Origin: Tubulanus polymorphus
Taxonomy: Eukaryota; Nemertea; Palaeonemertea; Tubulaniformes; Tubulanidae
Length of the DNA stretch: 64,000 nt
Direction: 5' to 3'
Assembly (NCBI RefSeq): GCF_964204645.1
Contig: NW_027437473.1
Coordinates: 1-64,000 of the forward strand
Below are positions 1 to 64,000 of this stretch, in pieces. The position numbers were made by a program, and so were the translations under genes. Position 1 is the first letter of the stretch, and each line of letters begins with the position of its first letter. The notes under the pieces are model-generated. The model was given only the letters and a program-made list of their open reading frames with translations. It did no database searches and was not told where the DNA came from.

Positions 1-63
<63 letters not shown>

Positions 64-68
64 AGAGG
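1..68. repeat. (AG)n microsatellite
   Basis: Almost uninterrupted AG dinucleotides with one GG interruption. The array touches the window edge, so its true length is unknown. Confidence 0.95.
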
Positions 69-177
69 GAGGAAGAGTTTGTTGGGCTTTAATCGTAATT
101 TCAAAGCGTTAATTAAACTAATTAATTAATTAGACTAGTAAACGATAATAATAATGATAATGATAATGATAATAATT

Positions 178-211
<34 letters not shown>

Positions 212-850
212 GTGCATGATAATGATAATTGATGGGTTTAAAATCAGTGCGTGGAAACTTCACGCGGTTTCGCCTGGATACGCGGTCTTATAGAAGACGA
301 ATTTATTTACCACATAGGTGGCGTAGGTGTTGAGGGGTCTGGGGCGTTTTGGCCCCCTTTGATCTAACCGATAATGTTTTTCAATACCCTCACCCTAAAA
401 ATATCAAACAAATTTGCCCGAGAACCTATCCGAACGGAATCGACCGCCCTGGGCCCGAATTTCTGTGGGATATATCAGTTACCCAACGCCCCCTAGAAAA
501 TAATTTTTTTGGACGCAGCCAATCGTCTGGTAATTTTCCATCGATTTGAAAGCGAGGCTGACTGGGCGCAGTGAAGATGTCGCAATAGGAGAATTACGAG
601 GATTCAGCTGGGCGTTATCGGGCGTCATCGAGCGCCATCTCGCGTCATCCGTTATCACAATTAACTCGGAAAGGACCCAGTTCTATTGTGGATCTAACAT
701 TTCATGTTTTTGGAAAGTTTTAACGAGGATTTTTCGTTGACTGACGGAGTAAAAAATTGCGGTTTTTGGAACTTTTATCAACGAACAGACTCGGAACACA
801 CGGAAATAAATTGACGCTTGCGGGATTAAAGTGAATCGCTCGGAATTATA
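69..850. other. Non-coding stretch with a GATAAT simple repeat
   Basis: A (GATAAT)n-type simple repeat lies at about 143-210. The rest shows no credible gene: the open frames are short, often lack an ATG, and have no recognisable domain. Confidence 0.5.
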
Positions 851-851
851 T

Positions 852-926
852 TGACTCCATGACTCTATGACTCTATGACTCCATGACTCCATGACTCCAT
901 GACTCCATGACTCCATGACTCCATGG
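852..926. repeat. 8-bp tandem repeat (GACTCCAT)n
   Basis: About nine consecutive copies of GACTCCAT, with a few GACTCTAT variants. The repetitive minus-strand reading frame over it is a by-product of the repeat. Confidence 0.9.
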
Positions 927-1067
927 CTCTATAGTAGTCATTGAATCACGTCGCAAACCGAAGAAAAACTGCAGTTCTGTGAGTTAAATTATTTATTAAC
1001 GGCTGAAATAATGTTTTATAAGTTTAGATTTTAGGGATATAATGCATTGTTGAAAAGCTTATTAAAG

Positions 1068-1162
1068 GATTGGGAACCGCCTGAGGGTCTCGGCTGCCAG
1101 CTGAGGGTCCCGGGGATTGGGAACCGCCTGAGGGTCTCGGCTGCCGGCTGAGGGTCCCGGGA
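1068..1162. repeat. 47-bp tandem duplication
   Basis: Two head-to-tail copies of a GC-rich unit beginning GGATTGGGAACCGCC and ending GGGTCCCGG. They differ at one visible position (CCAGCTG versus CCGGCTG). From here to about 2050 I see no gene. Part of 1320-1560 (a GTGAAATGTGTCAAA stretch, then a CACGTGACGCGCG-like stretch) resembles 7500-7560 in block A, so it is probably a diverged member of the same repeat family. Confidence 0.8.
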
Positions 1163-2052
1163 GTCTCTACTAACTACACACTGGAAGATAAATAGCCCGC
1201 ATCACTATTTCTATATTTCGGACACCTATTTTAATATAGTATTATTAGTTTAATGAATGCGTCAATTAAACGATAATACACAGATATCTAAACAGTTACT
1301 GATGACATTTCTGTGCAGTTTAAGAGATGATATCAACACGTCGCGCAAAGTGTAAGATGGACACTGGTTCTAGTGACCTGTATTGTGTTTATGATATAAA
1401 GAAGATGATTTATAGTCGGGTGAAATGTGTCAAATGTCATTGTTTATTGTTCTCGGACAATAAGATACAAATGTCTACGTGACGCGCGCGCAGGTCACAT
1501 CCAAACCGCCATCATCCAGTTTCACTATCGCTTAGATATGTTAATGGTGTACTATTTATAAACCAATCACAGACGAGGATGACCGATTTTGCGATATAAT
1601 TATGCGAGGATATTTTGTCAGTTGGACCGGGTGTTAGTGGCTCATCATGAAAAATATCTGTATGAAATCAAAATGATCAAATTGAACTGTTATCAAAACA
1701 CGATAATTCGAATAGATAATGATAGAATCTCCCTAATTCCGATCATTGGGACCAACAAAATTCATCCGTTTTACGGCAAATCCGGATTAAAAGTCATTTT
1801 CGTGTATATTAATGATTAAATTGACTGTAAATATTATCCGGATTACACCAAAATTCGGATTAAGCCGATGCGGATTAAACGATTTAGTTTGACTGTATTA
1901 GCCAATAGAATCAGTCTTGGAATACAGAAAGACGTTCACGATTGAGTTATGTACAAATACCGATATGAGAAAAGCTTAGATTCACCTCCTAAGCCATCAC
2001 CCATGGAACTGGCCCCAGGGCACTAAAATTACCAAGAAACAAACACTGACGA

Positions 2053-2128
2053 GTGTTGGCCTGTTTAATAAACGCAGAAACCCTAGTTTTTGCCTGTTTG
2101 ATAAACGCAGAAACCCTAGTGTTGGCCT
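2053..2128. repeat. 36-bp tandem duplication
   Basis: Two copies of a unit containing TGTTT(A/G)ATAAACGCAGAAA followed by CCCTAGT. It lies immediately upstream of the tRNA-like SINE and may be part of the same insertion. Confidence 0.7.
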
Positions 2129-2179
2129 TGTACCACACTGACCACACGTATTCACAAACATTGTCAGTCACCAAACTCA

Positions 2180-2300
2180 GCGGTCTAGTGGTTAGCGTGC
2201 TCGGCTGGCATGCTGGAGTTCGCAGGTTCGAGTCCTGCTAGGGTTAGGGTTACCGTCGATCTAGGGTTAGGGTTAGTGCCTCAGGTTGGGGCTTATTTTT
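2180..2300 (+). mobile_element. tRNA-derived SINE copy
   Basis: A tRNA-like head carries an A-box-like TCTAGTGGTTAG and a B box GGTTCGAGTCC at 2225-2235, spaced as in an internal RNA polymerase III promoter. The acceptor stem does not pair cleanly and no intact tRNA is evident. Related heads occur at 12178-12250 and 53705-53775 in different surroundings, which supports a dispersed SINE family. The tail holds TAGGGTTAGGGTTA, resembling telomere repeats. Confidence 0.7.
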
Positions 2301-2444
2301 GGCCCAGCGAGGTATTTGTAGTACGATGATCATCTGTTTGACTCGGGTTATTTTTTGGTCAATAGATTCTATACTAACTTATATATTTTGAACACATATA
2401 TTTGCTTTATCTAGTGGAGGCCACTTTGTATCTAATCGTTTCAT

Positions 2445-2640
2445 AATGGGTACGGGGTGTCCCGCGTTCGAACCAACTAATTACTGATACTGGGTCAGAG
2501 TGGTCTTGATACTGAATAGAGGATATACAGGGGTGTCCCGGGTTCAAACCCAGTAATTACTGATAACTGATTCAGAGAGGTCCTGATGCTGAATATAGGA
2601 TGTACAGGGTTGTCCCGGGCTCGAACCCAGCAATATTCTA
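2445..2640. repeat. About 80-bp tandem repeat with B-box-like cores
   Basis: Two and a half units, each containing GTCCCG(G/C)GTTCAAACC-like sequence followed by a TAATTACTGAT stretch. The cores resemble tRNA B boxes, so the array may derive from a SINE. No gene is seen between 2640 and 3660. Confidence 0.6.
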
Positions 2641-3689
2641 GGTTGTTTCTCGAAAAATGATTAAATAACGCACACACGACTTACAGCAACATTTATCTAT
2701 ATTTATTCCTCATTGTCATGTAACGCACCAGGACCCAGTTCCACAGTTGTGAGTTAGAGTTAACTCTGAGTTAAAGTTAGTTCATTTTCAATGGGTTAAC
2801 CCAGAGTTAAATCTTAACTCAACAACTGTGGAACTGGACCCTGCCCTTTTAAGAATAGTAATGGAACAATCGAATTGAAACCCTTAGTATGGTAAGCACA
2901 GTGGAGTGATGAAAGAATCACCATTTCTAAACTCATATCAGATAAGTTCAGTGCCATCTAGCAGGATTTCACTTCCAACAGTCATAATGTCATGAAGTTA
3001 AGAGAACTGATGATTTTCTGAGAAAATAAATTCTTAAACCGATAGCAGCAGCTTCAGCAACTAGAGCTTCTTTACTCTTTGAAGGTGAATATTTTTATTT
3101 TCTCCAGTTCCAATTTGTGTTGGGCGTATTGCATTCTGGAAAGAGAAAATTATGCCAGAAAATGGTTAATGAAATAGATAGAAACTGCAACTTGTTTGTG
3201 TTCAATTGACAGAAAACCTACCAGGTTAATGAGTAGTTTATCACAATGTGTTGAGTATATGCAGATTTCTGAGAGGTTTGATGGTAGCTTTAGACTGCGT
3301 CCTCTAGTAAAACGTTGATACCTGCCAACATTGACCGATCAAAACATCATTTTCTGGACTTGATTTGAAGATCACCACAAATTACTGCAATAAATCGATA
3401 TAAAACTCACCGCTTCTGACTTGTTTGATTTGTAGAGCGCAATGTTTACTGCAAGTTCAGCTTTATTTTAGACCCTAGAATACAACAGTTGTATAATTTT
3501 GATGATTTGAACTTTGACCAGAATAGAAGTGATTGAAAATTCGCCTTCACTGATTAATGTAGCTTCTAATCAGGAAATGAGTTTATAAATGTACAGTCAA
3601 ACAGAGACTAGAATCTGTAGAGATATTTACCGGTACCGTATTTGTTTTGAGGATCTAAAGCGATGTCCATCTTAAACAAATGTGAAGCT

Positions 3690-4022
3690 GCTGCAGCTGC
3701 TGGTGGTGCTGTTGCTGCATGGTGCTGGTATTGCAGTTACTGCCAGTGCTGCTGTTGCAGCTGGTGGTGGCGCCGTTGCTGCATGGTGCTGGTACTGCAG
3801 GTACTGCCAGTGCTGCTGTTGCAGCTGGTGGTGGCGCCGTTGCTGCATGGTGCTGGTACTGCAGGTACTGCCAGTGCTGCTGTTGCAGCTGGTGGTGGCG
3901 CCGTTGCTGCATGGTGCTGGTACTGCAGGTACTGCCAGTGCTGCTGTTGCAGCTGCTGGTGGCGCTGTTGCTGCATGGTGCTGGTACTGCAGGTACTGCT
4001 AGTGCTGCTGTTGTTGCTGCTG
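3690..4022. repeat. 63-bp GC-rich minisatellite
   Basis: About five units with a period of 63 bp: the phrase ATGGTGCTGGTACTGCAGG recurs at about 3783, 3846, 3909 and 3972 (the first copy, near 3720, is diverged). Because 63 is divisible by three and the unit lacks stops, several frames on both strands stay open and give Cys/Trp-rich or Gln/His/Ala-rich translations. I regard these as repeat artefacts, not a gene. Confidence 0.85.
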
Positions 4023-4465
4023 CTGCGGTGTGTATCTCATCCTGTAACTGAGAGTAAAACAGTAATTTTTAGTTCAAAAATAATTCAAAATATCAACAGA
4101 GACTGTGAAGAATTCTGTGGAGAAATTCATTACCAGTTTTATACTTACCTTAAATGCGCCTGTTTAAATAGTAAATTCTATTGCATTCATTTCATTCTGA
4201 AAAGAAAAAGAAACAATAATCAGTGACAATAGAGCAGAATGTAACATCTCAAATTATCAATCAATCAGACAGAAACAGTACAGGATTTCTGTAGATTAAA
4301 CTGCTGTACTTATTTCATACTGATTGTACAGTTACAGATACATGTAACATTGTGTACAGATACAGAGTACAGATCACTGCATTACTTCATCCTGTGATTG
4401 AACAGGGATTTAATGTTCTCTCATCTTCATTAGATTCCCATCCGTCTAACTAAAACATCAGAACA

Positions 4466-4600
4466 TTTTAACTCATCTAACCTCCCGACCCTCCCAGACC
4501 CCTTCCCTCCCGCCCTCCCAGACCCCTTCCCTCCCGCCCTCCCTCGCCCCTTCCCTCCCACGCCCTCCCATCATAGCCCTCCCTCAATGCCCTCCCATCA
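4466..4600. repeat. Pyrimidine-rich low-complexity tract
   Basis: Repeated CCCTCCCGCC / CCCTTCCCTCC motifs, with C and T on the plus strand nearly throughout. No gene is seen from here to about 4950. Confidence 0.8.
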
Positions 4601-4953
4601 TGCCTCCTCAACTCTCTTGTCTCCTCTTCACACACCACTCATCTGTACAATAACTACAAAACGATTTGCCATTTTTCACGATCATATCAATTTCATTTAT
4701 AAATCAAAATCCTTAATCAATTGCATCATTGATGGGACTCACAGATACTGTCTCTACACATTTTTGAGGCATTCAGATGACCTCAAATGATCATATGCCT
4801 GGGTTGGTCTTGAAAATCACATGGCTTCATTTTTACAGATGATTTCTTTATCAATTTCATCAAATTATTCCTATTATTTCTACTCCCTCTAATAAGTATT
4901 CACAATATATCTCAGTTTCACGACAAGTTGCAGCAGTCGTCTGTAAACAGATT

Positions 4954-5254
4954 TCATTTCATCAAATGATGCGAGTTTGAGTTATAGAGGTTGCATCTAC
5001 AAAACATCAAGCCAAATCCGAGGAACCTAATGTTGTAAGGGAGGGGGAGGTATACGGAGGGTTCACCCGAACCGAGGAAATAAGCCCGAACCAAATCTCC
5101 ACAAAAATATTGTGGGAAGGGCAAACACAAACCAAGGACAAGAATGATGGCTGAGATCAAAACAATTAATCTAAGAGTACATTCGCTTCCGATCTCATTT
5201 CGCCGTTCACTTACATCGCCTGCCCAGTCTCTAACAGGACAGCTTTCGAACCTT
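4954..5254. other. Flank of the BEL/Pao remnant, no assignable gene
   Basis: A 111-residue minus-strand frame with one hydrophobic segment crosses this stretch and overlaps the gag remnant. It matches nothing I recognise and probably is not a gene. Confidence 0.3.
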
Positions 5255-6504
5255 TCAACTCTTTCGCCATAACGTGTACTGAGTTCCATATTTCAAATCT
5301 TTGTGATCGTCGGATCCGTGATCACCGAATGTTTCGACTTTCTCCACCGCGCAACCGGAAACCGCGTCCGATGTGTTTTTTCGCGATGTTATATCTCTAT
5401 GTAGCGCGACATGATGCTTTCTGTTGCATATTCTGCAGCCCATCGATCGGCAATTCGCACTTCCGTGACCGAGGAGCAAACACACGAAGCATAATTTCTT
5501 ATTTCTTACTACCTCGTGACGTTGTTCGATATTCAACGGACAGCTGCTCGCCACGTGGCCGTTTTCGGCGCAAAAGTAGCAACCCAAATTAGCACCTTTC
5601 GCGAACATTTCGGCGCTACAACTTGGTCTCGATTTAGCATGCTTCTGAGAATACGGTTTTCGATCTGTCGGTTGCGACTCACAACTTTCGCCCAAATTTT
5701 CTAGCTGTTCCGTTAAACTTGCCAGATATTTTTCCACGTCAAATTTATCGCCTTGACCGCACGTTCCGATCTCTTTTGGTACTTAACGTTCAATCAGCGG
5801 TACTATAAACGAAGCGCACTGATCAATTTGAATACCGAGGTGTTGTAACGATCGGATGTCACCTTTGATCTGGTTTATAAAATGACGCAGAGACGAATAA
5901 TTAAACGACGGTGTTTTTATATCGACCACATTGTTCACGTGAGCTCTTACGATTTTCCGAGGTTGCCCGTAACTTTCTTTCAGCGTGGCGATTACGTTCT
6001 CTAAATTGTCCGATGATGTAGTTGAATTTTGTGATATTCGGATAGTTCGATTTCAAAATATCCGTTTCGATTGTTTCCCAAAACGACGCCCATTCGGTGA
6101 AATTGCCATCGAATGTCGGCAAATTTAATCGCGGCAATTTAGCGGTCGGTAACTTCTGCTCATCGTGTTTTATAATCGGTGATCTTACGGGTTCCTGTTT
6201 CTGTCTAAATCTCTTAATCGTGAGCAGTTTCTTGCGTTGCTCAATGCGATTCTCGACGATCTCATGCAAATATGCGGCGAACTTATCTGGCTGATTCTCG
6301 CAAGCCTGCTCCAGCGCTTCGTTCGTCACATTACATTTTTCATACAGTTATTTCAATTCCTCGAGCGACGTGAATTCCGTCCTCTTCACTCACAGATTTC
6401 TTCTTGAGAACATTCTCCGTTCTCCGATATTCTCTATCGAAAGCCGTTTGAAGCGCGCCAACTTTCGCCTTCAAATTCGCTATTACTGTGTCTGTCTCTG
6501 CCAT
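5255..6504 (-). pseudogene. BEL/Pao LTR retrotransposon gag, decayed
   Basis: Minus-strand remnant of a BEL/Pao gag. It starts at ATG 6502-6504, just after a primer-binding-like site, and hits a stop/frameshift near 6340. A second frame (about 5990-6329) holds the LPRLNLPTFDGNFTEW motif typical of BEL/Pao gag (DUF1759-like). A third frame (5255-5737) carries two CCHC zinc knuckles (C-x2-C-x4-H-x4-C) separated by a KKLCF stretch. At least two frameshifts and a stop break the frame. Protease, reverse transcriptase and integrase are absent downstream, so the copy is truncated and non-autonomous. Family assignment comes from motif recognition only. Confidence 0.85.
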
Positions 6505-6507
6505 CCT

Positions 6508-6520
6508 GGTCACGGCACCA
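6508..6520 (-). promoter_or_regulatory. Candidate primer-binding site of the BEL/Pao element
   Basis: On the minus strand TGGTGCCGTGACC immediately follows the LTR 3' end (...CA) and precedes the gag ATG by 3 nt. The position and the TGG start fit a retroelement primer-binding site. The cognate tRNA was not determined. Confidence 0.55.
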
Positions 6521-6773
6521 TGAAGTTAATAGTGGTAACTTATAACCAGCGTTGTCGGTCGCAATAACTGTTGACCAGGGACGGCTAAAGGCTGAGACAA
6601 GACCGGGAGCCTGGGAGAGTAACAAGTCCGAACACGTTGGTTTCTTGATGTTAACTGATGATATTTATTTTGTACTACACTAACACAAACTAAAAATAGG
6701 TCACAGTCACAGTTCTCGGCCACCCAGGGGTCAGTTACTATGGCCAGCATCTGGCATGGATTAGCTATCTTAC
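6521..6773 (-). mobile_element. Probable 5' LTR of the BEL/Pao element
   Basis: On the minus strand the segment starts with TGTAAGATAGC, carries AATAAA about 105 bp in, and ends in CA directly at the primer-binding site. No second LTR copy was found, so the left boundary is an inference from the TG...CA rule. Confidence 0.5.
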
Positions 6774-7203
6774 ATGATGGCCCACCGAAATACCCTCAGA
6801 ATTAACTACAGGTTTACGGCGATTCATCCAGTATTCACTACCCGTCTATTATCAAAAACAAATCATGATTTATTTCTAGTTTTATGAATTGCTTTTGCAA
6901 GAATTTGTTGATACCTGTGTAGTTGATAAAGGTTCACGGTATTATTGGTGTTACGTGTTTGTTGTTAGCCACATTAAAAAACAAGTAGCACTTGCAGACT
7001 TTTCACAAATAAGAAAATCAATATCCAGGATTTCCATAGACATTTCTCTCAAAGGCTTGATATTTAACTTTTCAAGTGGCCACATCCCACTCCAGATTGT
7101 CTTTGGAAAACAAAATTTTGAAAATGTTTAATCCAATGAACCCGAAATGATAACACAATTTTAAATGTAGTCAGATGGCGCTGTATAAAATACTATTATT
7201 TTA
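6774..7203. other. Intergenic, nothing recognised
   Basis: No convincing coding frame, RNA gene or repeat is visible here. Duplication block A starts at its right edge. Confidence 0.4.
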
Positions 7204-8239
7204 AAGTGAATAAAATCACGGGTTTTCTGTATTTTGAACTCCTCGTGATTTGAACTGGAAATCAGATGTGTTTTTAATTGTCAGGGATTTGAAACTGTGT
7301 TCCATGTTTGAACTGTTTATCTTGTAAATTAAATAAACTCATCTCCTTCAAATTAAATACATAAAAACATCCAATAATAAATTTTCTTTGACAAAAATGT
7401 GGAACTCTGGATTTTGTGTTTCACACTCAACGCTACAGAATAAATTCGATATCTTCCGATACAGATTCAATGACCTTCAGTAGAAAATGAGAAACATCTC
7501 GTGAAATGTGTCAAAATGCCCACGTGACGCGCGGGTCCCATCGAAACCGGTTTCATCTAGTTTACATTACGCATATTTCATACCAATTAGCCAATCATCG
7601 ACGAGTATGACTAATTATGCGTCCAATCATTAATGAGGATGTTTTGGAAGCTGGACCTGGTTTTAGCGGCAAACTCAATTATTCAATTTTCAAATTAAAT
7701 CATTTTGCTATTAGAGATGTGTGATTTATACCGATATATACTTCATGCAGTTCAGAATGGATTGATTTCTTCACTAGAGTCACCGCGCAGTTTATAGAGC
7801 GAAGATGGATTATGACCAGTGACCCCAATAGTTAGATAATATGAAATATGAAGCTTCATTGTGTTCGACAATTCTTGTCGTTCGCGCAGATTATTACATT
7901 TGGGTGTCTTGTATATGTTCGCACCTGGAGGTTATCGGGATGGTGTATGGTTTACCAGTCTGGACAGTGAGGTGCTTAAACTGTCTCCCGTAAACAATTA
8001 GACACCTCTTGCGAACATATTAGGATTTATTCTGAATGTTATCTCGCTGAAACGAAAGATAAACCGTTCTCAAAAACTGAGCCGTTACTGGAAATTCAAT
8101 GGAATTTGAATTGTCTTCTTGTTCAGGATTTATTTGGAATGAAATCGCGCTGAAACTAGTTCCGGATGGATATAAACTGTGCTCAATAAACTGAACTGTC
8201 ATAAAAAACACAAGGATTCAAATTGACTCGAGGATTATC

Positions 8240-9530
8240 ATTGGATTCATACATTACACACACAGGATTGGATAAACTGTAAGTTAGAAAAAACATTAAC
8301 AGCTGAAATTATGTTTTATAGGTTTAGTTAGTTATTAGGAACTTACTCGGTGAGTTAGTAAGTTATAGAAATGCATGAATATTAGTACAATTTCCAACGA
8401 AATGTGTAAGTTTAAGTAAAGGAATTTGGGTGCTATTTGCATCAGGGTCCTGTGGGTCTCTGGGTCTCTGGTCTTGCAGATAGAGAAAGCAGTTTGTTTA
8501 TTTCGATGCCTAATATATTTATTTTCACTAACGGTTTCACTAATGTCTCTGTCGGTCAAATAGATAAATAACAGGTTAGCCTGGCTGTATTGCGCAATGT
8601 TGAATTCAGTTGTACATGTATCATCATCAGGGTCACCGAAACCGGTTCTGTCCAGTTCAGGTCATCATTAGCTATGCGCGCCAATCAGAATTACTTATTG
8701 CGCCCCGCATCAATTATGCGGCCAATCGCCGGCCGCGATGACCAGCCGCGCACGAGCCGAGTGCAAAGCGAGCAAGGAACCCGCTTCATTAGAATCCGTC
8801 ACAATCGCGGTTTAATTTACATCATAAAACACGAAATTAAACGATAAAAAAACAATTCAGAAACGATAAAACTGATACGGATAAGATGAACGCGATTGTT
8901 AGGTGAGTTTGTCGAGATTTCCGCATCGCAAATTTCAACATATTTACGTGAATTCACGGAATTCGGAATCGATTCAATCGGAGTTCAAATTAAATCCGGA
9001 TTATTGCGATATTACAACAAACTGCGCTCATAACAAACTGTGAACTATTATCAAAAACACGAGGATAAAAACTGACTATAATTCTGAGGATCCCTGGATT
9101 CATACATTACACACACAGGATTGGATAAACTGTGAGTTAGAAAAATATTAACAGCTGAAATTATGTTTTATAGGTTTAGTTAGTTATTAGGAACTTACTC
9201 GGTGAGTTAGTAAGTTTTTAGAAAGGCATGAAAATTAGTACAATTTCCAACGAAATGTGTAAGTTTAAGTAAAGGAATTTGGGTGCTATTTGTATCAGGG
9301 TCCTGTGGGGTCTCTGGGTCTCTGGTCTTGCAGATAGAGAAAGCAGTTTGTTTATTTCGATGCCTAATATATTTATTTCAGGATCCTGTATTTTACGCTT
9401 CTATTTCCAGGGTTTCTCTCTATTTTCAGGTGTTTTCCTTTTATTTCAGAATTTCCGTTTTTTCTAATCTTTTGTTTTATAAGAAAACGACTTTCATGTA
9501 AAAACGTTTAGTTGAAATAAAAATGACAAT
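8240..9530. repeat. Internal direct duplication within block A
   Basis: About 250 bp around 8250-8525 (an ACATTACACACACAGGATTGG start, a GTTAGTTATTAGGAACTTAC core, a GGTGCTATTTG stretch) recur at about 9095-9375. The same two copies are present in the paralogous block at 50345-50625 and 51505-51760, so this internal duplication predates the block duplication. A faint related stretch lies at 970-1010. Confidence 0.75.
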
Positions 9531-10988
9531 TTCAGGGTCATTGCTGAGACAAGACCCCAGAAGACTAGGCCACAGAGTACGTGTCTTCACCCCCAGCACA
9601 CAACAGAGTGGCCCGATTCAGGTGCGGCCTGTATGTTCTATTTCAGTGTGAAGAACAAGACCCCCTAGTCACAGAAGATTGAATCTGAAGTTGAATGATG
9701 ATGACAGAGTGACTGAAGAATTCCGGTGCGACCTGTATAACATGTCTCTATTTCAGTATCCCCCTCCCTAACCCCTAAACCCGAGCCCGAATAGGTAGGC
9801 CGAATATAGGTTAGGTTAGAATAGTTAGTTGATAAATCTGTGAATTAGAACATAATTTCAGCTGTTTATATAAAATACAGTTGTTATTTCAAGTGGAACT
9901 TTTTAACAATAAAAGTTGCATTTATTTACAATTGAACTGGATTGAAAATGTTTGACAGTTTGTGAGTTAAGTGTGATTTGATTAAGATGAAGCGTTGAAC
10001 TGTTGAACTCTACTTCTTATAAAATACAAATGACATTTACAACTGGTTTCAGGTTCAGACAGCACCCCACCCCACCCGGTCGGGTCCTATTCCTGAGGTA
10101 CCTGGGTTTCTGGTTTATTTGGTTGAATTAATTTACTGATTTTGGTCGCGCTGTTTTTGATGTCGATATTTCTCGCGTATATTTTTAGGAGACGCGGTTT
10201 TTTTAATTGATGATTCAAATCATTGAACGATTATTATATTTAAATCATTCACACCTTGTTATTTTGAGGTCTCCTCTCAAATTAATCTCGTAATAGCAGC
10301 GGTTGTTTTTGTACCATTGAACATCAGTGTTTTATTGCAAACATAGAAATCCATTACATAAAACAGAATTAGATTCAACAATTTATTACAATTATTCTAT
10401 ATGTAGATTATAAATGTTGGATGTGGCTACGAACTTTTTAAGTCATCATTTTGAAGTCATTTCGTGTTGTTTTATTTTCCTCACGCCGATTCTAGGTAGG
10501 TCTCTGTGTATTGTAATTTCGCGAGGTCAGTTCCTCCAATTTCACAACCTTCTCGTTGTCGATAAAATTAAATTTCAAAGTTTTAAAATTCACTGTTTGA
10601 ATTCGTTATAGTTGTGACAATAAACTCAACCAAACGACCATTTCAAATTACGTAGCTGAATTAGAAATAGGCCTGAAACAAACTAAGGCTCCGATGTAAA
10701 TGTAACGACTTATCAAAATGAAATTTAATTTCACTTCTTTCAGGTTTTGGTGTCTGTGAAGAGTTCACATGCTACTCATTGCTTCCTCTAAGATGGCGGA
10801 TGTTTATAGGTTATAGGATGGATATTCTCCTCCTCCACTAGGAGGCGCTGTAGGTAAGTCGCGGCACAACAATGTTGACAAAATAGAACAAATTCAGCTG
10901 GTAAATTTTGATAGCGTTGATAGAAGAGAAAGTTTTTAATTTATTTCTGGCGGTGGCAATTTAGATCAGGTCTGATTAGAAACTGTTG

Positions 10989-12150
10989 TAATCAGAGAAT
11001 AATAGCGGGTAGTCAGTGAAGAGTCACCACATCTGACTGGTCGCCAGTCACCACAACCTGACTGGTCACTGGTCACCACACCTGACTGGTCGCCAGTCAC
11101 CGAACCTGACTGGTCACTGGTCACCACACCTGACTGGTCACTGGTCACCGCACCTGACTGGTCACCAGTCACCGAACCTGACCGGTCACTGGTCACCACA
11201 CCTGACTGGTCACCAGTCACCGAACCTGACTGGTCACCAGTCACCGAACCTGACTGGTCACTGGTCACCACACCTGACTGGTCACCAGTCACCGAACCTG
11301 ACTGGTCACCAGTCACCGAACCTGACTGGTCACTGGTCACCGCACCTGACTGGTCGCCGGTCGCCACACCTGACTGGTCACCAGTCACCACACCTGACTG
11401 GTCACTGGTCACCACACCTGACTGGTCACCGGTCACCGAACCTGACTGGTCACCAGTCACCGAACCTGACTGGTCACCAGTCACCGAACCTGACTGGTCA
11501 CCAGTCACCGAACCTGACTGGTCATTAGTCACCACACCTGACTGGTCGCCGGTCGCCACACCTGACTGGTCGCCAGTCACCACACCTGCTGACTGGTCGT
11601 CGGTCACCACACCTGACTGGTCACCAGTCACCACACCTGACTGGTCGCCGGTCGCCACACCTGACTGGTCACTGGTCACCGCACCTGACTGGTCGCCTGT
11701 CACCGAACCTGACTGGTCACTGGTCACCACACCTGACTGGTCGCCGGTCGCCACACCTGACTGGTCGCCAGTCGCCACACCTGACTGGTCACCAGTCACC
11801 GAACCTGACTGGTCACCAGTCACCGAACCTGACTGGTCACCAGTCACCACACCTGACTGGTCTTCGGTCGCCACACCTGACTGGTCGCCAGTCACCACAC
11901 CTGCTGACTGGTCGTCGGTCACCACACCTGACTGGTCACCAGTCACCACACCTGACTGGTCGCCGGTCGCCACACCTGACTGGTCACTGGTCACCGCATT
12001 TGACTGGTCGCCTGTCACCGAACCTGACTGGTCAATGGTCACCACACCTGACTGGTCGCCGGTCGCCACACCTGACTGGTCGCCAGTCGCCACACCTGAC
12101 TGGTCACCAGTCACCGCACCTGACTGGTCACCGGTCACCACACTAACCAG
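10989..12150. repeat. 24-bp minisatellite with higher-order structure
   Basis: About 47 units of 24 bp on a CCTGACTGGTCACCAGTCAC theme, with occasional 27-bp units (CACCTGCTGACTGG). Two blocks that include a 27-bp unit recur 315 bp apart (landmarks at about 11583 and 11898). The period is a multiple of three, so a 391-residue minus-strand frame of VTGDQSG repeats stays open. I treat this as a consequence of the repeat. The paralogous array at 53417-53672 has only about ten units. Confidence 0.9.
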
Positions 12151-12177
12151 ACAAACTTACAAACTCGGTCAGTCACT

Positions 12178-12250
12178 ACTGATCTATGGTCCAGTGGTCA
12201 ACATGCTCGGCTGGTATCCTGAGGATCGGAGGTTCGAGTCCTGCTAGGGT
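12178..12250 (+). mobile_element. tRNA-derived SINE head in block A copy 1
   Basis: A-box-like GTCCAGTGGTCAACATG and B box GGTTCGAGTCC (12231-12241), followed by GCTAGGGTTAGG. It is the same family as 2180-2300 and is shared at the same place with 53705-53775, so the insertion predates the block duplication. Confidence 0.65.
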
Positions 12251-12259
12251 TAGGATCGA

Positions 12260-13000
12260 ACTAGGATTAGGGTTACCAGAGCTAGGGTTAGGGAGATTTC
12301 AGGGTTATTTCTGTTCTTCCCAGCATGTCGTTTTGGTGAAGAAGGCGTAATTTATTACCGGGGGCGATCGGGTCTGATTAGAAATTGTTGAAATCAGAAA
12401 GATCATAACTTTTTGATATTTCACAAGCAAGATAAACTTGTTCGACTTTTATAAAACAGAAGTAGACCGTATGACGTAAACATCAAGCGATTGAAATATT
12501 CACTTAACTTTTATTTAGCAAAAAATCCTCGAGATGATTTTGTTTGCTAGATTTAAGTTGTTCAATTAAACAACGTAGTATTCAAAAATGATGGTAGTTT
12601 TGTTTTTATAATTTTCAATATAAATGGTGGGACTTACTTTTTAGAATATTTGACAACGCAATCGATGCTTCAAAAAATACCGATAGAAAAGGAGGAATTA
12701 GATATATTTATTACATAATTACATATAATTTTCTGACCGATTAGAGGGATTGAGATCGGCCCAAGTGGAATTCTAATATGAGGAGCAAACTAAGGGCAAT
12801 AGCAGCGGTAAATATCAGTAAAAATGGATGTCTAATAATAGTTTATCGCAGTTACCCGAATATTTTAAAATCTGTGTTTAATTCTATCGTTGCGAGGAAA
12901 AATGAAATTGGTTTTTTCAAAATGAAAATTGTGAATTGAAATGCTTCGAAAGTTGGTTTACGGTTTTTAGGAGAATGCTATCATTACTCACAGTGATCAT
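12260..13000. other. Unassigned part of block A
   Basis: AT-rich sequence without a convincing coding frame. It is matched closely by 53785-54530 in the other copy. Confidence 0.4.
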
Positions 13001-13007
13001 CTTAGTC

Positions 13008-13145
13008 GCGACCCGGATGACAGTTGTGTCGTCTCTTAGTCGCGACCCGGATGACAGTTGTGTCGTCTCTTAGTCGCGACCCGGATGACAGTTATGTCGT
13101 CTCTTAGTCGCGACCCGGATGACAGTTGAGTCGTCTCATAGCCGC
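13008..13145. repeat. 34-bp tandem repeat
   Basis: About four units starting AGTCGCGACCCGGATGACAG. The equivalent array at 54537-54745 has about six units and reads GGATCACAG, so both unit number and unit sequence have diverged between the copies. Confidence 0.85.
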
Positions 13146-13321
13146 GACCCGTCTCTTAGACCGGGCCCAGTCCATAGAAATGAAAACTTGTGTTAGATTA
13201 GACCGGGCCCAGTCTATAGAAATGGAAACTTGTGGTCCAATCTCCTCGCAATGAAAAATGCCCAGCTCCAAATAAACACCACACAACAATCTGTATAAAC
13301 TAGATGAGGCGTCTTTATTTA

Positions 13322-13545
13322 CAGCAGAATATATTGGGCTTGAGGGGACTGCCCAAGCCCCAAGCGATCATTATTTTCAGCAGAATATATTGGGCTTGAG
13401 GGGACTGCCCAAGCCCCAAGCGTACATTATTTGCAGCAGAATATATTGGGCTTCAGGGGACTGCCCAAGCCCCAAGCGATCATTATTTTCAGCAGAATAT
13501 ATTGGGCTTGAGGGGACTGCCCAAGCCCCAAGAGTACATTATTTT
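13322..13545. repeat. 55-57-bp tandem repeat with hairpin
   Basis: Four units each containing ATATATTGGGCTTGAGGGG and CTGCCCAAGCCCC. GGGCTTG and CAAGCCC are inverted and could fold into a short hairpin. Three units recur at 31370-31550, while the copy at about 54915 is reduced to a partial unit. Confidence 0.85.
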
Positions 13546-14508
13546 CACAAAACAAACAACACTCTTCACCATCAAACACCCTTTTCCTCTTAACTGACTC
13601 CATTCAGCTGCATTGCTTCATCCATGGCAAAGATTTGAGACATGATTTTAAAACAACACCCATTAGGCTAAACAAAAAGATGCCTTGTTTCTCCGCAGCG
13701 GCCGGGTCATTTTTTTTAAATATGAAATTTATAAACAGTTCATTTCTATAGCGGCCGGGTCTGTTATGGTAAAATTGATCACGATTTAAAAAAAAGTAAT
13801 GTATAGGGTAGATAGGCGGCCGGCCGGGTCAACATTTAAGCTCAGCAGAGCCGAGAAACAAGGTATCAATTTTTTTAGCCTTATTGTCGTTTCCAAGGAT
13901 ATTTTGAGCAAACCTAAATTTGAATCATTAGCTGCAAATGAAGTCATGATCATTTCATCAAAATACAATGGATTTATACGGGATATGATGATTCCAGAAC
14001 TATTAGTGGTCGGACTACTAGATTTTCATTTTATTTGTAGCTTTTTTCTCTGCCCAAAAACGGGTAGAGCGACCCGGAAAACATAGGAATCGATACCAGT
14101 ATCACTTTTCTGTTACAACTCAAGATCGGACTGTAACCAAAATAATTTCATAGGCATTTTCCGCCTTGGTTACCATGGAGACAGTCAACAATGTTGGAGT
14201 ACAACCTTTAACAGTATGTGCTTCCATGGTAACGGAGTTTGTTTGATGTTGATGTCTCACAGCAACAGGAAAGTCGGTTATCCATTTATCCATTAATTGA
14301 AAGGATGGAGACATCCAAATCTATGGTGTCATAGCAACGACGTTTCAACAATGATGGTCATTATGATTCGTCATATGAAACACGGGCAATAAATGAATTA
14401 TGTTATTATTTAGTTAACTAAAACTGATTAATATAATTCCCGTGTCTTTGCATTAACAGAAATTTTCAGCCCTGTAAACAGCGCCCAGATTAGGTTGCTA
14501 GGCAGCAG
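13546..14508. other. Unassigned part of block A with CCATGG motifs
   Basis: Several GTTACCATGGAGAC / TCCATGGTAAC motifs (about 14168 and 14222) resemble RFX X-box half sites. A 95-residue plus-strand frame at 13799 is only partly kept in the other copy and is not recognised. Confidence 0.35.
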
Positions 14509-14782
<274 letters not shown>

Positions 14783-15597
14783 TTGCTGACGTGCAAAAGG
14801 TTAACAACCTTTTAAGGTAAATTTGCAATATATTTGACGATTTTCCTTCCTAACGAATACCTCGCATTTAGCGCCCCCTATAGGTCGAAAGTGAAAAATC
14901 ACATAGTGGCAGACAGGTGTTTCAGGGGGTGGGGGAGTCTCACCTTTCATTTAAGCCCAGGTGCCAAGCTCTACCCAAAAATGCCCAAAGATTGGTCTTG
15001 GATAGCTAGGTTGAGACCTTCTCTGTCCCGTACAGTGAATAAACATTGGTTAACAATAAAATAGACACGAAATACACAATTATATAAACAATTGACTACA
15101 GCGAGCAAGATAAAAATAGTGAAACGATTAAAATCAGTAAGAAGAGAACAAAAATTGAAAAGATACATGAAGTAATAATTAGTCCATATCTCACACTTGA
15201 CGATATCTTGTGTGGTCGAATGACGGTAAAATTATGGCCATCATTAACAACATGAAGCACCATCTTAGTGGCTATGCAGATTTTGATGAGATATTGAATC
15301 GTCTAGTTTGATTAATCCTGTCAAATCATAATTCCTTGATAACAATTATTATTTAGCATCTTAAAATTATTTAGGAGGAGCTAATCCTTTCATATGCTCA
15401 TGGCTTTAGTTACTCGGTATGGTTTATTGCTAATAGTATGTGCTGTGATCACATATTTTCTACATCGTCAATTTTTCTTTGCTTTCATTGATTTTTTTGT
15501 GTATACATATGCGTACTATGTTCATAATGAGCGAAATTTATTATGTAACGGTGAGTGCCGTCGAAGTATTACTATCACGCTTCAATTCCACTAGCAG

Positions 15598-18534
15598 ATG
15601 GCCAGTCATGCACATCCTGAGTTTATCGTAGGTTCAAGTAGTAAATATTATAAGGATTTAACGCAATTATCAAAGTTTGGATTATCAAACTTCTCCTTGT
15701 TTCATCTAAATATAAGGAGTTTTAATAAGAATTTTGAGAATTTGCAATTATATTTACACTCCCTCTGTTTCAATTTTGGGATCTTAGCTTTTACTGAAAC
15801 GTGGACTAAACTTCAACATGACAACAAGTCAATGTATAATTTGCCTGATTATGAGTCGATTTTCATAAGTAGACAGGATACGCGTGGTGGTGGAATAGCG
15901 ATGTTTGTCCACAACACCATTAAATTTAGGATACTGGATGATTTTACATGTGTAAATGACACATTCGAAAGTTTATTTATAGAAATCCAATTACCACATA
16001 ATATGTCAAAACATATTGTTGGCACTATCTATCGACCGCCTGATGCAAGTGTCAATAACTTTAATACTGATTTTCTACCACTCTTAGAAAACTTAACTAG
16101 AACAGGGCGTAAGTGCTTCATTTTGGGCGATTTCAATATAAATCTTTTCAACGCCGACTCTCATAAACCGACTGGAGATTTTATTTTTAATATGCTTTCA
16201 ACTGGTTTTACGAATTTAATAGATAAGTCAACACGAGTAACCGACAGATCTTCTACTCTTATTGACAATATATATTCAAACTGTTATTCTAGTTTCGATG
16301 CAATTTCAGGGATTCTGATCTATGATATATCTGACCACTTTCCAATTTTTGCAATTATGCCGGAAATCAAAGTCAACCATACATCAACTAGGACAGTTAG
16401 TTATCGAAAAATGTCAGATCATGATATCGCTCGATTTAAACGAAAGCTAATTGCACATGATTGGACTCATGTGTTTAATATCCATGATGCTAATGTTGCC
16501 TATAACTCTTTTTATGATGTATTCTATAAATACTACACGGAATGTTTCCCTATAATCAATAGAAAGTTTTCGATATATAGGGACAAGAAACACGGATGGT
16601 TTTCTAACGGTTTATTGATTTCTTTGAAAAAGAAGGATTCTCTTTATAGAAGATACCTGTCTAGTAAACTTCAAACTGATAGAGATATCTACAATAGATA
16701 TAGAAACGTTTTTAATACTTGTATCAAAAAGGCTAAAACGCTTCACTATAACTCTATGTTAAACAATGCGAGAGATCCCAAGGAAACCTGGAAAATAATT
16801 AATGACCTAATTAATAGAAAATCATCAAATTCTAAATATCCTGATGTTTTTGAACAGAATGGTGTTATGTACAAAAATAATGTTAGTATAGCCAATGAAT
16901 TTAATAAGTGTTTTGCACAAGCGGGTCCAAATCTAGCCAATGATATTTTACCTACTAACAAAACATTTTTTTCTTTTCTGGGTCCGCCACAACAAAATAA
17001 TATCTTTTTCTCTCCCACAGATTCTTTGGAAATTGAAAATATTGTTTCAAAATTTAAAAATAGTAATAACACTGGTCATGATGGTATCAATCAAAAGATC
17101 CTTAAGAGAGTAATTGACGCTATATCTCGGCCGTTAGCTCATATTTTAAATCTAAGTTTGATTAATGGACAAGTACCTGAATCCTTCAAAATATCTAAGA
17201 TATTACCTTTGTTCAAATCTGGAGATGTTTCACATTTTTCAAACTACAGACCAATATCAATACTCCCATGTATTTCTAAGATCTTAGAAAAAGTAGTTTA
17301 CAAAAGAGTTATAAGTTTTTTGGACAAGTATAAAATACTATCTCCATGTCAATTTGGATTTAGAAAAGACCATTCCACCAACATGGCTATTACTGTTATC
17401 ATAGATAAAATTATCAATAATTTAGACAATGGCAAATCAACTATAGGAATATTTTTAGACCTTTCGCGTGCATTTGATACAGTGAATCATGAAATTCTAT
17501 TGTCTAAACTTTGCCATTATGGCATCAGAGGTACGCCATTACTCTGGTTTAGAAACTATCTTTCAAACCGTTTTCAGACTGTTCTTTTTAAAGAGACTAC
17601 TAGCACTAGCTATCCTGTATTCTGTGGAGTGCCTCAAGGATCTATTTTGGGGCCGATCCTTTTCTTATTATATATAAATGACCTTGCAAACGCATCAAGC
17701 ATTTTTAATCTTATCATGTTTGCTGATGATGCTAATGTATTCACTTCTCATATCAATATTAATGAGTTAACTATAATAGTAAATACAGAACTACACAAAC
17801 TGAATATCTGGTTTCGGGCAAATAGGCTTTCATTGAATTTGAAAAAGACTCATTTCATGTTTTTCAGTCGTGCTAAACATAAACACTCAATTTCTATCAA
17901 AATCAACAATATGTCTATATCACAAGTCTCGACAACAAAATTTCTAGGCGTTCAAGTTGACGACCAGCTTACTTGGAAGTCACACATTAATAGCATCTGT
18001 ACTAAACTATCACGGTTCATTGGTATAATGGGTAGACTTTATGGAATTTTGTCAAAAACAACTTTACTGCAGTTGTATTATTCTTTCATTTATTGCCATC
18101 TCACCTATTGTAATATTGTATGGGGTAATACTTATCCTTCAAACTTAAGAAAGCTGGAACTTCTCCAGAAGAAAGCGGTCCGCATTATCTTTAAAACCGA
18201 TTTTAGAGCCCATACCTCACCATTATTTAAGTCTGCAAAAATTCTTAAATTGGCAGATATAAACAATTTTCAAATTGGACAATTCATGTATCTATATGTC
18301 AATAACAAGTTACCTGAGATGTTCAATAATTTTTTTAAGACGAATGACGTTGGATACAACACTAGAAACAGCAACAACATCCGCCCTGACTCATTCAAAT
18401 CAAATCTAAAAGGTTTCTCAATAAAAGTCAACGGTCCAAATATTTGGAATATTATGAATGATTCAATTAAAAACTCCCCTTCTAATGAAAGTTTCAAAAA
18501 TCGAACAAAAAACCATTTACTTTCTCATTATTAA
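15598..18534 (+). CDS. Endonuclease-reverse transcriptase of non-LTR retrotransposon
   Basis: A 978-residue open frame from ATG to TAA without breaks. Residues about 33-255 are an AP-endonuclease-like (EEP) domain: HLNIRS (N38), FTETW (E67), GTIYRPP (143-148), LGDFN (177-180, D178), LIDNI (D223) and ISDHFPI (D246, H247). Residues about 530-790 are the reverse transcriptase: FLDLSRAFDTVNH with D621, a GVPQGSILGP stretch, and FADD with D710/D711. The C-terminal part is the usual CR1/Jockey-like extension (LGVQVDDQLTWKSHI). All catalytic residues I can check are present, so it may be competent. The exact clade (CR1, L2, Daphne, Crack) needs a tree. Confidence 0.93.
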   Translation: MASHAHPEFIVGSSSKYYKDLTQLSKFGLSNFSLFHLNIRSFNKNFENLQLYLHSLCFNFGILAFTETWTKLQHDNKSMYNLPDYESIFISRQDTRGGGIAMFVHNTIKFRILDDFTCVNDTFESLFIEIQLPHNMSKHIVGTIYRPPDASVNNFNTDFLPLLENLTRTGRKCFILGDFNINLFNADSHKPTGDFIFNMLSTGFTNLIDKSTRVTDRSSTLIDNIYSNCYSSFDAISGILIYDISDHFPIFAIMPEIKVNHTSTRTVSYRKMSDHDIARFKRKLIAHDWTHVFNIHDANVAYNSFYDVFYKYYTECFPIINRKFSIYRDKKHGWFSNGLLISLKKKDSLYRRYLSSKLQTDRDIYNRYRNVFNTCIKKAKTLHYNSMLNNARDPKETWKIINDLINRKSSNSKYPDVFEQNGVMYKNNVSIANEFNKCFAQAGPNLANDILPTNKTFFSFLGPPQQNNIFFSPTDSLEIENIVSKFKNSNNTGHDGINQKILKRVIDAISRPLAHILNLSLINGQVPESFKISKILPLFKSGDVSHFSNYRPISILPCISKILEKVVYKRVISFLDKYKILSPCQFGFRKDHSTNMAITVIIDKIINNLDNGKSTIGIFLDLSRAFDTVNHEILLSKLCHYGIRGTPLLWFRNYLSNRFQTVLFKETTSTSYPVFCGVPQGSILGPILFLLYINDLANASSIFNLIMFADDANVFTSHININELTIIVNTELHKLNIWFRANRLSLNLKKTHFMFFSRAKHKHSISIKINNMSISQVSTTKFLGVQVDDQLTWKSHINSICTKLSRFIGIMGRLYGILSKTTLLQLYYSFIYCHLTYCNIVWGNTYPSNLRKLELLQKKAVRIIFKTDFRAHTSPLFKSAKILKLADINNFQIGQFMYLYVNNKLPEMFNNFFKTNDVGYNTRNSNNIRPDSFKSNLKGFSIKVNGPNIWNIMNDSIKNSPSNESFKNRTKNHLLSHY

Positions 18535-18689
18535 TCGTTACAGTTTATTCATGAAAATAATAATAATGATAATTATGTATAAGGTGCAATGACCTTCTCA
18601 AATGGTACTTACTTACGCTCATATGATGTATGTATAACCTTGGAATAAACTCCAAGGTATAACTTTATGTATTTATATGTATACATTTT

Positions 18690-18835
18690 TGTGTGTGTGT
18701 GTGTGTCTATTTGTAAATGTGTGTGAATATATGTGTGTGGTTTTCTTATATGTGGTGGGTGTTTTGGTGTGTGCGTGTGTGCTGCTTGCTTGCGAGTGTG
18801 TGTGCGTGTGTGTGTGTTTGTGTGTATCGTGCGTA
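18690..18835 (+). repeat. (TG)n-rich microsatellite in the LINE 3' UTR
   Basis: Interrupted TG runs between the ORF stop and the A/T-rich tail. Cys/Val-rich short frames over it are artefacts. Confidence 0.85.
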
Positions 18836-19068
18836 TTTCATCTCTATTTGTTCCTTTTGGGGTGCCTGATATTACAAGCTCTGCTTTCCTCTGGTTGCCC
18901 TGCTGTTATTTTACATCAGTTTATATATATTTTGTATGAACCAAATTAATCATCTATTGTAATTTTGTCTGGTATCTATTTATTGATGTAAATTATTCAG
19001 GAAATAAATAAATAATAAATAAATAATAATCATCGGGTTTTTTTTAACTTGATTGAATAAATTCTCGA

Positions 19069-19074
19069 TTTATT
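19069..19074 (-). terminator. Candidate polyadenylation signal, NLR gene 1
   Basis: AATAAA on the minus strand, 27 bp beyond the stop codon. It is retained between the stop and the LINE insertion, so 3'-end formation could survive the insertion. Confidence 0.5.
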
Positions 19075-19100
19075 TAATATATCTCTATTTTTACTCTCAG

Positions 19101-21796
19101 TCATTTATTGAGTTTTTTAAGTTCTGATATGATGTAATCTCTCGTATAGCGGTCGGTGCTCCTGCAGCGGATACACAGGTCAGAAAGATGCGGAAGATTA
19201 TTGATTAATTCGACGAATAAATCGATATCGTGCTGTGTATTAATCAGCGCGAGTGAACCGTGAAACTCTAAATAACGAATTGATGAGGCGTGTTTTAGTT
19301 GTTTAAAGATGCGATTGTTCTGTTCCGGTCTAACGAGACAGCTATCAATACGGACTTCTCGCAGCTGATTTACCGCATCTGACGATAGATACCGAACAAG
19401 TGCGTCAACATGAGCTTCTGACCACAACACTATTTCTAATACAGTCAGCCGCGGCAGGTGATCTAGAACGCGGTGTATTTGTAAATTAAATCCGTAAATG
19501 CCAAGACGTTTTAGTTTCGGCATTGAACCGACACTATCACTCATTGCTGCACATTCATCTGTCGTTAGTCCGCGCAGTCCGCGCAGTCCGAGCTGAATTG
19601 TTTCGATGTCTGACGATTTTAACGTGTTGTTTAAATCATTCAATTCCTCCGAACCGATCAAATCATTATCGAATATTACTCCACCAAGACATAAGGTTTT
19701 CAAACTCAGAATGATGTTTATCAGCCCTCTGGTTGTATTTCTATCGAGCTGATATTGACACCACGATCCGAGAGATAGATGTTTTATGGATGGATACGAT
19801 TTGTGAATATTGACTAAAATATAACCTAAACGTTCCGCACTAACACCAGTATTAATAAACAGACTCTCCACTGTATTGTGTGTGTTAGTATCAACACTGA
19901 TCAACCGCGCGTCATATTCAGTGTTAATCGAGTGACCTGTCTTAATCCATTCATTATTGAGTTTCTTGTAACATTCACCAGTGTCGTGGATTCCATCTCG
20001 CCGCACAAACCAGTTTAAACTGTAGCTTTTCTTACACATAGTCAAGTACTGATCGGGTTTTGATAACTCGTATGTGTATAATATCATACCGTGAAGACTA
20101 GTGTTACTCGCTATGGCTGTTTCTAATACGCGGTATTCGTCGGGTTTCAGTTCGTGAATACCCTGTATGTAAACTAGCTCGATCTGACATTGTTTGTGTT
20201 CAAGTATTTTTGCGAGCATGTTTATCCGCGATCTGCCATATACAGATACGAACAACATTTTCTGCATGTAGGGAACTATTTCACTAATGGCGTCGTCCGG
20301 CCAGTCGGCTTCATTCAGGCAGATTAACAACTGATCAGATAAAACAGTTCTTTCGGATCGGAGTTCGATGTAGCGTTCGTATTCGGGGATGAGCACCATC
20401 TCCCTAGTAACCGTAACCAAGGACTGGTACTCATCCGCTATTGTGACTGCTTTTAAATGTTCATCTATTAAAGTCTTGAAAAGTTCACCGAGGCCGCGGT
20501 TAAACTTGTAACGATACAGCAGCCCTGACATGAATCTCGGGTATAATTCACCATATTTCACAAGTTCGTCCGGTAGTTGTTCAAACGCGCATTTATTCCA
20601 GGGTATTTCACCACTGTTGTTGAATTGTACGACCGAGTGTACCGCCGCCAGAAATTCCTGCACAGATTTGTGTATGAACCGCAGCTGGACGGAGCGGTCT
20701 GATTTCCGTCGCGGCGACATCTCTTTGCACGTCAAAGCCGTCCTCTTCGATTCGTCGAGTTCAAGACGACTTTCGCTGAAGCTGTTTTGATGCTCGATGA
20801 GCGTCTCATACGCGACTTGACAAATTTGTTTAAGCGCTTTAGAATTTTCGATATTGCGGAAAAAACATTCCTTCGACAACTCGAGGCCCTCGCGTTTACT
20901 GATCAGAAAACATGTCAAATCGATGTAGATATCGGTGAGTTTTGATGGTATCATAATTTCTTCCTTGTCCATATACAGAAAACAAAACATAAGTAGTATC
21001 AGCGGGTTGTAGTAGATACTGTTAAATAAAGGTGGCGCTGCGTCTTTAAGCCTGTAGAATAGCTGATATGGATCGCGCTCGGGGAATTTTCTCTTCATAA
21101 TATCGATGACTTCTTCCTGTTTGAAGCCGGATATCGATACAACAGTGAATTTGGGATCAGTGACGATCATGCTGCCCCCGGACTCACGTGTTGTTATGAC
21201 GATATGCGCTTTCGGTAATTCATTGGTCACGTGTACGATGTCTATTTTCGCTTTATCGCTTTTTAACTCGTCGAAGCCGTCTAGAAAAAATATCGATTTT
21301 TCTGCATTTTCCCGTAAGAATCTCTCAAAACCAATCAGCAGATTCTCTTCGATTACTCGATTCAAAAGATTTTTGTAAATGTACTTATAAATACACGCGT
21401 TATCAGCGGGCAGTTCATTTAACGGTATATAGAATAACATTGCTTTGCTACAAAACTTTGCTACAAACTCCATTGTTGATGTTGTCCAGGTTAACACTTG
21501 ATTAACTACCTGAGTAGTTTTACCCATACCGGGTTCTCCTACGAGGCACACGGGTTTCACATCACTCTCTTTATAAGTGAAAAGTTTCTCGAAATGATCG
21601 GGTAAAATCAATGACTGCTCCTCACTTCCTTCATTTTTCTTCGGGTTTCGTTTTTGGGCTCGAATTTTCGCGTTTTCTTGGGTGAAGAAGTCGTTTAAAT
21701 TGGTGACTTCATCGCTCCACGAAACCTCTTTGTAATTTTCATCATCGATCATTCGTTGATACGTTTCTTTCAGGTTCTTCTGAACTTGATCAACAT
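19101..21796 (-). CDS. NLR gene 1, main exon (NACHT-LRR)
   Basis: One large exon encoding 897 residues plus a split codon. The acceptor TTTATTTTTACAG|AT leaves two bases, which joins in frame with the phase-1 donor of the small exon at 25386 (G|AT = Asp). The model predicts about 939 residues. In that numbering: Walker A GEPGMGKT (about 128-135), Walker B FFLDGFDE (about 211-218), an ITTRESGG sensor stretch, YYNPLIL in the helical/winged-helix part (about 304), and FIHKSVQEFLAA (about 415-426). The last 300 residues hold eight or so leucine-rich-like strands (for example SLKTLCLGG, KLKRLGIYG). A substitution turns the Arg codon used in genes 2 and 3 into TGA, shortening the C-terminus. The likely role is a cytosolic innate-immune or cell-death sensor (inference). 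Confidence 0.9.
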
Positions 21797-24700
21797 CTGT
21801 AAAAATAAAACCAGTTTGAGATTTTTTTAGAATTTCTATGGCGGCTGATTTTGCCTGAAAATCATAGAATCATAGAAAATGTCATGAGCTTAAATTGTAC
21901 AATTGACCGCAGTTACAAAATATGCCTAGGTACCAAGGAACTAATGAGTTATTCTGCTATTCAACGCCCCCTAGTGACCTTAAACAAAAACCAACGAACC
22001 TGAAACTCACCACAATCATACATCATGTCATGAGCTAAAACTTTGCAATTGATTGCGGTGACAAAATATGCGCCAGAAAGAATCTTTCTGTGGGGTCGGG
22101 TTAGCAACAAGTTCGATCAGAGACATTCAAGGTCCCATCTACACGAGTGGAAAAATCCTTTATTTTCAATCTACACGAGGAAAACATTTCCAAAAGTCAC
22201 CTTTAAAAAAGTCGGCTTTTTCACCTGTTTTAAAAATTATACTTAATCTAAAGATAAACGGCTTCGTTGTTTTTGGTGAACTTCACGTGTTACTAAAACG
22301 AGGGCGATATCATCACAGCTCCGCAGTAAATACTGCAAACTACGCCGCGCATCAACATGCAATTTTCAGCACAGGACAAGATGTTTATTAATCTTTCTCA
22401 TCTTTCTCAGAATTTCAGTTTGAGTCAATCGGATGACAACAATTCATTTCATTTAGTTCTTAACTTTTGAAATGAGGATTGGAAAACTGTATTAGTCACG
22501 TGATACACGATGAACCGGTTTTCTGAACACAAATCTTCGCTGCTTACGCGCATAAGAAGTGCCGGTTTTATGTCCTTGCGCATGTAAACCAAATATACTT
22601 TGTTAATTTAGATTTCATCAAGAAAATGTTTCTAGGCCTCGGATATACAATACAATAAGTAGCGGCACACTTCAATGAGTATGAATTACTTTTTTAGAAA
22701 GGCCGATCAGCCATATCGGCGTGCAAAAGTAAAGGGATATCCCGATATGACATCAGGCGGGAAAATAATTATTATTTTACAGAATTCCTTCGATTTCTTC
22801 TTTCAGAAATAAATTCATTCCTTCTTTCAATAAACCCAGGAAAGTGCAACAAATTTCCCTGAACTAATTACAAAGCTACGTATCTTGTGTCAAATAACAG
22901 AAAAAATGGGAAAATGAAGTCGAATCACTAAAACATCGCGGTCGGCGTTGCTACGCGACCCGACCACAAAAATGAAATCAGTTTGAGATATTTTAAGCCG
23001 GGTGTAAGTCGGTTGCGTCGCGATAAGTCTTTTTACAGTTGCCAGGCGCCATTTTTGGGTACCCACCGGGTCCGCATTGTTGAATTCTTGTCCCAATTTT
23101 TTCCCCAGTTTAATTTTCTTATTTCGTTCATATCTTTGGATTTGATTAAGATAGAAATAAGGTAAAAATATCGATGAACTCAGCTGATAATTAACTTTTC
23201 TATGATATCACTCATTCATAAATTTAAAGCAACAATGCGCGCTGGTGAAGTTATAAACATTCATATCCTCTTCCCGATAATTCAACTTGAATTTTTGCTC
23301 ATCTCATTCAAAAGTTCATAATTCTTACAAATCTTAATCTACATTTTCATTATTCAATTTTGAAGGCAGGGTCTGGACTACCGATCCCCAACCCCGAAGT
23401 CTGTCCTTGTTTTACTAGAACTGCCTATATATCTTTATTTGCCATTTTTTTCAAATGACTAAGTGCCCTTATTTCCATAGTTACTGAAAACTTTGATTTC
23501 AATAAAGCAGGGGCCGGTAAAATTGTGAAATTTCCTGATATAAAGAAACGATCGTACTTGCGATTGTCACGTGGTAACTAAAATTGGAACCAAACCACGC
23601 AAAGATAAAAAGTTTCGAATTCTGGCCTATTAGGGAAAATTGGGTTTCAACACAGCTATTTAGTAATAGTCATTGACTTAGAGCTAAAATAACTGGTCTT
23701 TATGGTCAAAGCAGCTTGAAAACAAATGAAAGAGATTAAATTCTCGATAAGAAATTCTACGAATCCTTCAAAAAAAATTATTTCAAAACGCATCTCACAA
23801 CTATTGTGGGTTCGAATCCCAGTATTACTGGATCAAATCGCGCATCTCCCAGTCACTAGAGCGCGTAGCCGTAGGTCTATTGCGACGATCGCGTCGCAGT
23901 AAGTAGAACATGTGCGACTTGCTGCGACTGGCGTCGTTAAAATTTCTATGCTCGCTGATTTGGTCTCCAAATTTCCGGTCGATTGAGAAAAATTAGCTAA
24001 AAGAAAATATTATTTCCAGCTTGTTCGAAAACAGCTTTTATTTGAGCGCTCACTGAAAAAAACTTATAGGTCCTGATATCAACGAGTTGATCTAAGCAAA
24101 TCAACTTTTAAATCAATTCATTGATCGCGTTTACAAAATATGCAGAGTTACCAATATAAATGGAAAATTGTATTCAACTCAATATTTAATTCTCCTGGTG
24201 GGTTGAACAAAAGACCGAAATTCCATGTCCTATGACAATGCTGATAACGACCAAATATCAAGACTAAGTTAAAATCACTAACCCACTATGTGAAAATGAC
24301 ATTTTCCCCAAAAACACCTCTTTTCATCTGTGTGCAAGAAATTACGTTAAAATTGAATGATGAAAAAAGCCTGTCTGATGTGTCAGGAAATCCCCTTTCC
24401 AAAAAATACCAATCACAAATTTCAATAGAAAATACCAAACAATTAGGAAGCTACAGGTCTCGGAATTTAGACCAAAAATAGGTACAAAAAGGTCTCAGGA
24501 CGGCCATCTTGAGTCCGATCGACCCAATTTTAACTTTTTCTTATGCTGATGTGCGCTGTGGAGATATATACTTATAAAAGATAAAGGATATTGATTAAAG
24601 TCATTCCAATTCCAATATTTGATGAATTTTCATTATAAGTAATTTGTTTATTATTAAGATTGAAATTACGTTATTTTCGTTTTTCAATTCTCAAGTTAAT

Positions 24701-25385
24701 AAAATCATTGTAACCTTTAGAAAGTATTAAATCATCATTTCTTTCTTTAAAAGGAGTTTCAAGAATATTCATTATTTTTTCATCTTAATTACCTTTATAA
24801 TCTAAAACTGTATTGAATATTTGAGGATTTCTGGAGCCATTATGGAAAGTATCTATTAGTTCAGTAATTAAATATGTTTCATTTAATAATATTTGATTAA
24901 TTACAGTAATATTATCAATTTTATTTTGTCTTCCATAAACTAAATATGTTGCTGAGATATAATTTTCAATGTTTAACAATCAAGGAATTCATGCCTGAAA
25001 TGTGGCTATAAAAACTGATCGTATGTTTACTAGATTTTGAGTAGGTGTCAGTCACAAGTTCTTCCAATAGCAATAAATATGTATGAACTGGCTGCCTGTC
25101 AGCCATCTTGATTGTGAACAGGGACAATCCGAAATAACTGGATTCCATCTACGGACGAACGGGAAAAAAGTGAAATCAACAGCCAACTGGGACTAAAGTC
25201 CCAACTGGGCTTACACAATCGTACGCCACCTGGTGGATAGAATGTCTTGATATAATTTTCTATCATTTTAGTTAAAGATTTAGAACGATCTTTAGAGACA
25301 TGGTCAAAGACTTCGGACCCGTCTTATGATTTAGGATCACATTTGGACTCAAGCACGAGTTCTGATGGTAGAAATCTATAATTAC
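21797..25385 (-). other. NLR gene 1 intron
   Basis: A 3.6-kb intron bounded by GTAATT and TTTTTACAG on the minus strand. It is closely matched by the introns at 34524-38106 and 59877-63447. It contains a tRNA B-box-like GGGTTCGAATCCCAG (about 23813) and conserved short open frames near its 5' end (24785-25148). No other gene is recognised. Confidence 0.75.
24785..25148 (-). other. Conserved intronic open frames, unknown (gene 1 copy)
   Basis: Two overlapping minus-strand frames of 60 and 64 residues. The first contains MADRQPVHTYLLLLEELV. The second is Asn/Ile/Leu-rich (INQILLNETYLITELIDTF) and stops early compared with its 102-residue equivalents in copies 2 and 3. A CACATTTCAG acceptor-like site lies between them. 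Neither frame fits the phase-1 donor of the RHIM exon without hitting a stop. This may be a fossil of another gene or an alternative exon; I do not recognise it. Confidence 0.3.
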
Positions 25386-25509
25386 CGAGATTCTCAGCAG
25401 GTCTGTCGATAGTTTGTGTATCTCCCTGGTAAACATTCATCGTATTATTGTCACCGATTTGAACCATTTTCGATTGATTTACATTTATTCCTGGATTACT
25501 CTGTGCCAT
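25386..25509 (-). CDS. NLR gene 1, N-terminal RHIM exon
   Basis: A small exon encoding 41 residues plus one base, from ATG 25507-25509 to donor G|GTAATT. Residues 16-24 read VQIGDNNTM, an exact match to the RHIM core consensus [IV]-Q-[IVL]-G-x-x-N-x-[MLI] of RIPK1/RIPK3/ZBP1/TRIF, followed by NVYQGDTQ. The phase (one base left over) fits the NACHT exon acceptor exactly. A TTTGTCAG acceptor ends at 25521, so the exon may run from 25520 (135 nt, divisible by three) and follow a 5' UTR exon. In known systems RHIMs form functional amyloids that recruit partners for cell death; that role here is inferred. Confidence 0.8.
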
Positions 25510-26021
25510 AGTACCACAAACTGACAAACAGGATTTAGAATTCAGTCATTTTATCTCAATAAGTGCAGCACATTTTTCCTGACCTAATTGTTTTGTCCAG
25601 TATTTACACAATCAGCCTCTACTCATATTCAGACTGAAGTTTTCTTTATTTCCGCTAAAAGTCGTTTTTCCGATAAACTGTTTATATGTTTTTATATTTA
25701 CCCTGGACTGATAAACAAACTGTGTCACCAGATCTGACTGTTTTTATTCCTACTCGAGACTGATAAACAAACTGTGTCACCAGATGTGATAAGAGACCAT
25801 AATTCAAAATACCGATTATATAACCAGACCCTGACAGTATTAGTCAAAGATTTAAAACAATCGAGTTGGTGGGTCCATTTTGGTCCTCAGAATTTTGCCA
25901 AAGACAATGTATTACTTTCGCCTCAAAACTTTATACCGGTTTTATATGCGAGATCACATTTAGACTCAAGTCACATCATTCTGTACTGAACTGAACTCTG
26001 ATGGTTAAAATCTATAATTAC

Positions 26022-26154
26022 CGAGATTCTCAGCAGGTCTGGTGCTGGCTTGTGTAACTGCGGGGATAATTTGAGTCACTGTCGTCGTATTATTGTCACC
26101 CCTTACACTTAAGTTAGAATTGTCTGCATTTATTCCTGGATTACTCTCCGCCAT
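26022..26154 (-). CDS. Alternative N-terminal exon B1 of NLR gene 1 (RHIM-like)
   Basis: Homologous to the RHIM exon (starts MAESNPGIN, ends RPAENL|G), with the same G|GTAATT donor and TTTTTCAG acceptor. It encodes 44 residues plus one base from ATG. The central segment is changed to SNLSVRGDNNTTTVTQII: the GDNN core is kept, but the hydrophobic-Q-hydrophobic lead is lost, so it is RHIM-like rather than RHIM. It lies 0.5 kb upstream of the RHIM exon and could be an alternative first coding exon. Confidence 0.55.
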
Positions 26155-26165
26155 AGTACCGTTTA

Positions 26166-26780
26166 CTGAAAAACAGAATTTAGAATTCAGTCATTTTATC
26201 TCAACAAGTGCAGCACATTTTTCTGACCTAATTGTTTTGTCAAGTTTTTACACAATTAGCCTTTATCAGGGTTCTATGGTGGCTGATAAGGGCCAAATGC
26301 ATTAATTAATAACACGACCTCGATTACAGAAAAACGCAAATCGAAACCTACCTGCTACCGCGCAAAAACGAACTTTTCGTAAAAACGAAAAACCGCGCAA
26401 AAACGAAATATTATAGAGCAAAAACGAATATTTTCGTTTTCAATTTGTCAATCGGTTTGTCTTATTGTTACAAGACACATCTATGCTATATATAGACTCA
26501 CTCAGGTGATTACTAACAAACACAGCCATATATAGTACTCTAACCTTTATTCGCACACACAAAATGTCAAAAATACAAAAAAATAACTTTTTGTTTTTTT
26601 TTTCATAAAAATCAAGACAAATACTGGCTATGATTTTTTTTAAACATACGAATAAATAGCGACTTGAAACTAAATGAATACACCCGCTACGAACATGTGA
26701 CATCTGAATATGAATAGGGTCTATTCACATTCAGACGTCACGAGTTGAAAGTGACAAAATCGAGGAAATGAACAGCAACA
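26166..26780. other. Upstream region of NLR gene 1
   Basis: Contains the shared 5'-flanking module of the small exons, then repeated GCGCAAAAACGAA motifs (about 26370-26440). No other gene is recognised. Confidence 0.4.
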
Positions 26781-28410
26781 ATTAGCTATCAGACAGTTCA
26801 CTAGCTGTCAGACAGTTCACTAGCTGTCAGACAGTTCACTAGCTATCAGACAGTTCACTAGCTGTCAGACAGTTCACTAGCTGTCAGACAGTTCACTAGC
26901 TGTCACACAGTTCCCTAGCTGTCAGACAGTTCACTAGCTGTCAGACAGTTCACTAGCTGTCACACAGTTCACTAGCTGTCACACAGTTCACTAGCTATCA
27001 GACAGTTCACTAGCTATCAGACAGTTCACTAGCTGTCAGACAGTTCACTAGCTGTCAGACAGTTCACTAGCTGTCAGACAGTTCACTAGCTATCAGACAG
27101 TTCACTAGCTATCAGACAGTTCACTAGCTGTCAGACAGTTCACTAGCTGTCAGACAGTTCACTAGCTATCAGACAGTTCACTAGCTGTCAGACAGTTCAC
27201 TAGCTGTCAGACAGTTCACTAGCTGTCACACAGTTCCCTAGCTGTCAGACAGTTCACTAGCTGTCAGACAGTTCACTAGCTGTCAGACAGTTCACTAGCT
27301 GTCACACAGTTCACTAGCTATCAGACAGTTCACTAGCTATCAGACAGTTCACTAGCTGTCAGACAGTTCACTAGCTGTCAGACAGTTCACTAGCTGTCAG
27401 ACAGTTCACTAGCTATCAGACAGTTCACTAGCTATCAGACAGTTCACTAGCTGTCAGACAGTTCACTAGCTGTCAGACAGTTCACTAGCTATCAGACAGT
27501 TCACTAGCTATCAGACAGTTCACTAGCTGTCAGACAGTTCACTAGCTGTCAGACAGTTCACTAGCTGTCAGACAGTTCACTAGCTATCAGACAGTTCACT
27601 AGCTATCAGACAGTTCACTAGCTGTCAGACAGTTCACTAGCTGTCAGACAGTTCACTAGCTGTCAGACAGTTCACTAGCTATCAGACAGTTCACTAGCTA
27701 TCACACAGTTTACTAGCTGTCACACAGTTTACTAGCTGTCACACAGTTCACTAGCTGTCAGACAGTTCACTAGCTGTCACACAGTTCACTAGCTATCAGA
27801 CAGTTCACTAGCTGTCAGACAGTTCACTAGCTATCAGACAGTTCACTAGCTATCAGACAGTTCACTAGCTGTCACACAGTTCACTAGCTGTCACACAGTT
27901 CACTAGCTGTCACACAGTTCACTAGCTGTCACACAGTTCCCTAGCTGTCAGACAGTTCACTAGCTGTCAGACAGTTCACTAGCTATCAGACAGTTCACTA
28001 GCTATCAGACAGTTCACTAGCTGTCAGACAGTTCACTAGCTGTCAGACAGTTCACTAGCTGTCACACAGTTCACTAGCTATCAGACAGTTCACTAGCTGT
28101 CACACAGTTCACTAGCTGTCACACAGTTCACTAGCTGTCACACAGTTCACTAGCTGTCACACAGTTCACTAGCTGTCACACAGTTCACTAGCTGTCACAC
28201 AGTTCACTAGCTGTCACACAGTTCACTAGCTATCAGACAGTTCACTAGCTGTCACACAGTTCACTAGCTATCAGACAGTTCACTAGCTGTCACACAGTTC
28301 ACTAGCTATCACACAGTTCACTAGCTGTCACACAGTTCACTAGCTATCACACAGTTCACTAGCTATCACACAGTTCACTAGCTGTCACACAGTTCACTAG
28401 CTATCACACA
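26781..28410. repeat. 19-bp minisatellite, about 86 units
   Basis: Head-to-tail CACTAGCTGTCAGACAGTT units. Variation is almost confined to two sites, giving four main types (TGTCAGA, TATCAGA, TGTCACA, TATCACA) plus rare TTCCC/TTTAC changes. Blocks of several units recur, so there is higher-order structure. Each TGTCAGA unit has CTGTC-A-GACAG arms and could form a tiny hairpin. Confidence 0.95.
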
Positions 28411-28788
28411 TTGTGAGAGTGTATCTTTATGAAAACACCCCCTCCCCTCCTACCTAAATCACAATCGCGTTCTGTTCACAAAAATGACAAGAATATTTAA
28501 ACAACATACCTCTCAATATGACAAAACTGTAAGATGAATATATACTGTTTCAAAACCGTACACGTCCACAGGACTCACTACTGCTCAATAATAAACCATA
28601 CTAAACAAAAAAACTCCTCTCGATGGCAAAATCATCAACTGGTTGATGATGGCCATAAATTGGTTGAAGTAGAATAAGTCTGAACTGCGCACTTATACCG
28701 ATCGATATAAAACCGCACCCCTGTCACGTGATCTATTTTTGGATATGATCGTCACGTGTCCTGTAAAACCGGTCCTGTAAAATTTACA
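28411..28788. other. Unassigned stretch
   Basis: A CAATCGCGTTCTGTTCA stretch is also found near 44145, upstream of the gene 2 array, so both belong to the duplicated upstream flank. No gene is seen. Confidence 0.4.
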
Positions 28789-30344
<1,556 letters not shown>

Positions 30345-30650
30345 CTAAGTAGGATTTCTGCGGGCCGTTGAGACGTCTGCGTTTTGCAGTCGGTCTGCGC
30401 ACCTAAGATAGCCTTGGCCGTCTCTAGATATGCCCAATTGTCTAATTATAGCGAGTCCTTTGGTGGATTTATTGGAGTAAATATGCTCCGTGACATCAGG
30501 GAAGAGCAAGGTTTGAGCATCTTGCACCCACAATTTTTCTGCTTCGAAGATATCGACGGAAGAGACCTCGCATGTAGCCTGGTTGGGACTTGGTTTGAAA
30601 GCTTGTTTCACTATCGCTGTCACGCGTAGAAGTCGCCTATAATCGTTAAA
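30345..30650 (-). pseudogene. BEL/Pao pol fragment
   Basis: A minus-strand fragment with YRRLLRVTAIVKQAF, then an AEKLWVQDAQ stretch, and IRQLGISRDGQGYLRC followed by ADRLQNAD. This order matches the region between RNase H and integrase of BEL/Pao polyproteins (an R-L-L-R-V-T-A motif, then an LG-x-D-x-x-G-x-L-R-C-x-x-R-L-x-N-A zinc-binding lead-in). The frame is lost at about 30340 and the flanking domains are absent, so it is a truncated remnant. It may or may not be the same family as the gag remnant at 5255-6504. Confidence 0.8.
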
Positions 30651-30734
30651 CTAGTGTATGTCAATAGCATTGCTGATGCGAGGCTTGGCCTCCGTGATAT
30701 CCGTGTTTGCGAAGTCATTTTCAATTTCGCTGCT

Positions 30735-30938
30735 GTGTCTGCGGGTAAGATTCATTATTCATAGACATGAATCTAATTATCGCCGGTGTCTGCGGGTAAG
30801 ATTCATTATTCATAGACATGAATCTAATTATCGCCGGTGTCTGCGGGTAAGATTCATTATTCATAGACATGAATCTAATTATCGCCGGTGTCTGCGGGTA
30901 AGATTCATTATTCATAGACATGAATCTAATTATCGCCG
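30735..30938. repeat. 51-bp tandem repeat, four near-identical units
   Basis: Four units starting TGTCTGCGGGTAAGATTC. Each contains GATTCAT...ATGAATC inverted arms. The unit length is divisible by three, so the repetitive frames stay open on both strands. The high identity suggests recent amplification. Confidence 0.9.
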
Positions 30939-31179
30939 GAGACTCCTCGTCACAGAATTAATCATTCGATTTTACATAGTAAATAATGTGTGAAAACTGT
31001 GACTGACTCCGGACGCGCGGCCTTCCGTTCCGTGTGCAAAACCATACTGAAGCAAATCACCCAAAATATCTGAATGAAAACAGAACATTTACTGTTTGTC
31101 AATGAATCGTGAAAAGGAATTTCATTTAATTTTTTGAAATGACATAAGCCGCAATTACGGGGAGACGATTTGAGACAAT

Positions 31180-31762
31180 TTAGAAATGGAAACTTGTGTA
31201 AGATTAAACCGGGCCGTCCATTTTAGAAACGGAAACTTGGGTAAGATTAGACCGGGCCCAGTCTATAGAAATGGAAACTTGTGGTCCAATCTCCTCACAA
31301 TGAAAAATGCCCAGCTCCAAATAAACACCACACAACAACCTGTATAAACTAGATGAGGCGTCTTTATTTTCAGTAGAATATATTGGGCTTGAGGGGACTG
31401 CCCAAGCCCCAAGCGTACATTATTTTCAGTAGAATATATTGGGCTTGAGGGGACTGCCCAAGCCCTAAGCGTACATTATTTTCAGTAGAATATATTGGGC
31501 TTGAGGGGACTGCCCAAGCCCTAAGCGTACATTATTCTTAGCAGAATATAGGTCGAGACCTTCTCAGTCCCGTACAGTGAATAAACATTGGTTAACAATA
31601 AAATAGACACGAAATACACAATTATATAAACAATTGACTACAGCGAGCAAGATAAAAATAGTGAAACGATTAAAATCAGTAAGAAGAGAACAAAAATTGA
31701 AAAGATACATGAAGTAATAATTAGTCCATATCTCACACTTGACGATATCTTGTGTGAGATCG
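31180..31762. repeat. Truncated third copy of block A
   Basis: Contains the TAGACCGGGCCCAGTC stretch, three 55-57-bp hairpin units, and the terminal CCGTACAGTGAATAAACATTGG segment of block A in order. The stretch in between (equivalent to about 13550-15000) is deleted. At 31762 it runs directly into the gene 2 3' flank, preserving the site where the LINE is inserted in copy 1. Confidence 0.85.
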
Positions 31763-31801
31763 AATCATCGGGTTTTTCAAATTGATTGAATAAATTCTTG
31801 A

Positions 31802-31807
31802 TTTATT
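31802..31807 (-). terminator. Candidate polyadenylation signal, NLR gene 2
   Basis: AATAAA on the minus strand a few bases past the stop codon, in the same context as in gene 1. Confidence 0.45.
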
Positions 31808-31809
31808 TA

Positions 31810-34523
31810 CTATATCTGTATTTCTACTCTCAGTCTTTTATTGAGTTTTTTAAGTTCTGATTTGATGTAATCTCTCGTCGTATAGCGGTCGGTGCTCCAG
31901 CAGAGGATATACAGGTCAGAAAGATGCGGAAGATTATTGATTAATTCGACGATTAATTTGACGAATAAATCGATATCGTGCTGTGTATTAATCGGCGCGA
32001 TTGGTGAACGGTGAAACTCTAAATAACGAATTGATGAGACGTGTTTTAGTTGTTTAAAGATACGATTGTTCTGTACCGGTCTATCGGGATAGCTATAAAT
32101 ACGGACTTGTCGCAGCTGATTTACCGCATCTGACGATAGATACCGAACAAGTGCGTCAACATCAGCTTCTGACCGCAACACTATTCCTAATACAGTCAGC
32201 CGCGGCAGGTGATCTAGAACGCGGTGTTTTTGTAAATTAAATCCGTTAATGACAAGACGTTTTAGTTTCGGCATTGAACCGACACTATCACTCATTGCTG
32301 CACATTCATCTGTCGTTAGTCCGAGCCGTCCGAGCTGAATTGTTTCGATGTGTGAAGATTTTATCGTGTTGTTTAAATCATTCCATTCCTCCGAACCGAT
32401 CAAATTCTTATCGAATATTAATCCACTAAGACATAAGGTTTTCAAACTCGGAATGATGTTTATCAGCCCTCTGATTGTATTTCTATCGAGCTGATATTCC
32501 CACAGAGATCTGAGAGATAGATGTTTTATGGATGGATACGATTTGTGAATATTGACTAAAATATAACCTAAACGTTCCGCACTAACACGAGGATCAATAA
32601 ACAGACTCTCCACTGTATTGTGTGTGTTAGTATCAACACTGATCAACCGCGCGTCATCTTCAGTGTTAATCACGTGACTTGTAATAATCCATTCATTATT
32701 GAGTTTCTTGTAACATTCACCAGGGTCTAATCCACCTCGCTCCACAAACCAGTTTATACTGTTGCTCTTCTGACACATAGTCAAGAACTGATCGCGTATT
32801 GATGACCTGTATGTAACTAATATCATACCGTGAAGACTAGTGTTACTCGTTATGGCTGTTTCTAATACGCGGCATTCGTCGGGTTCCAGTTCCTTATAAC
32901 TGTGAATAATGTAAACTAGCTCGATCTGACATTGTTTGTGTTCGAGTATTTTTGCGAGCATGTTTATCCACGATCTGCTATATACAGATACGAACAACAT
33001 TTTCTGCATGTAGGGAACTATTTCACTAATGGCGTCGTCCGGCCAGTCGGCTTCATCCATGCAGATTGACAACTGTTCAGATAAAACAGTTCTTTCGGAT
33101 CGGAGTTCGAAGTAGCGTTCGTAATCGGGAATGAGCGCCATCTCCCTAGTAACCATATCCAAGGAATCGTACGTCATACTATCCGCTATTGTGACTGCTT
33201 TTAAATGTTCATCTATTAAAGTCTTGAAAAGTTCACCGAGGCCGCGGTTATACTTGTAACGATACAGCAGCCCTGACATGAATCTCGGGTATAATTCACC
33301 ATATTTCACAAGTTCGTCCTGTAGTTGTTCAAACGCGCATTTATTCCAGGGTATTTCACCGCTGTTGTTGAATTGCACGACCGAGTGTACCGCCGCCAGA
33401 AATTCGTGCACAGATTTGTGTATGAACCGTAGCTGGACGGAGCGGTCTGATCTCCGTCGCGGCGACACCTCTTTACACGTCAAAGCCGTCCTTTTCGATT
33501 CGTCGAGTTCAAGACGACTTTCGGTGAAGCTGTTTTGATGCTTGATGAGCGTCTCATACGCGACTTGACAAATTTCTTTAAGCGCTTCGGAATTTCCGAT
33601 ATTGCGGAAAAAACATTCCTTCGACAACTCGAGGCCCTCGCGTTTACTGATCAGAAAACATGTCAAATCGATGTAGATATCGGTGAGTTTTGATGGTATC
33701 ATAATTTCTTCCTTGTCCATATACAGAAAACAAAACATATGTAGTATCAGCGGGTTGTAGTAGATACTTTCAAATAAAGGTGACGCTGCGGCTTTAAGCT
33801 TGTCGAATAGCTGTTCTGGATTGGGGAATTTTCTCTTCATAATATCGATGACTTCTTTCTGTTTGAAGCCGGATATCGATACAACAGTGAATTTGGGATC
33901 AGTGACGATCATGCTGCCCCCGGACTCACGTGTTGTTACGACGATATGCGCTTTCGGTAATTTATTGGTCACGTGTACGATGTATTCCTTCGCTTTATCG
34001 CTTTTTAACTCGTCGAAGCCGTCTAGAAAAAATATCGATTTTTCTGCATTTTCCCGTAAGAATCTCTTAAAACCAATCGGCAAATGCTCTTCGATTTCTC
34101 GACTCAAAAGATCTTCGTAAATGTACTTATAAATACACGCGTTATCAGCGGGCAGTTCATTTAACGGTATATAGAATAACATAGGAAATCTTTTCAGAAA
34201 CGGTGATCGCTCCCATGACAACACTTGATTAACTACCTGAGTTGTTTTACCCATACCGGGTTCACCTACGAGGCACACGCGTTTCATAGCACGCTCGTCA
34301 TAAGTGAAAAGCTTCTCGAAATGATCGGGTAAAATCACTGGCTGCTCCTCACTTCCTTCATTTTTCTTCGGGTTTCGTTTTCGGGGTCGAATTTTCGCGT
34401 GTTCTCGGGTGAAGAAGTCGTTGAAATTGACGAATTCATCGCTCCACGAAACCTCTTTGTAATTTTCATCATCGATCATTCGTTTATACGTTTCTTTCAG
34501 GCTCTTCCGAACTTGATCAACAT
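31810..34523 (-). CDS. NLR gene 2, main exon (NACHT-LRR)
   Basis: An intact exon of 903 residues plus a split codon, with the same TTTTTACAG|AT acceptor as genes 1 and 3. Walker A GEPGMGKT, Walker B FFLDGFDE, TTRESGG, YYNPLIL and FIHKSVHEFLAA are all conserved. LRR-like strands follow, and the C-terminus ends LRVEIQI. The N-terminal part (FVNFNDFFTREHAKI; ERSPFLKRF) is the most different of the three, while the middle is closer to gene 3 than gene 1. Its original RHIM exon is missing at the expected place (see 38041-38107); candidate replacement exons lie at 38684-43382. The intact reading frame beside a broken first exon suggests use of another N-terminal exon (inference). Confidence 0.9.
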
Positions 34524-37500
34524 CTGTAAAAATAAAATCAGTTTGAGATTTTTTAGAATTTCTATGGCGGCTGATATTACCTGAAAATCATAGAATCATA
34601 GAAAATGTCATGAGCTTAAATTTTACAATTAACCGCAGTTACAAAATATGCCTAGGTACCAAGGAACTAATGAGTTATTCTGCTATTCAACGCCCCCTAG
34701 TGACCTTAAACAAAAACCAACGAACCTGAAACTCACCACAATCATACATCATGTCATGAGCTAAAACTTTGCAATTGATTGCGGTGACAAAATATGCACC
34801 AGAAAGAATCTTTCTGTGGGGTCGGGTTAGCAACAAGTTCGATCAGAGACATTCAAGGTCCCATCTACACGAGTGGAAAAATCCTTTATTTTCAATCTAC
34901 ACGAGGAAAACATTTCCAAAATCACCTTTAAAAAAGTCGGCTTTTTCACCTTTTTGAAAATAATACTTAATCTAAAGATAATTTAGCTGATTTTGGTGAG
35001 CTTCACGTGTTACTAAAACGAGGGCGCTATCATCACAGCTCCGCAGTAAATACTGCAAACTACGCCGCGCATCAACTTGCAATTTTCAGCACAGGACAAG
35101 ATGTTTATTAATCTTTCTCATCTTTCTGTGAATTTCAGTTTGAGTCAATCGGATGACAACAATTCATTTCATTTAGTTCTTAACTTTTGAAATGAGGATT
35201 GGAAAACTGTATTAGTCACGTGATACACGATGAACCGGTTTTCTGAACACAAATCTTCGCTGCTTACGCGCATAAGAAGTGCCGGTTTTAAGTCTTAGCG
35301 CAGGTAAACCAAATATACTTTGTTAATTTAGATTTCACCAAGCAAATGTTTCTAGGCCTGGGATATACAATACAATAAGTAGCGGCACACTTCAATGAGT
35401 ATGAATTACTTTTTAGAAAGGCCGATCAGCCATATCGGTGCGCAAAAGTAAAGGGATATCCCGATATGACATCAGGCGGGAAAATAATTATTATTTTACA
35501 GAATTCCTTCGATTTCTTCTTTCAGAAATAAATTCATTCCTTCTTTCAATAAACCCAGGAAAGTGCAACAAATTTCCCTGAACTAATTACAAAGCTACGT
35601 ATCTTGTGTCAAATAACAGAAAAAATGGGAAAATGAAGTCGAACCACTAAAACATCGTGGTCGGCGTTGCTACGCGACCCGACCACAAAAATGAAATCAG
35701 TTTGAGATATTTTATGCCGGGTGTAAGTCGGTTGCGACGCGATAAGTCTTTTTACAGTTGCCAGGCGCTATTTTTGGGTACCCACCGGGTCCGCATTGTT
35801 GAATTCTTGTCCCAATTTTTTCCCCAGTTTAATTTTTCTTATTTCGTTCATATCTCTGGATTGGATTAAGATAGAAATGAGGTAAAAATATCGATGAACT
35901 CAGCTGATAATTAACTTTTCTATGATATCACTCATTTATAAATTTAAAGCAACAATGCGCGCTGGTGAAGTTATAAACATTCATATCCTCTTCCCGATAA
36001 TTCAACTTGAATTTTAGCTCATCTCATTCAAAAGTTCGTAATTCTTACAAATCTTAATCTACATTTTCATTATTCAATTTTGAAGGCAGGGTCTGGACTA
36101 CCGATCCCCAACCCTGAAGTCTGTCCCTGTTTTACTAGAACTGCCTATATATCTTTATTTGCCATTTTTTTCAAATGACTAAGTGCCCTTATTTCCATAG
36201 TTACTGAAAACTTTGATTTCAATAAAGCAGGGACCGGTAAAATTGTGAAATTTCCTGATATAAAGATAGGATCGTACTTGCGATTGTCACGTGGTAACTA
36301 AAATCGGAACCAAACCACGCAAAGATAAAAAGTTTCGAATTTCTGGCCTATTAGGGAAAATTGGGTTTCAACACAGCTATTTAGTAATAGTCATTGACTT
36401 AGAGCTAAAATAACTGGTCTTTATGGTCAAAGCAGCTTGAAAACAAATGAAAGAGATTAAATTCTCGATAAGAAATTCTACGAATCCTTCAAAAAAAATT
36501 ATTTCAAAACGCATCTCACAACTATTGTGGGTTCGAATCCCAGTATTACTGGATCTAATCGCGCATCTCCCAGTCACTAGAGCGCGTAGCCGTAGGTCTA
36601 TTGCGACGATCGCGTCGCAGTAAGTAGAACATGTGCGACTTGCTGCGACTGGCGTCGTTAAAATTTCTATGGTCGCTGATTTGGTCTCCAAATTTCCCGT
36701 CGATTGAGAAAAATTAGCTAAAAGAAAATATTTGTTACAGCTTGTTCGAAAACAGCTTTTATTTGAGCGCTCACTGAAAAAAACTTATAGGTCCTGATAT
36801 CAACGAGTTGATCTAAGCAAATCAACTTTTAAATCAATTCATTGATCGCGTTTACAAAATATGCAGAGTTACCAATATAAATGGAAAATTGTATTCAATT
36901 CAATATTTAATTCTCCTGGTGGGTTGAACAAAAGACCGAAATTCCATGTCCTATGACATTGCTGATAACGACCAAATATCAAGACTAAGTTAAAATCACT
37001 CACCCACTAAGTGAAAATGACATTTTCCCCAAAAACACCTCTTTTCATCTGTGTGCAAGAAATTACGTTAAAATTGAATGATGAAAAAAACCTGTCTGAT
37101 GTGTCAGGAAATCCCCTTTCCAAAAAATACCAATCACAAATTCCAACAGAAAATACCAAACAATTAGGAAGCTACAGGTCTCGGAATTTAGACCAAAAAT
37201 AGGTACAAAAAGGTCTCAGGACGGCCATATTGAGTCCGATCGACCCAATTTTAACTTTTTCTTATGCTGATGTGTGCTGTGGAGATATATACTTATAAAA
37301 GATAAAGGATATTGATTAAAGTCATTCCAATTCCAATATTTGATGAATTTTCATTATAAGTAATCTGTTTATTATTAAGATTGAAATTATGTTATTTTCG
37401 TTTTTCAATTCTCAAGTTAATCAAATCATTGTAACCTTTAGAAAGTATTAAATCATCATTTCTTTCTTTAAAAGGAGTTTCAAGAATATTCATTATTTTT

Positions 37501-38106
37501 TCATCTAAATTACCTTTATAATCTAAAACTGTATTGAATATTTTAGGATTTCTGGAGCCATTATGGAAAGTATCTATTAGTTCAGTAATTAAATATGTTT
37601 CATTTAATAATATTTGATTAATTACAGTAATATTATCAATTTTATTTCGTCTTCCATAAACTAAATTTGTTGCTGAGATATAATTTTCAATGTTTAACAA
37701 TCGAGGAATTCATGCCTGAAATGTGGCTATAAAAACTGATCGTATGTTTACTAGATTTTGAGTAGGTGTCAGTCACAAGTTCTTCCAATAGCAATAAATA
37801 TGTATGAACTGGCTGCCTGTCAGCCATCTTGATTGTGAACAGGGACAATCCGAAATAACTGGATTCCATCTATGGACGAACGGGCAAAAAGTGAAATCAA
37901 CAGCCAACTGGGACTAAAGTCCCAACTGGGCTTAAACAATCGTACGCCACCTGGTGGATAGAATGTCTTGATATAATTTTCTATTATTTTAGTTAAAGAT
38001 TTAGAACGATCTTTAGAGACATGGTCAAAGACTTCGGACCCGTCTTATGATTTAGGATCACATTTGGACTCAAGCACGAGTTCTGATGGTAGAAATCTAT
38101 AATTAC
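34524..38106 (-). other. NLR gene 2 intron (up to the lost RHIM exon)
   Basis: Co-linear with the introns of genes 1 and 3, and carries the same intronic frames (37392-37700 and 37687-37869). The next usable donor lies at about 38683, so the working intron is at least about 4.2 kb. Confidence 0.7.
37392..37869 (-). other. Conserved intronic open frames, unknown (gene 2 copy)
   Basis: A 60-residue and an overlapping 102-residue frame, the latter full length here and in the gene 3 copy. The composition is Asn/Ile/Leu/Lys-rich and protein-like, ending GYNDLINLRIEKRK. There is no ATG at the start of the longer frame, and a stop lies just upstream of it. Not recognised. Confidence 0.3.
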
Positions 38107-38107
38107 C
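38041..38107 (-). pseudogene. Remnant of the gene 2 RHIM exon (donor side only)
   Basis: The intronic flank and the donor G|GTAATT match genes 1 and 3 up to 38107, the last exon base. The exon itself is replaced by an unrelated module starting AATTGATATTGTGCAAC, which recurs inside the array at about 39212 and 41755. The break thus falls at the exon-intron junction. Confidence 0.8.
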
Positions 38108-38683
38108 AATTGATATTGTGCAACTCGATACTAACGACTATAGCCGCGATCACGGGGAGACGATTTGACCCGGGCTGCAAAATTGGTACGGATCAGGTCC
38201 GAGTCAAATTGGCCTTAGAGATTGCATTCACACGCAAACCTCTCACTTGATACTAAACAAAACGAAGTGAGTCACTACCGGAACCAGTTGACCCGCACCT
38301 GGTCCGACGTTTTTGGTCAAATTGGGCCCAGGTCCATTTTGAATTATAGGGTTAGGATTGAAACGTGATAGTATCTGATCACGGTAACTTTCACTCTTAT
38401 TTTACTGTTAACAGTATTTATACTGTTAATCTGTTTTTATTCCTACTCGAGACTGATAAACAAACTGTGTCACCAGATGTGATAAGAGACCATAATTCAA
38501 AATACCGATTATAGAACCTGACCCTGACTGTTTTAGTCAAAGATTTAAAACAATCGGGTTGGTGGACAATATATTACTTTCGCCTCAAAACTTTACACCG
38601 GATTTATATACGAGATCACATTTAGACTCAAGTCACATCATTCTGTACTGAACTGAACTCCGATGGTTAAAATCTATAATTAC

Positions 38684-38779
38684 CGAGATTCTCAGCAGGT
38701 CTATCGACGGTTTGCTCCTCGTCATCGCGAACATTTTCTGCATTTATTCCTGGATTACTCTGTGCCAAAGCACCACAAA
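38684..38779 (-). other. Candidate N-terminal exon C2 (acidic type, no ATG)
   Basis: 96 nt from acceptor to donor, open in the conserved phase. The usual ATG is TTG (38766-38768). It encodes AQSNPGINAENVRDDEEQTV, then DRPAENL. The RHIM is replaced by an acidic segment. It would need an upstream start. Confidence 0.4.
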
Positions 38780-39815
38780 CTGAAAAACAGGATTTAGAAT
38801 TCAGTCATTTTATCTCAACAAGTGCAGCACATTTTTCCTGACCTAATTGTTTTGTCCAGTATTTACACAATCAGCCTCTACTCATATTCAGACTGAAGTT
38901 TTCTTTGTTTCCGCTACTGATAAAGGATAATGGAATGTAGGAAAAAAATGGCCGAGGAAAATTTATGAGAACTACTGACAATGTTAATAAAACATTAAGC
39001 CTTCAAATTAATGACATCATATATTTTTCATGGGGCTTAAAACAATTAAAATCGGTATTAATGAGATCAGAAATTTGATTAACTTACATTTCATTTCATT
39101 ACAGGATTGCTACATTGGAGAGTCATTGAATCCTATGTCTGAACTCAACTAACCCATGATGAGTTCACTCCTACATGTAGCAATCCTCCACCTAATATCA
39201 ATTATATCTGATATTGTGCAACTCGATACTAACGACTATAGCCGCGATCGCGGGGAGACGTTTTGACCCGGGCTGCAAAATTGGTACGGATCAGGTCCGA
39301 GTCAAATTGGCCTTAGAGATTGCATTCACACGCAAACCTCTCACTTAATACTAAACAAAGCGAAGTGAGTCACTACCGGAACCAGTTGACCCGCACCTGG
39401 TCCGACGTTTTTGGTCGGGCCAAATTGGGCCCAGGCCCATTTTGAATTATAGGGTTAGGATTGAAACGTGATAGTATCTGATCACGGTAACTTTCACTCT
39501 TATTTTACTGTTAACAGTATTTATACTGTTAATCTGTTTTTATTCCTACTCGAGACTGATAAACAAACTGTGTCACCAGATGTGATAAGAGACCATAATT
39601 CAAAATACCGATTATATAACCAGACCCTGACAGTATTAGTCAAAGATTTAAAACAATCGGGTTGGTGGGTCCATTTTGGTACTCAGAATCTTTAAAGACA
39701 ATATATTACTTTCGCCTCAAAACTTTACACCGGATTTATATGCGAGATCACATTTAGACTCAAGTCACATCATTCTGTACTGAACTGAACTCTGATGGTT
39801 AAAATCTATAATTAC

Positions 39816-39942
39816 CGAGATTCTCAGCAGGTCTGTCGCTGGCTTGAGTAACTGCGTGGATAATTTGATTCACTGTATTATTGTCACCGATTATACTTAA
39901 ATTAGAATTGTCTGCATTTATTCCTGGATTACTCGCCGCCAT
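39816..39942 (-). CDS. Candidate N-terminal exon D2 (RHIM-like)
   Basis: ATG to donor encodes 42 residues plus one base (the acceptor-to-donor span 39816-39953 is 138 nt). It starts MAASNPGIN; the centre reads SNLSIIGDNNTVNQIIHAV. IIGDNNTV keeps the G-x-x-N-x-hydrophobic part of a RHIM but lacks the Q. It is the closest RHIM relative left to gene 2. Confidence 0.5.
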
Positions 39943-40287
39943 AGTAACGTTTACTGAAAAACAGAATTTAGAATTCAGTCATTATATCTCAACAAGTGCA
40001 GCACAGTTTTCCTGAAAGAAATATGCTGGTTGGCCAAATTGTAAATTAGTACATATCACATGCAGAAGACCAGATAACAATGATAAAAGCTTACTATAAT
40101 ACAAGTGTAGCAACCCAATCTCAATAATTACAATAATGAAATGTATGAATTTGTGAGCAGTATTCGCCTGTTAATAATAAGACATAAACTACATGAAACA
40201 CATTCTAGCCACAAATATTACCAGTCTCGCTAGCCATATACTCATTCTGTACTGAACTGAACTTTGATGGTTAAAATCTATAATTAC

Positions 40288-40372
40288 CGAGATTCTCAGC
40301 AGGTCTATCGACGGTTTGCTCCTCGTCATCGCGAACATTTTCTGCATTTATTCCTGGATTACTCTGTGCCAT
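40288..40372 (-). CDS. Candidate N-terminal exon E2 (acidic type)
   Basis: ATG to donor encodes 28 residues plus one base: MAQSNPGINA, then ENVRDDEEQTVDRPAENL. No amyloid motif. Acceptor and donor as in the other modules (96 nt between them). Confidence 0.45.
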
Positions 40373-41227
40373 AGTACCCAGTACTGAAAAACAGGATTTA
40401 GAATTCAGTCATTTCATCTCAACAAGTGCAGCACATTTTTCCTGACCTAATTGTTGTGTCCAGTATTTACACAATCAGCCTCTACTCATATTCAGACTGA
40501 AATTTTCTTTGTTTCCGCTACTGATAAAGGATAATAGACTAAACTTCAACATCTCCATCACAAGTTCGCATTTGGAACGTTAGATAATTTGACCTCCTTA
40601 GAGATTTCCGGCGACGTTACAAAACACAGTTGAAATTGTTTATTAGGTTTTTATCGTGTGAAAAACGCATTCAGATAACGCGCCAGGGACGGTCATCGAC
40701 TGAGATATCAAATCACAAGCCACAACAGGTCGCCATCCGCAAATCACTGACTTTATTTTCTAAAAATGCCTGAAGAATACTGTCTTAATTTGCTGGATTA
40801 GTTTTAAAGAGGCGCACACTCGACAATCTGACATCGAAATGTAACCAGCATTGGTTTCTTTCAAGGATTTTACGTAGAAAAAAAACTGTGTCAACGAGAA
40901 GACTTGTATCTTCTAAATCACTGAATACTGTTTTAACCTGCCGGAGGAAGGGGCGCATACTCGACAGTCTTACATTGGAATGAATGTAATTAGGATCAGT
41001 TTTTTCTTTCATGGATTTTAATGTAAAAAATAAATGATTCTAAAAGTTGATTTCATTGACATTCATTACGCAGGAAGGGAAGCTGCTTTGTTAAAGTCAG
41101 GCATAAACGTGTGACTCAGTCACACGTCTCAAAACTTTACACCAGTTTTATATACGAGATCACATTTAGACTCAAGTCACATCATTCTGTACTGAACTGA
41201 ACTCCGATGATTAAAATCTATAATTAC

Positions 41228-41323
41228 CGAGATTCTCAGCAGGTCTATCGACGGTTTGCTCCTCGTCATCGCGAACATTTTCTGCATTCATTCCTGGATT
41301 ACTCTGTACCAAAGCACCACAAA
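41228..41323 (-). other. Candidate N-terminal exon F2 (acidic type, TTG at start position)
   Basis: 96 nt, open, phase 1-1. TTG replaces ATG at 41310-41312. Ile8 of the family is Met here (NPGMNAENV), offering a possible internal start. Confidence 0.35.
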
Positions 41324-42325
41324 CTGAAAAACAGGATTTAGAATTCAGTCATTTTATCTCAACAAGTGCAGCACATTTTTCCTGACCTAATTGTTTTGTC
41401 CAGTATTTACACAATCAGCCTCTACTCATATTCAGACTGAAGTTTTCTTTGTTTCCGCTACTGATAAAGGATAATGGAATGTAGGAAAAAAATGGCCGAG
41501 GAAAATTTATGAGAACTACTGACAATGTTAATAAAACATTAAGCCTTCAAATTAATGACATCATATATTTTTCATGGGGCTTAAAACAATTAAAATCGGT
41601 ATTAATGAGATCAGAAATTTGATTAACTTACATTTCATTTCATTACAGGATTGCTACATTGGAGAGTCATTGAATCCTATGTCTGAACTCAACTAACCCA
41701 TGATGAGTTCACTCCTACATGTAGCAATCCTCCACCTAATATCAATTATATCTGATATTGTGCAACTCGATACTAACGACTATAGCCGCGATCACGGGGA
41801 GACGATTTGACCCGGGCGGCAAAATTGGTACGGATCAGGTCCGAGTCAAATTGGCCTTAGAGATTGCATTCACACGCAAACCTCTCACTTGATACTAAAC
41901 AAAGCGAAGTGAGTCACTACCGGAACCAGTTGACCCGCACCTGGTCCGACGTTTTTGGTCAAATTGGGCCCAGGTCCATTTTGAATTATAGGGTTAGGAT
42001 TGAAACGTGATAGTATCTGATCACGGTAACTTTCACTCTTATTTTACTGTTAACAGTATTTATACTGTTAATCTGTTTTTATTCCTACTCGAGACTGATA
42101 AACAAACTGTGTCACCAGATGTGATAAGAGACCATAATTCAAAATACCGATTATAGAACCTGACCCTGACTGTTTTAGTCAAAGATTTAAAACAATCGGG
42201 TTGGTGGACAATATATTACTTTCGCCTCAAAACTTTACACCGGATTTATATACGAGATCACATTTAGACTCAAGTCACATCATTCTGTACTGAACTGAAC
42301 TCCGATGGTTAAAATCTATAATTAC

Positions 42326-42410
42326 CGAGATTCTCAGCAGGTCTATCGACGGTTTGCTCCTCGTCATCGCGAACATTTTCTGCATTTATTCCTGGATTAC
42401 TCTGTGCCAT
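42326..42410 (-). CDS. Candidate N-terminal exon G2 (acidic type)
   Basis: Same predicted peptide as exon E2, and part of a recent ~2-kb duplication with it. ATG present, donor G|GTAATT intact. Confidence 0.45.
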
Positions 42411-43286
42411 AGTACCCAGTACTGAAAAACAGGATTTAGAATTCAGTCATTTTATCTCAACAAGTGCAGCACATTTTTCCTGACCTAATTGTTGTGTCCA
42501 GTATTTACACAATCAGCCTCTACTCATATTCAGACTGAAATTTTCTGTTTCCGCTACTGATAAAGGATAATAGACTAAACTTCAACATCTCCATCACAAG
42601 TTCGCATTTGGAACGTTAGATAATTTGACCTCCTTAGAGATTTCCGGCGACGTTACAAAACACAGTTGAAATTGTTTATTAGGTTTTTATCGTGTGAAAA
42701 ACGCATTCAGATAACGCGCCGGGGTCGGTCATCGACTGAGATATCAAATCACAAGCCACAACAGGTCGCCATCCGCAAATCACTGACTTTATTTTCTAAA
42801 AATGCCTGAAGAATACTGTCTTAATTTGCTGGATTAGTTTTAAAGAGGCGCACACTCGACAATCTGACATCGAAATGTAACCAGCATCGGTTTCTTTCAA
42901 GGATTTTACGTAGAAAAAAAACTGTGTCAGCAAAAGACAGACTTATGTTAGATGTTGCAACGAGAAGACTTGTATCTTCTAAATCACTGAATACTGTTTT
43001 AACCTGCCGGAGGAAGGGGCGCATACTCGACAGTCTTACATTGGAATGAATGTAATTAGGATCAGTTTTTTCTTTCATGGATTTTAATGTAAAAAATAAA
43101 TGATTCTAAAAGTTGATTTCATTGACATTCATTGCGCAGGAAGGGAAGCTGCTTTGTTAAAGTCAGGCATAAACGTGTGACTCAGTCACACATCTCAAAA
43201 CTTTTCTCTGGTTTTATATACGAGATCACATTTTGACTCGAGTCACATCATTCTGTACTGAACTGAACTCTGATCTCAATAATTAC

Positions 43287-43371
43287 CGAGATTCTCAGCA
43301 GGTCTATCGACGGTTTGCTCCTGGTCATCGCGAACATTTTCTGCATTTATTCCTGGATTACTCTCCGCCAT
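43287..43371 (-). CDS. Candidate N-terminal exon H2 (acidic type)
   Basis: ATG to donor, 28 residues plus one base, MAESNPGINA followed by ENVRDDQEQTV. The most upstream module of the gene 2 array. Its flank differs slightly from the others. Confidence 0.45.
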
Positions 43372-43440
43372 AGTAACGTTTACTGAAAAACAACATTTAG
43401 AATTCTTCAGTCATTTCATCTCAATTTAAGTGCAGCACAT

Positions 43441-44747
43441 TTTTCCTGACCTAATTGTTTGTAATACATCTATAAACAAGTTGACTATCCATTGTCAACT
43501 GCTGTTGCTGGCGCGGTAACTATCTCTAAATATTGGAATCGTCGGTCGATTTAGAAATATCAAATTAGAAACAATGGACCCTGTACGGCGTGGAATCAGA
43601 AATTGTCTTTACTGTTAAATAATCTCTGCATGACTAACAAAGATACATTCTTTTTGCGACAGCCGACCGAACTAACCGACAATGCGCCTAGAAATTATGA
43701 CTCGAAGAATGATAAATTTATGTCGTTTTGTGTCGGAGACCTGGTATAAAATACATCAAGCTCCTAACCTTGTATTGTGTAGTTACTCCATAATTCTGTA
43801 GTGACGTAATAAGAGGGATGGGAATCGTTTAAAATAATAATTGCGAGTGAATGAACTACATGTATTATATATTACACGATAAAGATATCTATCACTGATG
43901 TCAGAAAATCTCGTTAAAATTATCATTAACTCTGAAACGCTGAGATCTAAGTTTACCACCAACGATTATGTAAACTCATACATTATCAATTTCGCCCTTG
44001 TGATGCAAAAGTTTAAGAGTTCTACTTTTTTGCACTTTTTTGTTGTTTAGATATAAAAGGATGTAAGGTTTTAACCTGATAAACTCTAGATATAAAACTA
44101 GTCTCATTCTGTGTTATGAACCGACGCCCCCCTCCCCCCCTAATCAGAATCGCGTTCTGTTCAAACACAATTCCGCATTCACTAAATTGACTAGAATATT
44201 TCTACAGTAAATTAAAGATATTTAGGCCAAAAAAAAAATTATGTTTCTGGTCAGGCCCTTCTGCACAAAATGATGTGTTTAAAAAAAATCCTACTTTGAC
44301 TATCGAGTGTGATGGATTAGTCGACAGGAACAAGTCCAAACGCACGTACAGTAGCCGGCCCTTGCAAAATTGATATCTTTTGGTTTTTATTCACTATCAG
44401 ACGAGCTCAGACCACTATTCCAAAATCTTCTATATCCTATAATAAAAACAAGAAATTCGAGAGTTTAGTTCATATATAAGCGCGTAAATTCAGGGGAAAT
44501 CCTGCTTATGGCTCATAGGCCAGCATCTTAGCTACGCATTGAAGTGGTTTTCGCCCCACATATCCAACCTAACTTTTGAAATAATCAAACCTTTAGAAAG
44601 GAGGGGTATCCCAGTACAGGTATGCCAGTACATCCGAGCCAAATATCTAAGGGAATCCCCCACCGTGTTTGGTACCCTTACTCCAAGCAAAAAAAGTCCA
44701 GGGAATCCCTTATTTCATCATCGATCTGTCTCTTTCTCAGGATCAAT
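43441..44747. other. Intergenic, nothing recognised
   Basis: AT-rich sequence. The stretch at about 44120-44210 resembles 28430-28500 upstream of gene 1, as expected for duplicated flanks. No gene. Confidence 0.4.
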
Positions 44748-45484
44748 GCAGGGGCGTAGCCACAAATATTACCGGACATATGTCGCACCAATGATTGAAA
44801 AACCCATTATGCTAAAACGTCATAATAAACGTTATTCTGTATTTACATTGGGGGGGGGGGGTATCAAGTTCTTTTGAAGATGTCAGTGGTGCTAATACAG
44901 AGGCGTTGGTAATGAGATTTTCGGTGTAGGCCACATCCAACCCAGTGACTCCAGCGAGTTTTGTTTATAAGTGTTTACGGTATCACATCTGGACCATGAA
45001 CCTGATCTCACAGTATCAAAGTTGCCGAATTCAGATCCAGCCTACCACTTGTATCGAGGGGTACTCAGGTTTGCCCTTCTAGTTTTCTAGTTCGTGATTT
45101 TGACAGGCTCTTGTACTAACATGAATGTTTTATTGCGGGCAAGTATTCTGGAAGTAGTATAGAAACTTCAAGGGAGATAGACTTTAAGCCCCAAATATGC
45201 TTAAAGATTGCATCTTAGAACCTTGAAAAATCAAAATTTTCTGGGGAGTGCCCCCAGGTCCCCCGTTTTGTGCTATAACCTTGAGATAACCTTGGCTTAG
45301 AGGCATTGATTATATTATCTACAGAAAAATTATTCAAATATGAGCTCTCAGCCATCAGAACGCATCTCAGACGTTTTAATGTTCAAAATTTTCTTGGGGG
45401 AGGGCCCCAAACCCCCCTACAAGACATCGCGATGTGCGCTCCCGATTGTCGCGCCATTTTGAATTTAGGTGGCTACGCCCCTGC
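44748..45484. mobile_element. Short TIR element (non-autonomous DNA transposon, hAT-like ends)
   Basis: Perfect 16-bp terminal inverted repeats GCAGGGGCGTAGCCAC (44748-44763) and its complement (45469-45484) bound about 737 bp. CAGGGGCGTAGC-type ends are seen in hAT elements. No transposase is encoded. A convincing 8-bp target-site duplication is not visible, so the superfamily is uncertain. It includes a (G)12 run at about 44850. Confidence 0.6.
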
Positions 45485-46555
45485 CTGCAATGGAATTCAT
45501 TATAAGATAACCGAAATTCGTTTTCTATCCCATTCGCAGAAATTATTGCAATATTTATCGGGGACCTCTTCTTCACTCTAGGTACTATTTTTAGGCCAAT
45601 TGTGGTCTGATACCGGACAATAGCAATGAATATTTGGACTCATATGAACCTGTTTCGTTTGACTGCTTCTGCGTGAACACTTCTACGGTTTTACTTCCGC
45701 GTTTGAGCGCATCGCTCACTAGATGGCGCTAGCGCACGGTGCGCGAATTTCGGAGCCGATTTTCTTTCCGAAAAAACAAATTCCGACGGGGGTTCTAGAT
45801 CGACCGCGCGCGCTGACCAGAAACAGCTGAATGCAATTTTTGTTTGCCCTTATATAAATAGTATTTACCTCTTCATCTCAAAGACGACTAATTACTACCC
45901 GATTTGAACTTGGACTCATGTGAAGAGCATAAAATAGAGTCTTGAACTAGGGATAAACAGTAATGGGCTAATCCAGTTAAAAAATGGCAACGGAACTATT
46001 GCCACCAGAAAAAATGCCACCAGAAAAAATGCCACCATAAAAAATGACACCGTTAAAAATGCCACCAACGACTTTTAACCACATTTTTTCAACAGTTTAA
46101 AATGAACAAATGATGATAATAAAATTCCACAGTTTATGTTCAGACATTTCCTGTCCAGACGTTCAAAATCACTACTTTACTACTGATCATGAATTTTATT
46201 TTAACTAGGAATAGACTAATAATATTATGTTATTAATAATTAGAGTTAGGTTTAGGAGTTAGGGTTAGGAGTTAGGTTTATGAGTTAGGTTTAGGAGTTA
46301 GGTTTAGGAGTTAGGGTTAGGAGTTAGGTCGAAATTTAATTACGGAGAACTGAGTGAGAAGAGTAATTATAAATGATGATAATTAATAACTAAGTGAGTG
46401 AGTAGATAATTAATTAATTAAGGAACAACAAACTAAAACAAATCAAAGAGAAATAAATCAAAATGAAACTATATCAAAGTAAAATAAACAGATGGTATCT
46501 AAGAGCAACGAATAACAAGAAATGGAAGTCCGGTTACAATGAATAACAAACGAAA
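45485..46555. other. Intergenic with simple repeats
   Basis: AAAAATGCCACCAG-type repeats at about 45990-46070 and a GAGTTAGGTTTAG / GAGTTAGGGTTAG 12-bp repeat at about 46245-46330 (telomere-like TTAGGG units included). No gene recognised. Confidence 0.6.
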
Positions 46556-47358
46556 TTAGGTTCTGTATCGGGACATGAATCCTAGATCGCGATTGAGGCC
46601 AAGATTAACAGGATCACCGCGTTGAATAAGTTTTTGTTCCATGATTTCGCGCGATTGTTTATTAGAAGTGTTCATTTTATGTAACGCGGTCACTTTAAGG
46701 TTACTGATGGTGTTGTTCGGAAGATTGAAATGTTCGCCGATAGGTTTATCCATTTTCTTGTGTCTGATATCAAATTTGTGACCATTTAAGCGTTGACGTA
46801 ATGTTTGTCCAGTTTCTCCGATGTAGATGGTTCCAGGGCTAAACAACGTTGGTGGAGTCGCATGTGCAGGGTTCAGTGACTTTGAGTTGTTGGTTGTTGG
46901 TTGCGGTGACGGTCGGTGATGAGTTGATGAGAGGGCAGAGTTGACATCTAGATTTATTGCAGGGGCTCGTGTATTTGTTATCTGAGTCTTCTACGGTGGA
47001 TAGTTTGCTGCTGATGAGGAGTTTTCTAAGGTTAGCTGGTTTGCGGTACGCGATGACTGGTCTCAGTGGTAGTATGTCGCGTAGATTATTCGACTATGGG
47101 TTGGAGATCTGATATGATTCGTTGGATTCTGCGCAGGCGCGGACTGTAGGTGACTGCGATGGGGATTCGCTCAGTTTCTCTAGACGTTGCGGATTGGAGT
47201 GTTGTTTCTCTGGGTATGTGAGTAGCGCGAGTGATTTGTTGGTCGATGATTTCAGGGTTGTACTGGAGTTGGTGGAACGCATTTTTCAGTTGTTGAATGT
47301 GTTGGTCGCGGTCTTGAGTGTTGGAGCAGAACATTTTCTTCTCACAGCATCGGCCCAA
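46556..47358 (-). pseudogene. Penelope-like element remnant with GIY-YIG domain
   Basis: The upstream frame (47086-47358) has a Penelope-like linker (HIQQLKNAFHQLQYNPEI; ATHIPRETTL). A further stretch in other frames reads LRPVIAYRKPANLRKLL and a CNKSRCQLCPL cysteine knot. The last frame (46556-46846) holds TIYIGETGQTLRQRLNGHK, the GIY-YIG endonuclease signature of Penelope-like retroelements, and runs to a natural-looking C-terminus. At least one frameshift and one stop separate the pieces, and the reverse transcriptase is missing, so the copy is 5' truncated and dead. Confidence 0.85.
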
Positions 47359-47697
47359 AAAATGCCTTTTTTCGTTTTACTTTTCATGCCTTTTAAATTG
47401 GATATGGTGCCGCCCCGTTAACTGTCACGGGGACCTAGGGTTGACCAGTAACAGTGCCCTTTTTCATGAGATCATCCGGAATTTGGGCCCTTTGAAACAA
47501 ATTGTCATCGTATAATAGGCCCATACAAAGTGTGCTTTTATTTGTCCTTTTTACTTTATGTTCCCTTTTCATTGGATATGGTGCCCTTTTTATCTGTGTT
47601 CACCAATCGTCTCGGGGTTGATTTTGTTTTCACAGAAATCTAATGCTTTGATTTTAAAAGGGTATTTTGGAAATTCGTATCCTTCCTTCCGGAAGGC
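47359..47697. other. Unassigned
   Basis: Holds a TTTTGTTTTCACAG acceptor-like site just before the next open frame. Nothing else recognised. Confidence 0.35.
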
Positions 47698-47982
47698 ATG
47701 GAAGGTAAGCTGGATGCGACCCTGATCCGCACGAATCATGAATTCAACTCAGATGCGGATTGGTCGACGACCTTTTCTTGGTTACATCGTTCTCATGTCT
47801 GTGATAAACGGGTCTGGAATCTACTGTACTGTGTCACTGGTCTGCTTGTCTTGTTCACGTTAGGAGCGTTCCTGATAGCGATAAGTCGCAGATTCCGCAG
47901 TTTACCTCACGCTATCTATCCGATCGCTTTGTGTCTCAGTGATTCCTTGCACTTTATCAAATTAACACTGATGCCTGTTTAA
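47698..47982 (+). CDS. Possible membrane-protein exon (two TM segments; Frizzled-like?)
   Basis: A 94-residue plus-strand frame with two hydrophobic helices: YCVTGLLVLFTLGAFLIAIS, then after SRRFRSLP a second one around IYPIALCLSDSLHFIKL. The pattern W-x3-YC...LFTLGAFL...RRFRS.P...IALC.SDS.HF recalls TM1-TM2 of Frizzled/Smoothened receptors, but this is an impression, not a proven match. The frame is open upstream of the ATG to about 47643, so it may be an internal exon. No other exons of such a gene were recognised in the window. Confidence 0.35.
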   Translation: MEGKLDATLIRTNHEFNSDADWSTTFSWLHRSHVCDKRVWNLLYCVTGLLVLFTLGAFLIAISRRFRSLPHAIYPIALCLSDSLHFIKLTLMPV

Positions 47983-48367
47983 CAGTTCGTTCTCTTTCGC
48001 GATAAAGGCGTTCCTATATTCATCACGAATTCACTGATCAGTTGTCAAATATATGATCTGTGATGTCACTTGCAGGCTGTAATAGTTAATCGAGACTCGG
48101 AGCCACGGCACGAAATTTGCGGCGCTCAGATTGTTCGAATGCGTCGATTTTATTTCGGGGCCGTAGTTTTAGGTGTACAATCAAAGAGAGTTGACAAATT
48201 TGCAAACAACACAAACACCTGAATACGGACCACGTTACGCCCCCTAGTGGACGATAAAGTATATAGCGAACAGAGAAAAGAGGTCAGAAGATTATGTTGT
48301 ATCCACTTTTTATACGATTAGAATTCAATTCCTTTAGGAATTAGCGAAATATCGGAAAAAAAACATC
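47983..48367. other. Unassigned
   Basis: No credible frame. It includes the 3' flank of the minus-strand peptide gene. Confidence 0.35.
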
Positions 48368-48644
48368 TTAGTTAGGACAACAAACTCCCAAGAAGGCAGT
48401 GCAACATCTGGTGTCGCAACAACCACCAAACCAATATGTGCCGGTTTTCCCATGACATTGACACGGAGTTCCTCTCTTTTCAATCTGAATTTCTGTAAAT
48501 AGATTGATCTATATTGATTTAACTTGTAAGCAAAATATAAACTCGTGTTTTAAAAAACCTAACGAAATAACTTCAGTTGCCGCGACAGAAGCTCCAACGA
48601 CCATAAACAAGGCCAAGGCGATGAACAGAGTTTTAGTAAACAAT
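48368..48644 (-). CDS. Small secreted 8-cysteine peptide gene (defensin/anemone-toxin-like)
   Basis: Two minus-strand exons. The upstream exon (48559-48644) encodes a hydrophobic signal-peptide-like segment (LFIALALFMVVGASVAA). After a 66-bp intron (GT...TTTACAG, phase 1, joining in frame) the second exon (48368-48492) encodes a dibasic KR site followed by a 34-residue mature region. It has eight cysteines spaced C-x-C-x11-CC-x3-CC-x6-CC, with a YWF motif between the first and second groups, and ends at TAA. The G-x-P-C-x-C start and terminal CC recall sea-anemone neurotoxin/APETx-type and defensin-like folds; the family is uncertain. There is no ATG at the expected position, where the exon begins ATTG, so the start may lie in an unseen exon or the gene may be broken. 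A strong donor AAG|GTAAGT at 49148 with CCAAT/TATAAA-like sequence just upstream could mark a 5' UTR exon. Confidence 0.55.
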
Positions 48645-49303
48645 CTGAAAGTGAATTTGAAATGTTGAAAATAGCCACTGAGATATAACACTGTAACAGT
48701 TACTAGAATGGTCGATTTAATCCTTTCGTTATTCGCACTTAATTCGCAAATTTTTACCGTCAAAAAAGTGAAAATATTGTAAACAGATAAAATGGGTACT
48801 TGTTCCTTATTGGAACGGAATGTTTAATATAAGAAACGAGTAACTTACTTAACTGCGGTTTTGTTTTGGTGACAAATCACGGATTTATACGAGAAATTCA
48901 CAAGCTGGAATAGAAACAAATAAATCCGAGATATTTGGACTGATTTCCAGCAGTCATCAAAAATATTCAATACATCTCTAATTGATCATAAAACCTAGCA
49001 AAATTTAACAGAATCAAATACACAATCCTACAAATAGAAATAAGTTTTGATATTTCAAAAATATTTTATCATTTCTCTCTAGAAACAGCAACAAAATATC
49101 AGATCAATGTTGACTCGATGATTCAACAGCATCAAAATTGAACTTACCTTCGAATACAAACGATTCCAAGTCGATGATATGTTGATGAAACTGATTGGTT
49201 TATATTGACTGTGTCCGCACCACCCGCCTCTCATCTCAAACTGGGTGAAATTATCAAAGCAGAAATTTACAATCGATCCTTTTTTGTCGAATCAGAAATT
49301 GAA
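48645..49303. other. Upstream region of the peptide gene
   Basis: Contains donor-like sites at 48843 and 49147 on the minus strand, and a TATAAACCAATC-like stretch at about 49193-49206. No further coding exon recognised. Confidence 0.35.
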
Positions 49304-51062
49304 AAAGTGAATAAAATCACGGGTTTTCTGATATTTTGAACTCCTCGTGATTTGAACTGGAAATCAGAAGTGTTTTTAATTTTTCAGGGATTTGAAACTG
49401 TGTTCGATGTTTGAACTGTTTATCTTGTAAATTAAATAAACTCATCTCCTTCCAATTAAATACATAAAAACATCCAATAATAAATTTTCTTTGACAAAAA
49501 ATGTGGAACTCTGGATTTTGTGTTTCACACTCAACGCTACAGAATAAATTCGATATCTTCCGATACAGATTCAATGACCTTCAGTAGAAAATGAGAAACA
49601 TCTCGTGAAATGTGTCAAAATGTCCACGTGACGCGTGGGTCCCATCGAAACCGGTTTCATCTAGTTTACATTACGCATATTTCGTACCAATTTGCCAATC
49701 ATCGACGAGTATGACTAATTATGCGTCCTATCATTAATGAGGATGTTTTGGAAGGTGGACCCGGTTTTAGCGGCAAACTCAATTATTCAATTTTCAAATT
49801 AAATCATTTTGCTATTAGAGATGTGTGATTTATACCGATATATACTTCATGCAGTTCAGAATGGATTGATATCTTCACTAGAGTCACCGCGCAGTTTATA
49901 GAGCGAAGATGGATTATGACCAGTGACCCCAATAGTTAGATAATAATATGAAATATGAAGCTTCATTGTGTTCGACAATTCTTGTCGTTCGCGCAGATTA
50001 TTACATCTGGGTGTCTTGTATATGTTCGCACCTGGAGGTTATCGCGATGGTGTATGGTTTACCAGTCTGGACAGTGAGGTGCTCAAACTGTCTCCCGTAA
50101 ACAATTAGACACCTCTTGTGAACATATTACGATTTATTCTGAATGTTATCTCGCTGAAACGAAAGATAAACCGTTCTCAAAAACTGAGCCGTTACTGGAA
50201 ATTCAATGGAATTTGAATGTTTTCTTGTTCAGGATTTATTTGGAATGAAATCGCGCTCAAACTAGTTCCGGATTGATATAAACTGTGCTCAATAAACTGA
50301 ACTTTTATCAAAAAACACAAGGATTCAAATTGACTCAAGGATAATCATTCATACATTACACACACAAGATTGGATAAACTGTAAGTTAGAAAAAACATTA
50401 ACAGCTGAAATTATGTTTTATAGGTTTAGTTAGTTATTAGGAACTTACTCGGTGAGTTAGTAAGTTAAAGAAATGCATGAAAATTAGTACAATTTCCAAC
50501 GAAATGTGTAAGTTTAAGTAAAGGAATTTGGGTGCTATTTGCAACAGGGTCCTGTGGAGTCTCTGGGTCTCTGGTCTTGCAGATAGAGAAAGCTGTTTGT
50601 TCATTTCGATGCCTAATATCTTTATTTTCACTAACGGTTTCACTAATGTCTCTGTCGGTCAAATAGATAAATAACAGGTTAGCCTGGCTGTATTGCGCAA
50701 TGTTGAATTCAGTTGTACATGTATCATCATCAGGGTGACCGAAACCGGTTCTGTCCAGTTCAGGTCATCATTAGCTATGCGCGCCACTTGACCAATCAGA
50801 ATTACTTATTGCGCCCCGCATCAATTATGTGGCCAATCGCCGGCCGCGATGACCAGCCGCGCACGAGCCGAGTGCAAGGCGAGCAAGGAACCCGCTTCAT
50901 TAGAATCCGTCACAATCGCGGTTTAATTTACATCATAGAACACGAAATTAAACGATAAAAAAACAATTCAGAAACGATAAAACTGATACGGATAAGATGA
51001 ACGCGATTGTTAGGTGAGTTTGTCGAGATTTCCGCATCGCAAATTTCTAGATATTTACGTGA

Positions 51063-51348
51063 AAAAGTAAGTTGATTTTCACACGTGTGAAACCCAGCAA
51101 TGTAAACGGCATATAAACTTCTACTCGTTACTTATAGACTATTCAGATACAAGGGTAGATGCAGGATTAATTTGCAGGGGGGGGGGCAACATACGTGGGG
51201 TACCTTTTCGATTACAAGGGGCACTCCCCCCCCCCCCGTAAAGCGAGTGCAGTGAGGCGCGAAGCTGTGAGGGGTTTTTGCCCGGGAAATGAATTTATCG
51301 GTATTTCGACTATGGTTGTTTGAATTTCTTCTTTGTTTTATTTTTCAG
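51063..51348 (+). other. Intron-like insertion unique to block A copy 2
   Basis: Copy 1 reads TTTACGTGAATTCACGGAA. Copy 2 reads TTTACGTGAAAAA, then GTAAGTTGATTTTC, about 285 bp, ending TTTATTTTTCAG followed by GCTTCACGGAA. The inserted part starts with a consensus 5' splice site and ends with a pyrimidine tract plus CAG. It includes a (G)10-11 run and a (C)13 run (51177-51240). No long target duplication is visible. Confidence 0.6.
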
Positions 51349-53416
51349 GCTTCACGGAACTTGGAATCGATTCAATCGAAGTTCAATTTAAATCAGGATT
51401 ATTGCGATATTACAACAAACTGCGCTCATAACAAACTGTGAACTATTATAAAAAACACGAGGATAAAAACTGACTATAATTCTGAGGATCCCTGGATTCA
51501 TACATTACACACATGATTGGATAAACTGTGAGTTAGAAAAACATTAACAGCTGAAATTATGTTTTATAGGTTAAGTTAGTTATTAGGAACTTACTCTGTG
51601 AGTTAGTAAGTTTTTAGAAAGGCATGAAAATTAGTACAATTTCCAACGAAATGTGTTAGTTAAAGTAAAGAAATTTGGGTGCTATTTGTATCAGGGTCCA
51701 GTGGAGTCTCTGGGTCTCTGGTCTTGCAGATAGAGAAAGCAGTTTGTTTATTTCGATGCCTAATATATTTATTTCAGGATCCTGTATTTTACGCTTCTAT
51801 TTCCAGGGTTTCTCTCTATTTTCAGGTGTTTTCCTTTTATTTCAGAATTTCCGTTTTTTCTAATCTTTTGTTTTATAAGAAAACGACTTTCATGTAAAAA
51901 CGTTTAGTTGAAATAAAAATGACAATTTCAGGGTCATCGCTGAGACAAGACCCCAGAAGACTAGGCCACAGAGTACGTGTCTTCACCCCCAGCACACAAC
52001 AGAGTGGCCCGATTCAGGTGCGGCCTGTATGTTCTATTTCAGTGTGAAGAACAAGACCCCCTAGTCACAGAAGATTGAATCTGAAGTTGAATGATGATGA
52101 CAGAGTGACTGAAGAATTCCGGTGTGACCTGTATAACATGTCTCTATTTCAGTATCCCCCTCCCTAACCCCTAAACCCGAGCCCGAATAGGTAGGCCGAA
52201 TATATAGGTTAGGTTAGAATAGTTAGTTGATAGATCTTTGAATTAGAACATAATTTCAGCTGTTTATATAAAATACAGTTGTTATTTCAAGTGGAACTTT
52301 TTAACAATAAAAGTTGCATTTATTTACAATTGAACTGGATTGAAAATGTTTGACAGTTTGTGAGTTAAGTGTGATTTGATTAAGATGAAGAGTTGAACTG
52401 TTGAACTCTACTTCTTATAAAATACAAATGACATTTGCAACTGGTTTCAGGTTCAGACAGCACCCCCCACCCGGTCGGGTCCTATTCCTGAGGTACCTCG
52501 GTTTCTGGTTTATTTGGTTGAATTAATTTACTGATTTTGGTCGCGCTGTTTTTGATGTCGATATTTCTCGCGTATATTTTTAGGAGACGCGGTTTTTTTA
52601 ATTGATGATTCAAATCATTGAACGATTATTATATTTAAATCATTCACACCTTGTTATTTTGAGGTCTCCTATCAAATTAATCTCGTAATAGAAGCGGTTG
52701 TTTTTGTACCAGTGAACATCAGTGTTCTATTGCAAACATAGAAATCCATTACATAAAACAGAATTAGATTCATCAATTTATTACAATTATTCTATATGTA
52801 GATTATAAATGTTGGATGTGGCTACGAACTTTTTAAGTCATCAGTTTGAAGTCATTTCGTGTTGTTTTATTTTCCTCACGCCGATTCTAGGTAGGTCTCT
52901 GTGTATTGTAATTTTGCGAGGTCTGTTCCTCCAATTTCACAACCTTCTCGTTGTCGATAAAATTAAATTTCAAAGTTTTAAAATTCACTGTTGAATTCGT
53001 TATAGTTGTGACGATAAACTCAACCAAACGACCATTTCAAATTACGTAACTGAATTAGAAATAGGCCTGAAACAAACTAAGGCTTCGATGTAAATGTAAC
53101 GACTTATCAAAATGATATTTAATTTCACTTCTTTCAGGTTTTGGTGTCTGTGAAGAGTTCACATGCTACTCATTGCTTCCTCGTAAGATGGCGGATGTTT
53201 ATAGGTTATAGGATGGATATTCTCCTCCTCCACTAGGAGGCGCTGTAGGTAAGACGCGGTACAACAATGTTGACAAAATAGAACAAATTCAGCTGATAAT
53301 TCTTGATAGCGTCGATAGAAGAGAAAGTTTTTAATTTATTTCTGGCGGTGGCAATTTAGATCAGGTCTGATTAGAAACTGTTGTAATCAGAGAATAATAG
53401 CTGGTAGTCAGCGAAG

Positions 53417-53672
53417 AGTCACCACATCTGACTGGTCACCAGTCACCGAACCTGACTGGTCACTGGTCACCACACCTGACTGGTCACTGGTCACCACAAC
53501 CTGATTGGTCACTGGTCACCACACCTGACTGGTCGCCGGTCGCCACACCTGACTGGTCGCCAGTCACCACACCTGCTGACTGGTCACTGGTCACCGCACC
53601 TGACTGGTCATCAGTCACCACACCTGACTGGTCACCAGTCACCGCACTTGACTGATCGCCGGTCACCACACT
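53417..53672. repeat. 24-bp minisatellite, short allele-like copy
   Basis: About ten units, including one 27-bp unit, at the place equivalent to 10989-12150. Confidence 0.9.
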
Positions 53673-53704
53673 AACCAGACCAACTTACAAACTCGGTCAG
53701 TCAC

Positions 53705-53775
53705 TACTGATCTATGGCCCAGTGGTCAACATGCTCGGCTGGTATACTGAGGATCGCAGGTTCGAGTCCTGCTAG
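53705..53775 (+). mobile_element. tRNA-derived SINE head in block A copy 2
   Basis: Same as 12178-12250, with B box GGTTCGAGTCC and GCTAGGGTTAGG tail. Confidence 0.65.
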
Positions 53776-54536
53776 GGTTAGGATCGAACTAGGATTAGGG
53801 TTACCAGAGCTAGGGTTAGGGAGATTTCAGAGTTATTTCTGTTCTTCCCAGCATGTCGTTTTGGTGAAGAAGGCGTAATTCATTACCGGGGGCGATCGGG
53901 TCTGATTAGAAATTGTTGAAATCAGAAAGATCATAACTTTTTGATATTTCACAAGCAAGATAAACTTGTTCGACTTTTATAAAACAGAAGTAGACCGTAT
54001 GACGTAAACATCAAGCGATTGAAATATTCACTTAACTTTTATTTAGCAAAAAATCCTCGAGATGATTTTGTTTGCTAGATTTAAGTTGTTCAATTAAACA
54101 ACTTAGTATTCAAAAATGATGGTAGTTTTGTTTTTATAATTTTCAATATAAATGGTGGGACTTACTTTTTAGAATATTTGATAACGCAATCGATGCTTCA
54201 AAAAATACCGATAGAAAAGGAGGAATTAGATATATTTATTACATAATTACGTATAATTTTCTGACCGATTAGAGGGATTGAGATCGGCCCAAGTGGAATT
54301 CTAATATGAGGAGCTAACTAAGGGCGATAGCAGCGGTAAATATCAGTAAAAATGGATGTCTAATAAAAGTTTATCGCAGTTACCCGAATATTTTAAAATC
54401 TGTGTTTAATTCTATCGTTGCGAGGAAAAATGAAATTGGTTTTTTCAAAATGAAAATTGTGAATGATTTGAAATGCGTCGTTAAAAGTTGGTTAAAACGG
54501 TTTTTGGGAGAAGGCTATCAATACTCACAGTGATCA

Positions 54537-54748
54537 GCTTAGTCGCGACCCGGATCACAGTTGTGTCGTCTCTTAGTCGCGACCCGGATCACAGTTGTGT
54601 CGTCTCTTAGTCGCGACCCGGATCACAGTTGTGTCGTCTCTTAGTCGCGACCCGGATCACAGTTGTGTCGTCTCTAAGTCGCGACCCGGATCACAGTTGT
54701 GTCATCTCTTAGTCGCGACCCGGATCACAGTTGTGTCGTCTCTTAGAC
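54537..54748. repeat. 34-bp tandem repeat, six units
   Basis: Units start AGTCGCGACCCGGATCACAG and are nearly identical to each other, while copy 1 has GATGACAG. This suggests homogenisation of each array after duplication. Confidence 0.85.
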
Positions 54749-56153
54749 CGGGCCCAGTCCATATAGAAATGGAAACTTGTGTAAGATGAGACCGGGCCCA
54801 GTCCATATAGAAATGGAAACTTGTGGTCCAATCTCCTCACAATGAAAAATGCCCAGCTCCAAATAAACACCACACAACAATCTGTATAAACTAGATGACA
54901 CAGTCTTTATTTTCAGCAGAATATATTGGGCTTGAGGGCACCATCTTTTCCAAGTAACAACTTTTCCGTACCCTTCTTTTCACAAAACAAACAACACTCT
55001 CCACCATCAAACACCCTTTTCCTCTTAACTGACTCCATTCAGCTGCATTCATCCATGGCAAAGATTTGAGACATGATTTCAAAACAACACCCATTTAATT
55101 GTCGTTTCCAAGGATATTTTGAGCAAACCTAAATTTGAATCATTAGCTGCAAATGAAGTCATGCTCATTTCATCAAAATACAATGGATTTATACGGGATA
55201 TGATGATTCCAGAACTATTTATTAGTGGTCGGACTACTAGATTTTCATTTTATTTAAGTTGTAGCTTTTTTCTCTGCCCAAAAACGGGTAGGGCGACCCG
55301 GAAAACATAGGAATCGATACCAGTATCACTTTTCTGCGACAACTCAAGATCGGACTGTAACCAAAATAATTTCATAGGCATTTTCCGCCTTGGTTACCAT
55401 GGAGACAGTCAACAATGTTGGAGTACAACCTTTAACAATATGTGCTTCCATGGTAACGGAGTTTGTTTGATGTTGATGTCCCACAGCAACAGGAAAGTCG
55501 GTTATCCATTTATCCATTAATTGAATCTAAATCTATGGTGTCATAGCAACGACGTTTCAACAATGATGGTCATTATGATTCGTCATATGAAACACGGGTA
55601 ATAAATGAATTATGTTATTATTTAGTTAACTAAAACTGATTAATATAATTCCCGTGTCTTTGCATTAACAGAAATTTTCAGCCCTGTGAACAGCGCCCAG
55701 ATTAGGTTGCTAGGCAGCAGCCAACAATATATGATTTTAAACGTTGGATTCCTGGGTTTGACAAAACATGTATAAGCGTATATATATATATGAAACCATA
55801 CTCTGCTGACGCGCAAAAGGTTAACAACCTTTTAAGGTTAATTTGCAATATATTTGACGATTTTCCTTCCTAACGAATACCTCGTATTTAGCGCCCCCTA
55901 TAGGCCGAAAGTGAAAAATCACATAGTGGCAGACAGGTGTTTCAGGGGGTGGGGGGAGTCTCACCTTTCATTTAAGCCCGGGTGCCAAGCTCTACCCAAA
56001 AATGCCCAAAGATTGGTCTTGGATAGCTGACTATATAGGTTGAGACCTTCTCTGTCCCGTACAGTGAATAAACATTGGTTAACAATAAAATAGACACGAA
56101 ATACACAATTATATAAACAATTGACTACAGCGAGCAAGATAAAAATGGTGAAT

Positions 56154-56594
56154 ATCAGATTATCTGCATTTGTTGAGATTTATTGCCATGGTGACCGCAA
56201 AATGTTTGATTTTCTCATTCGGAAAATATGACTGTGGATCATGGAATTCGGGCTCGAATACTTGTGCTGTCCAAATCAATGTTTGCAGTTGCGCCCTTCA
56301 GACGTGTGGTTTTAATGATCCTACAGTAGGAGGTAAAATCTTTGGATCAATTTTACCTCCCATCTCAACTACGGTATATTAGTCATGTTCGATGTTATAT
56401 TCAAAATGTACCAAATAATGTGGAGAAGATGTTTCAAGAAAAAGATGGTTTAAAACCTGTGAGGCAACTCAAATATATGCAACAACTATATTTGCCGAAA
56501 AAAAACACACACAAAATGAGAAAATCAAAGATTTGCGATTGCCATGGCAATAAATCTCAACAAATTCAGATTTTTTTCCGAGATAATCTGATAC
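56154..56594. mobile_element. Foldback (long inverted repeat) element
   Basis: The left arm (about 56154-56219, ATCAGATTATCT...TTGTTGAGATTTATTGCCATGG...GATTTTCTCATT) and right arm (about 56516-56594) are inverted copies with a few small gaps. The ~300-bp loop has no recognisable gene. It sits exactly where block A homology ends, so it may mark or have caused the breakpoint. Confidence 0.65.
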
Positions 56595-57006
56595 CGCGTG
56601 TAAAGTTTACTTCAATTTCCGACAATAAGATTTCACACATATATAATGTGAATTCCAAAATCTAGGCCCCAATGACCATATGGTCACTTTTTGGAAATTT
56701 GGATACAAAACGGTTGCTATGGCAACGACGGTAACAATGAAAATTGGGCAGCGGTCATTTTCGTGTTCAGGGAAGTCCACTGAACTACCCGACATGCGGG
56801 CTGCCAAGCTGTAACATGCCATACATAACAACCCACAATTCAGAAGATAAGCTCTAGGATAAACTGCGGTTTAATATCAGTTCAGTTTCTGTTGTGTTTC
56901 TAGAGAAGTGACGTTTTACAAAATGCGCGTTAGTCGATTGAATCTTATAAATCGATGAATCTACTTAATTTGCGTCACTGAGCTCCGATATCGATGATAT
57001 ATCAGA
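56595..57006. other. Unique sequence between block A copy 2 and NLR gene 3
   Basis: Not shared with the 3' flanks of genes 1 and 2. Contains an X-box (56713-56726). No gene. Confidence 0.5.
56713..56726. promoter_or_regulatory. RFX-type X-box
   Basis: GTTGCTATGGCAAC is a perfect match to the symmetrical RFX X-box consensus. Similar imperfect motifs sit in the adjacent foldback arms (ATTGCCATGGCAAT). Whether it acts on any gene here is unknown. Confidence 0.45.
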
Positions 57007-59876
57007 TTAATCAGATTCATCTGATGAATCAGATGAATCAGATGAATCTGATAATACAGATGCTGGGTAGTAAACCCCTATTATTACTCTCAGTCTTTTA
57101 TTGAGTTTTTTAAGTTCTGATATGATGTAATCTCTCGTCGTATCGGGGTCGGTGCTCCAGCAGCGGATATACAGGTCAGAAAGATGCGGAAGATTATTGA
57201 TTAATTCGACGATTAATTTGCCGAATAAATCGATATCGTGCTGTGTATTAATCAGCGCGAGTAAACCGTGAAACTTTAAACAACGAATTGATGAGACGTG
57301 TTTTAGTTGTTTAAAGATGCGATTGTTCTGTTCCGGTCTATCGAGACGGCTATCAATACGGACTTGTATCAGCTGATTTACCGCATCTGTTGATAGATAC
57401 CGAACAAGTGCGTCAACATCAGCTTCTGAACACAACACTATTTCTAATACAGTCAGCCGCGGCAGGTGATCTAGAACGCGGTGTTTTGGTAAATTAGATC
57501 CGTTAATGACAAGACGTTTTAGTTTCTGCATTGAACCGACACTATCACTCATTGCTGCACATTGATCTGTCGTTAGTTCGCGCAGTTCGCTCAGTTCGAG
57601 CAGTTCGCGCAGTTCGCGCAGTCCGCGCAGTCCGCGCAGTCCGCGCACTCCGAGCTGAATTGTTTCGATGTCTGACGATTTTATCGTGTTGTTTAAATCA
57701 TTCAATTCCTCCGAACCGATCAAATCTTTATCGAATATTACTCCAAAAAGACATAAGGTTTTCAAACTCGGAATGATGTTTATCAGCCCTCTGATTGTAT
57801 TTCTATCGAGCTGATATTCCCACAGCGATCTGAGATATAGATGTTTTATGGATGGATACGATTCGTGAATATTGACTAAAATATAACCTAAACGTTCCGC
57901 ACATATACGAGGATCAATAATCAGACTCTCCACTGTATTGTGTGTGTTAGTATCAACACTGATCAACCGCGCGTCATATTCAGTGTTAATCTCGTGACTT
58001 GTAATAATCCATTCATTATTGAGTTTCTTGTAACATTCACAAATGTCGTCGAGGTATCTACCTCGCCGCACAAACCAGTTTATACTGTTGCTCTTCTTAC
58101 ACATAGTCAAACACTGATCGGGTTTTGATGACCCGTATGTATCTAATATCATACCGTGAAGACTAGTGTTACTCGCTATGGCTGTTTCTAATACGCGGTA
58201 TTCGTCGGGTTTCAGTATCATATAACCCTTTATGTAAACTAGCTCGATCTGACATTGTTTGTGTTCGAGTATTTTTGCGAGCATGTTTATCCACGATCTG
58301 CTATAATATGCAGATACGAACAACATTTTCTGCATGTAGTGAACTATTTCACAAATGGCGTCGTCCGGCCAGTCGGCTTCATTCATGCAGATTAACAACT
58401 GATCAGATAAAACAGTTCTTTCGGATCGGAGTTCGATGTAGCGTTCGTAATCGGGGATGAGCGCCATATCTGCCGATTCCCTAGTAACCGTAACCAAGGA
58501 CTCTAACCTATCCACTATTGTGACTGCTTTTAAATGTTCATCTATTAAAGTCTTGAAAAGTTCACCGAGGCCGCGGTTATACTTGTAACGATACAGCAGC
58601 CCTGCCATGAATCTCGGGTATAATTCACCATATTTCACAAGTTCGTCCGGTAGTTGTTCAAACGCGCATTTATTCCAGGGTGTTTTCCAGGGTATTTCAT
58701 TACTGTTGTTGAATTGTACGACCGAGTGTACCGCCGCCAGAAATTCGTGCACAGATTTGTGTATGAACCGCAGCTGGACGGAGCGGTCTGATTTCCGTCG
58801 CGGCGACACCTCTTTGCATGTCAAAGCCGTCCTTTTCGATTCGTCGAGTTCAAGACGACTTTCGGTGAAGCTGTTTTGATGCTCGATGAGCGTCTCATAC
58901 GCGACTTGACAAATTTCTTTAAGCGCTTCGGAATTTCCGATATTGCGGAAAAAACATTCCTTCGACAACTCGAGGCCCTCGCGTTTACTGATTAGAAAAC
59001 ATGTCAAATCGATGTAGATATCGGTGAGTTTTGATGGTATCGTAATTTCTTCCTCGTCCATATACAGATAACGAAACATAAGTAGTATCAGCGGGTTGTA
59101 GTAGATACTGTTAAATAAAGGTGACGCTGCGTATCTAAGCTTGTCGAATAGCTGATATGGATCGCGCTTGGGGAATTTTCTCTCCAGAATTTCGATGACT
59201 TCTTTCTGTTTGAAGCCGGATATCGATACAACAGTGAATTTGGGATCAGTGACGATCATGCTGCCCCCGGACTCACGTGTTGTTATGACGATATGCGCTT
59301 TCGGTAATTCATTGGTCACGTGTACGATGTCTTTCTTCGCTTTATCACTTTTCAACTCGTCGAAGCCGTCTAGAAAAAATATCGATTTTTCTGCATTTTC
59401 CCGTAAGAATCTCTCAAAACCAATCAGCAGATTCTCTTCGATTACTCGATATAAAAGATTTTTGTAAATGTACTTATAAATACACGCGTTATCAGCGGGC
59501 AGTTCATTTAACGGTATATAGAATAACATAGGAAACTTTGCTACAAACTCCGTTGTTGATGTTGTCCAGGTTAACACTTGATTAACTACCTGAGTAGTTT
59601 TACCCATACCGGGTTCACCTACAAGGCACACGGGTTTCACATCACTCTCTTTATAAGTGAAAAGTTTCTCGAAATGATCGGGTAAAATCAATGACTGCTC
59701 CTCACTTCCTTCATTTTTCTTCGGGTTTCGTTTTTGGGCTCGAATTTTCGCGTTTTCTTGGGTGAAGAAGTCGTTTAAATTGGTGACTTCATCGCTCCAC
59801 GAAACCTCTTTGTAATTTTCATCATCGATCATTCGTTGATACGTTTCTTTCAGGTTCTTCTGAACTTGATCAACAT
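57007..59876 (-). CDS. NLR gene 3, main exon (NACHT-LRR with acidic tail)
   Basis: An intact exon of 955 residues plus a split codon after the TTTTTACAG|AT acceptor. With the 27-residue RHIM exon the product is about 983 residues. Walker A GEPGMGKT, Walker B FFLDGFDE, TTRESGG, YYNPLIL and FIHKSVHEFLAA are conserved. The LRR region contains an expanded run of RGL/REL triplets (57574-57654), short or absent in genes 1 and 2. Homology to the other copies stops near 57085, and the C-terminus continues into new sequence ending SDSSDSSDSSDESD, an acidic serine-rich tail. The frame could be read further upstream to an ATG-like start at 59940, but the splice model explains the conserved acceptor better. 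Confidence 0.9.
57574..57654 (-). repeat. In-frame 9-bp repeat in the LRR region of NLR gene 3
   Basis: About nine CGCAGTTCG / CGCAGTCCG units, coding RGLRGLRGLRELREL-type repeats on the minus strand. Gene 1 has three and gene 2 one equivalent triplet. Confidence 0.85.
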
Positions 59877-62800
59877 CTGTAAAAATAAAACCAGTTTGAG
59901 ATTTTTTTAGAATTTCTATGGCGGCTGATTTTGCCTCCAAATCATAGAATCATAGAAAATGTCATGAGCTTAAATTGAACAATTGACCGCAGTTACAAAA
60001 TATGCCTAGGTACCAAGGAACTAATGAGTTCTTCTGCTATTCAACGCCCCCTAGTGACCTTAAACAAAAACCAACGATCCTGAAACTCACCACAATCATA
60101 CATCATGTCATGAGCTAAAACTTTGCAATTGATTGCGGTGGCAAAATATGCACCAGAAAGAATCTTTCTGTGGGGTCGGGTTAGCAACAAGTTCGATCAG
60201 AGACATTCAAGGTCCCATCTACACGAGTGGAAAAATCCTTTATTTTCAATCTGCACGAGGAAAACATTTCCAAAAGTCACCTTTAAAAAAGTCGGCTTTT
60301 TCACCTTTTTTAAAAATTATACTTAATCTAAAGATAAACGGCTTCGTTGATTTTGGTGAACTTCACGTGTTACTAAAACGAGGGCGATATCATCACAGCT
60401 CCGCAGTAAATACTGCAAACTACGCCGCGCATCAATATGGAATTTTCAGCACAGGACAAAATGTTTATTAATCTTTCTCATCTTTCTCAGAATTTCAGTT
60501 TGAGTCAATCGGATGACAACAATTCATTTCATTTAGTTCTTAACTTTTGAAATGAGGATCGGAAAAATGTATTAGTCACGTGATACACGATGAACCGGTT
60601 TTCTGAACACAAATCTTCGCTGCTTACGCGCATAAGAAGTGCCGGTTTTATGTCCTTGCGCAGGGAAACCAAATATACTTTGTTAATTTAGATTTCATCA
60701 AGAAATTGTTTCTAGGCCTGGGATATACAATACACTAAGTAGCAGCACACCTCAATGAGTATGAATTACTTTTTTTAGAAAGGCCGATCAGCCATATCGG
60801 TGCGCAAAAGTAAAGGGATATCCCGATATGACATCAGGCGGGAAAATTATTATTATTTTACAGAATTCTTTCAGAAATAAATTCATTTGTTCTTTCAACA
60901 AACCCAGGGAAGTGCAACAAATTTCCCTGAACTAATTACAAAGCTACGTATCTTGTGTCAAATAACAGAAAAAATGGGAAAATGAAGTCGAACCACTAAA
61001 ACATCGTGGTCGGCGTTGCTACGCGACCCGACCACAAAAATGAAATCAGTTTGAGATATTTTAAGCCGGGTGTAAGTCGGTTGCGACGCGATAAGTCTTT
61101 TTGCAGTTGCCAGGCGCCATTTTTGGGTACCCACCGGGTCCGCATTGTTGAATTCTTGTCCCAATTTTTCCCCATTTTAATTTTTCTTATTTCGTTCATA
61201 TCTCTGGATTGGATTAAGATAGAAACAAAGTAAAAATATCGATGAACTCAGCTGATAATTAACTTTTCTATGATATCACTCATTCATAAATTTAAAGCAA
61301 TAATGCGCGCTGGTGAAGTTATAAACATTCATATCCTCTTCCCGATAATTCAACTTGAATTTTTGCTCATCTCATTCAAAAGTTCGTAATTCTTACAAAT
61401 CTTAATCTACATTTTCATTGTTCAATTTTGAAGGCAGGGTCTGGACTACCGATTCCCAACCCCGAAGTCTGTCCTTGTTTTACTAGAACTGCCTATATAT
61501 CTTTATTTGCCATTTTTTTCAAATGGCTAAGTACCCTTATTTCCATAGTTATTGATTTCAATAAAGCAGGGGCCGGTAAAATTGTGAAATTTCCTGATAT
61601 AAAGAAACGATCGTACTTGCGATTGTCACGTGGTAACTAAAATTGGCACCAAACCACGCAAAGATAAAAAAAGTTTCGAATTTCTGGCCTATTAGGGAAA
61701 ATTGGGTTTCAACACAGCTATTTAGTAATAGTCCTTGACTTAGAGCTAAAATAACTGGTCTTTATGGTCAAAGCAGCTTGAAAACAAATGAAAGAGATTA
61801 AATTCTCGATAAGAAATTCTACGAATCCTTCAAAAAAAATTATTTCAAAACGCATCTCACAACTATTGTGGGTTCGAATCCCAGTATTACTGGATCAAAT
61901 CGCGCATCTCCCAGTCACGAGAGGGCGTAGCCGCAGGCTTATTGCGACGATCGCGTCGCAGTAAGTAGAACATGTGCGACTTGCTGCGACTGGCGTCGTT
62001 AAAATTTCTATGGTCGCTGATTTGGTCTCAAAATTTCCGGTCGATTGAGAAAAATTAGCTAAAAGAAAATATTTGTTACAGCTTGTTCGAAAACAGCTTT
62101 TATTTGAGCGCTCACTGAAAAAAACTTATAGGTCCTGATATCAACGAGTTGATCTAAGCAAATCAACTTTTAAATCAATTCATTGATCGCGTTTACAAAA
62201 TATGCAGAGTTACCAATATAAATGGAAAATTGTATTCAATTCAATATTTAATTCTCCTGGTGGGTTGAACAAAAGACCGAAATTCCATGTCCTATGACAT
62301 TGCTGATAACGACCAAATATCAAGACTAAGTTAAAATCACTCACCCACTAAGTGAAAATGACATTTTCCCCAAAAACACCTCTTTTCATATGTGTGCAAG
62401 AAATTACGTTAAAATTGAATGATGAAAAAAACCTGTCTGATGTGTCAGGAAATCCCTTTTTCAAAAAATACCAATCACAAATTCCAACAGAAAATACCAA
62501 ACAATTAGGAAGCTACAGGTCTCGGAATTTAGACCAAAAATAGGTACAAAAAGGTCTCAGGACGGCCATATTGAGTCCGATCGACCAAATTTTAACTTTT
62601 TCTTATGCTGATGTGCGCTGTGGAGATATATACTTATAAAAGATAAAGGATATTGATTAAAGTCATTCCAATTCCAATATTTGATGAATTTTCATTATAA
62701 GTAATCTGTTTATTATTAAGATTGAAATTATGTTATTTTCGTTTTTCAATTCTCAAGTTAATCAAATCATTGTAACCTTTAGAAAGTATTAAATCATCAT

Positions 62801-63447
62801 TTCTTTCTTTAAAAGGAGTTTCAAGAATATTCATTATTTTTTCATCTAAATTACCTTTATAATCTAAAACTGTATTGAATATTTTAGGATTTCTGGAGCC
62901 ATTATGGAAAGTATCTATTAGTTCAGTAATTAAATATGTTTCATTTAATAATATTTGATTAATTACAGTAATTTTATCAATTTTATTTCGTCTTCCATAA
63001 ACTAAATTTGTTGCTGAGATATAATTTTTAATGTTTAACAATCGAGGAATTCATGCCTGAAATGTGGCTATAAAAACTGATCGTATGTTTACTAGATTTT
63101 GAGTAGGTGTCAGTCACAAGTTCTTCCAATAGCAATAAATATGTATGAACTGGCTGCCTGTCAGCCATCTTGATCGTGAACAGGGACAATCCGAAATAAC
63201 TGGATTCCATCTATGGACGAACGGGCAAAAAGTGAAATCAACAGCCAACTGGGACTAAAGTCCCAACTGGGCTTAAACAATCGTACGCCACCTGGTGGAT
63301 AGAATGTCTTGATATAATTTTCTATTATTTTAGTTAAAGATTTAGAACGATCTTTAGAGACATGGTCAAAGACTTCGGACCAGTCTTATGATTTAGGATC
63401 ACATTTGGACTCAAGCACGAGTTCTGATGGTAGAAATCTATAATTAC
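59877..63447 (-). other. NLR gene 3 intron
   Basis: 3.57 kb, GTAATT...TTTTTACAG, co-linear with the gene 1 and gene 2 introns, including the B-box-like GGGTTCGAATCCCAG near 61870. Confidence 0.75.
62733..63210 (-). other. Conserved intronic open frames, unknown (gene 3 copy)
   Basis: Same pair of frames as at 37392-37869 (60 and 102 residues), almost unchanged. Function unknown; see the gene 1 copy for the truncation. Confidence 0.3.
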
Positions 63448-63529
63448 CGAGATTCTCAGCAGGTCTGTCGATAGTTTGTGTATCTCCAAGGTAAACATTC
63501 ATCGTATTATTGCCACCCATTTGAACCAT
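63448..63529 (-). CDS. NLR gene 3, N-terminal RHIM exon
   Basis: From the first in-frame ATG (63527-63529) to the donor G|GTAATT: 27 residues plus one base. Residues 2-10 read VQMGGNNTM, a RHIM core, then NVYLGDTQTID and RPAENL. The family start position is TTG here (63569-63571), so translation either starts at the Met directly before the RHIM or the start comes from an upstream exon. The acceptor-to-donor span 63448-63582 is 135 nt, open and phase 1-1, like gene 1. Confidence 0.7.
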
Positions 63530-63582
63530 TGATTCATTTACATTCACTTTATTTACATTACTCTGTACCAAAGCACCACAAA

Positions 63583-64000
63583 CTGAAAAACAGAATTTAG
63601 AATTCAGTCATTTTATCTCAACAAGTGCAGCACATTTTTCCTGACCTAATTGTTTTGTCCAGTATTTACACAATCAGCCTCTACTCATATTCAGACTGAA
63701 GTTTTCTTTGTTTCCGCTACTGATAAAGGATAATGGAATGTAGGAAAAAAATGGCCAAGGAAAATTTATGAGAACTACTGACAATGTTAATAAAACATTA
63801 AGCCTTCAAATTAATGACATCTTATATTTTTCATGGGGCTTAAAACAATTAAAATCGGTATAAATGAGATCAGAAATTTGATTAACTTACATTTCATTTC
63901 ATTACAGGATTGCTACATTGGAGAGTGATTGAATCCTATGTCTGAACTCAACTAACCCATGATGAGTTCACTCCTACATGTAGCAATCCTCCACCTAATA
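63583..64000 (-). repeat. Start of the gene 3 upstream module
   Basis: Nearly identical to 38780-39190 and 41340-41730 in the gene 2 array (TTTAGAATTCAGTCATTT, then AACATTAAGCCTTCAAATT, then CATGATGAGTTCACTCC). More N-terminal exon modules probably follow outside the window. Confidence 0.75.

Follow-up and report, generated by a model that had tools for sequence, protein, structure and literature searches.

The window analysed here is a 64,000-nt stretch of contig NW_027437473.1 from the ribbon worm Tubulanus polymorphus (Nemertea). On its minus strand lies LOC141914658, named through the NCBI model P0001, whose NACHT-LRR exon (19101..21796) carries a NACHT, helical domains and C-terminal LRRs, has its stop codon at the low end and begins with base 21796, directly after TTTTTACAG. 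The NACHT scores 48.3 bits in Pfam (cut-off 26.7), and both Walker motifs are present in P0001 (GEPGMGKTT and FLDGFDE). Upstream on the same strand is a small cassette exon (25386..25520, 135 nt), which encodes ...SKMVQIGDNNTMNVYQGD... with the core VQIGDNNTM, has its own acceptor TTTGTCAG, and at its 3' end reads TCG immediately before the donor GTAATTAT (exon-final G, then GTAATTAT). The junction from 25386 to 21796 is in frame, as an earlier note on this DNA had proposed, and is used by P0001; the cassette is an internal exon of phase 1-1. That note had placed the exon at 25386-25509; its low end and donor were correct, but the true start is 25520, following TTTGTCAG, and not the ATG at 25509. 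P0001 is a suffix of the product predicted from this cassette and the NACHT exon. In one of the four member sequences of the P0001 cluster, NCBI isoform X2 of LOC141914658, the start is the Met that forms the last residue of the RHIM core, and therefore this model lacks the RHIM motif. A further cassette upstream (26022..26165, minus strand, 144 nt, acceptor TTTTTCAG, final G before the donor GTAATTAT) encodes SVRGDNNTT, a RHIM-like core without the Q; it is in phase with cassette 25520-25386 and can splice before it, and none of the NCBI models seen uses it.

Altogether, nine cassettes were found in the window, each with an AG acceptor, a GTAATTAT donor and a length divisible by 3, and five of them have no core. 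A tenth match, at 30382 (TQTSQRPAEIL), contains a stop and has no donor, and was dropped. The remaining cassettes accompany two other NACHT-LRR exons, likewise on the minus strand. The second NACHT-LRR exon (31810..34523; Pfam NACHT 59.9 bits) belongs to P0006, which is a suffix of the product of four cassettes and this exon: a core-less cassette of the NVRDDEEQTVDR type (38684..38779), one with the core SIIGDNNTV (39816..39953), and two more core-less ones (40288..40383 and 41228..41323), in the last of which P0006 starts at an internal Met. Two additional core-less cassettes (42326..42421 and 43287..43382) were recognized by their splice sites and phase. The third NACHT-LRR exon (57007..59876; 56.5 bits) forms the end of P0002 together with cassette 63448..63582, which carries the RHIM-like core VQMGGNNTM and is used whole in that model. 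Joining the window exons reproduces P0001 and P0006 in their entirety, and P0002 (1061 residues) over its last 1000 residues. Of the RHIM-NACHT-LRR gene described in the earlier note, the motif, RHIM-like by profile, and the junction stand, whereas its motif exon does not stand alone as a first exon, being one of a tandem family of symmetric cassettes.

That the product is a NACHT-LRR receptor, also claimed earlier, was borne out by Pfam and by structure prediction. The AlphaFold model (mean pLDDT 73, pTM 0.63), in which strand/helix units alternate in the C-terminal part, has the predicted NACHT-helical-LRR fold of animal NLRs. NLRC4, NLRP3 and NOD2 were among the best structural matches in Foldseek, the first of them being NLRC4 4kxf (E 1.2e-23, TM 0.47, 14% identity). 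Pfam matches to LRR and HD2 in the window exons fall below their own cut-offs, and a sequence search of solved structures with P0001 matched no chain. Neither CARD, PYD nor Death domain was detected by Pfam in the three window exons and six proteins.

The RHIM is the short, amyloid-forming motif behind necroptosis in mammals, and its cores follow the consensus [IV]Q[IVL]GxxNx[MLI]. VQIGDNNTM fits it throughout, and its sequence, frame and phases are as first reported. In the profile check that the earlier note had suggested, the exon taken as 42 aa scored 22.1 bits with Pfam RHIM (PF12721; E 1e-4), above the curated cut-off of 20; as 46 aa it scored 21.9 bits, and within a 147-aa context the same motif scored 18.7 bits, under the cut-off. 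Among 11 cassette types scored singly, two passed (22.1 and 22.3 bits), and 4 of 22 real cassette types gave a RHIM match at any score, against none of 30 shuffles of exon 25520-25386 (the alphabetically first of 140 made). At E 0.1 or better, Pfam RHIM was not reported in full-length P0002, P0003, P0010 and P0013, nor for VQMGGNNTM as a single exon. No RHIM chain was matched when one cassette was compared with solved structures, or when a profile of seven QIG-type cassettes was searched against the PDB at E up to 10. There was also a weak match to EAD10 (15.1 bits, cut-off 24.1); the available text of the EAD10 paper does not mention RHIM (PMC8195603).

Across the 268-Mb genome, the codon pattern [IVM]Q[IVM]GxxNxM had 14 matches, compared with 4 for the reversed pattern. 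Seven of the 14 are NLR cassettes, namely VQIGDNNTM at 25386-25520 and in two identical cassettes on C6, and four copies of VQMG variants, in which position 3 is Met instead of the usual I/V/L. As the cassettes are duplicates of each other, these seven represent one origin, and the other seven, against four reversed-pattern matches, are no excess worth the name. Three of the latter have an in-frame stop by codon reading. The four open ones look like chance matches: C7:18256895 sits just after a splice donor, C9:12528695 lies in a 31-aa frame with no splice sites around, and the frames around C2:9151061 and C9:10676960 are 34 and 20 aa long. The strict codon pattern found no RIPK1-type RHIM in the genome; a split or variant RHIM would escape it. 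A separate effector with a matching RHIM, which the earlier note had suggested looking for, was likewise absent from the 45 cassette and 14 strict-pattern matches, a search that variant motifs would escape. Among the cassette matches with no NACHT match close by, those considered as candidate effectors and rejected were on C8 at 2.39, 3.59 and 3.81 Mb (by eye, NACHT fragments or relics), C1 at 19.74 Mb (a 2.08-kb tandem triplet; the stretch examined contains no partner that could be recognised) and C7 at 3.98 Mb (matched weakly, E 0.13, among seemingly unrelated frames). The cassette match on C9 at 4.83 Mb adjoins a gene set that we labelled Polinton/Maverick-like.

The family has 18 NACHT loci in this genome with long frames free of internal stops, whereas a 2024 survey, in its available text, listed NLRs as absent from Nemertea (PMC11508797). 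For 12 of the 18, there is an upstream cassette in the same orientation. A complete VQMGGNNTM cassette is present in each of the paralogue models P0002 and P0003, and P0010 has one that reads VQIGDKCTM. The motif, as distinct from an amyloid, is N-terminal of NACHT both in the genome and in these three models. Cores of the QIG type are found in P0001-P0003 as well as in the outlying P0008, P0010, P0011 (VRIG) and P0013; since they recur in deep branches, they are probably ancestral. Many other cassettes have the core altered (SIIG, SVRG, RKSG, SVSG), lost or deleted. In two relatives, P0007 and P0012, the N-terminus consists of Ig-like and transmembrane segments. The data are best read as an NLR family specific to this lineage, whose RHIM-like N-termini are encoded by exons and are diversifying, on the same plan as the amyloid NLRs of fungi and bacteria.

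The exons, phases, family, motif match and diversification are features of the DNA itself, and the NLR fold is that of a model. We are highly confident that these NLRs combine a RHIM-like cassette with a NACHT-LRR receptor; that they signal by amyloid, as the earlier note supposed, is an evenly balanced proposition. As an explanation of the whole, we put forward, at about even chances, cassette-tailed NLRs signalling via a RHIM-type amyloid core. In this family, small symmetric cassette exons, singly or several in a row, are spliced in phase 1 to a conserved NACHT-LRR exon and supply an Asn-rich, probably disordered N-terminal tail with a RHIM-like core, ancestrally about V-Q-I-G-D-x-x-T-M and in LOC141914658 the full RHIM VQIGDNNTM. 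The LRR end would sense a ligand or cell disturbance, and the NACHT ring might then oligomerise as in NLRC4 and bring the tails together. Their cores could nucleate a cross-beta amyloid of the RHIM type, and this would template an identical or compatible motif, either in a protein acting downstream or in fellow NLRs of the family, with cell death or NF-kB-type signalling as the presumed outcome. Swapping, loss and mutation of cores among cassettes would set which receptors co-assemble. A more elaborate version, which we hold to be rather doubtful, is that animal NLR signalling by RHIM-type amyloid templating draws its specificity from the rapidly diversifying symmetric array, each receptor bearing amyloid modules in a row (VQIG..N.M, SIIGDNNT, tandem 21-residue VQIGD repeats, blanks) that decides its co-polymerisation partners.

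It is also possible, though at less than even chances, that the cassettes encode a fast-evolving, Asn-rich flexible tail whose VQIGDNNTM resembles a RHIM by chance, and that the NLR signals otherwise, e.g., by ring assembly alone. Most cassettes, including the five core-less ones in the window, are without a strict core, the RHIM match counts as one evolutionary event, and no RHIM partner was found among the genome matches. In addition, the core diverges more than the upstream intron (mean identity 0.771 versus 0.895 over 136 pairs of 17 cassettes, among them C8:103504, anchored 6 nt out of register). However, two cassette types exceed the curated cut-off and no scored shuffle matches, the QIG-type core is retained in deep branches, and RHIM-class cores appear mildly constrained (pooled pN/pS 0.66, from few sites and non-independent pairs).

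Two other explanations seem improbable. The window gene might be decaying or its cassette unused, with transcripts starting within the exon and a protein beginning MNVYQGD without the motif. P0001 indeed starts at the core-closing Met despite two in-frame ATGs upstream in the same exon, and the related C8 loci at 2.39, 3.59 and 3.81 Mb show, judged by eye, only apparent NACHT relics; yet the LOC141914658 frame is open across 898 residues from the junction, its splice sites are intact, and whole cassettes are used in P0002, P0003 and P0010. Slightly less probable still is a decoy or regulatory RHIM, with which the cassette would join amyloids of a worm RIPK-type kinase and block or redirect them, core-less cassettes being silent versions. 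The sharing of one array by core-bearing and core-less cassettes would suit this, as would the RHIM-bearing RIPK1 homologues reported from several spiralians in the available part of PMC12119088, but it is such a RIPK1-type RHIM that the strict pattern, which split or variant motifs escape, did not find.

The proposed amyloid-signalling NLRs can be compared with several known systems. Like RIPK1, RIPK3, ZBP1, TRIF and the RHIM-like motifs of Drosophila, the Tubulanus cassette has a V-Q-I-G-x-x-N-x-M core, with PF12721 above its cut-off. We know of no NLR among these metazoan proteins, and our literature search found no report of a RHIM on an animal NLR. With NLRC4, NLRP3, NOD2 and the invertebrate expansions the Tubulanus proteins share NACHT, helical domains and LRR, but their N-terminus is made of RHIM-like cassettes, and the Pfam scans mentioned above showed none of the CARD, PYD and Death domains. 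In animals, the known RHIM amyloids involve kinases and adaptors, while amyloid motifs on NLRs have been described in fungi and bacteria. A RHIM-type tail on an animal NLR, if true, would link the two, and one could then test whether signalling by amyloid NLRs is an ancestral trait or was invented anew. The cassettes also offer a series of naturally diversified, closely related cores in which the specificity of seeding can be studied. According to the available text of the respective papers, amyloid motifs stand at the N-terminus of the fungal NLRs PNT1 and NWD2 and of bacterial NLRs of the BASS type; two of these motifs, PP and BASS3, are related to the RHIM, and PP prions are partly cross-seeded by human RHIMs (PMC7885112, PMC7889193, PMC12881547, PMC12261475). 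In PNT1/HELLP, whose PP motif is RHIM-related, and in NWD2/HET-S, a short N-terminal amyloid motif sits on a STAND receptor, as the RHIM-like one does in the Tubulanus NLR (PMC7885112, PMC7889193, in part). The fungal systems differ in having the matching effector gene next door and a demonstrated amyloid, whereas in Tubulanus the genome matches included no effector and the motif lies in tandem cassettes preceding an animal NACHT-LRR. Bacterial BASS3 NLR signalosomes likewise place a RHIM-related motif on an NLR (PMC7889193, PMC12261475), but are described as two-gene clusters (PMC7889193), in contrast to an intron-bearing animal gene with an NLRC4-like predicted fold. Thus, with swappable front-end exons on its NLRs, some of them bearing a RHIM-type motif, the ribbon worm may be an animal that employs amyloid-tipped receptors, a design hitherto reported from fungi and bacteria.

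The closest protein matches to the window were NCBI models (LOC-numbered, RefSeq by style) of the palaeonemertean Tubulanus polymorphus, and one of these, P0001 (LOC141914658 isoform X2), was 100% identical. The exon with the core VQIGDNNTM lies at 25520-25386 on the minus strand, with the acceptor TTTGTCAG before 25520 and the donor G|GTAATTAT after 25386. It has 135 nt and reads V-C-G-T-MAQSNPGINVNQSKMVQIGDNNTMNVYQGDTQTIDRPAENL plus one leftover base, the remaining two codon bases being supplied by the first NACHT exon at 21796, after TTTTTACAG. The exon described in the earlier note is real. Its start, which had been placed at an ATG at 25509, was revised because the exon is preceded by an acceptor of its own, in matching phase, and it can therefore be used as an internal, symmetric 1-1 cassette. 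The junction from 25386 to 21796, proposed without annotation, was recovered as well: the joined exons give P0001 as a suffix.

P0001 itself starts MNVYQGD, at the Met closing the RHIM core. Two in-frame ATGs are located upstream in the same exon, and the exon sequence contains no AG between the second of them and the start used, so the model transcript seems to begin within exon 25520-25386. This start may reflect a truncated model or be a true start; the P0001 cluster has four members, of which one was inspected. Complete cassettes are present in the paralogue models P0002 and P0003 (VQMGGNNTM) and P0010 (VQIGDKCTM).

The sequence finding held up and proved richer than first described, as the window holds a family of nine cassettes, all of which have an acceptor and a donor and are multiples of three in length. 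In only two of the nine, both on the minus strand, is the core strict or nearly so: VQIGDNNTM (25386-25520) and VQMGGNNTM (63448-63582). Two others have the related cores SIIGDNNTV and SVRGDNNTT, and five have no core. A set of 17 cassettes, drawn from inside and outside the window, all had lengths in the same frame. Joined at the predicted sites, four cassettes and the second NACHT exon (31810..34523) give P0006 as a suffix, and the last cassette and the third NACHT exon (57007..59876) give the last 1000 of the 1061 residues of P0002; the 5' acceptors were placed after P0002 had been inspected, and their agreement with the models is no independent test. NCBI assigns the second and third NACHT exons (regions 31810-43382 and 57007-63582) to a single gene, LOC141914657, with isoforms X3 and X2, respectively; alternative NACHT exons of this gene may therefore have 5' cassettes in common. 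By eye, the window also has a 979-aa open frame on the plus strand (15595-18534), resembling a LINE-type endonuclease and reverse transcriptase, and a tandem repeat (10966-12247) in which both strands carry long, repetitive open frames.

The Pfam RHIM profile matched exon 25520-25386 at 22.1 bits, above the cut-off of 20, which bears out the motif assignment; none of 30 shuffles of this exon gave a RHIM match. Among 11 cassette types scored singly, two exceeded the cut-off (22.1 and 22.3 bits), the VQMGDNNTM type scored 13.5 bits, and the remaining eight had no RHIM match. In one alignment of 22 cassette types, four matched at E up to 10. The score in a 147-aa context was 18.7 bits (cut-off 20), and no RHIM match reached E 0.1 in full-length P0002, P0003, P0010 and P0013. 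Across the genome (268 Mb, 77 contigs), the codon pattern of the core occurred at 14 places versus 4 for the reversed pattern; seven of the 14 were cassettes and the other seven look like chance.

A tree of 13 Tubulanus proteins and two very distant outgroup rows, with 6 of 12 inner branches open, placed P0001-P0006 in one supported clade, within which P0001-P0003 have VQ[IM]G cores. AQIG or V[QR]IGDKCTM cores occur in the NACHT-adjoining cassettes of P0008, P0010, P0011 (taken from genomic DNA) and P0013, which lie outside the supported group of nine that contains this clade. Therefore, cassettes probably had a QIG-type core ancestrally, from which the SIIG, SVRG and core-less forms arose. 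P0013 additionally has several 21-residue repeats containing VQIGD: in this protein and at C9:3605724-3606119, a cassette exon has grown into tandem 21-residue repeats, mostly with VQIGD or a variant. The core evolves more rapidly than the sequence around it: across 136 cassette pairs, one cassette being 6 nt out of register, identity averaged 0.771 for the core, 0.807 for the N-flank, 0.935 for the C-flank, 0.895 for the 60 nt of intron upstream and 0.834 for the downstream intron, and conserved splice signals may raise the intron figure. For the nine core codons, pooled pN/pS was 0.66 among five RHIM-class cassettes, 1.69 among six others and 1.91 when all eleven were combined; these values are only indicative, since the pairs are interdependent and there are few synonymous sites.

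With regard to the receptor body, NACHT was clear by Pfam, and LRR and HD2 matches fell below their cut-offs. In the AlphaFold model of P0001 (26-row alignment; mean pLDDT 73, pTM 0.63), strands and helices alternate at the C-terminal end. The model's best PDB match by Foldseek was NLRC4 (4kxf; E 1.2e-23, TM 0.47, rmsd 10.9), followed by NLRP3, NOD2 and other NLRs, with 12-17% identity among the best 50 matches listed. The genome gave 39 NACHT matches, 18 of which span 650 residues or more and are free of internal stops; for 12 of these intact loci, a cassette lies on the same strand no more than about 6 kb upstream. The six without one include P0012 (C6:18368621, where its last 5' exon was located) and P0007, with Ig-like, transmembrane N-termini, and P0009, with another N-terminus; at three, no cassette was found within the 3 kb examined. 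By inference, P0007 corresponds to C6:22306322 and P0009 to C19. P0007 and P0012 (C6:18368621-18371269) combine NACHT-LRR exons of this family with an apparent signal peptide, Ig-like region and transmembrane helix, an architecture that would make them membrane-spanning NLRs. The Ig match in P0007 (16.1 bits) is below its cut-off, and the signal peptide and helix were recognized by eye. On C6, identical cassettes with near-identical NACHT matches lie about 0.49 Mb apart (about 17.60 and 18.09 Mb); the pair has either arisen recently by segmental duplication or been duplicated in the assembly. At C1:19744858-19749144, a tandem array with 2.08-kb units contains three identical cassettes; no NACHT match was detected on that contig. 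A weak cassette match at C9:4828010 (E 2.2) adjoins a downstream gene set that we label Polinton/Maverick-like.

NLRs form rings through NACHT. Such rings would gather the cassettes, whose cores could then seed a cross-beta assembly able to recruit a similar motif, and tandem cassettes would provide several rungs per receptor. Separate effectors with a matching RHIM, which the earlier note suggested seeking, did not emerge: by codon pattern over the whole genome, no strict RHIM was found outside the cassette-NLR family. Searching with the N-terminal cassettes of P0003 retrieved six proteins, all Tubulanus NACHT proteins (the search covered proteins 0.55 to 1.75 times the query length). It is possible that the NLRs co-assemble homotypically, or that a receiver has a variant core.

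In terms of architecture, there is good support for a NACHT-LRR receptor family whose N-terminal cassettes are RHIM-like, and putative amyloid signalling by these NLRs is a fair inference. In the portions available of the open-licence literature searched for RHIM, NACHT/NLR and animals, we found no description of a RHIM-bearing animal NLR. Sections of a survey place NLR absences in Nemertea (PMC11508797). Excerpts of another study report spiralian RIPK1 homologues with a RHIM (PMC12119088), which makes RHIM signalling as such plausible for the clade. Passages of a review describe mammalian architectures of amyloid motifs as different from fungal and prokaryotic ones (PMC7889193). According to excerpts of several papers, fungal NLRs template effectors through N-terminal amyloid motifs, fungi and bacteria have RHIM-related motifs, and fungal PP prions are partly cross-seeded by human RHIMs (PMC7885112, PMC7889193, PMC12881547, PMC12261475).
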